Shown here: positions 1 to 64,000 of the stretch, piece by piece
Layout of the letters: the number at the start of each line of letters is the position of its first letter
Numbering within the stretch: the stretch's first letter is position 1
Assembly: GCF_000003855.2 (NCBI RefSeq)
Contig: NW_003101682.1
Location: 1,212,620-1,276,619 of the forward strand
Source: Blastomyces gilchristii SLH14081
Taxonomy: Eukaryota > Ascomycota > Eurotiomycetes > Onygenales > Ajellomycetaceae
Reading direction: 5' to 3'
Length of the DNA stretch: 64,000 nt
Made by a program: the position numbers and the translations under genes
The notes under the pieces: model-generated
Told to the model about the DNA's origin: nothing
The model's input: the letters and a program-made list of their open reading frames with translations, nothing else
Database searches by the model: none

Positions 1-1100
1 AGAGAGAGATATGAAGAAATGCAGAAAGTAGAATATAGTGTGTAAATAACTCATTCTCATGATAATATCTCAGATAAGACATACAAGCCTCACATCTGTA
101 GATGTAAAAGGGTATAACATCTGTATTTCTGTTTTCAAAAACACAGATATCTTTTATCTGTATCATGAAGTCAAACAACAGATATTAGAGAATAGACTGA
201 TATAGATCTATCATTCTGAAGAAATTTATCAGAGTAGATGTCTCTGCAATATTGAACTTTACAGTTGTAAAAAGTTTCTTAATATCTATAAATATTACAA
301 CTTTATACACAATAAAACCTATAATAATTTCTCCTAAGAACAGAAAAATCAGCATCAGAAAGAGAAGATAAAAAAAGAAAGACTTATAATTCTAACACTG
401 TTGAAAAGAAGAGTGATTCTCTGATATAAATGAATAATTATCTTATCATGAATATTTAAAATGAATATAATAATCAGTGTCTGTGACTGAGCTTCAGATA
501 GTCATGTCATACACAGTCTTTATACAATAAATTGTTTTAGAAGTCAGTAAGAAGAGTGAGAGTATATATACTGAGAAATATAATTCATTAAGTCTATACA
601 ATATCTTCTTAAAACAGAAAGAGCTGATAATAAAACCAGAGATGATAGAAGCAGAGAGAGTAGAAGTAGTAGAAGTGAGAGTCACAGAAACAGAGATAGC
701 AGAAGCAGGAGAATCAGACATAGAAGCAGGTGTAGAAGATTAAGAGAGAGTGACAGAGAAAGAAACAGAGAGAGTAGAAGAGAGCATGAGAGATTCAGTC
801 ACATATAATACAGATAATTTCTTCATTATCATATCTCTCAAGTTCTCAATCAATGATTTAACTTGAGAATCATGATCATTAGTGAATACAGATCTGTCAA
901 TATATGAAGATTCTATACAAATCAAAACAAATATATCAGTATCTGCAGCTATGTAAAATAATCAGAAAATATGATCAGAAAACATGATCAGATACTTACT
1001 GAAGAAAAGAGAATCAGAGATATATAAGAAGATGAAGAAGATGTGTCATTTATAATAGTATATTCTGACAATTGTTAGAAGATAAACAAGTTCTGATCAT
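1..1100 (-). pseudogene. Antisense spliced gene of LTR family A, copy A3 (5' two thirds)
   Basis: This is the mutated homologue of the gene at 36802-38391. It runs opposite to the element's own direction, starting with ATG at 1100-1098. Intron 1 spans 999-943 and has a perfect GTAAGT donor and a CAG acceptor. Intron 2 spans 387-334; its donor has decayed to ATAAGT, and its 54-base length is the same as in A2. Exon 2 (942-388) encodes the Ser/Thr-rich part, including the residues SDSPASAISV. Exon 3 enters the Cys-rich segment, where several conserved Cys positions have become Tyr (for example ELFTHYI against ELFTHC in A2), as expected from TGT-to-TAT damage. The gene leaves the window at base 1. 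The two copies together support a real gene rather than a chance frame. Confidence 0.75.
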
Positions 1101-1493
1101 GTTTCATAACATATTACACTTACTGCTAACAAACTGCCTGATATAAGTACTATAAGAATACTTGTTATAGAAACAGAGAGCTATTACTAGAAACACATAT
1201 GATGTGATAGATAAACAACAGATAGAAGATGTTAAATAAAAGAAGAGACAGAAATCTTGAATAAGATGATAATATTCAATGATGACAATGATAAAGAAGA
1301 TAATTGAAGAATGAGAAAAGTTAGTAGATAAGTAATATAATATAGTGAAAGTTTCTTTATGAGAGTGTACATGAGATGCTAACTGAATCAGAAATAGATC
1401 ACATAATTGTGAACACTAGTGACATGCTAATCCGCATGAAGCTAGAATGTATGTCATGATTATATAAGTGTGACTGAATCTGATGAGAGAGAA

Positions 1494-1660
1494 TCTGATT
1501 TGAAAGAATGTATGACTGTTAAATAATAACACAGCTGCTTCTGAACTTGCTTACAAATGTAAAGAGGCCATAGCAGTCATCAATTAATTTAGTGTACAGT
1601 ATATAAGAAGCCGGCGTACGTCTGTAATTATACGCTGACTTAAGCAATCTTTGAATCATA
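1494..1660 (+). repeat. 3' LTR of family A, copy A3
   Basis: It aligns end to end with the A1 LTR (26529-26695) and, apart from an 8-9 base deletion, with the 176-bp LTRs of A2. The family LTR starts TGTGATTC and ends GAATCACA, an inverted terminal pair; here both ends are mutated (TCTGATTT and GAATCATA). A promoter-like TATATAAG lies near 1602. It abuts MITE-1 sequence directly. Confidence 0.8.
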
Positions 1661-2075
1661 ATCATATCTGAGACTAGAATCAGATTTTTTGATAGTTTTA
1701 TTATCAGTTCAACTAATCTCATTACACAGTTTTAATATTAGATAGTAGTCTCATACTGTTTCAGTGAGACATACTATCTACTCTTATCACATTTTTCAAA
1801 TGAGACTATGATTTTCACTTCTTAATTTAAATTATTTTTATTGCTTTAAATGACTTTAAATCTCATTTGAGTGTTACCAAAAAGCATTACTTTTAAAAAA
1901 ATTAAAAATAGTCTAAAAAAACCTTAAAATGTCTAAAAATAGTAACTTTATGCTAAGAATGAGACTAAATGAGATTAAATGAGATCACTTTCTCATTTTT
2001 TTCAAGTCATAGTTTCATTTTAAGATCTCATATATAGTCACTTTGCATGTTTTTTTAATAACTAGTCTCAGCAGA
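1661..2075 (+). mobile_element. MITE-1, left part (hAT-derived, non-autonomous)
   Basis: This matches the ~506-bp MITE copies at 34837-35344 and 56092-56597 from about 17 bases inside their left end. The first bases are missing because A3 inserted there. The right part continues at 7884-7966, after hAT-1. No coding capacity is seen. The last 8 bases (2068-2075, tcagcaga) are the target duplicated by hAT-1; undamaged MITE copies have cagcggga-like sequence at this place. Confidence 0.85.
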
Positions 2076-2439
2076 TAGACTGACTGTGTGACCGTGTCTG
2101 AGATCAGAATCAAACTTTACAGTTGTCATAGTATCTAAAAGTATTACTTTTGATCATGATTTGTATTCATTACATTGATCTCAAATCATGTTATTTTAAA
2201 TATTAAAGATTTCAGATTCACTTTTCAAATAAAAATCTAGTTTCAGATAAAGAATATGTTTGAATTCTTAATCACATTTTCATTCTGATTTCATTATTAA
2301 GAATAGTATTAAATAAGACTATGAAATCATTTCTCACTTATATAATATCATAACATAGTACTCATTTGTTGAAAATTCAATAGAGAGTATTATCAAATAT
2401 TATTACTTTTCTGAACACAGATTATAATTCATATATTTT

Positions 2440-2615
2440 TAATTATGAAAAAAATATAAAATACAAAAACAAAATAAAAAACAAAAAATAAAATAAAAAC
2501 AAGAAAAAATCACAATAAAAAAAAAAAAAGAGAAAGAAAAAAAAAAGAAAAGAAAAAGAAAAAAAAAAGAAAAGAAAAAGAAAAAAATAAAAAATAAAAA
2601 TAAAAAAAATCAAGA
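2440..2615 (+). repeat. Strand-asymmetric A/G purine tract in hAT-1
   Basis: This run consists almost entirely of A with interspersed G and a few C. It recurs at the same place in hAT-2 (10324-10520) and hAT-3 (44655-44805) with copy-specific length. It has no coding content; reading frames across it are low-complexity artefacts. Confidence 0.8.
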
Positions 2616-3711
2616 TTGCAGAACTGCAGTATTCTTAAAATACTCACTTCTCAGAGTTTTTATAATATTCATTATCAATTATATATCTCTCACAGTGAGA
2701 ATAATATAGCTATAATGAGTCATTATCTTAATACTATCTAATAAATAATTAGTATATATCTGTATAAATGTGAATAATTAGAAAATATATACTTAAAAAG
2801 TGTGATCAGAATGAACTCTACTGCTATTTGAATAATATTAAGAATAGAACACTGAAATCAATAATTTCTCTCATTGATTTCATAGATAAGATATGTGAAG
2901 ATGATCTTGAAAAATATAAGATTTTCTAACTTCTGATAAAAACAGATCTCACAGAGAGACTCTATTTTCATAATATCAGAGATTGAGTATTATTAAAAAG
3001 TGTTACTTCTATACAATGTATATACACTTACTGCAGTAATTCACTCTCTCTATATATAACTGAGAATTGCAGCTTTCTCACACTATACAGCTCTCTCTGA
3101 GATGCTGTCATTGATTTGCAATTCATACAGTCTCTCAGTTCAGTACACACTGTGTGTATACAGCTCTGTGTACTGAGACTGTGTTAGTCATTATGATCTG
3201 ACATGATACTCACTTTTCACAGGCCATGTTTTATTTGAGAAAGAGAGAGAAAGACATAACTATTGTTTTATTAAGTAAGAGATGAATAATTAGTATTATT
3301 GAATGTAATTTAATTCATCTGTATTTAAAATTTGATTAATCTATACTCTTCAATTTGAGGGTTTTCAAGAGTGTTTTAATAGTTTTCATATCAGCTTCAA
3401 CTTAGTGATGAATTGAAGAAGAAGAGAAAAGAGAGAAGAAAGAAATGAGAATAACTTATCTTTATAATATGAAAATAGAGAATTACTGCAATCATTCTTT
3501 CTAGTAATAAAGATCTGTTTTCTGCATGTATCTCTGATATAGATTATATGATAAATATATACAAAGAATATCAATAGTGCATGTATTAAATGAAGATAAT
3601 ATTGCTATGTAACACTGTAGTTATTTCTGTACATCTCTGAAAGCTGTTAATAGTTTCTTTATTTCTTTATGTTTGATAAGTTAATAATATATTCTGATAC
3701 ACTCTCTCTTT

Positions 3712-3812
3712 TATCATCATCATCATCACTATTATTATTATTAGTATCATCATTATTATCATTATTATTATTATTATTATTATCATCATTATTATCATCA
3801 CTATTACTATCA
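3712..3812 (+). repeat. (ATT/ATC)n trinucleotide microsatellite in hAT-1
   Basis: About 33 trinucleotides, mainly tta with tca variants. The same site has about 90 bases in hAT-2 (11618-11708) and about 47 in hAT-3 (45907-45953), so the tract has changed length between copies. Confidence 0.9.
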
Positions 3813-3871
3813 TATTATTGCTAGCTGTCTCTCCTGCCTTCACTCTCTCTTAACACTTATTAAAATTAATC

Positions 3872-4690
3872 ATGTCATCTCTCTTCAAATATTCTGCAGT
3901 TCTGTAGACTATTAAGACATGTGAGCACTGTCACAGATTGAAGAGAGAGAAGAAGAAGATGTTTAAGTGCAGAGAGACAGATTATAAGATATATTATAAT
4001 ATCTTAAAGAGACTTTATAAGAGAGTAGAATAATAATGATTTAAAGTAACACTTCTGATAGATTTAGACTGAACTAAGTATAGAAATAATGCAGATGACA
4101 CTGTCTGTAAGAGATTGAAAAAGAAGACAGTGAAGAGTCTCATACAGTAGTAATAAGATCAGAAGAAGTTCTGAGAATAAGTTGAGATCAAGATAAAGAG
4201 AGAGAGAAAGAAGAAGAGTATTACTATATATAAGTAATAGCAGAAGAAGATTGAGAAGATATTAAAGTAGAAGATAAAGAAGTCAAAACTGATAAGTTTT
4301 TTATTAAGAGATAATAATTTTTAATAACACTTCTGTTCTCTAATTGATTAGCAGAAGATGGCAGAGAAGAAGAGAATTAAGACCTTGTTCAGGTCTTGAA
4401 TACACTTCATGATTCAGAACATTAAGAAGACAGCTCTGCTCTCTGAGTATGTTAATCTGCTTACTGCTGAGATGAACCTCAAGACAGCAGATTAGAAAAT
4501 GTAAGATTTTGAGATACAGATTGACCTGACTAAGAGAAAGCAGTGAGAACTCTTCTCTGAGAAGACAGCAGAGAGAGATTTTGAGATGATTATCATCTCA
4601 GATGAGAAGAAGAAGAAGAAGAATGAGAATAAGAAGTGAATTATAAAGAATAATAAGAAAAATGAGAAAGAGAAGAAAGATAATAAGTAG
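3872..4690 (+). pseudogene. Unrecognised first gene of the hAT element, copy 1
   Basis: A frame starting at ATG 3872 reads a basic peptide with the motif CEHCHRLKREKKKMFK. A second segment from about 4350 reads a Glu/Lys-rich stretch including LLTAEMNLKTAD and ends in a poly-Lys/Asn tail. The two parts are separated by intron-like sequence (donor decayed to ATAAGT near 4278, acceptor gattag near 4350). The same two segments are conserved in hAT-2 (11766-12590) and hAT-3 (46030-46815), with stops at Trp or Gln positions. I recognise no domain. It may be a 5' part of the transposase or a separate accessory protein; sequence alone does not decide. Confidence 0.45.
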
Positions 4691-4989
4691 AAAAAGTTTT
4701 TTTCTTTTTATATTAGTTAGTTATAAGTTCATAACTATTAGTTAATAATTGAAATTAATTTTGAGTTTTCAAAAATTATTGTATAAGTTGTAATCAATTA
4801 TCAATATCAGGAATAATATATATATATATATTTAACTATCATGTCACTATAATGTATAAGTATCAACATTTTTTCAACATTGATATTCACAATATTAATA
4901 TATTTTTAATAATATCATCTGATAATATAATTTAGTAACACTCTCTTTCATAATATTAATATATTTCAAGAAATATGACAGAGATTAAT

Positions 4990-7560
4990 CAAGATTATTT
5001 ATTTACTTTTATACATTAATGATATTCAATCTGAGTTAGTACTAAAATTATAACTAAGTTAAGAAAGAAGATTATTTTCTCTTATATTAATTCTTCTTAC
5101 ACACATCAGTGATCAGTTATTAAAAATAAATTATTATCTTTCTTAAATTATTATTATATCTTCTGAATTCACTTCTTTCACTTCTTTCACTTCTATTGAA
5201 GATTTATAAACTCCTTAAGAAATTACTGTGAATCACAAAGTCTATATTATTTATAATTCAATATAGAATACTCTCTTTCAATTATAATGAATAATCACTT
5301 CATTCTTCACATCTGATTCCAGGTCATGAAATTTATGAAAAACTTAATACAAATACTGAGATGAACTATAGAATAATTATCAACAGATTGCATTGCAGAT
5401 TACTAAAGAGTCATCTCTCTGCTACAATCACTGTAACTTTATTCAGAAATATTTATCATAAACTAGTTATAGCTCTGAAGAAATTTTTCAACATCTGAAG
5501 TTATCAGAATATAGATAATAAAAGAAAAATAATCAGAAAATTACTACTGAGCTGATAAGTTACTCTATCAGATAATAAGTTTTGATAATACTAACTTTCT
5601 AATTTGAAGAAAATTATATAAAAATAATCATGTATCAGTACTCTGATTTCATAACTCTTATTTAATAACTTCTGTGAATAATTACTTTTTATATGTATAT
5701 CTCTGAATCTTTCTCTTTAATCAATTGAAAACCTCAAATTCTGAACACTTCTTTAAATACTTAATTCAAATCTTCATATTTTATATTAATTCTGTCTTTA
5801 GTTCAATCTTGAGATACACTACAAAGTTAATATATAATATCTAGAATCAGAGTTGAAGAATCATTGAAGAGTGTCTCTCACAGCAAATATATAAACTAGT
5901 ACAAATAATCTTACATTTATAAGAGTTATATGTTATTACATTGATGAGAACTGAACTTATTAAGAGATATTAATTAAATTTGAATCATTGATCAGTAGTC
6001 ATACTGAGAATTATATAACAGAGATATTAATAACTGTGATTAAAAATGACTATTAAGATATTAGTCTCAGTCTTCTTACAATTATAACTGATAATACTGT
6101 GAATAACTACACTATAATGAACAGTTTAAAGCAAAAATTAACTTTGTATTTCTGAAATAATAAACAAGGTTATATTCTCTGCATTACTCATGTGATTCAA
6201 CTTGTAATACAAATACTGATAAAGAAGCTTAATATTGAGATAAAGAACAATGAGATAACTGATTCTTAAGATGAGAATAAGATAAAAGTGATTATTCAAG
6301 TAACTTTTATATTCACTTTATAAAAGATAATATTTTTTAACAACACTTTTTAATATTGTTTTTTAATAACACTTTTTGATAATACTACTGTTAATTTTGA
6401 ATAGATTGACTAATAATTTAAATATCACAGATTTAAAACATTGCTAATGTGATTTGTATCTTCTCTAAATAATAACAATAATTTTATAATATTTAATAAA
6501 TAAACAAATCAGTCATATCACTAAATATGATATAAAATATTAGAATACAGTGAAGTTCAATATATAAGATAACTATTCAGACTCTTCAATTATATCAGAT
6601 AATTGATTATTAAGTGCAATACTCTGATTAGAAAAAGATTCAGATATTGAAACTTTCTGATATAAAGTAAACTCAGTTGAAATATGTAATTCATTTACTG
6701 TTTCAGTTTTATAAGATAATAAAGACAGTCTCAATCACTTATACACTAATGCTGCAGTCAGTCTGATGAATGTATAACAGTTTATTTACTCATCTTGAGA
6801 AGCAGTTGAATCACTTAAAAAGAAATTCAGTCTGAGATAATACTATAGCACAGGCTATTATTACTGTAAGAGATAAACTGACATATTATTACAGCAAAAC
6901 TGAACAATCTTTTACAGAGTACTATGCTATAGCAGCTCTACTAGATCTCTTCTGTTGAGTTAATATCTACACTTCTCAAGATTGAATAGAGAAGAAATAA
7001 GACTTGTATATTAAATTAGTCTGAGACTACTACAATGTCAACTATCAGAGTTTTGAATGAGTAGATATTAGAGATGTGAAGACAGTGAAATACAATTCTT
7101 TAGTAAGTAATAATCTTTGATAACACTTTATATTATATAGAACTATAATACTAAGTTTAAAACAGAACTTACATACATTGATTGCAACTGAAAATCAGGC
7201 AAAACTATATACTTATAAAACTGAATTTAATCACTATCTTCAAGATGATTTAATAAATTTACACATCAAATCAATTCTAGAGTTATGAAAAATTATTAAG
7301 AGTACATATTCAACTGTTGCACTGATAACATGTGATATTCTGACAATTTCATTGACAGAGATGAGAATGAAGTGAAAGTTCAACTCAAGCTGAGATATTT
7401 ATCACTATTACTGAGAACAATTATAAGAAGAAACAATCAAGAAACTCATGATTGTAAAATATATAGAATTATCAGACAGTTTAATATCTGTATATCAGAG
7501 AAGTGTAGTTTTCATGAGAAAGTGAAGAATAAACTTACATAAGAATGTATTTAGTTATTT
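4990..7560 (+). pseudogene. hAT transposase, copy 1 (RIP-damaged)
   Basis: The frame is the same as in the clearer copy hAT-2. Around 6090-6290 it shows the catalytic-core block with the hAT signatures TDN...NN...M and HVIQLV. Around 6760-7000 it shows the block KL-x2-YY-x-KT followed by a YxxAALLDP-like segment. After an intron starting GTAAGT near 7101 comes the C-terminal dimerisation region (~7165-7560). Many Trp codons read TGA and Gln codons TAA, so the copy cannot make transposase. Exon boundaries upstream of 6000 are uncertain; I place the 5' limit by homology among copies. Confidence 0.7.
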
Positions 7561-7883
7561 CATAAGCATTATCAATAATTATTATCAAATTCTGATTATA
7601 TAAGCAATCACTGAATAAACTGAATGAGACTGAATTTGATCTTCAGTCTTAGTCTCATTCTGATTTTGAAAGAATAATTATCTTTCACAGTTTATTCTGA
7701 GAAATTACTCTCATTTCACTGTTCTTGAATTAAATCTGGTCATTTTTCACATCATTTCTCTCAGAAATGGTTCATTTTCAGATTTTTTTGAGACTTGGTC
7801 CTGGTGGGACTCACGCTAAGAAATGTATAAGACCAGACCAAATGGGATCAAATGTGAAATTCATGGTCCCGGCGGCCAGTCTA

Positions 7884-7966
7884 TCAGCAGAATTCACGCT
7901 AAGAAATGTATGAAATCAGATCAAATGAAATCAAACATGAAATTCATAGTTCTGACAGTCAGTCTA
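7884..7966 (+). mobile_element. MITE-1, right part
   Basis: It begins with the duplicated target tcagcaga left by hAT-1 and continues to the MITE terminus at 7966 (cagtcta). This is the same terminal ~80 bases as in the other MITEs and in the hAT elements, but more mutated. To its right lies Gypsy B3 sequence (7967 on equals ~18137 on of B2), so MITE-1 inserted into B3. Confidence 0.85.
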
Positions 7967-9955
7967 CTCTCAGTGCTATCAGTACTCTCTGCAGCTTTTA
8001 TAAATCTATAATTACTCTCTCTCTACTTATATAATCTCTGATGAGATACATNNNNNNNNNNNNNNNNNNNNNNNNNNNNNNNNNNNNNNNNNNNNNNNNN
8101 NNNNNNNNNNNNNNNNNNNNNNNNNNNNNNNNNNNNNNNNNNNNNNNNNNNATTAATGAGAGATAAGTCTCTGAGTATCTGTAAAATTCAGATAATTAAG
8201 ACAATTCAAATGCTATGAATTTATAACAGAAGTTAAATCTAAGTAGATGAGTTTTCTCTTCATATCTTAAACTATTTCTGAGCCGAATACTTCCATTATA
8301 ACTGAGAAAAGTAGACACAGCTTATAAAAGATATCTGATTATATACACAGATGATCAGCTCTTAAGATTCTACTATAACTATGTATATTCTGATGTCTGA
8401 CTTCTCTAGAGTCTGTACATTTCCTGATAATCTTCACGTCAAATATAATAATTATCTGTATCACAGATATAATGCTTTCTACTTCTTTAAAGAGAAGATT
8501 TATAGTCATAGAGAGATTGAGTGTCACAGATATTAAGAATATAAATATGAATTTTCTTTATTTTTTCTTTACTAATCTCTAAATTATATTCATAGCTCTG
8601 TTTTTATTTTCTTTATTTTTTAACTTTTAATAAGAATATAATTTCTTCTTTTCTTTATATACACTGCAGACTGTTTATTTCAGTAGAAACTGATTATCTT
8701 ATAGACTAGAGTTTACAAATAACAGTGTTAATATCTTTATCATAATCAGATTCTTAGTAAAGATTATATTATTCTAACTTATCAGAATTCATAGTATAAA
8801 AGTTACATCTCAGCTTTTATAGATATCTTATCTATTTAAATAATTCTTAAGTGAACTTATTCATCTTGTCAGAATACTCTTATCACTGAATCTTGAATTA
8901 GAGCTTGTAATCTCACTTCTCTGAGTTAATAATTTCTTTGATCTGATATTCTCTTTCACTCTTTAATACTTTATAAACAGAGTGATAAGTCATAGAATTC
9001 TCTTCTAAGAATTTCTTATATTTACAGAGTAAAGAGATATGAAAAATATTATATATCTACAGCTCAGATGATAGTTTCAATCTATAGAACTATAAACTAA
9101 CTTTCTTCACAATCTTATAAGATTCTATTTATGAGAAATTCAGCTTCTTACTAGATCTCTGTATAATAATATTTTCTAGACTTAGTCAGACTTTATCATC
9201 TTTCTTAAAACTTTTTATAATATATTTAAAGTCATAACATCTCTTCTGATACTCTTAAGTCTTTCTCAAGAATTTATAAGGTTTCTTCTGAATATTCTGA
9301 ATTCTCTCAGTTTGTTCATAAGTATTATTACACTCTATAGTGTACTCTTGCAGATTTATCAAGATTATTTACAGATAAGTCTCAGTGAGTATCTTAAAAA
9401 GAGTTTTATCTATACTGATATATTTTAAGTTATTATACACAAACTCTATAAGTAATAATTAATATATTCAGTTATTCTGATTATAATTGATAAAGTATTA
9501 CAGATACTATTTTAATATATTTATCAGATATTCTGTTTAATCATCTGTCTATTAATAAAAAGCTGTGCTTAAATCTTATAAAATCTTTAGTATTATTATC
9601 AGATCAGATCTGAACTCTTCTATGAAGATTAATTCTTTATCTGCGATAATATTCACAGATAACTCATACAATCAGATTATATTACAGATAAAGATATGAA
9701 TTAAATTCTTTGACTTTAAGTTCTTATAAGTGAGTATAAAGTATGTTACCTTGATAAAGTAATCTGCTATTATCAGCACACTGTTAAAACAGGTATTATA
9801 TATATTCTTGCTTTCAGAGAGACTTATGAGAATATTTATTTCTAGCTGTTTCTAAGATTTCTATAAGATAAGTAGAGAAGTAAGTTCTTTATATAATCTG
9901 AATCACACTACTTATAAACTCTGATAAATAGTATAAGAATTCACTATCTTCTTTA
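7967..9955 (-). mobile_element. Gypsy family B, copy B3, segment 1 (3' region and integrase)
   Basis: Collinear with 18137-20060 of the complete copy B2. Read on the minus strand it covers integrase (about 9960 down to 9300), the chromodomain region and part of the downstream third-ORF region, all with many stops. A 100-base assembly gap interrupts it at 8052-8151. It is cut at 9955 by hAT-2 and resumes at 15755. Damage exceeds that of B2, consistent with B3 being older; B2 is inserted into it. Confidence 0.8.
8052..8151. other. Assembly gap of 100 N
   Basis: A run of exactly 100 n, typical of a scaffold gap of unknown size. It falls inside B3; the flanks correspond to about 18220 and 18272 of B2, so the true missing length may be near 50 bases. 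Confidence 0.95.
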
Positions 9956-11765
9956 TAGACTGACCGTGTGACCGTGTCTGAGACCAGAATCAAACTTTAC
10001 AGTTATCACATTGTCTAAAAGCATTACTTCTGATCATGATTTGTGTTCATCACATTGATTTCAAATTCTGTTATTTCAAATATTAAAGGTCTCAGATTCA
10101 CTTTTCAAATAAAAATCTAGTCTCAGATAAAGAATATGTTTGAATTCTTAGTCACATTTTCATTCTAATCTCATTATTGAAAATGACATCAAATGAGATC
10201 ATGAAATCATTTCTCACTTACATAATATCATAACATAGTACTCATTTGTTGAAAATTCAATAGAGAGTGTTATTAAATATTATTACTTTTCTAAACACAG
10301 ATCATAATTAATATCATTTTAATTAAAAAAAATATATAAAATAGAAAAAATAATAAAAAAACAAAAAATAAAACAACAAGAAAAAATCACAACAAAAAAA
10401 AAAAAAAAAAAAAAAGAGAAAGAAAAAAAGAAGAGAAAGAAAAAAAGAGAAAAAAAGAGAAAGAAAAAAAAAAAAAGAAAATAAAAGAAAAAAAATAAAA
10501 AATAAAAATAAAAAAAAAATCAAGATCACAGAGCTACAGTACTCTTAAAATACTCACTTCTCAGAGTCTTTATAATATTCATCATTAACTGTGTATCTCT
10601 CACAGTAAGAGTAACACAGCTGTGATGAGTCATTATCTTAATATTATCTAATAAATAATCAGTATATATCTATATAAATGTGAATAACTAGAAAATATAC
10701 ACTTAAAAAGTGTGACTAGAATGAACTCTGCTATCACTTGAATAACATCAAGAACAGAATGCTGAAATTGATAATTTCTCTCATTGATTTCACAGACAAG
10801 ACATGTGAAGATAATCTTGAGAAATATAAGATTTTCTAACTTCTGATAGAAATGAATCTCATGAAGAGACTCTATTTTCATCATATCAGAGACTGAGTAT
10901 TATTAAAAAGTGTTACTTCAATACACATGTACTTACTGCAGTGATTCATTCTCTGCACATGTAACTGAGAGTTACAGCTTTCTCACACTGCATGACTCTC
11001 TCTGAGATGCTGCTGTCAGTTCATAACTCATACAGTCTCTCAGTTCAGCATATACTGTGTATATACAGCTCTGTGTACTGAGGCTGTGTTAGTCATTATG
11101 ACCTGATATGATACTTACTTTTCACAGGCCATGTTTCATTTAATTGAGGAAGAAGAGGAACATGACTGCTGTTTTATTTAAGAGAGAGTAGATAATTGAA
11201 TCTATAGAAGATAATTTGATTTCTTCTGTATTTGAAATTTGATTAGTCTATACTCTTCAATTTGAGGGTTTCTGAGAGTGTTTTAATAGTTTTCATATCA
11301 GCTTGAAATTAGTGATTGATTGAAGAAGAGAAAAGAGAGAAGAAAGAAATAAGAATAACTTATTCTTATAATATAAAAACAGAGAATTGCTGTAATTATT
11401 TATTCTAGTAACAAAGATCTGTTTTCTGCATGTATCTCTGATACAGATTATATGATAACTGTATACAAAGAATATCAACAGTGCATGTATTGAATGAAGA
11501 TAATATTACTATACAACACTGTAGCTGTTTCTGTACATTACTGAAAGCTGTTAATATTTTCTTTGAGTCTCTTTATATTTGATAAGTCAGTAATATATTT
11601 CAATGCACTTTCTCTTTCATTATCATTATCATCATCATTATCATTATCATCATTACTATTATCATTATTATTATCATCATCATCATCATTATTATCATTA
11701 TTATTATATCATTTCTGATCACCTCTTCTGCCTTCATCTCTCTTCAATACTCACTGAAATCAATC

Positions 11766-12590
11766 ATGTTATCTCTCTTCAAATATTCTGCGGTCCTGCG
11801 GACTATCAAGGCGCGTGAGCACTGTCACAGATTGAAGAGAGAGAAGAAGAAGATGTTCAAGTAAGAGACAGATTACAAGGCATATTATAATATCTTGAAG
11901 AGACTCTGTGAGAAAGTAGAATAATAATGATTTTAAGTAACACTTCTGATAGATTTAGACTGAACTAAGTATAGAAATAATGTGAATAATGCTGTCTGTG
12001 AGAGATTGAAGAAGAAGACAGTGAAGAGTCTTATACAGTAGTGATGAGATCAGAAGAAGTTCTGAGAATAATTTAAGACTAAGATGAAGAGAGAGAGAGA
12101 AAAGAAGAGTATTACTATAAATAAGTAATAGTAGAAGAAGATTAAGAAGATGTTAAAGTAAGAGATAAAGAAGTCAAAATTGATAAGTTTTTTATTTATT
12201 AAGAGATAATGATTTTTAATAACACTTCTGTTCTCTAATTGATTAGCAGAAGCTGACAGAGAAGAAGAGGATTAAGGCCTTGTTCAGGTCTTGAATGTGC
12301 TTCATGATTCAGAATATTGAGAAGACAGCTCTGCTCTCTAAGCATGTCAATCTGCTTACTGCTGAGATGAAACTCAAGACAGTAGATCAGAAAATGTGAG
12401 ATTTTGAGATGCAGATTAATCTGACTGAGAGAAAGCAGTGAAAACTCTTCTCTGAGAAGGCAGTGAAGAAAGATTTTAAGATGATTATTATCTCAGATAA
12501 GAAGAAGAAGAAGAAGAAGAAGAATAAGAAATAAATTATGAAGAATGATAAGAAGAATGAGAAAGAGTAGAAAGATGATGAGTAGAAAAA
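11766..12590 (+). pseudogene. Unrecognised first gene of the hAT element, copy 2
   Basis: From ATG 11766 the frame reads FKYSAVLRTIKAREHC and then a basic Lys/Arg-rich stretch. This copy keeps CG-containing codons (gcggtcctgcgg...ggcgcg) that other copies have lost, so it shows the ancestral Arg codons. A second segment (12246-12590) reads EKKRIKALFRSW and LLTAEMKLKTVDQKMWDFEM and then a poly-Lys tail. A likely intron lies between them, with its acceptor at the gattag near 12245. Conservation of both segments in three copies supports coding. I do not recognise the domain. Confidence 0.5.
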
Positions 12591-12849
12591 GTTTTTTTCT
12601 TTTTATATTAGTTAGTTATAAGTTCATAATTATTAATAATTGAAATTAATTTTGAGTTTTTAAAAATTATTGTACAAGTTGTAATCAAGTCAGGAATAAT
12701 ATATATATACATATATATCTATAATGTATAAGTATCAACATTTTTTCAACATTGATATTCACAATTATTAATATATTTTTAATAATATTATCTGATAACA
12801 CAATTTAGTAACACTCTCTTTCACAATATTAATATATTTCAAGAAATAT

Positions 12850-15430
12850 GACAGAGATTAATCAAGATTGTTTATTTACTTTTATACATTGATGATATTC
12901 AATCTGAGTTAGTACTAAAATTATAACTAAGCTAAGAAACAAGATTATTTTCTCTTATATTAATTCTTCTTACACACATCAGTGATTAGTTATTGAAAAT
13001 AAATTATTATCATATCTTCTGAATTCACTTCTTTCACTTCTTTTACTTCTATTGAAGATTCACAAACTCTTCAAGAAATCACTGTGAATTATAAAGTCTA
13101 TGTTGTTTATAATTCAACACAGAATGCTCTCTTTCAATTATAATAAATGATCACTTCATTCTTCACATCTGATTCCAGGTCATGAAATTTATGAAAAACT
13201 CAACACAAACACTGAGATGAACTATAGAATAATTATTAACAGGTTGTATTACAGATTACTGAAGAGTCATCTCTCTGCTATAATTACTGCATCTTCATTC
13301 AGAAACATTCATTATAAACTGATCATGACTCTGAAGAAATTTCCTGACAGCTGAAGTCATCAGAATGCAGATAATAAAAGAAAAATAATCAGAAGATTAC
13401 TACTGAGCTGATAAGTTACTCTATCAGATAATGATTTTTAATAACACTAACTTTCTAATTTGAAGAAAATCATGTGAAAACAATTATATATCAGTACTCT
13501 GATTTCATAACTCTCATCTGATAACTTCTGTGAATAATTACTTTGTATATGTATATCTCTGAATCTTTCTCTTTGATCAATTGAAAACCCCGAATTCTGA
13601 ACACTTCTTCAAATACTTAATTCAAATCTTCATATTTCACATCAATTCTGTCTTCAGTTCAATCTCAAGATATATTACAAAGTTAATATACAACATCTAG
13701 AATCAGAGTTGAAGAATCATCAAAGAGTGTCTCTCACAGTGAATGCATGAACTAGTACAAACAATCTTACATTTATAAGAGTTATATGTTATTACATTGA
13801 TGAGAACTGAACTTACTAAGAGACATTAATTGAATTTGAATCATTGATCAGTAGTCATACTGAGAATTATATAATAGAGGTATTAATAACTGTGATTAAA
13901 AATAACTATTGAGATATTAGTCTCAGTCTTCTTATAATTATAACTGATAATACTGTGAATATCTACACTATGATGAAGAGCTTAGAGCAAAAATTGGCTT
14001 TGCATTTCTGAAATGATAAACAAGATCATATTCTCTGTATTACTCATGTGATTCAATTTGTGATGTAAACACTGATAAAGAATCTTAATATCAAGATGAA
14101 GAATAATAAGATAACTGATTCTTGAGATGAGAATGAAATGAAAGTGATTACTCAAGTAACTTTTACATTCACTTTACAAAAGATAATGTTTTTTGATAAC
14201 ACTTTTTAATATTGCTTTTTAATAACACTTTTTGATAACATCACTGTTAATTTTGAATAGATTGACTAATAATTTAAATATCACAGATTTGAAACATTGC
14301 TAATGTGATTTATATCTTCTCTAAATAATAACAATAATTTCATGATATTCAATAAATAAATAAATCAATCACATCACTGAATATGATACAGAATATTAGA
14401 ACACAGTGAAGTTTAATATATAAAATGACTGTTCAGACTCTTTGATTGCATCAGATGATTGATTATTGAATGCAACACTCTGATTGAGAAAAGATTCAGA
14501 TATTGAAACTTTCTAATATAAAGTGAACTCAGTTGAAATATGTGATTAGTTTACTGTTTCAGTTTTATAAGATAATAAAGACAGTCTCAATCACTTGTAC
14601 ATCAATGCTGCAGTCAGTCTGATGAATGTATAACAGTTTATTTACTTATCTTGAGAAGCAGTTGAATCACTCAAAAAGAAATTCAGTCTGAGATAATGCT
14701 ATAGTGCAGGCTATTGTTACTGTAAGAAATAAACTGATATATTACTACAGCAAAACTGAACAATCTTTTGCAGAGTACTATACTGTAGCAGCTCTACTAG
14801 ATCTCTCTTATCAAGTTAACATCTACACTTCTTAAGATTGAACAGAGAAGAAATAAGACTTATATGTCAAATTAATCTGAGACTACTACAATGTCAACTA
14901 TCAGAGATTTGAATAAGCAGATATTCAAGATGTGAAGATAGTGAAATACAATTCTCTAGTAAGTAATGATCTTTAGTAATACTTCATATCACATAGAACT
15001 ATAATACTAACTTTGAAATAGAACTTGCATACATTGATTACAACTGAAAATCAGGCAAAACTACATGCTTATAAAACTGAATTTGACTGCTATCTTCAAG
15101 ATAATCTGATAAATTTACACACCAAATCAATTCTAGAGTTATGAAAAATTATTGAGAGTACATATTCAACTGTTACACTGATGATGCATGATATTCTAAC
15201 AATTTCATTGACAGAGGTGAGAATGAAGTGAAAGTTCAACTCAAGTTGAAATATTTATCACTATCATCAGAGACAATTATAAGAAGAAACAATCAAGAAA
15301 CTCATGATTATAAAACATGGAATTATCAGACAGTTTAATACCTCTGATCACAGTATATCAGAGAAGTGTAGTTTTCATGAGAAAGTGAAGAATAAACTTG
15401 CACAAGAATATATTTAGTTGTTTCATGAGC
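12850..15430 (+). pseudogene. hAT transposase, copy 2 (RIP-damaged)
   Basis: This is the clearest transposase copy. At ~13941-14150 it reads ITDNTVNIYTMMKSLEQKL and then CITHVIQF, the core block of hAT transposases. At ~14620-14950 it reads KLIYYYSKTEQSFAEYYTVA and then ALLDL, matching the KLxxYYxKT...LLDP block. An intron follows at 14959-15021, with donor GTAAGT, branch TACTAAC and acceptor TAG; it is conserved in all four hAT copies. Exon sequence from 15022 holds the dimerisation region, including YDIL-like and ETIKKLMIIKHGIIRQF motifs. In-frame TGA at Trp and TAA at Gln show RIP-type inactivation. The N-terminal exons before ~13000 are not resolved. Confidence 0.78.
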
Positions 15431-15754
15431 ATTATTAATAATCATTACTAAATTCTGATTATATAAGCAATCACTGAATGAACTGAATGAGACTGATTTT
15501 AATCTTCAGTCTCAGTCTCATTCTGATTTTAAAAGAATGATTATCTTTCACAGTTTATTCTGAGAAATTACTCTCATTTCACTGTTCTTGAATTAAATCT
15601 GGTCATTTTTCACATCATTTCTCTCAGAAATGGTCCATTTTCAGATTTTTTTGAGACTTGGTCCTGGTGGGACTCACGCCAAGAAATGTATAAGACCAGA
15701 CCAAATGGGACCAAATGTGAAATTCATGGTCCCGCCGGCCAGTCTACTTCTTTA

Positions 15755-16792
15755 TAAGTTCTCATATCTTCAGTCAGAAGTATTTTCTTATAAGTAACTT
15801 ATAAGTTCTAATATCTGTAAAATAACTTTCTAGAGAAGAGTTATAATATCTTTTAATAAGTTCTACTTATAGAAACTTATTTATAGATATATAAATTCAG
15901 CTCTCTCTATATAAGAGATTATTTAAGTCTCTTCAATTCTTTATTTCTACAGGATTGATTTCTGTTATAAGCAGTTTCTGAATATACTGAGTATATTCAT
16001 TCTTTAGTTACAGTTCAGACAAACTGAATAGAAGATCTTATAAAGACTTATACTCTATTTTCTCTTATATCAGATCTTTTATAGTACTTCTCAAAGTCTA
16101 CAAACTCTTCAGATTATAGATATCTTCTTCAAGAATTCTTACAGAGATTCTCATAGTGTTAACTCTCAGTGTTATAGAGAGTAGTTATACAGACTTCTTC
16201 TCTCTCTCTTTTCTCTTCTCTTATAGAGAATTGAGAGACTCTTCAGTTAATCTCTTTATAACACTCAGTCTGAGTATTCTGTGACACTTTTCTATCTTGT
16301 CTAATCTCTCTGTATCTGTCACTCTGGCCTTCTTAACATAGTCAGATCTGTAAGAGAGTTTATTCACTGAGTTCTTAGTTTTCTTAATATACTCTATCTT
16401 GAATCAGAATTCACTCAGTCTTTGAGCTCAGCAGATCTGTCACTGTGAGAGTTTCTTGATTAAAGTAAACTGTTATAAGACTCTTAAAGTAGTGATATCA
16501 GTGATAAAAAATTTCACTATTATAAGAAGCTTCTGATTATAAATGTCATAGTTAATCTCTGCAGATTATATCTTCTATGAGAAAAAGATCACTGAAACTC
16601 AGTTCTTATTTAACTATAGTTATAAGACTATTTCTGAAATTACAAAGAAGAAGACATCTGTCTTTAATCTGATTAAGAGTAAGAAATCAAAGTGAAATAG
16701 TATCACTGTATCTATGAATATCTGTTTTAATCTTATAAAGACTCTGTAAGCTTCTAAGATAAGAAAGTTCTCACAGTTCTCTCTTCTCAACA
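15755..16792 (-). mobile_element. Gypsy B3, segment 2 (RNase H to integrase region)
   Basis: Collinear with ~20068-21145 of B2. On the minus strand it carries the end of the RT/RNase H domain (the stretch matching ETDISFFI) and the RNase H-integrase linker, with stops throughout. It begins after the hAT-2 target duplicate and is interrupted at 16793 by B2, whose 5-bp target duplicate caaca lies at 16788-16792. Confidence 0.8.
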
Positions 16793-17049
16793 TGTAAGAA
16801 TAAGTGCTCGCAGGCGATTATTCAGGTGTTTGCAGCTTGGCGTGATATGTACTGTTAACTACTAGAAGTGTTCACAGTAGAAAGATAAATGTAGAGATCA
16901 AATGTATAATAGTATTCAAGCTGAGTTGTAAATAGTATTTGTGAACTCCAGTCTATATAGTTGTGTGTAGCCAAGAGCTGCTAGCTCTATTGATTATGTA
17001 AGAGATAGGAATAGAGGTAAAGAATCTGCAAGAAGCAGGATTTCTTACA
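16793..17049 (-). repeat. 3' LTR of Gypsy B2
   Basis: Starts TGTAAGAA and ends TTCTTACA (8-bp inverted ends). It differs from its partner at 23781-24037 mainly by transitions, for example ccgcgaggagcggg there against ctgcaagaagcagg here. On the minus strand a purine-rich run (17050-17068) lies just before it and would serve as polypurine tract. Confidence 0.9.
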
Positions 17050-17699
17050 TATCTCTCTCTCTCTAAGACTTTGTTCATGAAGCCTTTCACTGAGTGACTT
17101 CATAGTCAGCTCAGCACTGCAGTGATACTCACTAAAAATTCTTCACATCTATAAAAAATCTCAGTGAGAAAAAATCCCTTATTACTGTGAAGAAAAAAGA
17201 GTCTGTCACTCAGTTTCTTATTCTGTAAGATTCTTTATAATCTACAGATTCTTCTCTGACTATTACACAGATTCATCTTATATCTTTCATACAGAAGAGT
17301 TTCAGTTGACTCTCAATCATTTTCACAAGGTTCTTGTATGACTATTACACAGATTCATCTTACAGATGAATCACTCTCTATGAGATCATTCTTATCAAAG
17401 AGAAATATTTGTAAGTTAATCTTTTATTCATTCTTACAAATCATTGCTCTTTGATACTGTAGAATTGTGAGGAATTTTTCATTCTTTCACTAACTCTGTA
17501 GAATTGTAGAATCAAGATATCTGCAGTCTGCAATCACTCTTTATAGTTATATAGAAAGATTCAGGCCTGTGATTCATAATCACTCTTATTTACTAGAGTA
17601 ATCTGACTGTTTCATAGAATCACTCACAGTGTAAGCAAATCTCTCTAGAGTAGTATAAATATCTCAGATCTGTTCATGAAATCTCATCTTCTTTTTCCT

Positions 17700-18330
17700 T
17701 TTTCTATAACAGCTCTCATTCTTACAAACTGTGAGTATCTTCATTCATCTGTGAAGTGTTTTCACTCAGATAACAGAGAGAGAGTGTTTCTGACAGTATC
17801 TGCATGTTGATTCAAGAACTTCTCAAGAATAAAAATTTTTTCAATTTCAATCTCTTTATAAATAATATCTGATCACTGCTGAGCTTCTTGTAAGCATCTC
17901 TGTGACTTCTCTGATCACTTTTTATCAGCTGGTGAAGCAGGGACACTGCTGCTCACAACTGCATCTTCATCTCTCTCAGTCCTGTCACTGCACCTGATCT
18001 TCAGGCCAGCGACCAACTCTCTGCCTTCTTCAGGCCAGTTCCTGGCTTCAAGCAGTGCAGTCTCTCTCTTTGCTGTAAGTCTTCTCACAAGTAATTCCTT
18101 ACAGACTCTAGCTAACAGTTCTTATAAAGCTCTCAGTGTTGCCAGTGTCTCCTGCAGTTCTGTGAGCCTATGATCACTCTTTCCCTGCCTGCACAATCTC
18201 TGATCAGGCATATATGAATATGCCTAGATTCTCTATCAATGATCCTTGCATTGCAGCACATTTCTGCAATCTCATTGTCAATGAGAGATAAGTTCTCAGA
18301 TACCTGTAAAATCTGATTAATCAAGGCAAT
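17700..18330 (-). pseudogene. Third open region of Gypsy B, downstream of the chromodomain (copy B2)
   Basis: On the minus strand, between integrase/chromodomain and the 3' LTR, two overlapping frames are unusually open. One (18324-18133) includes DNEIAEMC and LIRDCAGRERVII. The other continues from about 18170 as a Leu/Glu/Arg-rich, probably coiled-coil stretch that includes RETALLEARNWPEEGRELV. The region keeps more CG and CC dinucleotides than the rest of B2. B1 carries the same region at 34680-35760, interrupted by MITE-3. Whether one frameshifted or spliced ORF or two ORFs were present is not resolved. I recognise no domain; an extra structural protein or the 3' end of a gag-like ORF are both possible. 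Confidence 0.4.
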
Positions 18331-18659
18331 GCAAATGTCATAAATTTGTGATAGAAGTTAATCTGAGCAGATGAGTCTTCTCTCTGTGTTCTCATTGTTT
18401 CCAGGCTGAATACTTCAGTATAACTGAGAGAGTGAACACAGCTTTATAAGAAGTATCTGATTATACATACAGATGACCAGTCTTCAAGACTCTGTCACAA
18501 CTGTGTATACTCTGATGTTCAGCTTCTCTGAAGTCTATGCATTTCTGATAATCTTCATATCAAATACAACAATTATCTGTACTACAGATATGATGCTTTC
18601 TGCTTCTTTAAAGAGAGAAATTGATAGTTGTGAAGAGATTGAGTATCACAGATATTGAT

Positions 18660-21600
18660 AATATAAGTGTGAATTTTCTTTATTTTTTCTTTATTAATCT
18701 CTAAATTATATTCACAGCCCTGTTTATTTTCTTATTTTTTAACTTTAATAAGAATATATTTTCTTCTTCTCTTATATACACTGCAGACTGTTCATCTCAG
18801 TAGAAATTCATTATCTTATAGACTAGAATTTATAAATGATAGTGTTAATATCTTTATTATAACTAGATTCTTAGTGAAGATCACATTATTCTGACTTATC
18901 AGAATTCACAGTATGAAAGTCATGTCTCAGCTTCTACAGATGTCTTATCTATCTGAATAATTCTCAAGTGAACTTATTTATCTTATCAGAATACTCTTAT
19001 CACTGAATCTTGAATCAGAGCTTATGATCTCACTTCTCTGAGTTAATAATTTCTTTAATCTGATATTCTCTTTCACTCTCTAGTGCTTTGTAGACAGAGT
19101 GATGAGTCACAGAATTCTCTTCTGAGAATTCCTTATATTCATGAAGTAAAGAGATATGAAAAACATTGTATATCTGTAACTCAGATAGCAGTTTCAATCT
19201 GTAGAACTACAGACTAACTTTCTTTATAATCTTATAAGACTCTGTTCACAAGAGATTCAGCTTCTTACTAGATCTTCATGTGATAATGTTTTCTAGACTT
19301 AGTCAGACTCTATCATCTTTCTTGAAACTCTTTGTAATATACTTGAAGTCATAGTATCTCTTCTGATACTCTTGAGCCTTTCTCAAGAATTTACAGACTT
19401 TCTCTCAGATCTTCTGAATTCTCTCAGTCTGTTCATAAGCATCATCACACTCTATAGTATACTCTCACAGGTTTATTAAGATTATTCATGAATGAGTCTC
19501 AGTGAGCATCTTAAAGAGAGTTTTATCTGTGCTGACATGCTTTGAGTTATTGTATATGAACTCTGTAAGTGATAATCAATATACTCAGTCATTCTGATTA
19601 TAATTGACAAAGCATCACAGATACTGTTTCAATATACTTATCAGGTATTCTATCTGATTATCTGTCTGTTGATGAAAAGCTGTGCTTAGATCTTATGAGA
19701 TCTTCAGTATAGTTATCAGATTAGATCAGAACTCTTCTATGAAGATTGATTCTCTGTCTGAGACAATGTTTACAGACAACTCATGCAACTGAACCACATT
19801 GCAGACAAAGATATAAGTCAAATTCTTTGACTTCAAGTTCTTATGAGTGAGTATAAAGTGTGTCATCTTGATGAAGTGATTCACTATCATCAGCACACTG
19901 TCAAAGCAGGCATCATATATATTCTTGCTTTCAGAGAGGCTTATAAGAGTATTCATTTCTAGCTGTTTTCAAGGTTTCTGCAGAATGAATAGAGAAGTAA
20001 GTTCTTCATATAATCTGAACTGTACTACTCACAAACTCTGATAAACAGTATAAGAATTCACTATCTTCTTCACAAGTCCTTGTATTTTCAGTCAGAAGTA
20101 TTTCCTTATGAGTAACTCATAAGTTCTAGTATCTGTAAAATGATCTGCTAGAGAAGAGTCATGATGCCTTTTAATAAGTTCTATATATAGAAACTCATTC
20201 ATAGATACATAAATCTGACCCTCTCTTTACAAGAGGTTATTTAAGTCTCTTCAATTCTTTGTTTCTACAGAATTGATCCCTGCTGTGAGCAGTTTCTGAA
20301 TATATTGAGTATATTCATTCTTCAGTTGCAGTTCAGACAATCTGAATAGAAGATCTTGTGAAGACTTATACTCTGTTTCTTCTTACATCAGGTCTTTCAC
20401 AGCACTTCTTAAAGTCTGCAAACTCTTCAGATTATAGATACTCTCTTCAAGAATTCTTGCAGAGATTCTCAGAGTATTGACTCTTAGTGTTATAGAGAGT
20501 AGTTGTACAGACTTCTTCTCTCTCTCTTCTCTCTTCTCTTACAGAGAATTGAGAGACTCTTCAGTCAATCTCTTCACAATACTTAGTTCAAGCATCTCAT
20601 GAAGCTTTTCTATCTTCTCTAGTTTCTCTGTGTCTATTATCCTGGTCTTCTTAATATAGTCTGATCTGTAAGAGAATCTGTCTGCTGAGTTCTTAGTTTC
20701 CTTGATATATTCTATCTTGAATCAGAACTCACTCAGTCTCTGAGCTCAGTAAACCTGCTGCTGTAAGAGTTTCTTGATTGAAGCAAACTGTTATAAGCTG
20801 TCATAATCAGTTCTAACAGTAATCACTATCATGAGATTCTTGAAGTAGTGACATCAGTGATAGAAGAATTTCACTATTATGAGAAGCTTCTGATCATGAA
20901 TGTCATAGTTGATCTCTGCAGGTTGTATCTTCTGTGAGAAAAAGATCACTGAAACTCAGTTCTCATTTGACTGTAGTTGTGAGACTATTTCTGAAATTAT
21001 AAAGAAGGAGATATCTGTCTCTAATCTGATTAAGAGTAAGAAATCAAAGTGAAACAGCATCACTATGTCTATGAATGTCTGTTTCAATCTTACAAAGACC
21101 TCACAAGCTTCTGAGATAAGAAAGTTCTCACAGTTCTTTCTTCTCAACAATCTTTTCATTCTCTGTTTATAAGATGACTTCTTCTTATTTTCACTCTTCA
21201 GCATGTCTGTAAGAGTCAAGAAGATTCTTACAAATGCAAAGATAAACTGTCTATAGAAATTCACAAAGCTCAGAAAGATCTGAATCTCATGAATACTAGT
21301 TAACTCTGATCATGATAGAATAGTCTCAACTCACAAAGATTTCATCTGAATATCATTCACAGTGATTATATATTCTAGGAAATTAATTCAGCAGGCACTG
21401 AAGTTGCACTTTATAAGCTTAATATACAGTTCTGTCTCATCTAAGACCTTTAACACACTTTATATATGCTCAGTGTGTTCTTCCTTCTTCATGAAGTATA
21501 CTATCACATTATTCAGATATATTATCATGAAGACATTCAGATATGCATGAAGTATTTTATTGATGAAAGACTGAAATGCTGTGAGAGTATTAGTCAGATC

Positions 21601-22560
21601 AAAAGACATCACTAGATATTCAAACAGTTTTAGTGCAGTTTTAAAGACAGTCTTTCATTCATTTCTAGACTGTATTCACAGCTGTGTATATACATTGATC
21701 ACATTCAGTTGTGTGAATATGACAGCTTCTGTGAGATGATTGATCACATTCTCAATCAGAGATAGAGAATAGCAGCTCTTTATTATCTTGAAGTTCAGGT
21801 CACAGTAGTCTACACACAATCTGAGATCTTCATTCTTCTTCTTCACAAACATCACAGAGACTCTCATGAAGGCCTGTGAAGATTAGATGAAGTCATTCTT
21901 CAGATTCTTCTTCATATAGGTTCACAAGACCTCTGTCTCATAATGAGAGAGCTTATAGATTAGTTCTCAGAAGAGTTTCTGTCCTTCTATCAAATCTATT
22001 GCTAGATTCTTCTCACAGTGAGAAGAAAGCTCAGCTGTCTTAGCTGAGCTGAACATCTCTGTGAGATCTCAGTATTTCTCTGATATCTGAAGCTCAGTTT
22101 CCATAATCATGAGGTTCTCAGACACTTACAAAGTCATTATATAGATAAGCTTGTCTTCTCTAATCAACTCTGCAGCATTAACTGCTTCTATCTTTATAAG
22201 TGAGTCTATCAACACTGATTGAAAGTATAAACCTGACTTATAAACAGCTATGTGCGGATTGTGTCTTTGAAGTCATATAAGTCTTAAATACATATCATCT
22301 GTGATATCTGTGATAATCACAGTTTCTGCAAATTTTCTCCAGATTTCAGAGAGATCTTGCAATTCAAAGATAACTCTCATAAGTCTCTCAGTTCTCAGGT
22401 CTGAGTTCTCACATTCTGCTTATTACAAGAGCAGGTTTCCAGTCTTCACCTTTCAGCTCATTCACTTCATAAGCTTTAGAAACATCACAGTGACCTGAGA
22501 TCCTGAGTTCATCAATGCTTCTTATACTTATAAGACAGCAGCATCACAGTGCAGTCTCTT
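18660..22560 (-). pseudogene. pol: Gypsy B2 pol (protease, RT, RNase H, integrase, chromodomain)
   Basis: Read from 22560 down. RT is at 21870-21330, with LRLCVDYCDLNFKI and then LFEYLVMSFDLT-like sequence. The RNase H segment is at 21264-20956. Integrase is at ~19960-19500 and includes VLMIVNHFIKMTHFI, NIVSDRESIF and the TAFHQQTD motif. The C-terminal chromodomain region runs to about 18800. Stops at Trp and Gln codons break the frame throughout. Domain order defines a Ty3/Gypsy chromovirus; the enzyme is inactive in this copy. Confidence 0.85.
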
Positions 22561-22599
22561 TCTGTGAGTAAGTATTTTCATTGAGAGAGTAACAGATTC

Positions 22600-23765
22600 A
22601 GGTATCAGCTTCAAGATTCTTAAGAAGACTGTTGCTAACTCTGTTCACAACTTCTCAAATTCCTATTTTAATTTATCTGAACAGTTTGCATGAAGATGTT
22701 CTGATTTAGAACAGATGAAGCAGAGTTTCTTTTCCTTGATCTCTCTGTTATACACTCTATTTGTAAGAGCTTGTGAAGCTCTCTCTTTCTGCTCAGCAGT
22801 CAGACATGAATCTCTCTGTGTCTTATTATCTTTTTCTGACAAACCTGTTCTCTGTTATTCTGATCCTTGCAGAGCCAGTCAATAATTCACTCTCTGCAGA
22901 TCTGTGACTCTTACAGTAATCTGTAAGTGATGAATGAGAGTCATCAGTTTCTTCAGAGTCAAGAGCTTAGAGTCTTGCTTAATAAGCTTGTTCTACATAT
23001 CTTTATTCAGTCTCTTTGCAAACATCATTATTCAGGTCTTGTTTCAGAACCCTGTTTTCACAGGTCTCAATTCATGCCACAATTTCATAAAGTACTGTGA
23101 GTAGTCTTCATCAGATTTCTCATCTCTTTTTCTAATATTGATGATTATGGTTCAGATGTTCTCTGTCTGACTTGCAGAGTCTCTCAACTTGTTCTCTAGA
23201 TAGATCTTAAGAACAGATTATCAGAATCTCTCATGATCATTCTCTAGATAATTCAGTCAGTTCTTGACTTCAGTGTAATAGAGGTCTGTCATCACATAGG
23301 TGACAGCTTCTTCATCTTTCATGTCACACAGCCGGGCTTGTGAGTCAATTTCAAATACAAACTTGCAAAAGCTTTTATAGATTGTGATTTAATAGATGGC
23401 CTTAAGTGATCATAGCTTGAGAAAGTTTCTTTTCAGTTTGCAGGTGTTTCTGAAGATCATGTCTAGAGACTCAGTTCAAGAGTGTTTACAGATAGTAAGC
23501 ATTTCTTGTAAAAAAATAGCTTAATCTCATAGAAGATGCTCAAGAATGTTCTTCACTGAGATTGATTCATTTATGAGTTTGAAGAGTTTCTCTGTCACAG
23601 ATGCAGAGAATGATGTTCTGTGAGTAATTGATAAGTTCTCTGAGACTTCTTTCATGAGGATTATTCATGATTCAGGTGACTGCTTCTGAGTGTCTGCAGT
23701 AGAGTTTGCAGGGATTGAAGCATGTGAGTTTCTAGTTCTTTCAGTCATAACAGGTGATTACTGAC
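22600..23765 (-). pseudogene. gag: Gypsy B2 gag with CCHC zinc knuckle
   Basis: The frame starts at an ATG near 23750 (peptide beginning MTERTRNS), just inside the 5' LTR. It reads a capsid-like region with Trp codons mutated to TGA, and then the knuckle CFICSKSEHLHANC at ~22725-22682 (C-x2-C-x4-H-x4-C, with the usual Gly before His changed to Glu). Protease sequence follows. Length is about 380 codons, normal for a fungal Gypsy Gag. Confidence 0.75.
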
Positions 23766-23780
23766 TGACTGAGCTTGAAA

Positions 23781-24037
23781 TGTAAGAATAAGTGCTCACA
23801 GGTGATTATTCAGGTGTTTGCAGCTTGATGTGATATGTACTGTTAACTACTAGAAGTGTTCACAGTAGAAAGATAAATGTAGAGATCAAATGTATAATAG
23901 CATTCAAGCTGAGTTATAAATAGTATTCATGAACTCCAGTCTATATAGTTGTGTGTAGCCAAGGGCCGCTAGCCCTATTGATTACATGAGAGATAGGAAT
24001 AGAGGTAAAGAATCCGCGAGGAGCGGGATTTCTTACA
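23781..24037 (-). repeat. 5' LTR of Gypsy B2
   Basis: 257 bp with TGTAAGAA...TTCTTACA ends. The end near 24010-24030 keeps undamaged CG sites (aatccgcgaggagcggg), also seen in the B1 LTR at 28449. No tRNA-type primer site beginning TGG is seen next to it; the adjacent interior reads ttcaagctcagtcagtcag. Confidence 0.9.
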
Positions 24038-24042
24038 CAACA

Positions 24043-24441
24043 ATTCTTTTATTCTTCATTTATAGAATGACTTCTTCTTATTTTTACTCTTCAGCATGTC
24101 TGTAAGAGCTAAGAAAATTCTTATAAATGTAAAGATAAATTATCTATAGAAACTCACAAAGCTTAGAAAGATCTGAATCTTATAAATACTGATTAACTTT
24201 AATTATAATAGAATAGTTTCAATCTGTGAAGATTTTATCTGAATGCTATTTACAGTAATTATATATTCTAGAAAATTAATCTGATAAGCACTGAAGTTGT
24301 ACTTTGTAAGCTTAATATACAGTTTTGTCTCATCTAAGATCTTTAATATAGTTTATATATACTCAGTGTGTTCTTTCTTCTTTACAGAGTATATCATCAC
24401 ATTATTCAGATATATTATTACAAAGATATTCAGATATATAT
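24043..24441 (-). mobile_element. Gypsy B3, segment 3 (RT fragment)
   Basis: Collinear with ~21150-21545 of B2. It encodes, on the minus strand, part of the RT around the YLDD box and downstream. It is bounded left by the B2 target duplicate and right by the C LTR starting at 24442. Its continuation would lie beyond the 3' end of C, outside the window. Confidence 0.8.
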
Positions 24442-24831
24442 TGTAGCGTGCTTTCACTCTCTATTTAAGTCAATTCTCTATTCAACTCTAGCTTCTGCTT
24501 CATTCCTTGCTGTTTTCTGAAGCTTCCGCTTCTATCTTCTCCCTCTGCTCTTTTCTTCATATGTGATTGCTTCTTCTATAAGAGCTTTCACTTCTTCTCT
24601 ACAGAGTCTCTGTTCTTTTCTTCATATATAATTACTTCTTCTATAAGAGCTTCTGCTCCTTCTCTACAGAGCCTCTGTTCTTTTCTTCATAGATAATTGC
24701 TTCTTTTACAAGAGTTAATCTCTATAAAACAATCACTGTATATATAAGAGTGTATGCTCATCTTCCATCTTTTAGAGAATCAGATGAGTTTTTACCCTTA
24801 TATCTAACTCTATAAAGCAGTGTACACTACA
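24442..24831 (+). repeat. 5' LTR of family C with internal 65-bp tandem repeats
   Basis: Starts TGTAGCGTGC and ends GTACACTACA (inverted TGTAG/CTACA). At 24543-24715 it contains about 2.6 direct copies of a 65-base unit (starts at 24543, 24608 and 24673) that includes ttttcttcata and ataagagctt. Promoter-like tataaaac (24723) and tatataag (24740) follow the repeats, so the repeats lie where U3 enhancers would be. Confidence 0.7.
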
Positions 24832-24833
24832 AT

Positions 24834-24847
24834 TTGATAGCATGTCT
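24834..24847 (+). other. Putative primer-binding site of family C
   Basis: tgatagcatgtct starts two or three bases after the LTR end. The same 13 bases follow the LTR of A2 (minus strand, near 44360), and a one-base variant follows the A1 LTR (26698). If the TGA is a mutated TGG, it has the form of a tRNA primer site. The primer tRNA is not identified. Confidence 0.45.
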
Positions 24848-24899
24848 TGTTAAGAATTAAGTTTTTCTAGTCTCTTTAGCTTTCACTCTGCTCTTGATA

Positions 24900-25211
24900 T
24901 ATATAGTACTGATGATTGAATCAGGCTGTGAATACTGAGAATTGACTAGTTAGTAATCAGTCTGATTAGTTATTCTACTTTCTTTCAATACTGTAGCTAG
25001 TGATTAATCTAGCTTGTAATTATTCAGCTATTCTATCTTCTTCAGTACTGCAGCTAGTGATTGATCTGATCTGTGATTATTTAAATCTATCTCATTTAAT
25101 ACTACAGCTAGTGATAGGTCTAGCTATTAATCATTTGAGTATCTTCTGCTTCAGAATATTATAGCACTAATGATCAGTCTAGATTGTAATCACAGTTGTA
25201 GTAAACTCATC
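24900..25211 (+). repeat. Degenerate ~55-bp tandem repeats in the leader of family C
   Basis: Four units begin at about 24984, 25041, 25096 and 25150, with one or two weaker ones upstream. Each carries a core like aatactgcagctagtgat followed by tagcttgtaattatt. They lie between LTR and the first ATG (25254), so they are in the untranslated leader. Confidence 0.65.
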
Positions 25212-25253
25212 TTATTCACACTCTAATATGAGTTTATTAGCTCTGTTACAGCA

Positions 25254-26528
25254 ATGAAGCAGAATAGATAAATCACTTAGAGCAGCTTCTATCAGTCACT
25301 TCTTTTCACTGAATCAGACAAGTCTGTCAGTGAAATTGAATAACTCACTTGAGAATTCACTGATGAATCTGACTTGAGATGAACTTACTTATAAGTAACA
25401 GCTGAAAAGCATGCTATTATACTTACAGAAGTCTGATGAAACACAGACAGATAGTATAAGAGTGTCAAAAGCCAAGTGATGCTGTACAATTATATCAAAG
25501 CAGAAGGCATTCTTATGAGTGTATCAGTCAGGCATTATAATGATATAAAAACAGCTCTTAACTGCACTCTTATAACAGAATGAAAGAATGTCATTGATCT
25601 CTGATTACAGGTCTTCTGCACAGACATTACAAAGAATACTAAGAAGAGAGATTCAATAGTCTCAAGCTATAATGAATTTAACTGTCAGAACTGTACTTCT
25701 TCTGATAAAGCAGTAATACTAGATACAATTGAGAAGTTAGAATAGCTAGAAGTCTGACTGATCTGATAAGAGAGTGAGCTTAATGAATGTGAACATCAGC
25801 TTGATCAGCAGAAGAAGCAGTTGAATAAGTGTACTACTCTCATTAATGAATGTGTTAACAAACTTCAAGAGAATCTCAAATAATTGACAGATGAAAGAAG
25901 CAGATTGATAAAAGTATGAACTAGCTTTCACACTGAGAAATCTGCACTCATCACTCAAAGATAGAAGCTGAATCATCATCAGCAGACAGACTGTTCAGCT
26001 CAGATTGATAGAACAGATATCAGAGCTAATAATTCTCTCATTAAGTCTGCACAGCAATTAAATATCTTCTTTAAGAAAGACTTTGAATCATCTTCTAGAA
26101 CCTGATGAATACTGATAATTTCACAGAAATCATGCAGTGCTGAAGATAGAATATGCTGTCATAATTTAATAAGAGACAGAATTAATCTTCTCAGAGAAGT
26201 CAATACTGCACATTTTACTTATGACTCAGAGAAAAACCAGATATGCAGAGATCAGGCACCTGTTCACAACAATTTTAATCTTTCACTCAATAGTGAATTC
26301 TGTTCATTCATATAAAGTGACAATAGACCAGCGAGATTACAGGCTGATAATATTATGCTATTTAACTCAGTGAAAACAGATGTAATGACATTTGTCAGTC
26401 ATTACTATGTAGAAGGAAGACAATGCAGTTCTCTGTGTGTTTCTTCTGTGTCTGAAGAGTTGGGCATTGAAATGACATAACAGTCTATCTACTGAAATGA
26501 GAAAGAATATAAGTATCTCCCCCTCTAT
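25254..26528 (+). pseudogene. Family C first ORF (gag-like, coiled coil), truncated by A1
   Basis: From ATG 25254 a single frame runs to the A1 insertion with stops only at codons explained by Trp-to-TGA and Gln-to-TAA/TAG change. It starts MKQNR and passes through a Gln/Lys/Leu-rich segment (~25770-26000), for example QLNKCTTLINECVNKLQENL, that looks coiled coil. It ends near EYKYLPLY. No zinc knuckle is seen before the break. Gag is the likely identity from position and composition, but I do not recognise the fold. Confidence 0.5.
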
Positions 26529-26695
26529 TGTGATTCGGAAGAACGTATGACTGTCGGATAATAACGCGGCCGCTTCCGAACTTGGTTACGAATGTAAAGA
26601 GGTCATAGCGGCCACTAATTAAGTTAGATAACATATATAAGAAGCTGGTACACATCTGTAATTGTATGCTGACTCAAGCAATCTTTTGAATCACA
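26529..26695 (+). repeat. 5' LTR of family A, copy A1
   Basis: Starts TGTGATTC and ends GAATCACA, with promoter-like atatataagaag at 26634. It is the least mutated A LTR, keeping several CG sites (aacgcggccgcttccg). It is followed by tctgatagtatgtct, the primer-site-like motif shared with family C. Confidence 0.88.
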
Positions 26696-27311
26696 TCTGA
26701 TAGTATGTCTAAAAACTGGTGAGAAGCACAGACTTCTTCAGAGTGTAATAATTCTATCTATGAAGTGATTTATAGTTATCATGTTAGTGTGATTCTAAAA
26801 CATCTTCAAAGATAGTATATGAAGAGTGATGAGTGAAAGAGCATCTGATTAATACTGCTTCACTTAATGAGAGAAAACTTCATATTCAGATGAATGTCAC
26901 ATATATGAACAGATAAGATGTGAGAAAAGAGATGAAAGTAATGAATCAGATTCAAAGAAGTCTGCTCTCTACTTAAAAAAAAAAAAAAAAAAGAATAAAA
27001 AGAGAGAGTAATTATTATCAGAGTTGTATAATAATAATAGAAATTATATAATAATATAGTGATATAATGATATAGTGATATAATAATAGACATTGTATAA
27101 TTAATAAGAAATCACTGAAATAAATATTTCTTCTAATTAATATAAATAACACTCTTCTCTGCTACCTGAACTGAAAGATATACAGAATCTCTCAGAGAGT
27201 TTACTCAAAGTAGTAAGAAAAGCAGCTGAGATCACTGAACTGAAATTGAAGCTCTGTATATATATGAGAATTCTAAATGAAATCAAGACCTTGTGTATAT
27301 AGTGATAGGCT
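26529..27311 (+). mobile_element. LTR retrotransposon family A, copy A1, left part
   Basis: A 5' LTR (26529-26695), a leader and the first part of gag, on the plus strand. It is collinear with the minus-strand copy A2 (44538 down to ~43800). It is interrupted at 27312 by hAT-3 and resumes at 50017. Its insertion splits the C ORF. Confidence 0.85.
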
Positions 27312-27571
27312 TAGACTGACTGTGTGACCGTGTCTGAGACCAGGATCAAACTTTACAGTTATCATATTGCCTAAAAGCATTACTTCTGATCATGATTTGT
27401 ATTCATCACATTAATCTCAAATCATGTTATTTCAAATATTAAAGATTTCAGATTCACTTTTCAAATAAAAATCTAGTTCTGAATAAAGAATATATTTGAA
27501 TTCTTAGTCACATTTTCATTCTGATCTCATTATTGAGAATGATATTAAATGAGATTATGAAATCACTTCTC
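27312..27571 (+). mobile_element. hAT transposon copy 3, left end
   Basis: Starts tagactgactgtg and matches 9956-10216 of hAT-2. It inserted into A1: the flanks gataggct (27304-27311) and tacagact (50017-50024) are a decayed 8-bp duplication of gacaggct, which is the uninterrupted sequence in A2 near 43780. It is cut at 27571 by A2 and resumes at 44539. Confidence 0.88.
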
Positions 27572-27681
27572 TGTGATTCAAAGGTTGCTTGAGCCAGCGT
27601 ACGATTACAGGCGTACACCAGCTTCTTATATATTGTAATATCGTACGCTAAATTAATTAGTGGCTGCTATGACCCTCTTTA

Positions 27682-28053
27682 GCCCCGGTGGCCGAATGGT
27701 TAATGCGGCCACCCGGTAGCGCCTTGGCGTGGGAAACCAAGGCGTGTGGGTTCGAAACCCGCAGGGGATACATTAAATCCGGAACCCAAGCACCTCAGGT
27801 TCCTAATAAATACAGAGGTGTACAAATCGCTGCAATAAATCGCTCTATGTTCCTGGGCTGGGAAGTTATTATTGCATGTATCTAATTGTCACTTCTTTGT
27901 ATTTCCTATGTTCTTGTTATCTTGGCGTGGTCTCAACACCTGTATTTCCTCCTGTATAACCAACACTTGACCTGTATTTAACATCACGCAAGGACTCATC
28001 ATAAGCTCCGCTTGCATATGAGTATAATGAAAGAATAATAATAATAATAATAA
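27682..28053 (+). mobile_element. tRNA-derived SINE, nearly unmutated, with (AAT)n tail
   Basis: About 372 bp inserted in the A2 LTR with a 14-bp duplication, tatgaccctcttta (27668-27681) and tatgactctcttta (28054-28067), differing by one C-to-T. The head is tRNA-like, with a Pol III A box tggccgaatgg (27689-27699), a B box ggttcgaaacc (27749-27759) and a hairpin gccttgg/ccaaggc between them. Acceptor pairing is imperfect, so it is not a functional tRNA gene. The body has no ORF, and the tail is (aat)n at 28034-28053. A 65-codon frame from 27688 crosses the tRNA-like head and is not a gene. It keeps many CG and CC dinucleotides. Confidence 0.85.
27689..27759 (+). promoter_or_regulatory. Internal Pol III promoter (A and B boxes) of the SINE
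   Basis: A box at 27689-27699 and B box at 27749-27759, each fitting the tRNA-gene consensus. The D-arm-like segment and the T-arm (gtggg...cccgc) can still pair. A head of Ser/Leu type is suggested by the long hairpin between the boxes, but the isotype is not certain. Confidence 0.75.
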
Positions 28054-28133
28054 TATGACTCTCTTTACACTTGTAAGCAAGTTCAGAAGTAGCTGTGTTA
28101 TTATTCAACAGTTGTATATTCTTCTGAATCATA

Positions 28134-28448
28134 TTCTCTCTTATCAGATTTGATCACACTCATGTGACTATAACATTCACTCTAGCTTCATGCAGATTAG
28201 CACATCACTAGTGTTTATAATCTTGTAATCTATTTCTGATTCAGCTAGTATTCTGTGTACACTCTTACAAAGAAACTTTCACTATATTACATCTCTCATT
28301 CACTAACTTTTCTCATTCTTCAATCATCTTCTTCATCATTATTAAACATTATTATCATTCAAGATTTCTATCTCTTCTTCTGTTCAACTCTTTCTATCTG
28401 TCTGTCTATCATATTATACGCGTTTCTGGCAATGACTCTCTGTTTTCA
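28134..28448 (-). mobile_element. A2 interior between the antisense gene and 3' LTR
   Basis: Collinear in inverted orientation with 1170-1493 of A3; no reading frame is shared. It ends in ttctctcttatcag next to the LTR, purine-rich on the minus strand, a possible polypurine tract. The last five bases (tttca, 28444-28448) are the target duplicated by B1. This is where a promoter for the antisense gene would have to lie. Confidence 0.75.
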
Positions 28449-28706
28449 TGTAAGAAATCCCGCTCCTCGCGAATTCTTTACCTCTATTTCTATCTCTCAC
28501 ATAACTAATAGAGTTAACAGCCCTTGGCTACACATAACTATATAGACTGGAGTTTGTGAATACTATTCATAACTCAGCTTAAATGCTATTATACATTTAA
28601 TCTCTATATTTTATTCTTCTACTGTGAATACTTCTAGTAGTTAACAGTATATATTATATCAAGCTGTAAACACCTGAATAATCATCTGTAAGCACTTATT
28701 CTTACA
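28449..28706 (+). repeat. 5' LTR of Gypsy B1
   Basis: 258 bp; its first 30 bases keep CG sites (cccgctcctcgcg) while the rest is AT-shifted. The partner at 36472-36729 shows the reverse, with CG kept near its end (aatcgcctgcgagc). The following interior reads tttcaagctcagtcagtcag, the same as in B2. Confidence 0.9.
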
Positions 28707-28739
28707 TTTCAAGCTCAGTCAGTCAGCAATCACTCATTA

Positions 28740-30400
28740 TAACTGAAAGAACTAGAAACTTACATACTTCAATCTCTGTGAACCTGACTGCAGACACTCA
28801 GAAGCAGTCATCTGAATCATAAATAACTCTTATAAAAGAAGTCTCAGAGAACTTATTAATTACTCACAGAACATTATTTTCTATATCTGTGATAGAAGAA
28901 CTCTCTGAACTTATAAATGAACTAATCTCAGTGAAGAACATTTTTGAGCATTTTCTATAAAATCAAGCTATTTTTCTATAAGAAATGCTTACTGTCTGTA
29001 AACACTCTTAAACTGAGTCTCTAGACATAATTTTCAGAGATATCTACAAACTGAAAAGAAACTTTCTTAAGCTGTGATTACTTAAAATCACTTATTAAAT
29101 CACAATCTATAAAAGCTTTTACAAGTTTGTATTTGAAATCAACTCACAAGCTCAGCTATGTAATATAAAAGATAAAGAAGCTGTTATCTATATAATAACA
29201 GATCTCTATTACACTGAAGTCAAGAACTGACTGAATTATCTAGAGAATGATCACAAGAGATCTTACTAATCTATTCTCAAGATCTATCTAAAGAATAAGT
29301 TAAGAGACTCTGTGAGCTGAACAGAGAATATCTGAATTATAATCATTAATATTAGAAAAAGAGATAAGAAATCTGATAAAGACTACTCACAGCACTTCAT
29401 AAAATTATGATGTGAATTGAGATCTGTGAAAACAGAGCTCTGAAACAAGACCTGAATAATGATATTTATAAAGAGACTGAATAAAAATATGCAGAATAAG
29501 CTCATTGAGTAAGACTCTAAGTTCTTAACTCTGAAGAAACTGATAACTCTCATTCACTGCTTACAGATCACTGTGAGAGTCACAGATCTGTGAAGAGTGA
29601 ATCACTTACTAATCTCACAAGAGTCAGAACAACAGAGAACAGGTTTGTCAGAAAAAGATAATAAGATATAGAGAGATTCATATCTGACTACTGAGCAGAG
29701 AGAAAGAGCTTCACAAGCTTCTGTAAATAGAGTGTATAATGAAGAGACTAAGAAAAAGAGACTCTACTTTATCTGTTCTAAATTAGAACATCTTTATATA
29801 AACTGTTCAGATAAATTAAAATAAGAATTTAAGAAGTTATAGACAGAGTTAGCAACAGTCTTCTTAAGAGTCTTAAAGCTGACATCTAGACTGGCCGCCG
29901 GGACCATGAATTTCACATTTGATTCCATTTGGTCTGGTCTCATACATTTCTTGGCGTGAATCCCGCTGGGACTGGCTATCAAAAAAACATGTAAAGTGAC
30001 TATATATCAGATCTTAAAATGGAACTATGACTTGAAAAAAATGAGAAAGTGGTCTCATTTGGTCCCATTTAGTCCCATTCTTGGCATAAAGTTACTATTT
30101 TTAGACATTTTAAGGTTTCTTTTAGACTATTTTTAATTTTTTAAAAAGTAACGCTTTTTGGTAACACTCAAATGAGATTTAAAGTCATTTAAAGCAATAA
30201 AAATAATTTAAATTGAGAAGTGGAAATCATGATCTTATTTGGAAAATGTGACAAGAGTAGACAGTAAGTTTCACTGGAACAGTATGAGACTACTATCTAA
30301 TGTTAAAACTGTGTAATGAAATCAGTCAAATTGGTAATGAGACTATCAAAAAATCTGGTCCTGGTCTCAGACACGGTCACACGGTCAGTCTACTGACATC
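28740..30400 (+). pseudogene. gag: Gypsy B1 gag with zinc knuckle, interrupted by MITE-2
   Basis: Collinear with the gag of B2. A capsid-like region with TGA at Trp positions is followed by the knuckle at 29765-29806 (first Cys now Tyr, then FICSKLEHLYINC). MITE-2 is inserted 80 bases downstream (29887-30392), so the end of gag and the start of protease are split. The initiator Met codon is lost (ata instead of atg) near 28745. Confidence 0.75.
29887..30392 (-). mobile_element. MITE-2 (hAT-derived), inverted orientation
   Basis: 506 bp, beginning tagactggccgccggg and ending cggtcagtcta on the plus strand, with a perfect 8-bp duplication, ctgacatc (29879-29886 and 30393-30400). No ORF is present. 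It is ~90 percent alike, by eye, to MITE-3 and MITE-4, with differences almost all transitions. Confidence 0.93.
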
Positions 30401-33400
30401 TGAATCTGTTACTTCTCTGATGAAAATACTTGCTTACAGAAAGAGACTGTACTGTGATACTGCTGCTCTGTAAGTATGAAAAGCATTGATGAACTCAGAA
30501 TCTCAGATCACTGTAGTGTCTCTAAAGCTTACAGAGTAAATGAGCTGAATGATGAAAACTGAGAATCTGCTCTTATAATAAGCAGAATATGAGAACTCAG
30601 ACCTGAGAACTGAGAGACTTCTAAGAGTCATCTTTGAATTACAAGATCTCTCTGAAATCTGAAGAAGATTTACAGAAACTGTGATTATCACAGACATTAC
30701 AGATAATATGTACTTAAGACTTGTATGACTTCAAAGACACAATCTGCACATAGCTGTTCACAAGTCAGGTTTATACTTTCAATCAGTGTTGATAGACTTA
30801 CTCACAGAGATAGAATCAGTTAATACTGCAGAGTTAATTAGAGAAGACAAGCTCATTTATATAATAACTTTGTAAATGTCTGAGAATCTTATAATCATGA
30901 AAACTGAGCTTCAGATATCAGAGAAATACTGAGATCTTACAGAGATATTCAGCTCAGTAAAGACAGCTGAGCTTTCTTCTCACTATGAGAAGAATCTGAT
31001 AATAGATTTGATAGAAGAACAGAAACTCTTCTAAGAATCAATCTATAAGCTCTCTCATCATGAGACAGAGGTCTTGTGAGTCTATATAAAGAAGAATCTG
31101 AAGAATGACTTTATTCAATCTTCACAGATCTTTATAAAAGTCTCTGTGATATTTATAAAGAAGAAGAATGAAGATCTCAGATTGTGTGTAGACTATTATA
31201 ATCTGAACTTTAAGATAATAAAGAGCTGCTATTCTCTGTCTCTGATTGAAAATGTAATCAATTATTTCACAGAAGCTATTATATTCATATAACTGAATAT
31301 AATCAATATATATACACAGCTGTGAATACAGTCTGAGAATGAATAAAAGACTGGCTTTAGAACTGCATTGAGATTGTTTGAATATCTAGTAATGTCTTTT
31401 AATCTGACTAATATCTCTGCAGCATTTCAGTCTTTTATTAATAAAACACTTCATATATATCTAAATATCTTCATGATAATATATCTGAATAATATAATAA
31501 TATACTTCATAAAGAAGAAAGAACACACTGAGAATGTACAAAGTGTGTTGAAGATCTTAGATGAGACAGAACTGTATGTTAAGCTTATAAAGTATAACTT
31601 CAGTATCTATCAGATTAATTTTCTAGAATATGTAATTACTGCAGATAATATTCAGATAAAATCTTCATAAATTAAGACTATTCTATTATAATCAGAGTTA
31701 TCTAGTATTTATGAGATTCAGATCTTTCTGAGCTTTGTGAATTTCTATAGATGATTTATCTTTGTGTTCACAAGAATCTTCTTGACTCTTACAGATATAC
31801 TGAAGAGTGAAAATAAGAAGAAGTTATCTCATAAACAGAGAATGAAAAGATTATTAAGAAGAGAGAGCTGTGAGAACTTTCTTATCTCAGAAGCTTGTGA
31901 GATCTTTATAAGATTGAAACAGATATTCACAGATACAGTGATACTGTTTCACTTTGATTTCTTACTCTTAATTAGATTGAAGACAGATATCTTCTTCTTT
32001 ATAATTTCAGAAATAGTCTCATAACTACAGTCAAATGAAAACTGAGTTTCAGTAGTCTTTTTCTCATAAAAGATATAACTTATAAAGATCAACTATAATA
32101 TTCATAATCAGAAGCTTCTTATAATAGTGAAATTCTTTCATCACTGATATCACTACTTTGAGAATCTTACAACAGTGATTACTGTTAGAACTGATTATAA
32201 CAGCTTATAATAGTTTATTTTAATCAAGAAACTCTCACAGCAGCAGATTCACTGAGCTCAGAGACTGAGTGAGTTCTGATTCAAGATAGAATATATCAAG
32301 AGAACTAAGAACTCAGCAGACAGACTCTCTCACAGATCAAACTATGTTAAGAAGATCAGAATGACAGATATAGAGAGACTAGAGAAGGCAGAAAAGCTTT
32401 ATAAGATGCTTAAGCTGAGTGTTATAAAGAGATTGACTGAAGAGTCTCTCAATCCCTTATAAGAGAAGAGAGAGAAGAGAGAAAAGAAGTCTGTATAATT
32501 ACTCTCTATAACACTGAGAGTCAACACTCTGAGAATCTTTATGAGAATTCTTGAAGAGAGTATCTATAATCTGAAGAATTTACAGACTTTGAGAAGTGTT
32601 GTGAAAGACCTGATATAAGAGAAAACAGATCATAAGTCTTTATAAGATCTTCTATTCAGATTGTCTGAACTGCAACTGAAGAATGAATATACTTAGTATA
32701 TTCAGAAACTGCTCACAGCAGAGATCAATTCTGCAGAAATAAAGAATTAAAGAGACTTAAATAATCTCTTGTGAAGAGAGAGTCAGATTTATGTACCTGT
32801 GAATGAGTTTCTGTATATAGAACTCATTAAAAGGTATTATAACTCTTCTCTAGCAGATCATTTTATAGACACTAGAACTTATAAGTTGCTTATAAGAAAA
32901 TACTTCTGACTGAAGATATGAGAACTTGTGAAGAAGATAGTAAATTCTTATACTATTTATCAGAATTTATGAGTAGTACAGTTCAGATTATATGAAGAAC
33001 TTACTTCTCTACTCATCTTACAGAAACCTTGAAAACAGCTAGAAATGAATACTCTTATAAGTCTCTCTGAAAGTAAGAATATATATAATATCTGCTTTGA
33101 CAGTGTACTAGTAATAGTGAATTACTTTATTAAGATGACACACTTTATACTCATCTGCAAGAACTTGAAGTTAAAGAATTTAACTCATATCTTTATTTAT
33201 AATATAATCTGATTGTATAAGTTATCTGTGAATATTATCTCAGATAGAGAATCAATCTTTACAGAAGAGTTCTGATTTGATCTGATAACTATACTGAAGA
33301 TCTCATAAGATCTAAGTACAGCTTTTCATCAACAGACAGATAATCAGACAGAATACCTGATAAGTATATTAAAACAGTATCTGCAGTACTTTATCAATTA

Positions 33401-34100
33401 CAATTAGAATAACTAAGTACATTAATTATTACTTACAGAGTTTATATATAATAACTTAAAGCATGTCAGTACAGATAAAACCCTCTTTGAGATACTCACT
33501 GAAACTCATTCATGAATAATCTTGATAAATCTGCAAGAGTACACTATAGAGTGTGATAATGTCTGTGAATAGACTGAGAGAATTCAGGAGATTCAGAAGA
33601 AAGTCTGCAAATTCTTGAGAAAGACTCAAGAGTATTAGAAGAGATACTATGACTCTAAGCATATTATAAAGAGTTTTAAGAAAGATAATAGAGTCTGACT
33701 GAGTCTAGAAAATATTATTATATAAAGATCTAGTAAGAAGCTGAATCTCTTACAGACAGAGTCTTACAAGATTATGAAGAAAGTTAGCTTGTAGTTCTAT
33801 AGATTGAAACTGTTATCTGAGTTACAGATGTATAATATTTTTCATGTCTCTCTGCTCTGTGAATATAAGAAATTCTCAGAAGAGAATTCTGTGACTTATC
33901 ACTCTATCTATAAAGTACTAGAGAGTGAAAGAGAATATCAGATCAAAGAAATTGTTGACTCAGAGAAGCAAGATTATGAGCTCTGATTCAAGATTTAGTG
34001 ATAAGAGTATTCTGATAAGATGAATGAGTTTACTTAAGAATTATCTGAGCAGATAAGACATCTGTAGAAGCTGAGATATGACTTTCATATTATAAATTCT
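30401..34100 (+). pseudogene. pol: Gypsy B1 pol (protease, RT, RNase H, integrase, chromodomain)
   Basis: Protease lies near 30430-30500. RT is at 31150-31680 with LRLCVDYYNLN, FEYLVMSFNLTNISAAFQ and YLNNIIIYF (the YLDD active site with both Asp changed to Asn). RNase H is at ~31900-32260. Integrase is at 33080-33620, including VIVNYFIKMTHFI, NIISDRESIF and TAFHQQTDNQTEYL. After a basic linker, FHVSLL (33840) leads to a chromodomain at ~33910-34090 that includes YQIKEIVDSEKQDYEL and MNEFTWE-like sequence (Trp read as stop or altered). Order and chromodomain identify a chromovirus. Dozens of TGA, TAA and TAG codons inactivate it. Confidence 0.9.
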
Positions 34101-34409
34101 GACAAGTCAGAATAACATAATCTTCACTAAGAATCTGATTATAACAAAGATATTAACACTATCATTTATAAGCTCTAGTCTATAAGATAATGAGTTTCTA
34201 CTGAGATGAACAGTCTGCAGTGTATATAAAGAGAAGAAGAAATTATACTCTCATTAAAGTTAAAAAATAAGAAAACAAAAACAGGGCTGTGAACATAATT
34301 TAGAGACTAATAAAGAAAAAATAAAGAAAATTCATATTCATATTCTTAATATCTGTAACACTCAATCTTCTCATAACTATTAATTTTTCTCTTCAAAGAA
34401 GCAGAGAGT

Positions 34410-36200
34410 ATCATGTCTGCAGTACAGATAATTATTGTATTTGATATGAAGACTGTCAGAAATGTACAGACTTCAGAGAAGCTGAACACCAGAATATGCA
34501 TAGTTGTAGCAGAGTCTTGAAAGCTGACTATCTATACATATGATCAGATATCTCTCACAAAGCTGTATCTACTTTCTCAGTTGTACTGAAGTATTCAGCT
34601 CAGAAACAATTGAGATGTGAAGAGAGAGCTCATCTATTCAGATTAACTCTCATCACAAATTCATAATATTCACATTACCTTGATTATCTGAATTTTACAG
34701 GTATCTGAAGACTCATCTCTCATTGATAATGAGATTGCAGAAATGCGCCGCGGTGTAAGAATCATTGATAGAGAACCTAGACATATTTACATATATCTGA
34801 TCAGAGATTGTGCAGGCAGAGAGAGAGTGATTATAGTAGACTGACCGTGTGACCGTGTCTGGGACCAGGACCAGATTTTTTGATAGTTTCATTACCAATT
34901 CGACTGATCCCATTACACGGTTTTAACATTAGATAGTAGTTCCATACTGTCTCAGTGAGACTTACTGTCTACTCTTGTCACATTTCCAAATGAGACCATG
35001 ATTTCCACTTCTCAATTTAAATTTACTTTTATTTGCTTTAAATGACTTTAAATCTCATTTGAGTGTTACCAAAAAGCATTACTTTTTAAAAAATTAAAAA
35101 TAGTCTAAAAAAAACCCTTAAATTGTCTAAAAATAGTACCTTTATGCCAAGAATGGGACTAAATGAGACCAAATGAGACCACTTTCTCATTTTTTTCAAG
35201 TCATGGTTTCATTTTAAGATCTGATATATAGTCACTTTACATGTTTTTTTAATAGCCAGTCCCAGCGGGATTCACGCTAAGAAATGTATGAGATCAGATC
35301 AAATGGGACTAAACATGAAATTCATGGTCCCGGCGGCCAGTCTAGATCATAGGCCTGCAGAACTGCAGAAGACACTGATAAAATCAGAAGCTTTATAAGA
35401 ACTGTCAGCTAGAATCTGTAAGAAATTACTTATAAGAAGACTTACAGCAAAGAAGAAGACTGCACTGCTTGAAGTCAGAAACTGGCCTGAAAGAGACATG
35501 AAGTTGACTGCTGGCCTGAAGATCAGATGCAGTGACAGGGCTGAGAAGAGTAGAGATACTGTTATGAGCAGTAGCATCTCTGCTTCATTAGCTAGTAAAA
35601 AGTAATCAGAGAAGTCACAGAGATACTCATAAGAAGCTCAGTAGCAGTCAGATATTATTTACAAGATATTGAAATTGAAAATTTTTTATTCTTGAGAAGT
35701 TCTTGAATCAATATATGAATATTGTCAGAAACACTCTCTCTCTGTTATCTGAATGAAAATACTTTGTGAATGAATGAAAATACTCACAGTTTATAAGAAT
35801 AAGAGCTGTTATAGAAAAAGAGAAAAGAAGATGAGATTTCACAGACAGATCTGAGATATTTATACTACTCTAGAGAGATTTGCTTACACTGTGAGTGATT
35901 CTATAAAACAGTCAGATCACTCTAGTAAATAAAGAGTGATTATAAATTACAGATCTGAATCTTTCTATATAACTATAAAGAGTGATTATAGACTGCAGAC
36001 ATCTTGATTCTACAATTCTACAGAGTTAATAAAAGAATGAAAAATTTCTCACAATTCTACAGTGTCAAAGAACAATGATTCATAAGAATGAGTGAAAGAT
36101 CAACTTATAAATACTTCTCTTTAATGAGAGTGATCTCATAGAGAGTGATTCATCTGTGAGATGAATCTATGTGATGATTACACAAGAATCTTATAAAAAT
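34410..36200 (+). pseudogene. Third open region of Gypsy B, copy B1, interrupted by MITE-3
   Basis: From ATG 34414 a frame reads MSAVQIIIVFDMKTVRNVQT and continues to ~34690 with only TGA/TAA damage. A second frame (34700-34830) reads DNEIAEM and LIRDCAGRERVII. After MITE-3 the charged, probably coiled-coil stretch of the B2 copy continues at 35345-35790. This is about 1.3 kb of sense-strand coding potential beyond the chromodomain. The frames are not continuous; introns, frameshifts or separate ORFs are possible. I recognise no domain. Confidence 0.4.
34837..35344 (+). mobile_element. MITE-3 (hAT-derived)
   Basis: 508 bp from tagactgaccg to ggccagtcta, with 8-bp duplication gattatag/gatcatag (34829-34836 and 35345-35352; one C-to-T). 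The empty site is visible in B2 (reverse complement of about 18160-18175: agtgatcataggctcac). It keeps more CC and GG than the surrounding B1. Confidence 0.93.
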
Positions 36201-36471
36201 AATTAAGAGTTAACTGAAACTCTTCTGTATAGAAGATATGAGATAAATCTGTATAATAGTCAGAGAAGAATCTGTAGATTACAAAGAATCTCATAGAATA
36301 AGAAACTAAGTGACAGACTCTTTTCTCTTCACAGTAATAAGAGATTTTTCCTCACTGAGATTTTTTATAGATATAAAGAATTTTTAGTGAGTATTACTGC
36401 AGTGCTGAGCTGATTCTATAGAGTTACTCAGTGAAAGACTTCACAGATGAAGTCTTAGAGAGGAGAAGATA

Positions 36472-36729
36472 TGTAAGAAATCCTGCTTCTTATGAATTCT
36501 TTATCTCTATTTCTATCTCTCATGTAATCAATAGAGTTAGCAGCCCTTGACTACACACAACTATATAGACTGGAGTTCATGAATACTATTCATAACTCAG
36601 CTTAAATGCTATTATACATTTAATCTCTATATTTTATTCTTCTATCACAAATACTTCTAGTAGTTAACAGTACATATCACACCAAGCTGCAAACACCTGA
36701 ATAATCGCCTGCGAGCACTTATTCTTACA
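36472..36729 (+). repeat. 3' LTR of Gypsy B1
   Basis: 258 bp, preceded by the purine run agaggagaagat (36460-36471), a good polypurine tract. It differs from the 5' LTR by transitions. The target duplicate tttca follows at 36730-36734. Confidence 0.9.
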
Positions 36730-36801
36730 TTTCACAACAAGTGTCATTGTAGTACTCATACTGAGCAGTTTGTTAGCAGTAAGTGTAATGTGTTGTGAAA
36801 C

Positions 36802-38391
36802 ATGGCCAGGACTTATTTATCTTCTAATGATTGTCAGAATGTATTATTATAAATGACACATCTTCTTCACCTTCTCATATATTCTTGACTGTTTTTCTTC
36901 TCAGCAGGTTTCTGATTGTGTTTTCTGACATGATTTTATATGAATGCAGATGCTGATATGTTTGTTTTTAATTATATAGAATCTTCACATGTTGACAGAT
37001 TCATGTCTGCTGATAATAGTGAACTCAATGTTAAATCATTGATTAAGAACTTGAAGAATGTGATAATAAAGGAATTGTCTGTATCATGTATAATCAGGTC
37101 TTCTATGTTCTCTTCTGCCTCTTCTGTCACTTCTTTCCCTGCTGCTCTCTCTCAATCTTCTACACTTGTCTCTGTGTCTGATTCTCCCGCTTCTGCTACT
37201 TCTGTTCCTATGATTCTCACTTCTGCTACTTCTGCTCCCTCTGGTTTTACCATCTCTGCTTTTATTATCAGCTCTTCCTGTTTCAAGGAGATATTGTGTA
37301 GACTTAATAAATCATGTTTGTCAGTGTGTACACTTCTGCCTTTCTTACTGACTTCTAGAATGATTTATTGTATAAAGACTGCATATAACATGACTATCTG
37401 AAGCTCAGTCACAGACACTGATTATTATATTCATTTTAAATATTCATGATGAGATAATTATTCATTCATATCAGAGAATTATCTCTCTCTTCAACAGTGT
37501 TAAGATTGTAAGTCTTTTTCTTTTCATCTTTTCTTTCTAACACTGATTTTTCTGTTCTTAGAGAAAATTATTATAGATTTTACTGTATACAAAGTCATAA
37601 TATTCACAGATATCAAGAAACTTTTCACAACTGTTAAATTCAATATTATAAGTATATCTGCTCTGATGAATATCTTCAGAATGATTGATCTGTATCAGTC
37701 TATTCTTTGACATTTGTTATCTGACTTCATAATGCAGGTGAAGAATATCTGTGTTTTCAGAAATGAAAACACAGATATCATACTCTTTTACATCTGTGAG
37801 TGTGAGGCTTATACACCTTGTCTGAGATATTATTGTAAGAATGAGCTATTCACACACTGCATTTTACTTTCTGTATTTCTCTGTGTTCTTCTCTCTCTTT
37901 CTAAGAAGCCTTGTGTGTGTTGTAATTGCATGTATAATTCTAAGACTAGTGAGTGTTTATTCAGTAATTATTACTTCTGCTTTTGCAGTTTCATACATTA
38001 ACAATAGTTCTTAGTTACTCTGACATTAGAGATCATTTTAATTGAAGATGATAATGCTGCTGAGACTACTCTCTTTCACTCTTATACTTCTCTTATTACT
38101 TTCTCTTTCTTCTCTGCAGAGAAGATTATGCACACACTGAGTTATAAGTATTCAGCTTCAGATAACTTTCACTGTCATTCATTCAGTTCTGTATCTTCTT
38201 CTTTCATTTCTTCTGCCTCTGCTCTCTCTGCTCTGGCTTCTGATTCTGCAGGTTCTGTACTCTTCTTCAATTTCTCTACATATATATGTACACATTTCTA
38301 TATTAGCATTTCAGTCAATCTTGTAATAAATGACATTAATGTTATACACAGAGCAGTAGAGAAATCAGAGACATGCACAGCATTATTATAA
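36802..38391 (+). pseudogene. Antisense spliced gene of LTR family A with Cys-rich segment (copy A2)
   Basis: It runs opposite to A2 gag-pol, between pol and the 3' LTR. Exon 1 is 36802-36907, starting ATGGCCAGG. Intron 1 is 36908-36949, its donor partly deleted here; the A3 copy has GTAAGT. Exon 2 is 36950-37507 and includes a Ser/Thr-rich stretch (SDSPASATSVP). Intron 2 is 37508-37561, with GTAAGT, CTAAC and TTAG. Exon 3 (37562-38391) stays in one frame for ~275 codons, broken only by TGA, TAA and TAG of the Trp/Gln type. Around 37795-37965 it reads YTPCLRYYCKNELFTHC and, further on, CCNCMYNSKTSECLF. The Cys spacing and the NC-x-YN-S pattern resemble what I recall as the fungal domain DUF3716; this is not checked. 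About 500 codons in all. No role can be named. Confidence 0.75.
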
Positions 38392-38761
38392 GAGTGACTT
38401 ACAGCTCTTGAATCTCTTACAGATCTCAAGTTTTGAGATTTTCTTTATTTTTAATGTTTTTCAGATGATGTGATGTTGAAAATAGATTAAACATGTGATG
38501 TATGAAAATGAATAAGATGTGTATGATAACATTTATCTTTTACAGCTGATTCTTACAGTTGATAATCAATTCATTATCTCTTTTCTTTTCTTATGCTTTT
38601 TCTTTATCTGCTAGTCACTACTCTTACACAATCTCTATATAATACAGTGTTCAGTGACTAGATTTGACAGCTTTCATCTTTTGTAATTCTGTCTTATGTA
38701 TTATACTGTCTCTCTTCACCTGCTCAGATCACTATAGTGAATAACTCATTAAAACTAACCT

Positions 38762-38796
38762 CATCTGACCTCTGAGCATTCCCAGAGGTTGAGATG
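38762..38796. other. Hairpin between convergent genes of A2
   Basis: catct-g-acctctg pairs with cagaggt-tg-agatg around an 8-base loop, giving 12 base pairs with a small internal bulge. It lies between the antisense gene and the end of pol. It keeps CC and GG dinucleotides that are rare here. No function is shown. Confidence 0.5.
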
Positions 38797-38804
38797 ACTT
38801 AGTT

Positions 38805-41800
38805 TCATACATTCACAGATGTTTCAGATGCTTCATCCTCTGTTGTCTCTGCAATTAAACTGGTGTAAATAGTTGAATTCAACTCTGAATTTCTTTTTCT
38901 TCTGTGATCTGACTCATGTGCAAGTCTGTCACTTTGAGACTGCTCTTTACTGTGTTGCACCTGCTGTCTACAGTGCATTATTATATGATTAGCTACAGTC
39001 TCATTACTTATTGAAGTGTGATATTTATCTGATTTCTTCATTTCTTCTCATTCTTTTCTTATAATTGTGAAAAGATTGAAATAAGTGAGATCATCTGATT
39101 TGTAAGTATCTATGATTTCTCTTACTTTATAAGACTTTTCAATTGTAAGCTTCTTCTTCTTCAATACTGATAAGAGTGCTGTAGATAATTATAATTCACT
39201 TAAGTCTTACATCTTTGCTTTCATAAGTCATGAATCATTTATTAAGTTGTATAAGACCTGTCTCTCTGATTCTTTCAATGTGTATATTCTCAGAGAATGT
39301 GATTTGAGTATTTTATATGACTCAAATCATCTAGATTGAAACTTCTCAGGGCTCTCATTGTGTATAAGAACTCACATTCTCATCTTGAGACTTGATTTCT
39401 TAACTAGTGAGTCTTGTATTCTTTTCAATTGAATTGCTCAGTTCAGAAGTAACTTGTTAGCTTTTACACATGCATAACTGATCTCTTTCAATCTTGATTC
39501 TATGTCTGTGACTGTTGCATCTGCAACTGTTACTGCTGTGTTCATAACTGCTGTTTCTGCTATGTCTGTGACTGTTGTGTCTGTGACTGTTGCATCTGCA
39601 ACTGCTATTCTCTCTTCCTTCTTTTCTGAAGCATTCTCTAGAATGCACGGATGCAATTCATACAACAGGTAGAATGATGAATGCTTGAAGACTGCATACT
39701 GTTGAATCCGTGTGGTCAATAGTGCCTGTCTGAGATATTCATCTCATAGTCTTATAGACTTGTTCACTAGATATTTCATCAGCATGTTACTCAAGATTTC
39801 ATTCAAGTGTTTCATCTTTCTATTTATTCATAGATGATATGATGTTATTCTATAATATCTTGTCTGTAACTGGTCTATGAAATGCCTCACTACTTCTCTC
39901 ATGAGATTCACACTGTTATCAGTTAGAATCTCATGCAGTATTCCATAGTTGATATAGATCTTATCATATAGAAACTTTACTATCATCTTCTCTGTCATCT
40001 CTGAAACTGCTTTCACAACTGGTCAGTCAGTAGTGTAATCAATAGCAGTGATTATTCATTGATTTTCATTTAATATTTGTGACAATATATCTATGAGATT
40101 CATTTCTCATTGTTTGAATAATTGTATTGTACACTTCATCTGATATTGCACTTTCTTACATTCTAATTCTTTCTTAGATTCTTTCACAACCTGATAATTC
40201 AGGCACTTGTGAGTGTATATCTGAATGTTCTCAGTCATACTTGGCCAGTATGCTCTTGATTCAAGTATATTCATGAGTTCAGAGCTTTCTAAGTAGCTGA
40301 ATTCCTTGTACATGCAAGTCATTAAGTTATGTCTAAATGAAGATTCTAGATAGGGAGCTTTCACATATTCTAGATCACAGTAAAGCATAATATTGTTTTT
40401 CAATTTCCTCAGCTTGAAGTTCAGAAGCATCTCTTCTACTACTCTCATGAGATACTTATCATCTGACATCTTATTATTCTTCAAGTAAGAGATCATAGCA
40501 TTTACTTATTCTGATTCCTTGTACTCTCTCAGTGCATTTAACATGAACTTTCCTTGTATCTGGTTTACAGAATTCTCATTCATGAAATCAGATCTGTAAC
40601 TGATTGCATCAGACATCACAGTATCTGATCTCTTTCAGTATTTAATATAAAGATTATACACTTGAAACTTCAAGATTCAATGTACTAAGTGTTTGAAAGA
40701 TTTTATCATTGATTGTAGATAGATGAGACTTTCATAATCTATGATCACTGTTATCATATATCTGTTGTTGATATATCTATCTCATAATATCAGTGTGTGC
40801 TTGCTCACTAGTAATTTCTTTTCATACACTGAGTAATTAAGCTCAGTGCCTGATAGTTTCCTATCATTGTATATCACTGAGTGCAGCTTGCTGTTCTTGC
40901 TCATCTATAGAAGAGTGTCTTCAATAGCTTATTTAAATGCATCTGTCTCAATATAGAAAGATTTATCATGATCTGATTGAATAAGCACTGAGAATGTTAT
41001 TACATGTTCTCTCAGTGTGAGAAAAGCCTCTTCACACACAGCATTTCAGATGATTGAATGAAACTTCTTCTTTTGTAGATTTACATTCATTTCTCTTAAG
41101 AGATCTGAGAGTGATGCAGATATTCATGCAAAATCCTTGATGAATCTGTGATAATATGAGATCAACTTAAGAAACTGTTGTATATAATGTATGTTTCTCA
41201 GCTGTGATCAATTCACTATAACATTCAATTTCTTCAGAATGAGATGTATACAGTCATCACTCACTATATATTCTACAAACTTCAACTCTTTCATTTCAAA
41301 CACACACTTGATTGATTTGATATAGAGCTTATACTCTGTCAGAGTTATAAGTACTTCATCAAGATGCTTCAGATATTCATTGTATAAGTTTGAAAAGACT
41401 AGAATGTCATTGAGATATATGAGATATGAGATTTCATTCTGTTTATGAAGAATTGTATTCATCATCATTTAAAAGATAATGAGTGCATTTATCAGACTGA
41501 ATGACATTGTCAGGAATTCAAACTTCTCTCATTGTATATTAAACACAGTTTGTGAGACTGACAGTTTATCTATACAGATCTGTCAGTATTCTGAGAGAAG
41601 ATCAATCTTCAATAGATATTAAGTATTTTCAACTATATTCAACTGTTATTGAATTCATGATAATGAATATTCATTCTTGATTATAAGCTTGTTAAGTGCT
41701 TGATAATTGATACATATCTGTCACTTCTCATCTGCCTTTTTCATGAATAGAACTGGAAAGCCTCATGTGCTTGATGAGAATTGTATGAGATCATGTTCTA

Positions 41801-42560
41801 GAAGGTCTGTGATCTGATACTTCTGTTCTTCAAGATATGTTTGTGATAGAGAATACACATTCTGATTGACTGGTTTTGCATCCCTCATGTCAATCTCATG
41901 TATGAATCCTTGCTCTGGTGGCAATTCCAGTGAAAGATCTGTTTAAAAGACCTTCTCATACTTCTTCAGAAGCTTCTTCATACATTTATTCTTCTGCATA
42001 TTCTTTATCTTAGTTTTCTCCACTTTCAGGTTCTGTATGATATACAGAATGCTTTCAGATGAGGTCTTGCAAATCATTCTCTTTGCTTATTAATATATAA
42101 ACAGATTTAATTCTTCTATATCAGAGATGTGAAATGTTCTTCTTATATTAGTTGATAGAATTGTATGAACTGTTTTCTTTCTATCAGTCAACTGCATATA
42201 ATATGTACATTATTGAATCTGTGAATTGAACCTTTGAAATCAATCAAGTTTAAGCATAAGATCATATTGCATGTTCTGCAGCTCTTGCACTCAAATATAG
42301 CAAGATCATTCTTCAAAGTGCAAGAGAACTCTTACTCTTGCAGATAATATCAAATATCAGTTATCAGATAATCTTATATATTGAGAATTCTTCATTTGAC
42401 AGACCTCTTTCAGTCTTTGAATTATATAATTATTAATATATTGTGTAGAAGCTTCTATGTCTGCTAACACTTTTACAGTCATCTTTCAATTCTTACTCAA
42501 GTGTCTCTTATACATTAATATTTCAGGTCTCAAGGCATTGAGATGAGTGTCTGCTTCATT
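38805..42560 (-). pseudogene. pol: A2 pol (protease, RT, RNase H, integrase)
   Basis: Protease at ~42490-42440 reads VLADIEAS, with the DTG site changed. RT is at 41930-41210, including GFPVLFMKKADEKW and YLIYLNDILVFS (YLDD to YLND) and then KCVFEMKELKFVEYIVSDD. The RNase H start reads YIETDA near 40935. The integrase zinc finger is at ~40330-40190 (H-x3-H...C-x2-C type, ending CLNYQ). The catalytic core ends in LTDNSVNLMREVVRHFIDQL (~39920). A GPY/F-type segment lies around 39340 (WF-x-SYKIL), and a hydrophilic tail ends at 38805. No chromodomain is seen. Most of the damage is TGG-to-TGA, CAA-to-TAA and Asp-to-Asn. Confidence 0.88.
39515..39615 (-). repeat. Short coding tandem repeat in A2 integrase C-terminal part
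   Basis: The minus-strand frame reads VADATVTDTTVTDI and, 20 residues on, VADATVTDIES; the DNA repeats ctgtgactgttg and catctgcaactg units. It is inserted between the end of the integrase core and the GPY/F-type segment. It looks like a recent repeat expansion specific to this element or copy; no second copy covers this place. Confidence 0.55.
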
Positions 42561-42599
42561 CTTACTCATATCTCAGTCAGAAGCCTGCTTTCTCTTAAT

Positions 42600-44345
42600 A
42601 TTTACAGGATTCAGAGAGTCTTCTAACATGAGCATCTCTTTCACTTTGAAGACTTTTCATAGAATATCAGTGAGTATCTCTGAGCTCACTGATTCTGCTA
42701 GTTTTTTAACTCTCTTGCTTCTCTTGACTGTGTATACTGTGTGCAATCTTTTATATCATGATTTTGACATCTGCAGTTGAAGCAAGCTTGATGCTTGTAA
42801 TATCAAGATTTTCACTCAGAGAATTTCTTTTTCAGAGGATTCAGTGCTTTAATAATGATATTCAGATCTAGATTTATTATATTTAAATGTGTGACTTGTA
42901 TTGTAGAAGTCTGATTACTCATTCTTCTCTGAGATATACTCAATTGCAGTATTTTCTGTTGCAATTGACTTGCTTATTTCTGTATAATGAGAATATTATA
43001 TACTTCTTTCACTGTGTCTGATTATAAGATTAAGTATTTTCATTTCACTCTCAACTCAGATGTAAGATCATGAATGAAGATCTGTAAACAGAAAGATGTT
43101 GAAAGCTCTTCATTCAATACAAGATAGTGTAAACTGAAGTGTGTGAAGTATAATGTAAGATTACTTACTTATCTACACTCAGTGAAGTGTTTATAATACT
43201 TATCTTATATATTCACTTTCTCAAAGTTATGTAAGATTCATTTGAAAAACTCATTTCATATTTATGAGAATGAATATTGTTTCAGATCTATGAGATTCAT
43301 CTTTTCATCAGTTATTTACAATGACTTTACTTTTCTGTGTAGAAATACAGCAAATCTTAAGACTTGTTGAAATTCTGTTAACTATCTGTCTGTGAGTTCA
43401 TGTTTGATTTAATAATATAATCACATCTGACTTAGTCAGCTGATTGCAGCATCATTTTTTCAGTCATCATTGAAGCTTGATAACTCTGACAGATCTCTTA
43501 GCTTGATATATCNNNNNNNNNNNNNNNNNNNNNNNNNNNNNNNNNNNNNNNNNNNNNNNNNNNNNNNNNNNNNNNNNNNNNNNNNNNNNNNNNNNNNNNN
43601 NNNNNNNNNNNNNNNNNNNNNNNNNNNNNNNNNNNNNNNNNNNNNNNNNNNNNNNNNNNNNNNNNNNNNNNNNNNNNNNNTTATTCTTATTGATAATGAT
43701 GATTGCATTCGATGAAGCTCTTCATAGTGAATACTTGATCTGCAGTGAATGTCAATTGTTGTTTAACTTCTGTCTCAGCCTGTCACTGCATACACAAGGC
43801 CTCAATCTTGTTTAGAATCCTTGTATATGTATGAAGCTTCAATTCCAGTTCAGTGATTTTAACTGCTTTTCTTACTGCTTCAAGTAAACTCTCTGAGAGA
43901 TTCTGTATATCTTCTGATTCAGATAGCAGAGAAGAGTGTTGTTCATATTAACTAGAGAAGATATTTATTTCAGTGATTTCTTGTTGATCATATGATGTCT
44001 ATCATTATATTACTATATCATTATATGATTTCTGTTGTCATTGTACAACTCTGGTGATAATCATCTCTCTCTTTTATCTCTTTGAGTGAAGAGTGATCTT
44101 CTTTGAATCTGATTTATCACTCTCATCTCTTTTCTCACATCTCATCTGTTCACATACATGGCATTCACCTGAGTGTGAAGTTTTCCCTCAACAAGTAAAG
44201 CAGTATTAATCAGATGCTTCTCTGCTCACTGCTCTTCATATACTATCTTTTGAGATGTTCTAGAATCACACTGGCATGATAACTATGAATCACTTCATAG
44301 ATGGAATTATCACACTCTGAAGAAGTCTGCACTTCTCACCAGTTT
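42600..44345 (-). pseudogene. gag: A2 gag with intact CCHC zinc knuckle (contains N gap)
   Basis: Read from ~44250 down. An N-terminal hydrophilic, Gln/Glu-rich and probably coiled-coil part is broken by the N gap at 43513-43680. It is followed by a capsid-like region (43400-42900) collinear with A1, and the knuckle CFNCRCQNHDIKDC at ~42775-42733 (C-x2-C-x4-H-x4-C, all metal ligands kept). Protease follows near 42490. The corresponding A1 knuckle has lost a Cys to Tyr. Confidence 0.75.
43513..43680. other. Assembly gap of 168 N
   Basis: A run of n in A2 gag. The A1 copy at ~50080-50300 covers the same place without a gap, so the missing sequence is ordinary family A gag. Confidence 0.95.
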
Positions 44346-44362
44346 TTAGACATGCTATCAGA

Positions 44363-44538
44363 TGTAATTCAAAGGTTGCTTGAGTCAGTGTATAATTACA
44401 GATGTACACTGGCTTCTTATATATTGTAATATTGTACACTAAATTAATTAGTGACTGCTATGGCCCTCTTTACACTCGTAAGCAAGTTCAGAAGCGGCCG
44501 TGTTATTATTCAACAGTTGTACGTTCTTCCGAACCACA
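44363..44538 (-). repeat. 5' LTR of A2
   Basis: 176 bp; the minus strand starts TGTGGTTCGGAAG and ends TTGAATTACA. It keeps CG at its outer end (gaagcggccgtg, ttccgaacc). On the minus strand it is followed within 2-3 bases by tgatagcatgtct, the primer-site-like motif also found after the C LTR. The 4-bp target duplicate tctc follows on the right at 44539. Confidence 0.9.
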
Positions 44539-47500
44539 TCTCACTTACATAATATTATAACATAGTGCTCATTTGTTAAAAATTCAATAGAGAGTGTTAC
44601 TAAATATTATTACTTTTCTGAATACAGATTATAATTCATATGATTTTAATTATAAAAAAAATATAAAATACAAAAAAAAAACAAAAAACAAAAAATAAAA
44701 CAAAAACAAGAAAAAATCAGAATGAAAAAAAAAAAAAAATAAAAAAGAGAAAGAAAAGAAAAAGAAAAGAAAAATAAAAAAATAAAAAATAAAAACAAAA
44801 AAAATCAAGATCACACAACTGCAGTATTCTTAAAATACTCACTTCTCAGAGTCTTTGCAATGTTTATTATTAACTGTGTATCTCTTACAGTAAGAGTAAT
44901 ATAACTGTAATAAGTTATTATCTTAACATTATCTAATAAATAATCTGTATATATCTGTATAAATGTGAATATTTAGAAAGCATATACTCAAAAAGTATAA
45001 TCAGAGTGAACTCTGCTATCACTTGAATAATATCAAGAACAGAATGCTGAAATTGATGATTTTTCTCATCAATTTCATGAGTAAGATGTGTGAAGATGAT
45101 TTTAAGAAATATAAGATTTTCTAACTGCTGGTAAAAATAAATCTCACAGAGAGATTCTATTTTCATAATATCAGAGACTGAGTATTATCAAAAAGTGTTA
45201 CTTTTATGCAATGTATATACACTTACTGCAATAATTCACTCTCTACATATGTGACTGAGAATTGCAGCTTTCTCATGCTGCATGACTCTCTCTGAGATGC
45301 TGACACTGGTTTGCAACTCACACAGTCTCTCAGTTCAGCATGTACTGTGTGTATACAGCTCTGTATACTGAGACTATGTTGATCATTATAACCTGGCATG
45401 ATACTTGCTTTTCACAGGTCATGTTTTGTTTGAGAGAGAGAGAGAGAGATGTGACTGTGATTTTATTAAAGAGAAATAAATAATTAGTAATATTAGATAT
45501 AATTTGATTCTTCTGTATTTAAAATTTAATTAGTCTATACTCTTCAATTTGAGAATTTCTAAGAGTGTTTTAATAGTTTTCATACCAGCTTGAACTTAGT
45601 GATGAGTTAAAGAAGAAGAGAAAAGAGAGAAGAAAGAAATGAGAATAACTTATCTTTATAATATAAAAACAGAGAATTGCTGCAATCATTCTTTCTAGTA
45701 ATAAAGATCTGTTTTCTGCATGTATCTCTGATATAGATTATATGATAACTGTATACAAAGAATATCAACACTGCATATATTAAATGAAGATGATGTTACT
45801 ATGCAATACTGTAGCTGTTTTTATATATCTCTGAAAGCTGTTAATATTTTCTTTATCTCTTTATATTTGATAAGTCAGTAATATATTTCAATGCACTCTC
45901 TCTTTTATCATCATTATCATCATTATTATTATTATTATTATTATATCATTTCTGACTGTCTCTTCTGTCTTTATCTCTCTTCAACACTCACTGAAATCAA
46001 TTATATCATCTCTCTTCAAATATTCTGCGGTTCTGTGAACTATCAAGACTCGTGAGCAATGTCACAGATTGAAGAAAGAGAAGAAGAAGATGTTTAAGTG
46101 AGAAGAGATAGATTGTAAGACATGTTATAATATCTTAAAGAGACTCTGTAAGAGAGTAGAATAATAACAATTTTAAGTAACACTTCTGATAGATTTAGAC
46201 TGAACTAAGTATAGAAATAATGCAGATAACATCATCTGTAAGAGATTAAAGAAGAAGACAGTGAAAAGTCTCATGCAGTAGCAGTGAGACTAGAAGAAGT
46301 TCTGAGAATAATTTAAGTTTAAGATGAAGAGAGAAAGAGAGAAGAAGAGTGTTACTATAAATAAGTAATAATAGAAGAAGATTGAGAAGATATTAAAGTA
46401 GAAGATAAAGAAGTTAAAACTGATAAGTTTTTTATTTATTGAGAGATAATGATTTTTGATAATACTTCTATTCTCTAATTGATTAGCAGAAGCTGACAGA
46501 GAAGAAGAAAATTAAGACCTTGTTCAGGTCTCAAATGCACTTCATGATTCAGAATATTGAGAAGACAGCTCTGCTCTCTGAGCATACTAATCTACTTATC
46601 ACTGAGATGAAATCTGAGACAGCAGATCAGAAAATGTGAGATTTTAAGATACAGATTAATCTGGCTAAGAGAAAGCAGTGAGAACTCTTCTCTGAGAAGA
46701 TAGTGAAGAGAGATTTTGAGATGATTATCATCTCAGATGAGAAGAAGAAGAAGAAGAAGAAGAATAAGAAGTGAATTATAAAGAATAATAAGAAGAATGA
46801 GAAAGAGAAGAAGTAGAAAAAGTTTTTTTCTTTTTATATTAGTTAGTTATAAGTTCATAATTATTAATAATTAAAATTGATTTTAAGTTTTCAAAAATTA
46901 TTGTACAAGTTGTAATCAAGTCAGGAATAATATATATATATATATATATTTAACTATCATGATTTACAAATCACTATAATATATAAGTATCAACATTTTT
47001 TTAACATTGATATTTATAATATTAATATATTTTTAATAATATTATCTAATAATATAATTTAATAACACTCTCTTTCACAATATTAATATTTTTCAAGAAA
47101 TATGATAGAGATTAATTAAGATTGTTTATTTACTTTTATATATTGATGATATTCAATCTGAGTTAGTACTAAAATTATAACTAAGCTAAGAAACAAGATT
47201 ATTTTCTCTTATATTAATTCTTCTTACACACATCAGTGATCAGTTATTGAAAATAAATTATTATCTTTCTTAAATTATTATTATATCTTCTGAATTCACT
47301 TCTTTCACTTCTTTTACTTCTATTGAAGATTCATAAACTCTTCAAGAAATCACTGTGAATTATAAAGTCTATATTATTTATAATTCAACACAGAATACTC
47401 TCTTTCAATTATAATAAATAATAACTTCATTCTTCACATCTGATTTCAGATTATAAAATTTATAAAAAACTCAACACAAATATTGAGATGAACTATGAAA

Positions 47501-50016
47501 TAATTATTAATAGATTATATTATAGATTACTGAAGAGTTATCTCTTTACTGCAATCACTGTAACTTTATTCAGAAACATTTATCATGAACTAGTTATAAC
47601 TCTGAAGAAATTTTCTAACATCTGAAGTTATCAGAATACAGATAATAAAAGAAAAATAATCAGAAAATTACTACTGAGCTGATAAGTTACTCTATCAGAT
47701 AATAATTTTTAATAATACTAACTTTCTAATTTGAAGAAAATCATGTGAAAATAATCATGTATCAGTACTCTGATTTCATAACTCTTATCTGATAACTTCT
47801 ATGAATAATTACTTTATATATGTATATCTCTGAATCTTTCTCTTTAATTAATTGAAAGCTCTGAATTCTGAATACTTCTTCAAATACTTAATTTAAATCT
47901 TCATATTTCATATTGATTCTGTCTTCAGTTCAATCTTGAGACACACTACAAAGTCAATATATAATATCTAGAATTAGAGTTAAAGAAATATTGAAGAGTG
48001 TCTCTCACAGTGAATGCATGAATTAGTATAAATAATCTTCCATTTATAAGAGTTATATGTTATTATATTGATAAGAACTGAACTTATTAAGAGATATTAA
48101 TTGAATTTGAATCATTAATCACTAGTTATACTGAAGATTATATAGCAGAGATATTAATAACTGTGATTAAAAATGACTATTGAGATATTAGTCTCAGTCT
48201 TCTTACAATTACAACTGATAATGCTGTGAATAACTACACTATAATAAAGAGCTTGAGACAAAAATTGACTTTGTATTTCTAAAATGATAAACAAGATTAT
48301 ATTCTCTGTATTACTTATATGATTTAACTTGTAATACAAACACTGATAAAGAATCTTAATATTGAGATGAAGAATAATGAGATGACTAATTCTTGAAATA
48401 AGAATGAGATGAAAGTGATTACTTAAGTAACTTTTATATTCACTTTATAAAAGATAATATTTTTTAATAACACTTTTTAATATTGCTTTTTAATAATGCT
48501 TTTTAATAATGCTACTGTTAATTTTGAATAGATTGACTAATAATTTAAATATCACAGATTTGAAACATTGCTAATGTGATTTGTATCTCCTCTAAATAAT
48601 AATAATGATTTCATGATATTTAATAAATAAATAAATCAGTCACATCACTGAATATGATACAGAATGTTAGAATATGATGAAATTTAATATATAAGATAAC
48701 TGTTTAGACTCTTTGATTATATTAGATAATTGATTATTGAGTGTAACACTCTGATTGAGAAAAGATTCAGATATTGAAACTTTCTAATATGAAGTGAACT
48801 CAGTTGAAATATATAATTGATTTACTGTTTCAGTTTTATAAAATAATAAAGACAGTCTCAATCACTTATACATCAATACTGCAGTCAGCCTAATAAGTGT
48901 ATAACAGTTTATTTACTTATCTTGAGAAGCAGTTGAATCATTTAAAAAGAAATTCAGTCTGAAATGATGCAATAGTGCAGGCTATTATTACTATAAGAGA
49001 TAAACTAGCATATTACTACAGTAAAACTGAACAATTCTTTACAGAGTACTATACTGTAGCAGCTCTACTAAATCTCTCTCATTGAGTTAATATCTACACT
49101 TCTCAAGATTGAACAGAGGAGAAATGAGACTTATATATTAAATTAGTCTAAGACTACTACAATATCAACTATCAGAGATTTGAATGAGCAGATGTTTAAG
49201 ATATGAAGACAGTGAAATACAATTCTCTAGTAAGTAATAATCTTTGATAACACTTCATATTATATAGAACTATAATACTAACTTTGAAACAGAACTTACA
49301 TACATTGATTATAACTGAAAATCAGGCAAAACTACATACTTATAAAACTGAATTTAATTACTATCTTCAAGATAATCTGATGAATTTATGCATCAAATCA
49401 ATTCTAGAGTTATGAAAAATTGTTGAGAGTACATATTCAACTGTTGTATTAATAATATATAATATTCTAGCAATTTCATTAGCAGAGATAAGAATGAAGT
49501 GAAAGTTTAACTCAAGTTAAGATATTTATCACTATCACTGAGAACAATTATAAGAAGAAATAATCAAGAAACTTATGATTGTAAAATATGAAATTATCAG
49601 ACAGTTTAATACCTCTGATCACAGTATATCAGAGAAGTGTAGTTTTCATAAGAAAGTAAAGAATAAACTTGTACAAAAATGTATTTAGTTATTTCATGAG
49701 TATTATCAATAATTGTTACTAAATTCTGATTATATAAGCAATCACTGAATGAACTGAATAAGACTGATTTTAATCTTCAGTCTCAGTCTTATTCTGATTT
49801 TGAAAGAATAATCATCTTTCACAGTTTATTCTGAGAAATTACTCTCATTCACTGTTCTTGAATTAAATCTGATCATTTTTCAGACTATTTCTCTCAGAAA
49901 TAGTTCATTTTCATATTTTTTTGAGGCTTGGTTCTGATGAGACTCACGCCAAGAAATGTATGAGACCAGATCAAATGAAATCAAATGTAAAATTCATGAT
50001 CTCACCGGTCAGTCTA
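44539..50016 (+). mobile_element. hAT transposon copy 3, main part
   Basis: Continues hAT-3 after A2; collinear with 10211-15746 of hAT-2. It contains the purine tract (44655-44805), microsatellite (45907-45953), unrecognised gene (~46030-46815), transposase (~47100-49700) and right terminus ggtcagtcta. It is the most AT-shifted hAT copy at several sites, consistent with greater age than hAT-2. Confidence 0.9.
47100..49700 (+). pseudogene. hAT transposase, copy 3 (RIP-damaged)
   Basis: Homologous throughout to 12850-15430. The TDN...HVIQ-type core block lies at ~48200-48400, the KLxxYYxKT block at ~49000-49080, and the intron GTAAGT...TACTAAC...CAG at about 49229-49291, followed by the dimerisation region. 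Stops are dense. The small frame on the opposite strand at 48154-48339 is a shadow of the core block. Confidence 0.7.
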
Positions 50017-50994
50017 TACAGACTGAGACAGAAGTTAAATAACAATTGACATTCACTGCAGATTAAGTATTCACTATAAAGAGCTTCACTGACACAATCA
50101 TCATTATTAATAAGAATAGAGAAAACCAGATCTTAAATCTGCAGCAGAAAATTGAACATTTACACAGACAGATAACTGTGCTGAATCTGAAGATCTTATT
50201 ATGATTGTTCACAATCTCTTCAGAAGTGTACACATTATCTGAGACTGCTGCACAGAATGAGAATCTGAACATGAAATACATCAAGCTAAGAGATCTGTCA
50301 GAGTCATCAAGCTTTAATAGTGACTGAAAAAATGATGCTGTAATCAACTAACTAAGTCAGATGTGATTATATTATCAGATTGAATACAAACTTACAGACA
50401 GACAGTCAATGAAATTTCAACAAGTCTTAAGATCTGTCACATTTCTACACAGAAAAGTAAAGTCATTGTAAATAACTGATGAAAAGATGAATCTCATAGA
50501 TCTGAAACAATATTCATTCTCATAAATATGAAATGAGTTTTTCAAATGAATCTTACATAACTTTGAGAAAGTGAATATATAAGATAAGTGTTATAAACAC
50601 TTCACTGAGTGTAGACAAGTGAGTAATCTTATATCATACTTTACATACTTCAGCTTATACTATCTTGCATTGAATGAAGAGCTTTTAATATCTTTCTATT
50701 TACAGATCTTCTTTCATGATCTTACACCTGAGTTGAGAGTGAAATGAAAATGCTTAATCTCATAGTCAGGCATAGTGAAGAAAGCATACAATATTCTCAT
50801 TGTATGAGAATAAGCAAGTCAATTGTGACAGAAAATACTGCAATCAAGTATATCTCAGTGAAGAACAGATAATCAGACTTCTACAACACAAGTTACACAC
50901 TCAGACATGATAAATCTAGATTTGAATATTATTGCTAAAGCACTGAATTCTCTGAAAAAGAAATTCTCTGAGTGAAAATCTTGATATCATAAGT

Positions 50995-52181
50995 TATTAT
51001 TATTATTATTATTCTTCAATTATAGATGTATGCAGTCAGAGACTATGACATCTACCTGAGAACTTTTAGTTCTCAGAGTTTTTCCTATATCTGTAAAGTT
51101 AACTATTATACATTCATCAATTTCAGATATGCAAAATCAGAAAATTCCAGCTCAGAATACAAAAACTGTTTACAAATTGCAGTGTTTTAACATCTTCTGA
51201 TACTTTGAAATCATTTGACAATATCATGACAAAGGAAAAGAGAACACAGTCTTAAAGATAGACACATTAAATAGATAGATAGAAAGGAATTGAAAGGAAA
51301 AGATAAAGTAAAGAGAGACTGTAACAAAACAAATTATTAAAAGATAGTATATAGCTGTTTTAACAGACTATATCTGATTGATTTCCTCCTCTTCATATTC
51401 AGATAATTCTGAATTTAGTCATTTTCTTGTAGCTGCTTGAGTTTCTGATAGAAAGTCTATTAAGTATTTAATTCCTGTCTCAGTTGAGAATAGGAATCTC
51501 ATATTTAATTGATTTAGATCATACTTCTCTTTCAATCTGACTCTGAGACTATTGTATAATGCACAGTGTATTACAATATACTCAGGATTCTCATTTACAT
51601 TGCAGAATGAGCATTCTATTGAGTTAAATCTATCATCAAATCTTTGTATATAAGATTTGAAATAGCCATGTCCTAGTTTCAGCTGTATTATAGATGAGAA
51701 TATTTTCTTTTTACATTTAATTGAACAAGATTTCCACTTGGGTTTTGTTTCAAATCTTGAATAATGTATACTCTTCTTTTGTTTCTGCCAGCTTTCATTC
51801 CACTTGTCTAAACAAGATTCTTTTATTTTTCTCTTTATAAAACACCAGGACACAATTTTTTGAATAGATCTGCTTAATTCTGCACCTTTTTTTGCAGCTG
51901 AATCAGCCAATTCATTGCCATGAATATTCATATGAGCAGAAACCCAGTGCAGATGAATTATCAGCTTTGATATTCTTCTCTTTTGAATTTTCAAAACAGA
52001 GTTTAAGATCAGTTTAAGATTCATTTGACCATTATGAATCTGACTATTTCTAAGTCTTTTTAAAGTAGCTTGACTATCAGAGAATATTCATGCCTCTTTC
52101 AAACTACTTCCTCTTTTATGAGATTTTATTTCAATGAGTTTGAAAGCTTTCACTATTGCAAATAGTTCAGCATCAAAGACT
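50995..52181 (-). mobile_element. 5'-truncated LINE (RNase H end) with (AAT)n tail
   Basis: About 1.19 kb inserted in A1 with a perfect 14-bp duplication, ttgatatcataagt (50981-50994 and 52182-52195). The minus-strand 3' end is (aat)n at 51013-50995, as expected for target-primed insertion. The empty site is seen in A2 near 42800. It carries the RNase H and C-terminal part of ORF2 and a ~400-base 3' UTR. It is lightly mutated compared with the LINE at 56719-63362. Confidence 0.92.
51419..52181 (-). pseudogene. LINE ORF2 C-terminal fragment: RNase H and zinc-finger-like end
   Basis: An open 201-codon frame (52024-51419) continues upstream to the truncation point with a single TGA. It reads DAELFAIVKAF and FSDSQATLKRL, both RNase H acidic sites, and then HLHWVSAHMNIHGNELAD (the His and last Asp of RNase H). 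The C-terminal CSFCNVNENPEYIVIHC (C-x2-C...H-x3-C type) is typical of I/Tad1-group LINEs. The stop at 51419 is natural. RT and endonuclease are absent through 5' truncation, so the copy is dead on arrival. Confidence 0.88.
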
Positions 52182-52793
52182 TTGATATCATAAGTATGAA
52201 GCTTGCTTCAACTGCAGATATTAAAATCATAATGTAAAAGATTGCATACAGTGTGCACAGTTAAGAGAAGTAAGAAAGTTAAAAAACTAGCAGAATCAGT
52301 GAGCTCAGAGACACTCACTGATATTCTATGAAAAGTCTTTAAAGTGAAAGAGATGTCTGTATTAGATGACTCTCTGAATTCTGTAAATGTCAAGAGAAAG
52401 CAGACTTCTGACTGAAATATAAGTGAGAATGAAGTAGACACTCATCTCAATGTCTTAAGACCTGAAATGTTAATGTATAAGAGACACTTGAGTAAGAATT
52501 AAGAGATAACTGTAAAAGTGTTAGCAGATACAGAAGCTTCTACATAATATATTAACAATTATATAATCTGAAGACTAAAAGAGGTCTGCTGAATGAAGAA
52601 TCTCTGATATACAAGATTATCTGATAACTGATATTTGATATCATCTGTAAGAGTAAGAGTTCTCTTGTACTTTAAAGAATGATCTTGCTACATTTAAGTG
52701 TGAGAGCTGCAGAATATGAAATATAATCTTATTCTCAGACTTAATTGATTTCAAAGATTCAATCTGCAGATTCAATGACATACATATCATATT

Positions 52794-52895
52794 ATCACGC
52801 TCCCGGCCGCGCCAAGGCCCTGTTGCGGTTTCACACGGCTCATCACTTTCATGCGGATGATTTCATCCTGTCTGAACCGGTTTCCAACTACTCTA
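52794..52895. other. GC-rich unmutated island of unknown origin
   Basis: About 100 bases with dense CG and CC (cccggccgcgccaaggccct, tgcggatgatttc, gaaccggtttcc) between damaged A1 and damaged Gypsy D sequence. One frame (within 52745-52933) is open across it, but it joins A1 and is not convincing as a gene. It matches nothing else in the window. It may be a deletion scar carrying single-copy DNA or the edge of another repeat. Confidence 0.5.
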
Positions 52896-54167
52896 TGACA
52901 TCATTCAGATATATCATAGAAAGATTCAATTGATAAATATGAGAACTCTGCTTCTATACAAGATCAGCAGATTACTCTTTCTTGACAGTGAGACACTGCT
53001 GAGATATCACTTCAGCTATTCTCACTTGTGAAATGAGAGAAGAGTATTCACTCATTGTCTATATAGAATAGCTAGATACTGGCTTCTCATCAAAGAAGTC
53101 AGTGATTCATTTTTCTTCTACTGAAATATATATAAGAGTTACTGTGTTTCTTATACAATCTTCTTAGGATACTAAGTATCATATCTGTGATATTCTTGTA
53201 ATAACTCTGTAGCCTATGAGCTCACTATTTAAGCAAGATAGTCAAGCTCATTAATACAGCTTCTTAATAACAATCTCTATATAACACTGCTGACTAGTCA
53301 TTACTTCAGTTCTATTATATTACAATTCAAATTACTTAATCTGATCATAAGTTTGAATCAGTCAAGCTCTAACAGACTAATATAATCTCATGTACTCACA
53401 CTGAGATTAATCTGATTTCACTCTCTGAAGAAAACTTCACATCATCTTCTAGAGTGTGTACATCTCTATCTCAGCAGAAATCCGAGATTTCTGAACCTGC
53501 TGCATATTTTGATATAGGCTCTTCAACTGCTCTATTATCACCACAGCCTCTACACACCTACATCTATCATGAAGATAGAGAGATTAAGATCAGAGATTCT
53601 CTGAGATACAAAGAAAACACATTGTCTAAATTTCACAGCTTTACTTGTATTCTTGAACAGAAATTCCGCCTTAACTTAAGCCAGTATAATACTTATGAGA
53701 TATAAGTAATATACACTGTCAATCTTCTTGAAGATATCTCTGTGACTACTTAAGCTATTAAGAAAAGAAAGCTTGAGTGTACTGATACTGTAATGACTTA
53801 GAAAGAATTCAAGAACTTTCTACTGAATCAAATCAAAGATCACTGTAACTGCAGCTTCACAGTGATACAGTGATTCAACTCATTATATTAATAAGATAAT
53901 AAGAATTCTTCTAATTTCAATATAAGATTTAAAGAATATTGAGAGAAACTAGCTGATGATTTGAATTAATTAAAAACACAGCTTTATCTCATAAAGCTGA
54001 CTCACAAGGTGTGAATAATGATATCACAGTATCAGAGTTCATCAATCAATTGTACTAAGCTTGTTAACCTGACTTCTCAGATCTATTTGAATAATCAATT
54101 CTCTGAGAAAAAGGTCAATAGAACCTCTTCTAAGTAATCAATAATGAGATCTAAACAGTGCTGTGAC
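52896..54167 (+). mobile_element. Gypsy family D remnant: leader and gag
   Basis: From 52896 to ~53400 I see only AT-rich sequence with a promoter-like ctatataacactg (53278), possibly an LTR or leader whose ends I cannot define. From ~53440 on, gag coding sequence follows. It is interrupted at 54168 by hAT-4. When D resumes at 55141 it is already at the end of RT, so protease and most of RT are missing. Confidence 0.55.
53440..54165 (+). pseudogene. gag: Gypsy D gag
   Basis: An open stretch 53454-53705 reads TLSKFHSFTCILEQKFRLN and LSQYNTYEI, then continues in frame through Trp/Gln stops with FLLNQIKDH and FNIRFKEYWEKLADDLN to ~54130. The pattern F-x2-F...LE-x-KF...FL-x2-QI-x-D is that of the retrotransposon Gag core of Ty3/Gypsy elements. 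No zinc knuckle remains before the hAT insertion. Confidence 0.65.
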
Positions 54168-55140
54168 TAGAATGACCGTGTAACTGTGTCTGAGACCAGT
54201 CTGGTGAGTGTATAATAGTTTATTTACTCATCTTGAGAAGCAGTTAAATCACTTAAAAAGAAATTCAGTCTGAGATAATGCTATAGTGCAGGCTATTATT
54301 ACTGTAAGAGATAAACTGGCATATTACTACAGCAAAACTGAACAATCTTTTGCAGAGTACTATACTATAGCAGCTCTACTAGATTTCTTCTGTTGAGTTA
54401 ATATCTACACTTCTCAAGATTGAACAGAGAAGAAATGAGACTTATATATCAAATTAGCCTGAGACTACTACAATGTCAACTATCAGAGATTTGAATGAGC
54501 AGATGTTCAAGATATGAAGACAGTGAAATACAATTCCCTAGTAAGTAACAATCTTTGATAATACTCCATATCTCATAGAACTATAATACTAACTTTGAAA
54601 TAGAACTTGTATACATTGATTGTAACTGAAAATCAGGCAAAACTACATGCTTATAAAACTGAATTTGACTGCTATCTTCAAGATGATCTGATGAATTTAC
54701 ATGCCAAATCAATTCTAGAGTTATAGAAAATTGTTGAGAGTATATATTCAACTGTTGCACTGATGATGTGTGATATTCTGACAATTTCATTGACAGAGGT
54801 AAGAATGAAGTGAAAGTTCAACTCAAGTTGAGATATTTATCACTATTGCTGAGGACAATTACAAGAAGAAACAATCAAGAAACTCATGATTGTAAAACAT
54901 GGAATTATCAGACAGTTTAATATCTCTGATCACAGTATATCAGAGAAGTGTAGTTTTCATGAGAAAGTGAAGAATAAACTTGCACAAGAATGTATTTAGT
55001 TGTTTCATGAGTGTTATCAATAATCATTATCAAATTCTGATTATATAAGCAATCACTGAATGAACTGAATGAGACTGATTTTGATCTTCAGTCTCAGTCT
55101 CATTCTGATTTTGAAAGAATGATCATCTTTCACAGTTTAT
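54168..55140 (+). mobile_element. hAT-4, internally deleted and right-truncated copy
   Basis: It starts with a mutated left end (tagaatgaccgtgtaactgtg...gaccag, 54168-54200). It then jumps to sequence equal to hAT-2 from ~14617, running to ~15557. So about 4.6 kb is deleted internally and the last ~190 bases are missing. It contains the KLxxYYxKT block (~54310), the GTAAGT...TACTAAC intron (54539-54601) and the dimerisation region. It is less mutated than hAT-1 and hAT-3 (gagctggcatatt, ggaattatcag keep GG). Confidence 0.8.
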
Positions 55141-56020
55141 TCACATATCTACTCAAGAAGAGAAAGTAGCTGCTATTACTAATCTAACCTTCTCTATAAT
55201 ACTCAGAGAGCTAGAAGGAATTGTCAGTCTCTTCAATTATTATCACAATTTTATCAGCTTTTATACAGATCAGATGAAAGCATTAGAAAATCTCAAGATT
55301 AAATTACTGTGTAATAGTTCAAAAACAGGCCAGAAAAGAGTGTTATACACAGCTAAGATCAAGTTAATAAGATTTGAGAACTTACTACAGTTTCACACTC
55401 TGCTCACAGAAGTCAGACATTCATTTGATATAGTAAAACAAGTCTTAATGAATGCTCTCACTCAGACATATCTCAACTTTAAACATCTCTTCATATTGTA
55501 TATGAATATCAGTAAGCAAAGAGATATCAGAGTAGTTCTACATCAAGTCAGAATGAATGACATTGAAAGACCTGTTCTATTTCTCTCTCATTAATTAAGT
55601 GTAACTGAAAAGTGCTACTGAGTGACTGAATTGAAGTGTCTTGAACTCATATGAGCCCTGCAGAAATTACTGCAGTATTTAGACAGTGAGTTTACAGTCA
55701 TCACTGATTATATTGCTCTTATGTTCACTTTTCAGTCATCAGTAATAGATCATTGTAGTAACTGACTGATGAATTAAGTCTTAGTTCTAAGCTTATATCT
55801 TCTGCAGATGACAATCTGCTATCATAAGAGCACTGTACATGCTAATACTGATACTCTATTCAGATTGTGTTGTCTAGATAATAATTTAGAAAAGATTGTC
55901 TCTGAAGAGTAGGAAAAAATCTACTAGATTATCATCAATCAGGCAGATAAACTGATGACAGATATATCTTCAGTGAAGATATGTATAGTTTCAACTACAG
56001 TGATAAAGCTCACTGACAGG
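55141..56020 (+). pseudogene. pol: Gypsy D pol fragment: RT end and RNase H
   Basis: It opens with HISTQEEKVAAITNL (RT thumb). NYYHNFISFY and then a 107-codon open frame (55274-55594) include LYMNISKQRDIRVVLHQV and ERPVLFLSH, the RNase H start with the first Asp changed to Asn. LQYLDSEFTVITDYIALM follows (last Asp of the VTDH motif kept). The HANTDTLFRL segment ends near 55870. Integrase is not reached because LINE-a begins at ~56021. Fewer stops than in B or A. Confidence 0.8.
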
Positions 56021-56718
56021 CTATGAGACAGTTATATATAGTCTGTATTACCTCAGTAGCTGATTATGAAGTTCAAGTTTGATGGAATAATTAGACTGAC
56101 CGTGTGACCGTGTCTGGGACCAGGATCAGATTTTTTGATAGTTTCATTACCAATTCAACTGATCCCATTACATAGTTTTAACATTAAATAGTAGTCTCAT
56201 ACTGTCTCAGTGGGACTTACTGTCTCCTCTTGTCACATTTTCCAAATGAGACCATGATTTCCACTTCTCAATTTAAATTATTTTTATTGCTTTAAATGAC
56301 TTTAAATCTCATTTAAGTGTTATCAAAAAGCATTACTTTTTAAAAAATTAAAAATAGTCTAAAAAAAACCTTAAAATGTCTAAAAATAGTAACTTTATGC
56401 CAAGAATGAAACTAAATAGAACCAAATGAGATCACTTTCTCATTTTTTTCAAGTCATGGTTCCATTTTAAGATCTGATATATAGTCACTTTACATGTTTT
56501 TTTGATAGCCAGTCCCAGCGGGATTCACGCCAAGAAATGTATGAGACCAGACCAAATGGGACCAAATGTGAAATTCATGGTCCCGGCGGCCAGTCTAGGA
56601 ATAATCAAGGAAATTTCACTGAACTCTTTCAAAGTCTGTAAAATAGAGCTTTGAGAAGAATTCTGAGAGCATTTAAATCATCTTCTATTAAAGCAATGGA
56701 AATTGAAGCTTCAATTCC
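56021..56718 (+). mobile_element. LINE-a fragment, holding MITE-4
   Basis: 56021-56091 and 56606-56718 match 62490-62678 of LINE-b (RT to RNase H linker, e.g. ADYEVQVW and FKSSSIKAMEIEASI). It is 5' truncated, and its 3' part is displaced by LINE-b inserted at 56719. It is less mutated than LINE-b. The TSD cannot be judged because its 3' end is not in the window. Confidence 0.75.
56092..56597 (+). mobile_element. MITE-4 (hAT-derived)
   Basis: 506 bp from tagactgaccg to ggccagtcta with a perfect 8-bp duplication, ggaataat (56084-56091 and 56598-56605). LINE-b shows the empty site (gaaacaatcaag near 62548). This copy, together with MITE-3, best keeps the ancestral GG and CC. Confidence 0.95.
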
Positions 56719-57180
56719 GAACTCGCTCGATTTTTCGAATAAGAACCCGCCGATAGATCCATTGAAAAGCCCTCGATCATACGAGCATTTTGACCCCATC
56801 GCCGACCGCATACCCCGTGTGGTGGTGGAGTTATCCAGCCAAATGTGAACCAGACGTTGTTCGAAACTCCTGTGTGAGATTATCCCCCGTTCTCCCACAC
56901 CACAACCCCGGGCCAAATTGCCATACAAATTGTAAGGTGAAGAGACCTAGCCATATGCGCCAATCTTCTCGATTTTGGAAGATCCCCAATCTGTAATTGT
57001 GGAGATATCTGAGGAGTGACCTCCGCGACAACCCTGTCCATCTTTGATGTTCCAAAACACCAATGCCAAGTCTCACCCTCGTACCGCCCTTCCCAATCTG
57101 GCCCATCCCTGGCAGAAAAATACAAAAAGATACCTCGGCGATAATATCAAGCACATAACCAACAGACACTTCTGAAGTGC
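56719..57180 (+). repeat. LINE 5' UTR, GC-rich undamaged part
   Basis: Shared with 63385-63830 at high identity (a few transitions), with many CG sites (aactcgctcg, cccgccgatag, cgcataccccgtgtgg). Frames on either strand here (56629-56928, 56831-57169 and similar) differ in both copies and lack typical coding bias, so I treat the region as promoter/UTR. Confidence 0.7.
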
Positions 57181-57322
57181 AACCTCCGCGGTCTGTCTTC
57201 AGTGTATCTAGACATCAACTCCAAGTCTCACCCTCGTACTACCCCTCTCAATCTGGCCCATCCCCGGCAGAACAATACAAAAAGATACCTCAGCAACAGT
57301 ATTCAATACATAATCAGCAGAC
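57013..57322 (+). repeat. Two ~155-bp tandem monomers in LINE-b 5' UTR
   Basis: The segment containing ccaagtctcaccctcgta, cccaatctggcccatccc and aatacaaaaagatacctc occurs at 57061 and again 155 bases later at 57216. LINE-c has a single monomer (63685-63845). Tandem 5' monomers with promoter function are known from other LINEs; here only the structure is seen. Confidence 0.75.
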
Positions 57323-58420
57323 AACAAGTCAACAGAACAAGTCAACAGCACATCAATAACTATAAATTCAGTATATCTCAAGGTCTGACTGAGCCTTTGA
57401 TCCCTGCACAGTGAGATATATTAAATCTAGTTTTAATACCTCAATATTCAATAAATTCTGCAAGAGATTGAGAATAGCAATACTAGATTTCTATTGAATT
57501 TGAGAATTAACTCTGTATTAATATAATCATTGACAAAGTCTTCTATTTTGAGATATAAATAACCAGTTTCTCTACATCTCACTGACAATATTTATATTAT
57601 TATATAGAAACAGACTTATATTCTCTATAATATCAAGACTCTGAAGAGGAAAAGTCTTGATAGAAGATATATAGTAGTGTATATCTTAGCAGTTTCTATC
57701 TTATTCTTCTGCAGTAGTTATTGCAAAAAAAAAGATCTTAGAAATAGTTTTTTACTTCTCTTGAAAAAGTAAGATGTTTTTCTCTGAATTTTATACAATA
57801 TTCTTACAAAGAATTAAAAACAGAGTTATTTTCTGTCATAATTTCACATTCTTTTAAGTAAGAATTACTTTTTCAGTGACTGAAGAGCTTTTATTAATAC
57901 TTAATTCTTTTTTACACTCTTTATTAACTGATTTGAGTTGCACACTTATTGTGTGAGAAGAATTGAATGATTTAGAATAAAATTAAATAGTTTTAATCAA
58001 TTTCTCTGTAAAAAATTGATTTATTTTTTATCAGTTTTTCTCTCAAAAACTGTTATATTATCTGATTTATTATCAATTGATATCATACTTTTTCTCACTG
58101 TATCTCAAGAAAGAGATTGTAAAGATTTTATTGATTTATCTTAAAAATCAATTTTAGTTTATTAGATTCTCTTCAAAAATCTAACCTAGTTACTGAACTA
58201 GTGTGAAAAAAATCAGGTGTTTTATACATAAAAGTCTTTTATTCTTCTTTTGAAACAGTCTGATCAACTTTTCAATTGAAAACAGACTTAGAAATCTCTT
58301 AATTAAAACAGTCTGATTAACTTTTCAATTTAAAAGAGTTTAATAAATATCTCAATTAAATCAGTCTGATCAACTTTTCATTAAGTAAGAATAAGTTCAA
58401 AAGTATACTCAGTTGATGTG
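57323..58420 (+). other. LINE-b AT-rich 5' region, no clear gene
   Basis: The start (57380-57500) is shared with LINE-c (63880-64000). The stretch 57700-58400 has several repeats of a motif like ttgatcaacttttcaatt (58258-58380), three copies at ~60-base spacing, and no convincing frame. It may contain damaged N-terminal ORF1 codons. Confidence 0.5.
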
Positions 58421-59890
58421 AAAAAAGATGCTTTTTCAAATGCTATTTCTGAGATTGAAATTCTGAAGAGAAGAAAGAAAGAAGAAATAGAGAAATAATA
58501 AGTTCTTGAAATACAGAAACTTGAAAAAGCAAGTAAAATTCTTGAAAAGCAGTGTCTGAGTGAGATGAATGAAGAAGTTCTGTTAATTCTTCATACTCAG
58601 ACTAGATAACTACAGAAAGTGATTAAGTTCAAACTTAGAATTTTAAACACAGTTCTAAAAACTTTGAAAATTTCTAATATAATCACTGACTCTTCAGTTT
58701 ACTCTTCTTTCTTTTCTACTTCTTCTTCTTCTTCTTTAAATCAGAAGAAAATATATACTCAAGCAGCTGAATCTGCTATCTCTAAATCTGCTATCTTTAA
58801 ATCAGCTGTCTCAAAATCTGCTCAAAATTCTGAGAAATCTGAGAAGAATACTGCTCATACTTCTATTGATAGAAGAGTGAAGAAAAAAATACAAAAAGAG
58901 AAAAATCTTCAAATCTCTGAAAATAGAAGACTTATTCTCAAAGTCTCAAATCAGGATATCTTGCAGAGAAAGAAGCTAAACTCAAATCTCATTTTCAGAA
59001 TTAGAAATGAAATCAATCAGCAGTTCTTTTCTCAGTTAATAACTGATATTAAAGTTCAAAAACTAGTTATAGCTTCAATTGAGTCATTCTTCTTTGAAAA
59101 CTTCATCATTCTGATCACAATGTCTGAATTCAGTGCAGTATTCCTTATTCAGAATGAGAATCTCTGAAAATCAGTAGTAGAATCTCTGTTAAATACAACA
59201 ATTCTATCTGAGAGAGATGAAAAGTGAGATAAATTCATTCTTTATAATATTTCAGTTGAAATCTTTAACTGTGAGAAAGAAATACTACTTCTCAAAAATG
59301 AATTGAAAGAATACAATTCTATTCAACTGAGAAAAGAGTCTGTATAACTTAATTTAATTAAGTTCAGATAGAGTAGAAGAAATGTCTCTGTTTTAGTGTA
59401 TATAAAGACACTTGAACAATCAAGAATCTCTGAAGTAAGAGTAGCAGATTTGAAAATAAGAGTTCATGAATACAAAGACTTAAGAATGAATCTCAAAGCT
59501 CAAACACAGTGTTCAAACTGTCAAAGATATGAATACTTTGTAATCTCTTGTTTCAGAGACTTAAAATACACATTCTGTGCTACAGATCATAAAACTAGTG
59601 AGTATAAATATGAAACATGCTTAAAAAGAGATGAAATATGTTAAAATACTCTGCTTAAGTGCTTCAATTGCAAAGAAAAATATGCATCTAGCTCAAAAGA
59701 ATGTGTATTTACTTCAAGAACTCAGAAGAACTGAAGAAAAGATGAAGCTCAAAGTGCATCTAAAACTGAAGAGAAAAGTCAAGCTAGTAAATCTGTAATT
59801 ATAAGCTTAAAAAGAAGAAATTCTCAACTATCTAGATCTTCAAACTTCAATTCTTCAGCTAAGTGTAAACAGAATTTGAATTCTTAAACT
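58420..59890 (+). pseudogene. LINE-b ORF1 (gag-like, CCHC knuckles)
   Basis: A single frame is open at 58619-59167 and 59396-59644, in phase across TGA/TAA damage. It has a Ser-rich start, Ala/Ser-Lys repeats (AISKSAIFKSAVSKSA), a basic linker, then ENRRLILKVS (a motif common in LINE ORF1). A run of Cys follows: CSNCQRYEYFVISC, in which the Gly-His of a CCHC knuckle has become Glu-Tyr, then CATDHKTSEYKYETC and CFNCKEKYASSSKEC. Three knuckles fit RNA-binding ORF1 proteins of I/Tad1 LINEs. The exact start is not determinable. Confidence 0.75.
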
Positions 59891-60109
59891 TCTGTTAAGA
59901 TTAGAGAATTGAGAAATAACTCTGATGATAAACTAGATATAATACAAGCAGTTAAGATTCCTACTTTTTAAAATAGTTATAATCTACTATCTGATGATAG
60001 TGATTAGATTCTACTCTATCTCTACTCTCTTTTAGTATAAATATACAACAAAAATAATAAAAAAAGTTTAAAAACTCTTCAAAAATCACATTTATTCAAA
60101 ATAATGTGA

Positions 60110-63100
60110 ATAGAAACTTAAATTGTATTTATTCTTGTCTTCAGATTGTATTTGAATAAAAGATTGACTTTGTACTTCTTCAAGAACCAAACTTTGATAC
60201 TGAGTAAAAGTACATCATTTCTTATTCAAGCTATTACTACTTTCTTCCTGAAAAATCTGAGATAAAATCAAGAGTAGTGATCTATGAAAGAAAAAGATTA
60301 AGATATTAATTTAATTTAAGATTTGATATCATATCTGACTCTGATATTCTAGTGAATAATATTATAGATAAAGAGAATGAGTTTGATACTATTCAACTTA
60401 TAAATATCTATAATAAAAAGTCATTGAAAGAAAACAACAATACCTGAATAATTGATAGAGAATTTTTGAATATAACTCTCTTAAAAAACTCTATAATTGC
60501 AGAAGACTTCAATACACATCATTTCTGACAAAACTCAGAGTGTATAAGAGCAGTAAGAGCAGATAAACTGATTGAATAAACTTTTAAACATTCAATAGAT
60601 TTAGTTAACAAGTCTGATCAACAAACATTCTTTAGAAAAGACATGAAACAGAAATCTATTATAGATCTAACTTTCATGTCATAAAATCTAATTGAAAAAA
60701 GACTTATGAACTGATTTATTGATTCAAATGAAACCTCAGAATCAGGTCATGAGATCATTCAATTTGATATTGAACTGAGTGAAAAACAAAGAAGTGAAAA
60801 TCCTCTTCTCTCTAATCAGTATAACTTTGAAAAAGCTGATTGAAAAGCAGTTAAAGAAAGAGTAAAACAGCTGAAATCTGAAAGACAGAGTAAGCTCTAT
60901 TGAAATCAAAGTCAAGATATCTCAAATAAAATACTTAAGAATAGAGTAAAGCTGATTACATCTATTCTTCTAACAAATATTGAAGAAAATATTTCAAAGA
61001 AAAAGTCTTCTGAGTATTTCAAATCTTGATAAAATGAGAATATCACTTTTAAAAGAAAGCAATTAGTCACTGCTAAGAGAGATTGAAAGAATAACTTAAT
61101 ATCTGATAAAGAGTTCAAAGCTATTCAAAATGAATATTTTTCAGATATTAAAAGAGCTAAAACAGATTGCTGAAACAAATTTCTTGAAGAAGCATAAGAA
61201 AAAGAAGTTTTTAAAGCCTTCAACTATACTAAAACAAGAAGTGTAGCAAAGCTTCCAACCTTAGAATATGAATTTCAGAATGAATTGTATACAGCAAACT
61301 CTTTTAAGAAAAAATGTCAAGTTTTTATGAGAATTCTCTTTCAAAACTCATCACATTTAGAAGAGAAGAATGTGTCATTTCATGAATATATTAATGAAAA
61401 TAACTGGGAATGATCTGAGCTTACATATGATGAACTAGAGTCAGCAATATTCTCAAGTTCAATTAAGACTGCTGCAGGGCCTGATTTAATTAATCACTTG
61501 ATTATTCAAAATACATATTTCTACTTGAAGAATGAATATTTTGAGCTCTTTTTCAATCTCTTAAAAAATGAGTATCATTCTGAATGCTGGAGAGAAGCTA
61601 CTGAAGTAATTCTTGCAAAAGCTAATAGAAAAGCTTTAATTTCTAAGTTATATAGAGTAATATCTCTATGAAACTATTTAAAAAAAATTCTAGAAAAGAT
61701 AATAGCTACTAAATTATCTTTTATAAGCTCTATTAGTGATTCTCTTCTATTTAATGAATAAATGAGAGATAGAAAACAATGTTCTGCAATTGACACTGTT
61801 CTTTCAGTTATTCATGATATTCAAGTAGTAAAGCATGAAGATCTGATCTCAACTGCAGTTTTTATTGATATAAAAGATACATTTGATCATGTTTCAAAGT
61901 CTAAGATGATTTAAACTTTGAAGATGTTAAAACTGTCACTTTCTCTAATAAAATAAGTTAATTGTTTTATATCTAAAAGAATTATATAACTATTCTTTGA
62001 TGGAAGAAAACAAGATAAAACTGAGATAAAAATAGAAGTATCACAAGAATCTTCAATCTTATCTGTTTTATTTGCAATATACACTGTATATCTATTCAAG
62101 AATAGAGAGATGAAAATAGTGAGATCTTCAAGTTATATAGATGATATTGATCTACTCTACAGTTCAAAGACAATTAAAGAGAATTTAGAAATAATTGAGA
62201 AAGCAGTAAAGAAAATCTTTGTTAGAGCAGATATCAATCTAATTCAATTTAATATGAATAAAACTGAGTTAATTCACTTTTTTCCCAGATTTAATGAGAA
62301 AGAACTAAGTCTAACTCTTTTAAATAAAGAGATTAAACTCAGTTTGAATATTAAATGACTAGAAGTATGATTAAACTCCAAGTTGAAATTTAAATATCAT
62401 ATTCAACAAAGAATTATCAAGACAGAGAGACTACTGAATAGTATAATCAGACTATCAAATACTGAGAGAGGTCTATTCTTTCAGACTATAAGACAATTAT
62501 ACATAGCCTGTATTATCTCAGTAGCTGATTATGAAGTTCAAGTTTGATGAAACAATCAAGATAACTTCACTGAACTCTTTCAAAGTTTATAAAACAGAGC
62601 TTTAAGAAGAATTCTGAGAGTATTCAAATCATCTTCTATTAAATCAATGAAAATTGAAGCTTCAATTTCATCTTCTGCTATTCAATTTGAAAAGACCTGT
62701 ATGAACTATACTCTGAGAGTCATGAAGATGAGCTTAAATTATATAATCAGAGAAAGAGTCTCTTCTTCATTTCCATCAGTTAACTCAGAAAATAAACTGA
62801 ATTAAAATAGATTTCTTGATTGAAATGAGAATAATACTTTAAAGAAAATGCTCTTTCAACTGTATAGACTATGTTCACTTATTAAGAATTAATTTTTTTT
62901 ATTAAATGTTGAGAAAATTGATCATGAGAAGATATCTCTCTGAAGAGAAAAGTTTGAATCTCTTATAGACTTGTAAATAAGTGAACTATCTAAGGAGAAA
63001 GAATATGAACAGTATTTAAAGAGAATTTCTACAATTAATATAGAAGACTCTATTCTGATTTATTCAGATAACTTCAAAAATGAGAATTTGAATAGATTAG

Positions 63101-63362
63101 ACACAGACATTGCTTATACTGAAGATAATATCAATTTTATCTCAGATTTCTGAAATTTAGACTGTGAATCTGAAGTTCTTGATACTGAACTATTTATAAT
63201 AATGAAAGCTTTCAAACTCATTGAAATAAAATCTTATAAAAGAGGAAATAGTTTGAAAGAGATATGAATATTCTCTGATAGTCAAGCTGCTTTAAAAAGA
63301 CTTAGAAATAGTCAGATTTATAATGATTAAATGAATCTTGAACTGATCTTAGACTCTGTTTT
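60110..63362 (+). pseudogene. LINE-b ORF2 (endonuclease, reverse transcriptase, RNase H)
   Basis: The endonuclease shows LLQEPNFD (60175), DFNTHHF (60510) and SGHEII (60745), corresponding to the QEP, DxN and SDH motifs of AP-type endonucleases. RT shows TAAGPDLINH (61470), FIDIKDTFDHV (61860) and YIDDIDLL (62137), with the active-site Asp pair intact. The RT-RNase H linker includes ADYEVQV (62530). RNase H begins at ~63055 and shows FSDSQAALKRL (63272) before being cut by LINE-c. Stops are mostly TGA at Trp positions, so the copy is inactive. Length and order match Tad1/I elements. Confidence 0.85.
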
Positions 63363-64000
63363 CAGAACATCAACCGCTCCACCACGAACTCGCTCGATTT
63401 TTCGAATAAGAACCCGCCGATAGATCCATCGAAAAGCCCTCGATCATACGAGCATTTTGACCCCATCGCCGACCGCATACCCCGTGTGGTGGTGGAGTTA
63501 TCCAGCCAAATGTGAACCAGACGTTGTTCGGAACTCCTGCGTGGGATTATCCCCCATTCTCCCCTACCACACCACAACCCCGGGCCAAATTGCCATACAA
63601 ATTGTAAGGTGAAGAGACCTAGCCGTATGCACCAATCTTCTTGATTTTGGAAGATCCCCAATCTGTAGTTGTGGAGATATCTGAGGAGTGATCTCTGCAA
63701 AAACCCTGTTCATCTTTGATGTTCCAAAACATCAATGCCAAGTCCCACTCTCATACCGCCCTTCCCAATCTGGCCCATCCCCAGCAGAAAAATACAAAAA
63801 GATACCTTGACAATAATATTAAGCACATAATCAACAGACAATGAGTCAACAGCATATCAACAACTATAAAATCAGTATATCTCAAGATCTGACTGAGTCT
63901 TTGATCCCTGCACAGTGAGATATATTAAATCTAGTTTTGATATCTCAATATTTAATAAGATTCTGCAGAAGATTGAGATAGCATACTAGATTTCTATTGA
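63363..64000 (+). mobile_element. LINE-c, 5' end (runs off right edge)
   Basis: It starts ~cagaacatcaaccgctcc, about 22 bases longer at its 5' end than LINE-b. It then matches 56719-57500 with only one 155-bp monomer. It inserted into the RNase H codons of LINE-b: the minus-strand LINE shows the uninterrupted codons after SVL. The first ~430 bases keep CG sites; the last 100 are AT-shifted. No coding sequence is reached. Confidence 0.8.

What the first reader, a model, noticed from the sequence alone, without database searches (positions are those of the whole stretch)
36802..38391. A spliced gene on the opposite strand, carried between pol and the 3' LTR of a fungal Gypsy element
Two independent copies of family A (A2, and A3 at 1-1100) carry the same gene in the same place and in the same antisense orientation, with continuous homology from the gene through to the 3' LTR. 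It therefore belongs to the element and is not a chance insertion. Seen directly: two introns at equal positions (intron 2 is 54 bases in both; GTAAGT, CTAAC and TAG in A2; intron 1 has GTAAGT in A3); a ~275-codon third exon in a single frame; and a Cys pattern P-C-x3-YC...F-x2-C...C-x-C-C-x-C-x-YN-S-x4-C. From memory, this resembles the DUF3716 domain of many ascomycete hypothetical proteins. Antisense ORFs at this position are known in some plant Gypsy elements (Grande1, Retand); I do not know of a fungal case with introns.
Basis: partly seen in the sequence, partly recalled or inferred. Interest (0 to 1): 0.82.

Follow-up and report, generated by a model that had tools for sequence, protein, structure and literature searches.

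The report
Antisense spliced gene in fungal retrotransposon
Many copies of a jumping element in the fungus Blastomyces carry, written backwards beside the element's own genes, an extra gene with introns that resembles an ordinary gene of the same fungi, which suggests that the element took up a relative of a host gene and kept it working while it spread.

Summary
The finding is real, with corrections. A protein match places the window in Blastomyces gilchristii SLH14081. Family A is a Ty3/Gypsy element damaged by RIP-like C-to-T mutation. In this copy another LTR element (28449-36729, duplication TTTCA) splits exon 1. Of 40 copies picked by pol alone I checked 34; 33 carry the gene in the same place and orientation. 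Coding is shown by exon lengths that change by multiples of three (42/43, 42/42, 38/39 rows) while intron lengths drift, by excess synonymous transversions, and by few stops in the gene's frame. Other copies reach Pfam DUF3716; the window's own copy does not. The C-terminal half of the protein is homologous to a host protein returned once from each of six other Ajellomycetaceae. A captured relative of that gene, keeping its introns because it is antisense, is the likeliest origin. Antisense genes at this place are known (plant Grande, Retand; fungal Boty brtn). DUF3716, the introns and the host paralogue appear new. The function, probably a nuclear zinc-binding accessory protein, is inferred.

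The parts
28432..28448 (+). Exon 1, first part, from the ATG; interrupted by an inserted LTR element
   Evidence: Sequence and TTTCA duplication; start and exon1/exon2 junction agree with the annotated proteins P0001 and P0002
28449..36729 (.). Inserted LTR element (family B) inside exon 1; not part of the gene
   Evidence: LTRs of about 263 bases at both ends, 5-bp duplication TTTCA at 28444-28448 and 36730-36734
36735..36778 (+). Exon 1, second part
   Evidence: Phase-1 junction agrees with P0001 and P0002
36779..36979 (+). Intron 1 (GTAAGT...TAG, 201 bases)
   Evidence: Donor GT in 42 of 43 rows, acceptor AG in 42 of 43; length differs from the window by a multiple of 3 in only 21 of 42 rows. 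3' boundary chosen after seeing the indels; P0003 is annotated with an extra small exon inside it
36980..37507 (+). Exon 2
   Evidence: Length differs from the window by a multiple of 3 in 42 of 43 rows
37508..37561 (+). Intron 2 (54 bases)
   Evidence: 53-57 bases in 17 further copies
37562..37963 (+). Exon 3, with the DUF3716 region at about 37780-37959
   Evidence: 402 bases in 42 of 42 rows; DUF3716 HMM in the corresponding pieces of other copies
37964..38014 (+).
   Evidence: Branch-like CTAAC and TTCTTAG end; 51, 52 or 55 bases in 42 rows, and 51 or 55 in 19 further copies
38015..38436 (+). Exon 4, linker and helical tail; shared stop TGA 38434-38436; this copy has an earlier stop at 38389-38391
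   Evidence: Length differs by a multiple of 3 in 38 of 39 rows; tail homologous to the host protein
40110..40505 (-). Integrase zinc-binding piece of pol
   Evidence: PF17921, 25.3 bits, 0.2 under its cut-off
41211..41468 (-). Reverse transcriptase piece of pol
   Evidence: PF00078, 30.8 bits, over its cut-off
44363..44547 (-). 5' LTR of the element (element reads on the - strand)
   Evidence: Direct repeat of 27572-27681 (88.2%) and 28054-28143 (85.6%)
27572..28143 (-). 3' LTR, interrupted by a foreign insert at about 27682-28053
15..1166 (-). Second copy (A3) of the gene's 5' half, cut by the window edge
   Evidence: 80.6% identical to 37880-36736

Best explanation
This is an accessory gene of a Gypsy retrotransposon, set antisense to pol between pol and the 3' LTR. 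SHOWN by sequence: a shared place and orientation in the copies examined; exon/intron structure; coding constraint before the damage; DUF3716; homology of its C-terminal half to a host protein. INFERRED: the element captured a relative of that host gene as genomic DNA. Its introns survived copying through RNA because the element's genomic RNA holds them in reverse, where the splice signals are not read. It is transcribed from an antisense promoter in or next to the 3' LTR, spliced and translated. The protein (N-terminal region of its own, six-cysteine DUF3716 region, basic stretch, C-terminal helix) is probably a nuclear zinc-binding protein that pairs through its helix and favours the element, most likely by acting on its transcription or silencing.
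For: Same place and orientation in 33 of 34 pol-picked copies examined, of 40 (14 by coordinates, one being the window itself; 19 of 20 fetched). Row lengths differ from the window by a multiple of 3 in exons 2-4 in 42/43, 42/42 and 38/39 rows, against introns 21/42, 37/43 and 27/42. Indel events that are multiples of 3: exons 13 of 15, introns 8 of 29, Fisher p 3.1e-4. Transversions: 42 synonymous and 90 nonsynonymous, 31.8% against 19.6% expected, p 5.9e-4; alleles in 2 or more rows 17 and 17, p 6.8e-5. Stops per copy in exon 3: 1.14 in the gene frame, 3.5-18.7 in the other five (42 rows). DUF3716. Host homology: profile comparison probability 93.5, E 2.3e-7, 223 columns; C-terminal 50 residues beat all 2000 shuffles in 13 of 15 pairs. 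The six cysteines invariant in the host proteins align to TE columns that hold only Cys or Tyr in 38 copies.
Against: No transcript, cDNA or protein was seen. The 3' end of intron 1 was set after looking at the indels; with an earlier boundary p was only 0.040. Annotated proteins place some introns elsewhere: P0001 and P0002 skip the second half of DUF3716, P0001 also lacks residues before intron 2, P0003 has an extra small exon. Six of nine relatives gave no DUF3716 hit. One antisense frame that shares the third codon position shows the same synonymous excess (p 3.4e-4). Profiles are shallow (Neff 1.4 and 2.1) and partly low-complexity. Structure models were poor (mean pLDDT 40.9 and 44.0), so zinc binding and dimerisation rest on sequence pattern. 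Nuclear location and benefit to the element were not tested.
Confidence: 0.7

Rival explanations
1. The antisense strand matters as RNA only: an antisense transcript makes double-stranded or small RNA that tunes the element, and the reading frame is incidental.
For: Every one of the 43 rows has at least one in-frame stop in exons 2-4 (1 to 12). Antisense regulation by TE-derived transcripts is proposed for plant LTR elements (PMC7264820, passages) and for a RIP-less fungus (PMC10648671, seen in a search listing only).
Against: Exon lengths keep the frame while intron lengths drift, synonymous excess, DUF3716 and a host paralogue: all show a protein selected before the damage.
Confidence: 0.12
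2. Pure passenger: a captured gene fragment that spread because the element spread, with no benefit to the element.
For: The element's function for the protein is unknown; captured cargo occurs in retroelements (general knowledge).
Against: Alleles shared by 2 or more copies are half synonymous (17 of 34 against 19.6% expected, p 6.8e-5) and exon indels shared by 3 or more copies are all multiples of 3 (8 of 8), so the protein was held under constraint while the family spread.
Confidence: 0.15
3. Reverse direction: the host DUF3716 gene of Ajellomycetaceae is a domesticated copy of the element's gene.
For: Homology alone does not give a direction.
Against: The host protein was returned from six species of three genera, including ones for which no relative of the element protein was returned, and its gene here lies in DNA with normal GC (0.49) and CpG (0.94).
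Confidence: 0.12

Closest known systems
brtn, antisense gene of Boty-like Gypsy elements, Botrytis cinerea (Zhao et al. 2011, seen only through citations in PMC7264820, PMC8365987, PMC4227169, PMC5987419)
   Same: Fungal Gypsy element with an extra antisense gene; PMC7264820 lists it with elements carrying antisense ORFs between pol and 3' LTR
   Different: Different class of fungi (recalled).
Antisense ORFs of plant Gypsy elements: Grande gene23, RIRE2, Retand TRP28 (PMC7264820, PMC11963269; passages)
   Same: [quoted passage not shown] the Grande product is nuclear and transcribed from its own promoter
   Different: Retand ORFs carry Transposase 28 (PF04195), not found in the nine proteins scanned here. 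'intron' does not occur in either paper's main text. PMC7264820 says no clear similarity to other proteins is known for such products; here a host paralogue exists
Host DUF3716 protein of Ajellomycetaceae (P0010-P0015; gene in L048)
   Same: DUF3716 region, charged and basic linker, C-terminal helix, collinear over about 220 columns
   Different: In normal-GC DNA, not beside pol; lacks the element protein's exon 1-2 region (about 190 residues)
HTLV-1 HBZ antisense gene (named in PMC11963269 and PMC7264820 passages)
   Same: Antisense accessory gene of a retroelement giving a nuclear regulatory protein
   Different: Analogy of arrangement only; no sequence relation claimed or tested

Membership tests
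Antisense additional ORF between pol and 3' LTR (aORF-3R) | Lies between pol and the 3' LTR | tested here: met
   Window. In 39 fetched gene-picked copies the LTR piece lies beside the gene in 38 and the pol-side DNA in 39
Antisense additional ORF between pol and 3' LTR (aORF-3R) | Antisense to pol | tested here: met
   pol pieces on -, gene on +; same relative orientation in 33 of 34 pol-picked copies examined of 40
Antisense additional ORF between pol and 3' LTR (aORF-3R) | Present in most copies of the family | tested here: met
   33 of 34 examined; 6 of the 40 listed were not examined; only 40 of 858 candidates were scored
Antisense additional ORF between pol and 3' LTR (aORF-3R) | Transcribed, own promoter | not testable with these tools
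   No RNA data at hand
DUF3716 (PF12511) | Scores over the Pfam gathering cut-off (22 bits) | tested here: met
   Other copies: L049 34.3, L021 34.6, L051 23.0; annotated P0001 23.0, P0002 30.3; P0004 20.8 and six others not. The window's own piece: no hit
Ty3/Gypsy | RT before integrase, between LTRs | tested here: met
   RT 41211-41468 then integrase zinc-binding 40110-40505 on the - strand (the latter 0.2 bits under cut-off), LTRs at both ends
Boty brtn | Sequence relation to BRTN | not testable with these tools
   BRTN was not among the hits; its sequence is not held
Retand TRP28 ORFs | Transposase 28 domain (PF04195) | tested here: not met
   No such hit in nine proteins at E up to 1
Env-like gene | Sense orientation relative to pol | tested here: not met
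   Gene is antisense

The most novel reading that the evidence does not exclude
The host DUF3716 protein belongs to the fungus's own chromatin or genome-defence machinery, and the element carries a captured, diverged version that competes with it, a counter-defence gene kept intact, introns included, by its antisense position. Nothing seen here excludes this, and nothing shows it.
Probability: 0.12. Interest if true: 0.88.

Novelty: new variant of a known kind. Interest (0 to 1): 0.57.

Why it matters
The origin of antisense accessory genes in LTR retrotransposons is described as unknown in PMC7264820 (passage). Here such a gene has a recognisable host relative and introns, which fits capture as genomic DNA, and introns that survive retrotransposition because they are antisense. 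It gives an unstudied fungal domain a setting in which its role can be asked. It also matters for annotation: copies of the element gene sit in the databases as ordinary hypothetical proteins, with splice sites that cut the domain in two.

Tried and rejected
Tried without result: Pfam on the window's own gene pieces (only hits under cut-off); Rfam and tRNA scans of the window (0 and 0); NCBIfam on P0001 and P0002 (0); solved structures with P0002 (one hit at E 0.31); a search for relatives of the DUF3716 part beyond Blastomyces (5 proteins at E up to 10, all Blastomyces, among 196 candidates); structure models of the host protein and of exon 3 (mean pLDDT 40.9 and 44.0). Only a C-terminal helix of the host protein (residues 279-311) was fairly confident, so I ran no fold search.

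The one exception among 20 fetched pol-picked copies, L063, holds a reversed piece of the gene, probably a neighbouring inverted copy. I did not resolve it.

In the out-of-sample check, 18 of 19 rows have a 402-base exon 3 and one has 456. One of the 19 rows holds a masked run; I did not check whether it is the same row.

Full report
What the window is. The window is C1:1212620-1276619 of a 74.8 Mb assembly. A protein search with the reading of a less damaged copy (L049, on a contig of 3,179,325 bases) returned BDBG_17024 of Blastomyces gilchristii SLH14081 on a contig of the same length, 96% identical, so the genome is almost certainly that strain. The region is a nest of retroelements. CpG is at 0.02 and CpC at 0.29 of expectation in the gene. 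Against L049, the other rows of the alignment have T for C (either strand) at 62% of CpC, 59% of CpG, 41% of CpA and 11% of CpT sites; transversions are 0.6%. This is RIP-like damage.

Element anatomy. Family A reads on the - strand: 5' LTR 44363-44547, RT at 41211-41468, integrase zinc-binding piece at 40110-40505 (0.2 bits under its cut-off), and a 3' LTR at 27572-27681 plus 28054-28143, broken by a foreign insert. A second LTR element, 28449-36729, sits between, with TTTCA duplicated on both sides. The gene lies on the + strand and ends facing the end of pol.

Is the gene part of the element? The first search used the gene itself, so its 39 further copies (fetched) are biased; in them the LTR piece lies beside the gene in 38 of 39 and the pol-side DNA in 39 of 39. 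For an unbiased test I searched with pol alone: 40 of 858 candidates were scored and listed, while the gene search had 851 first-look candidates. Fourteen of the 40 (one is the window itself) have the gene or its DUF3716 at the right distance and strand among the places. Twenty more were fetched at the expected place without foreknowledge: 19 have the gene in the expected orientation, one (L063) has a reversed piece. Six were not examined. So 33 of 34.

Gene model. Exon 1 28432-28448 plus 36735-36778; intron 1 36779-36979; exon 2 36980-37507; intron 2 37508-37561; exon 3 37562-37963; intron 3 37964-38014; exon 4 to the stop at 38434-38436. All three introns interrupt codons after the first base. 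Over 43 rows (window A2 and A3, 39 copies, L049, L051; short rows left out segment by segment) the length differs from the window by a multiple of 3 in 42/43 (exon 2, ten different lengths), 42/42 (exon 3) and 38/39 (exon 4), against 21/42, 37/43 and 27/42 in introns 1-3. Intron 3 is 51, 52 or 55 bases, so without splicing the 52- and 55-base copies would change frame. In 19 further copies not used to build the model, exon 3 is 402 bases in 18 and 456 in one, intron 3 is 51 in 9 and 55 in 10, and intron 2 (17 rows spanning it) is 53-57. Acceptors are AG in 42, 41 and 38 of 43 rows; donors are GT in 42, 23 and 32, otherwise mostly AT (19 and 10 at introns 2 and 3), as G-to-A damage would give. 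The 3' end of intron 1 was placed after seeing the indels: with a boundary at 36904 the exon/intron contrast of indel events was 15 of 24 against 6 of 20 (p 0.040); with 36979 it is 13 of 15 against 8 of 29 (p 3.1e-4). The later boundary and the start agree with the annotated P0001 and P0002. P0003 has an extra small exon inside intron 1, and P0001 and P0002 are annotated with a longer intron 3 that removes half of DUF3716. I prefer the shorter intron 3 because the HMM matches the region through profile position 57 or 58 of 59 in the unspliced frame, but cDNA is needed.

Coding constraint. In exon 3 the gene frame has 1.14 stops per copy; the other five frames have 3.52 to 18.69 (42 rows). Eighteen of 450 codon positions carry a stop in at least one row, and each of the 18 has a sense codon in another row; at 14 of the 18 a sense codon seen in other rows is CAA, CAG or TGG. 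Transversions, which the damage does not make, are synonymous in 42 of 132 cases (expected share 0.196, p 5.9e-4), and 17 of 34 when the allele is in two or more rows (p 6.8e-5). Four of the five other frames show nothing; the fifth, antisense, shares its third positions with the gene frame and shows the same excess. The strand is therefore decided by stops, introns and the domain, not by this test.

Domain and relatives. DUF3716 (PF12511) was found at 150 listed places in this genome (150 of 189 candidates scored), 77 over the cut-off on their own by my count, and in none of 14 control genomes; seven of the 150 lie inside copies listed. By piece: L049 34.3, L021 34.6, L051 23.0 bits; the window's own piece none. 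The protein search returned nine relatives at E up to 1e-3, one from B. gilchristii and eight from B. dermatitidis; of these P0001 (23.0) and P0002 (30.3) pass the DUF3716 cut-off, P0004 (20.8) does not, six have no hit. P0002, BDCG_06430 of ER-3, is 463 residues.

Host paralogue. The best DUF3716 place (C1:270009, L048, GC 0.49, CpG 0.94 of expectation) is an ordinary-looking gene. Its open frame returned six proteins, one each from Blastomyces silverae, B. percursus, B. parvus, Emergomyces africanus, Emmonsia crescens and Emergomyces pasteurianus. The element proteins and these six align over 223 columns (probability 93.5, E 2.3e-7; shallow profiles, partly low-complexity). BLASTP of P0002 with P0010 gives 14 of 36 identical in the domain, E 7e-5 for that comparison. 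The last 50 residues beat all 2000 shuffles in 13 of 15 pairs (one of 2000 and 18 of 2000 in the other two), and all 2000 heptad-keeping shuffles in four of four pairs. The six cysteines invariant in the host proteins line up with columns that hold only Cys or Tyr, the product of one G-to-A change, in the 38 of 41 copies that could be read there.

How it most likely works. Shown: an element-borne, spliced, antisense gene for a conserved protein. Inferred: the antisense position lets introns pass through the RNA stage, since the genomic RNA carries them reversed. The gene must then be transcribed from its own promoter near the 3' LTR, as described for Grande gene23 (PMC7264820, passage). The cysteine pattern, basic stretches and C-terminal helix suggest a nuclear, zinc-binding, self-pairing protein. 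I put the anatomy with a captured relative of the host gene at about 0.7, and the specific nuclear regulatory role at about 0.3.

What is in print. Of the Blastomyces papers I read passages of PMC4595289, and passages, abstract and sections 21-22 of PMC11540331. Both describe the Gypsy expansion; 'antisense' occurs in neither main text. Fungal antisense gene: brtn in Boty, seen only as cited. Plant cases: PMC7264820 and PMC11963269, passages. A search for DUF3716 found 0 papers in the held library. The library holds open-licence papers only, so absence there is weak.

Verdict. A new variant of a known kind. The kind, an antisense accessory gene between pol and 3' LTR, is known in plants and in one fungal group. 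New here, as far as these searches reach: the domain, the three retained introns with evidence of constraint, and a recognisable host paralogue.

Noticed in passing
window:28449-36729: A second LTR element is inserted into exon 1 of the antisense gene with a perfect 5-bp target duplication (TTTCA); another copy of that family lies at about 16792-24037.
   Followed up: partly
window:36736-38391 and 42 other rows: RIP-like damage prefers CpC and CpG (62% and 59%) over CpA (41%) and CpT (11%), unlike the CpA preference of classic RIP (recalled).
   Followed up: partly
family A copies, genome-wide: Copies differ by 15-20% overall but by a median of only 0.9% in transversions (861 pairs). Ages from raw LTR divergence (PMC11540331 section 22: median 45 MYA in SLH14081) may be inflated by the damage. 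I did not date LTRs.
   Followed up: no
L050 (C7:2211400-2213400) and L052 (C13:768600-770700): Other damaged DUF3716 genes with a basic or charged C-terminal region that are not beside family A pol by blastn: perhaps dispersed host-family copies.
   Followed up: partly
P0001-P0009: Element genes are annotated in databases as hypothetical proteins, with splice sites that remove half of DUF3716 in P0001 and P0002 and an extra small exon in P0003.
   Followed up: partly
window:27682-28053: A repeat of about 370 bases is inserted in the 3' LTR; it is 92-95% identical to pieces near copies L009, L034 and L046. Possibly a short interspersed element; ARAGORN found no tRNA in the window.
   Followed up: no
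C3:81440-82140 (L063): The one pol-picked copy without the gene in place holds a reversed gene piece, probably a head-to-head neighbour.
   Followed up: no
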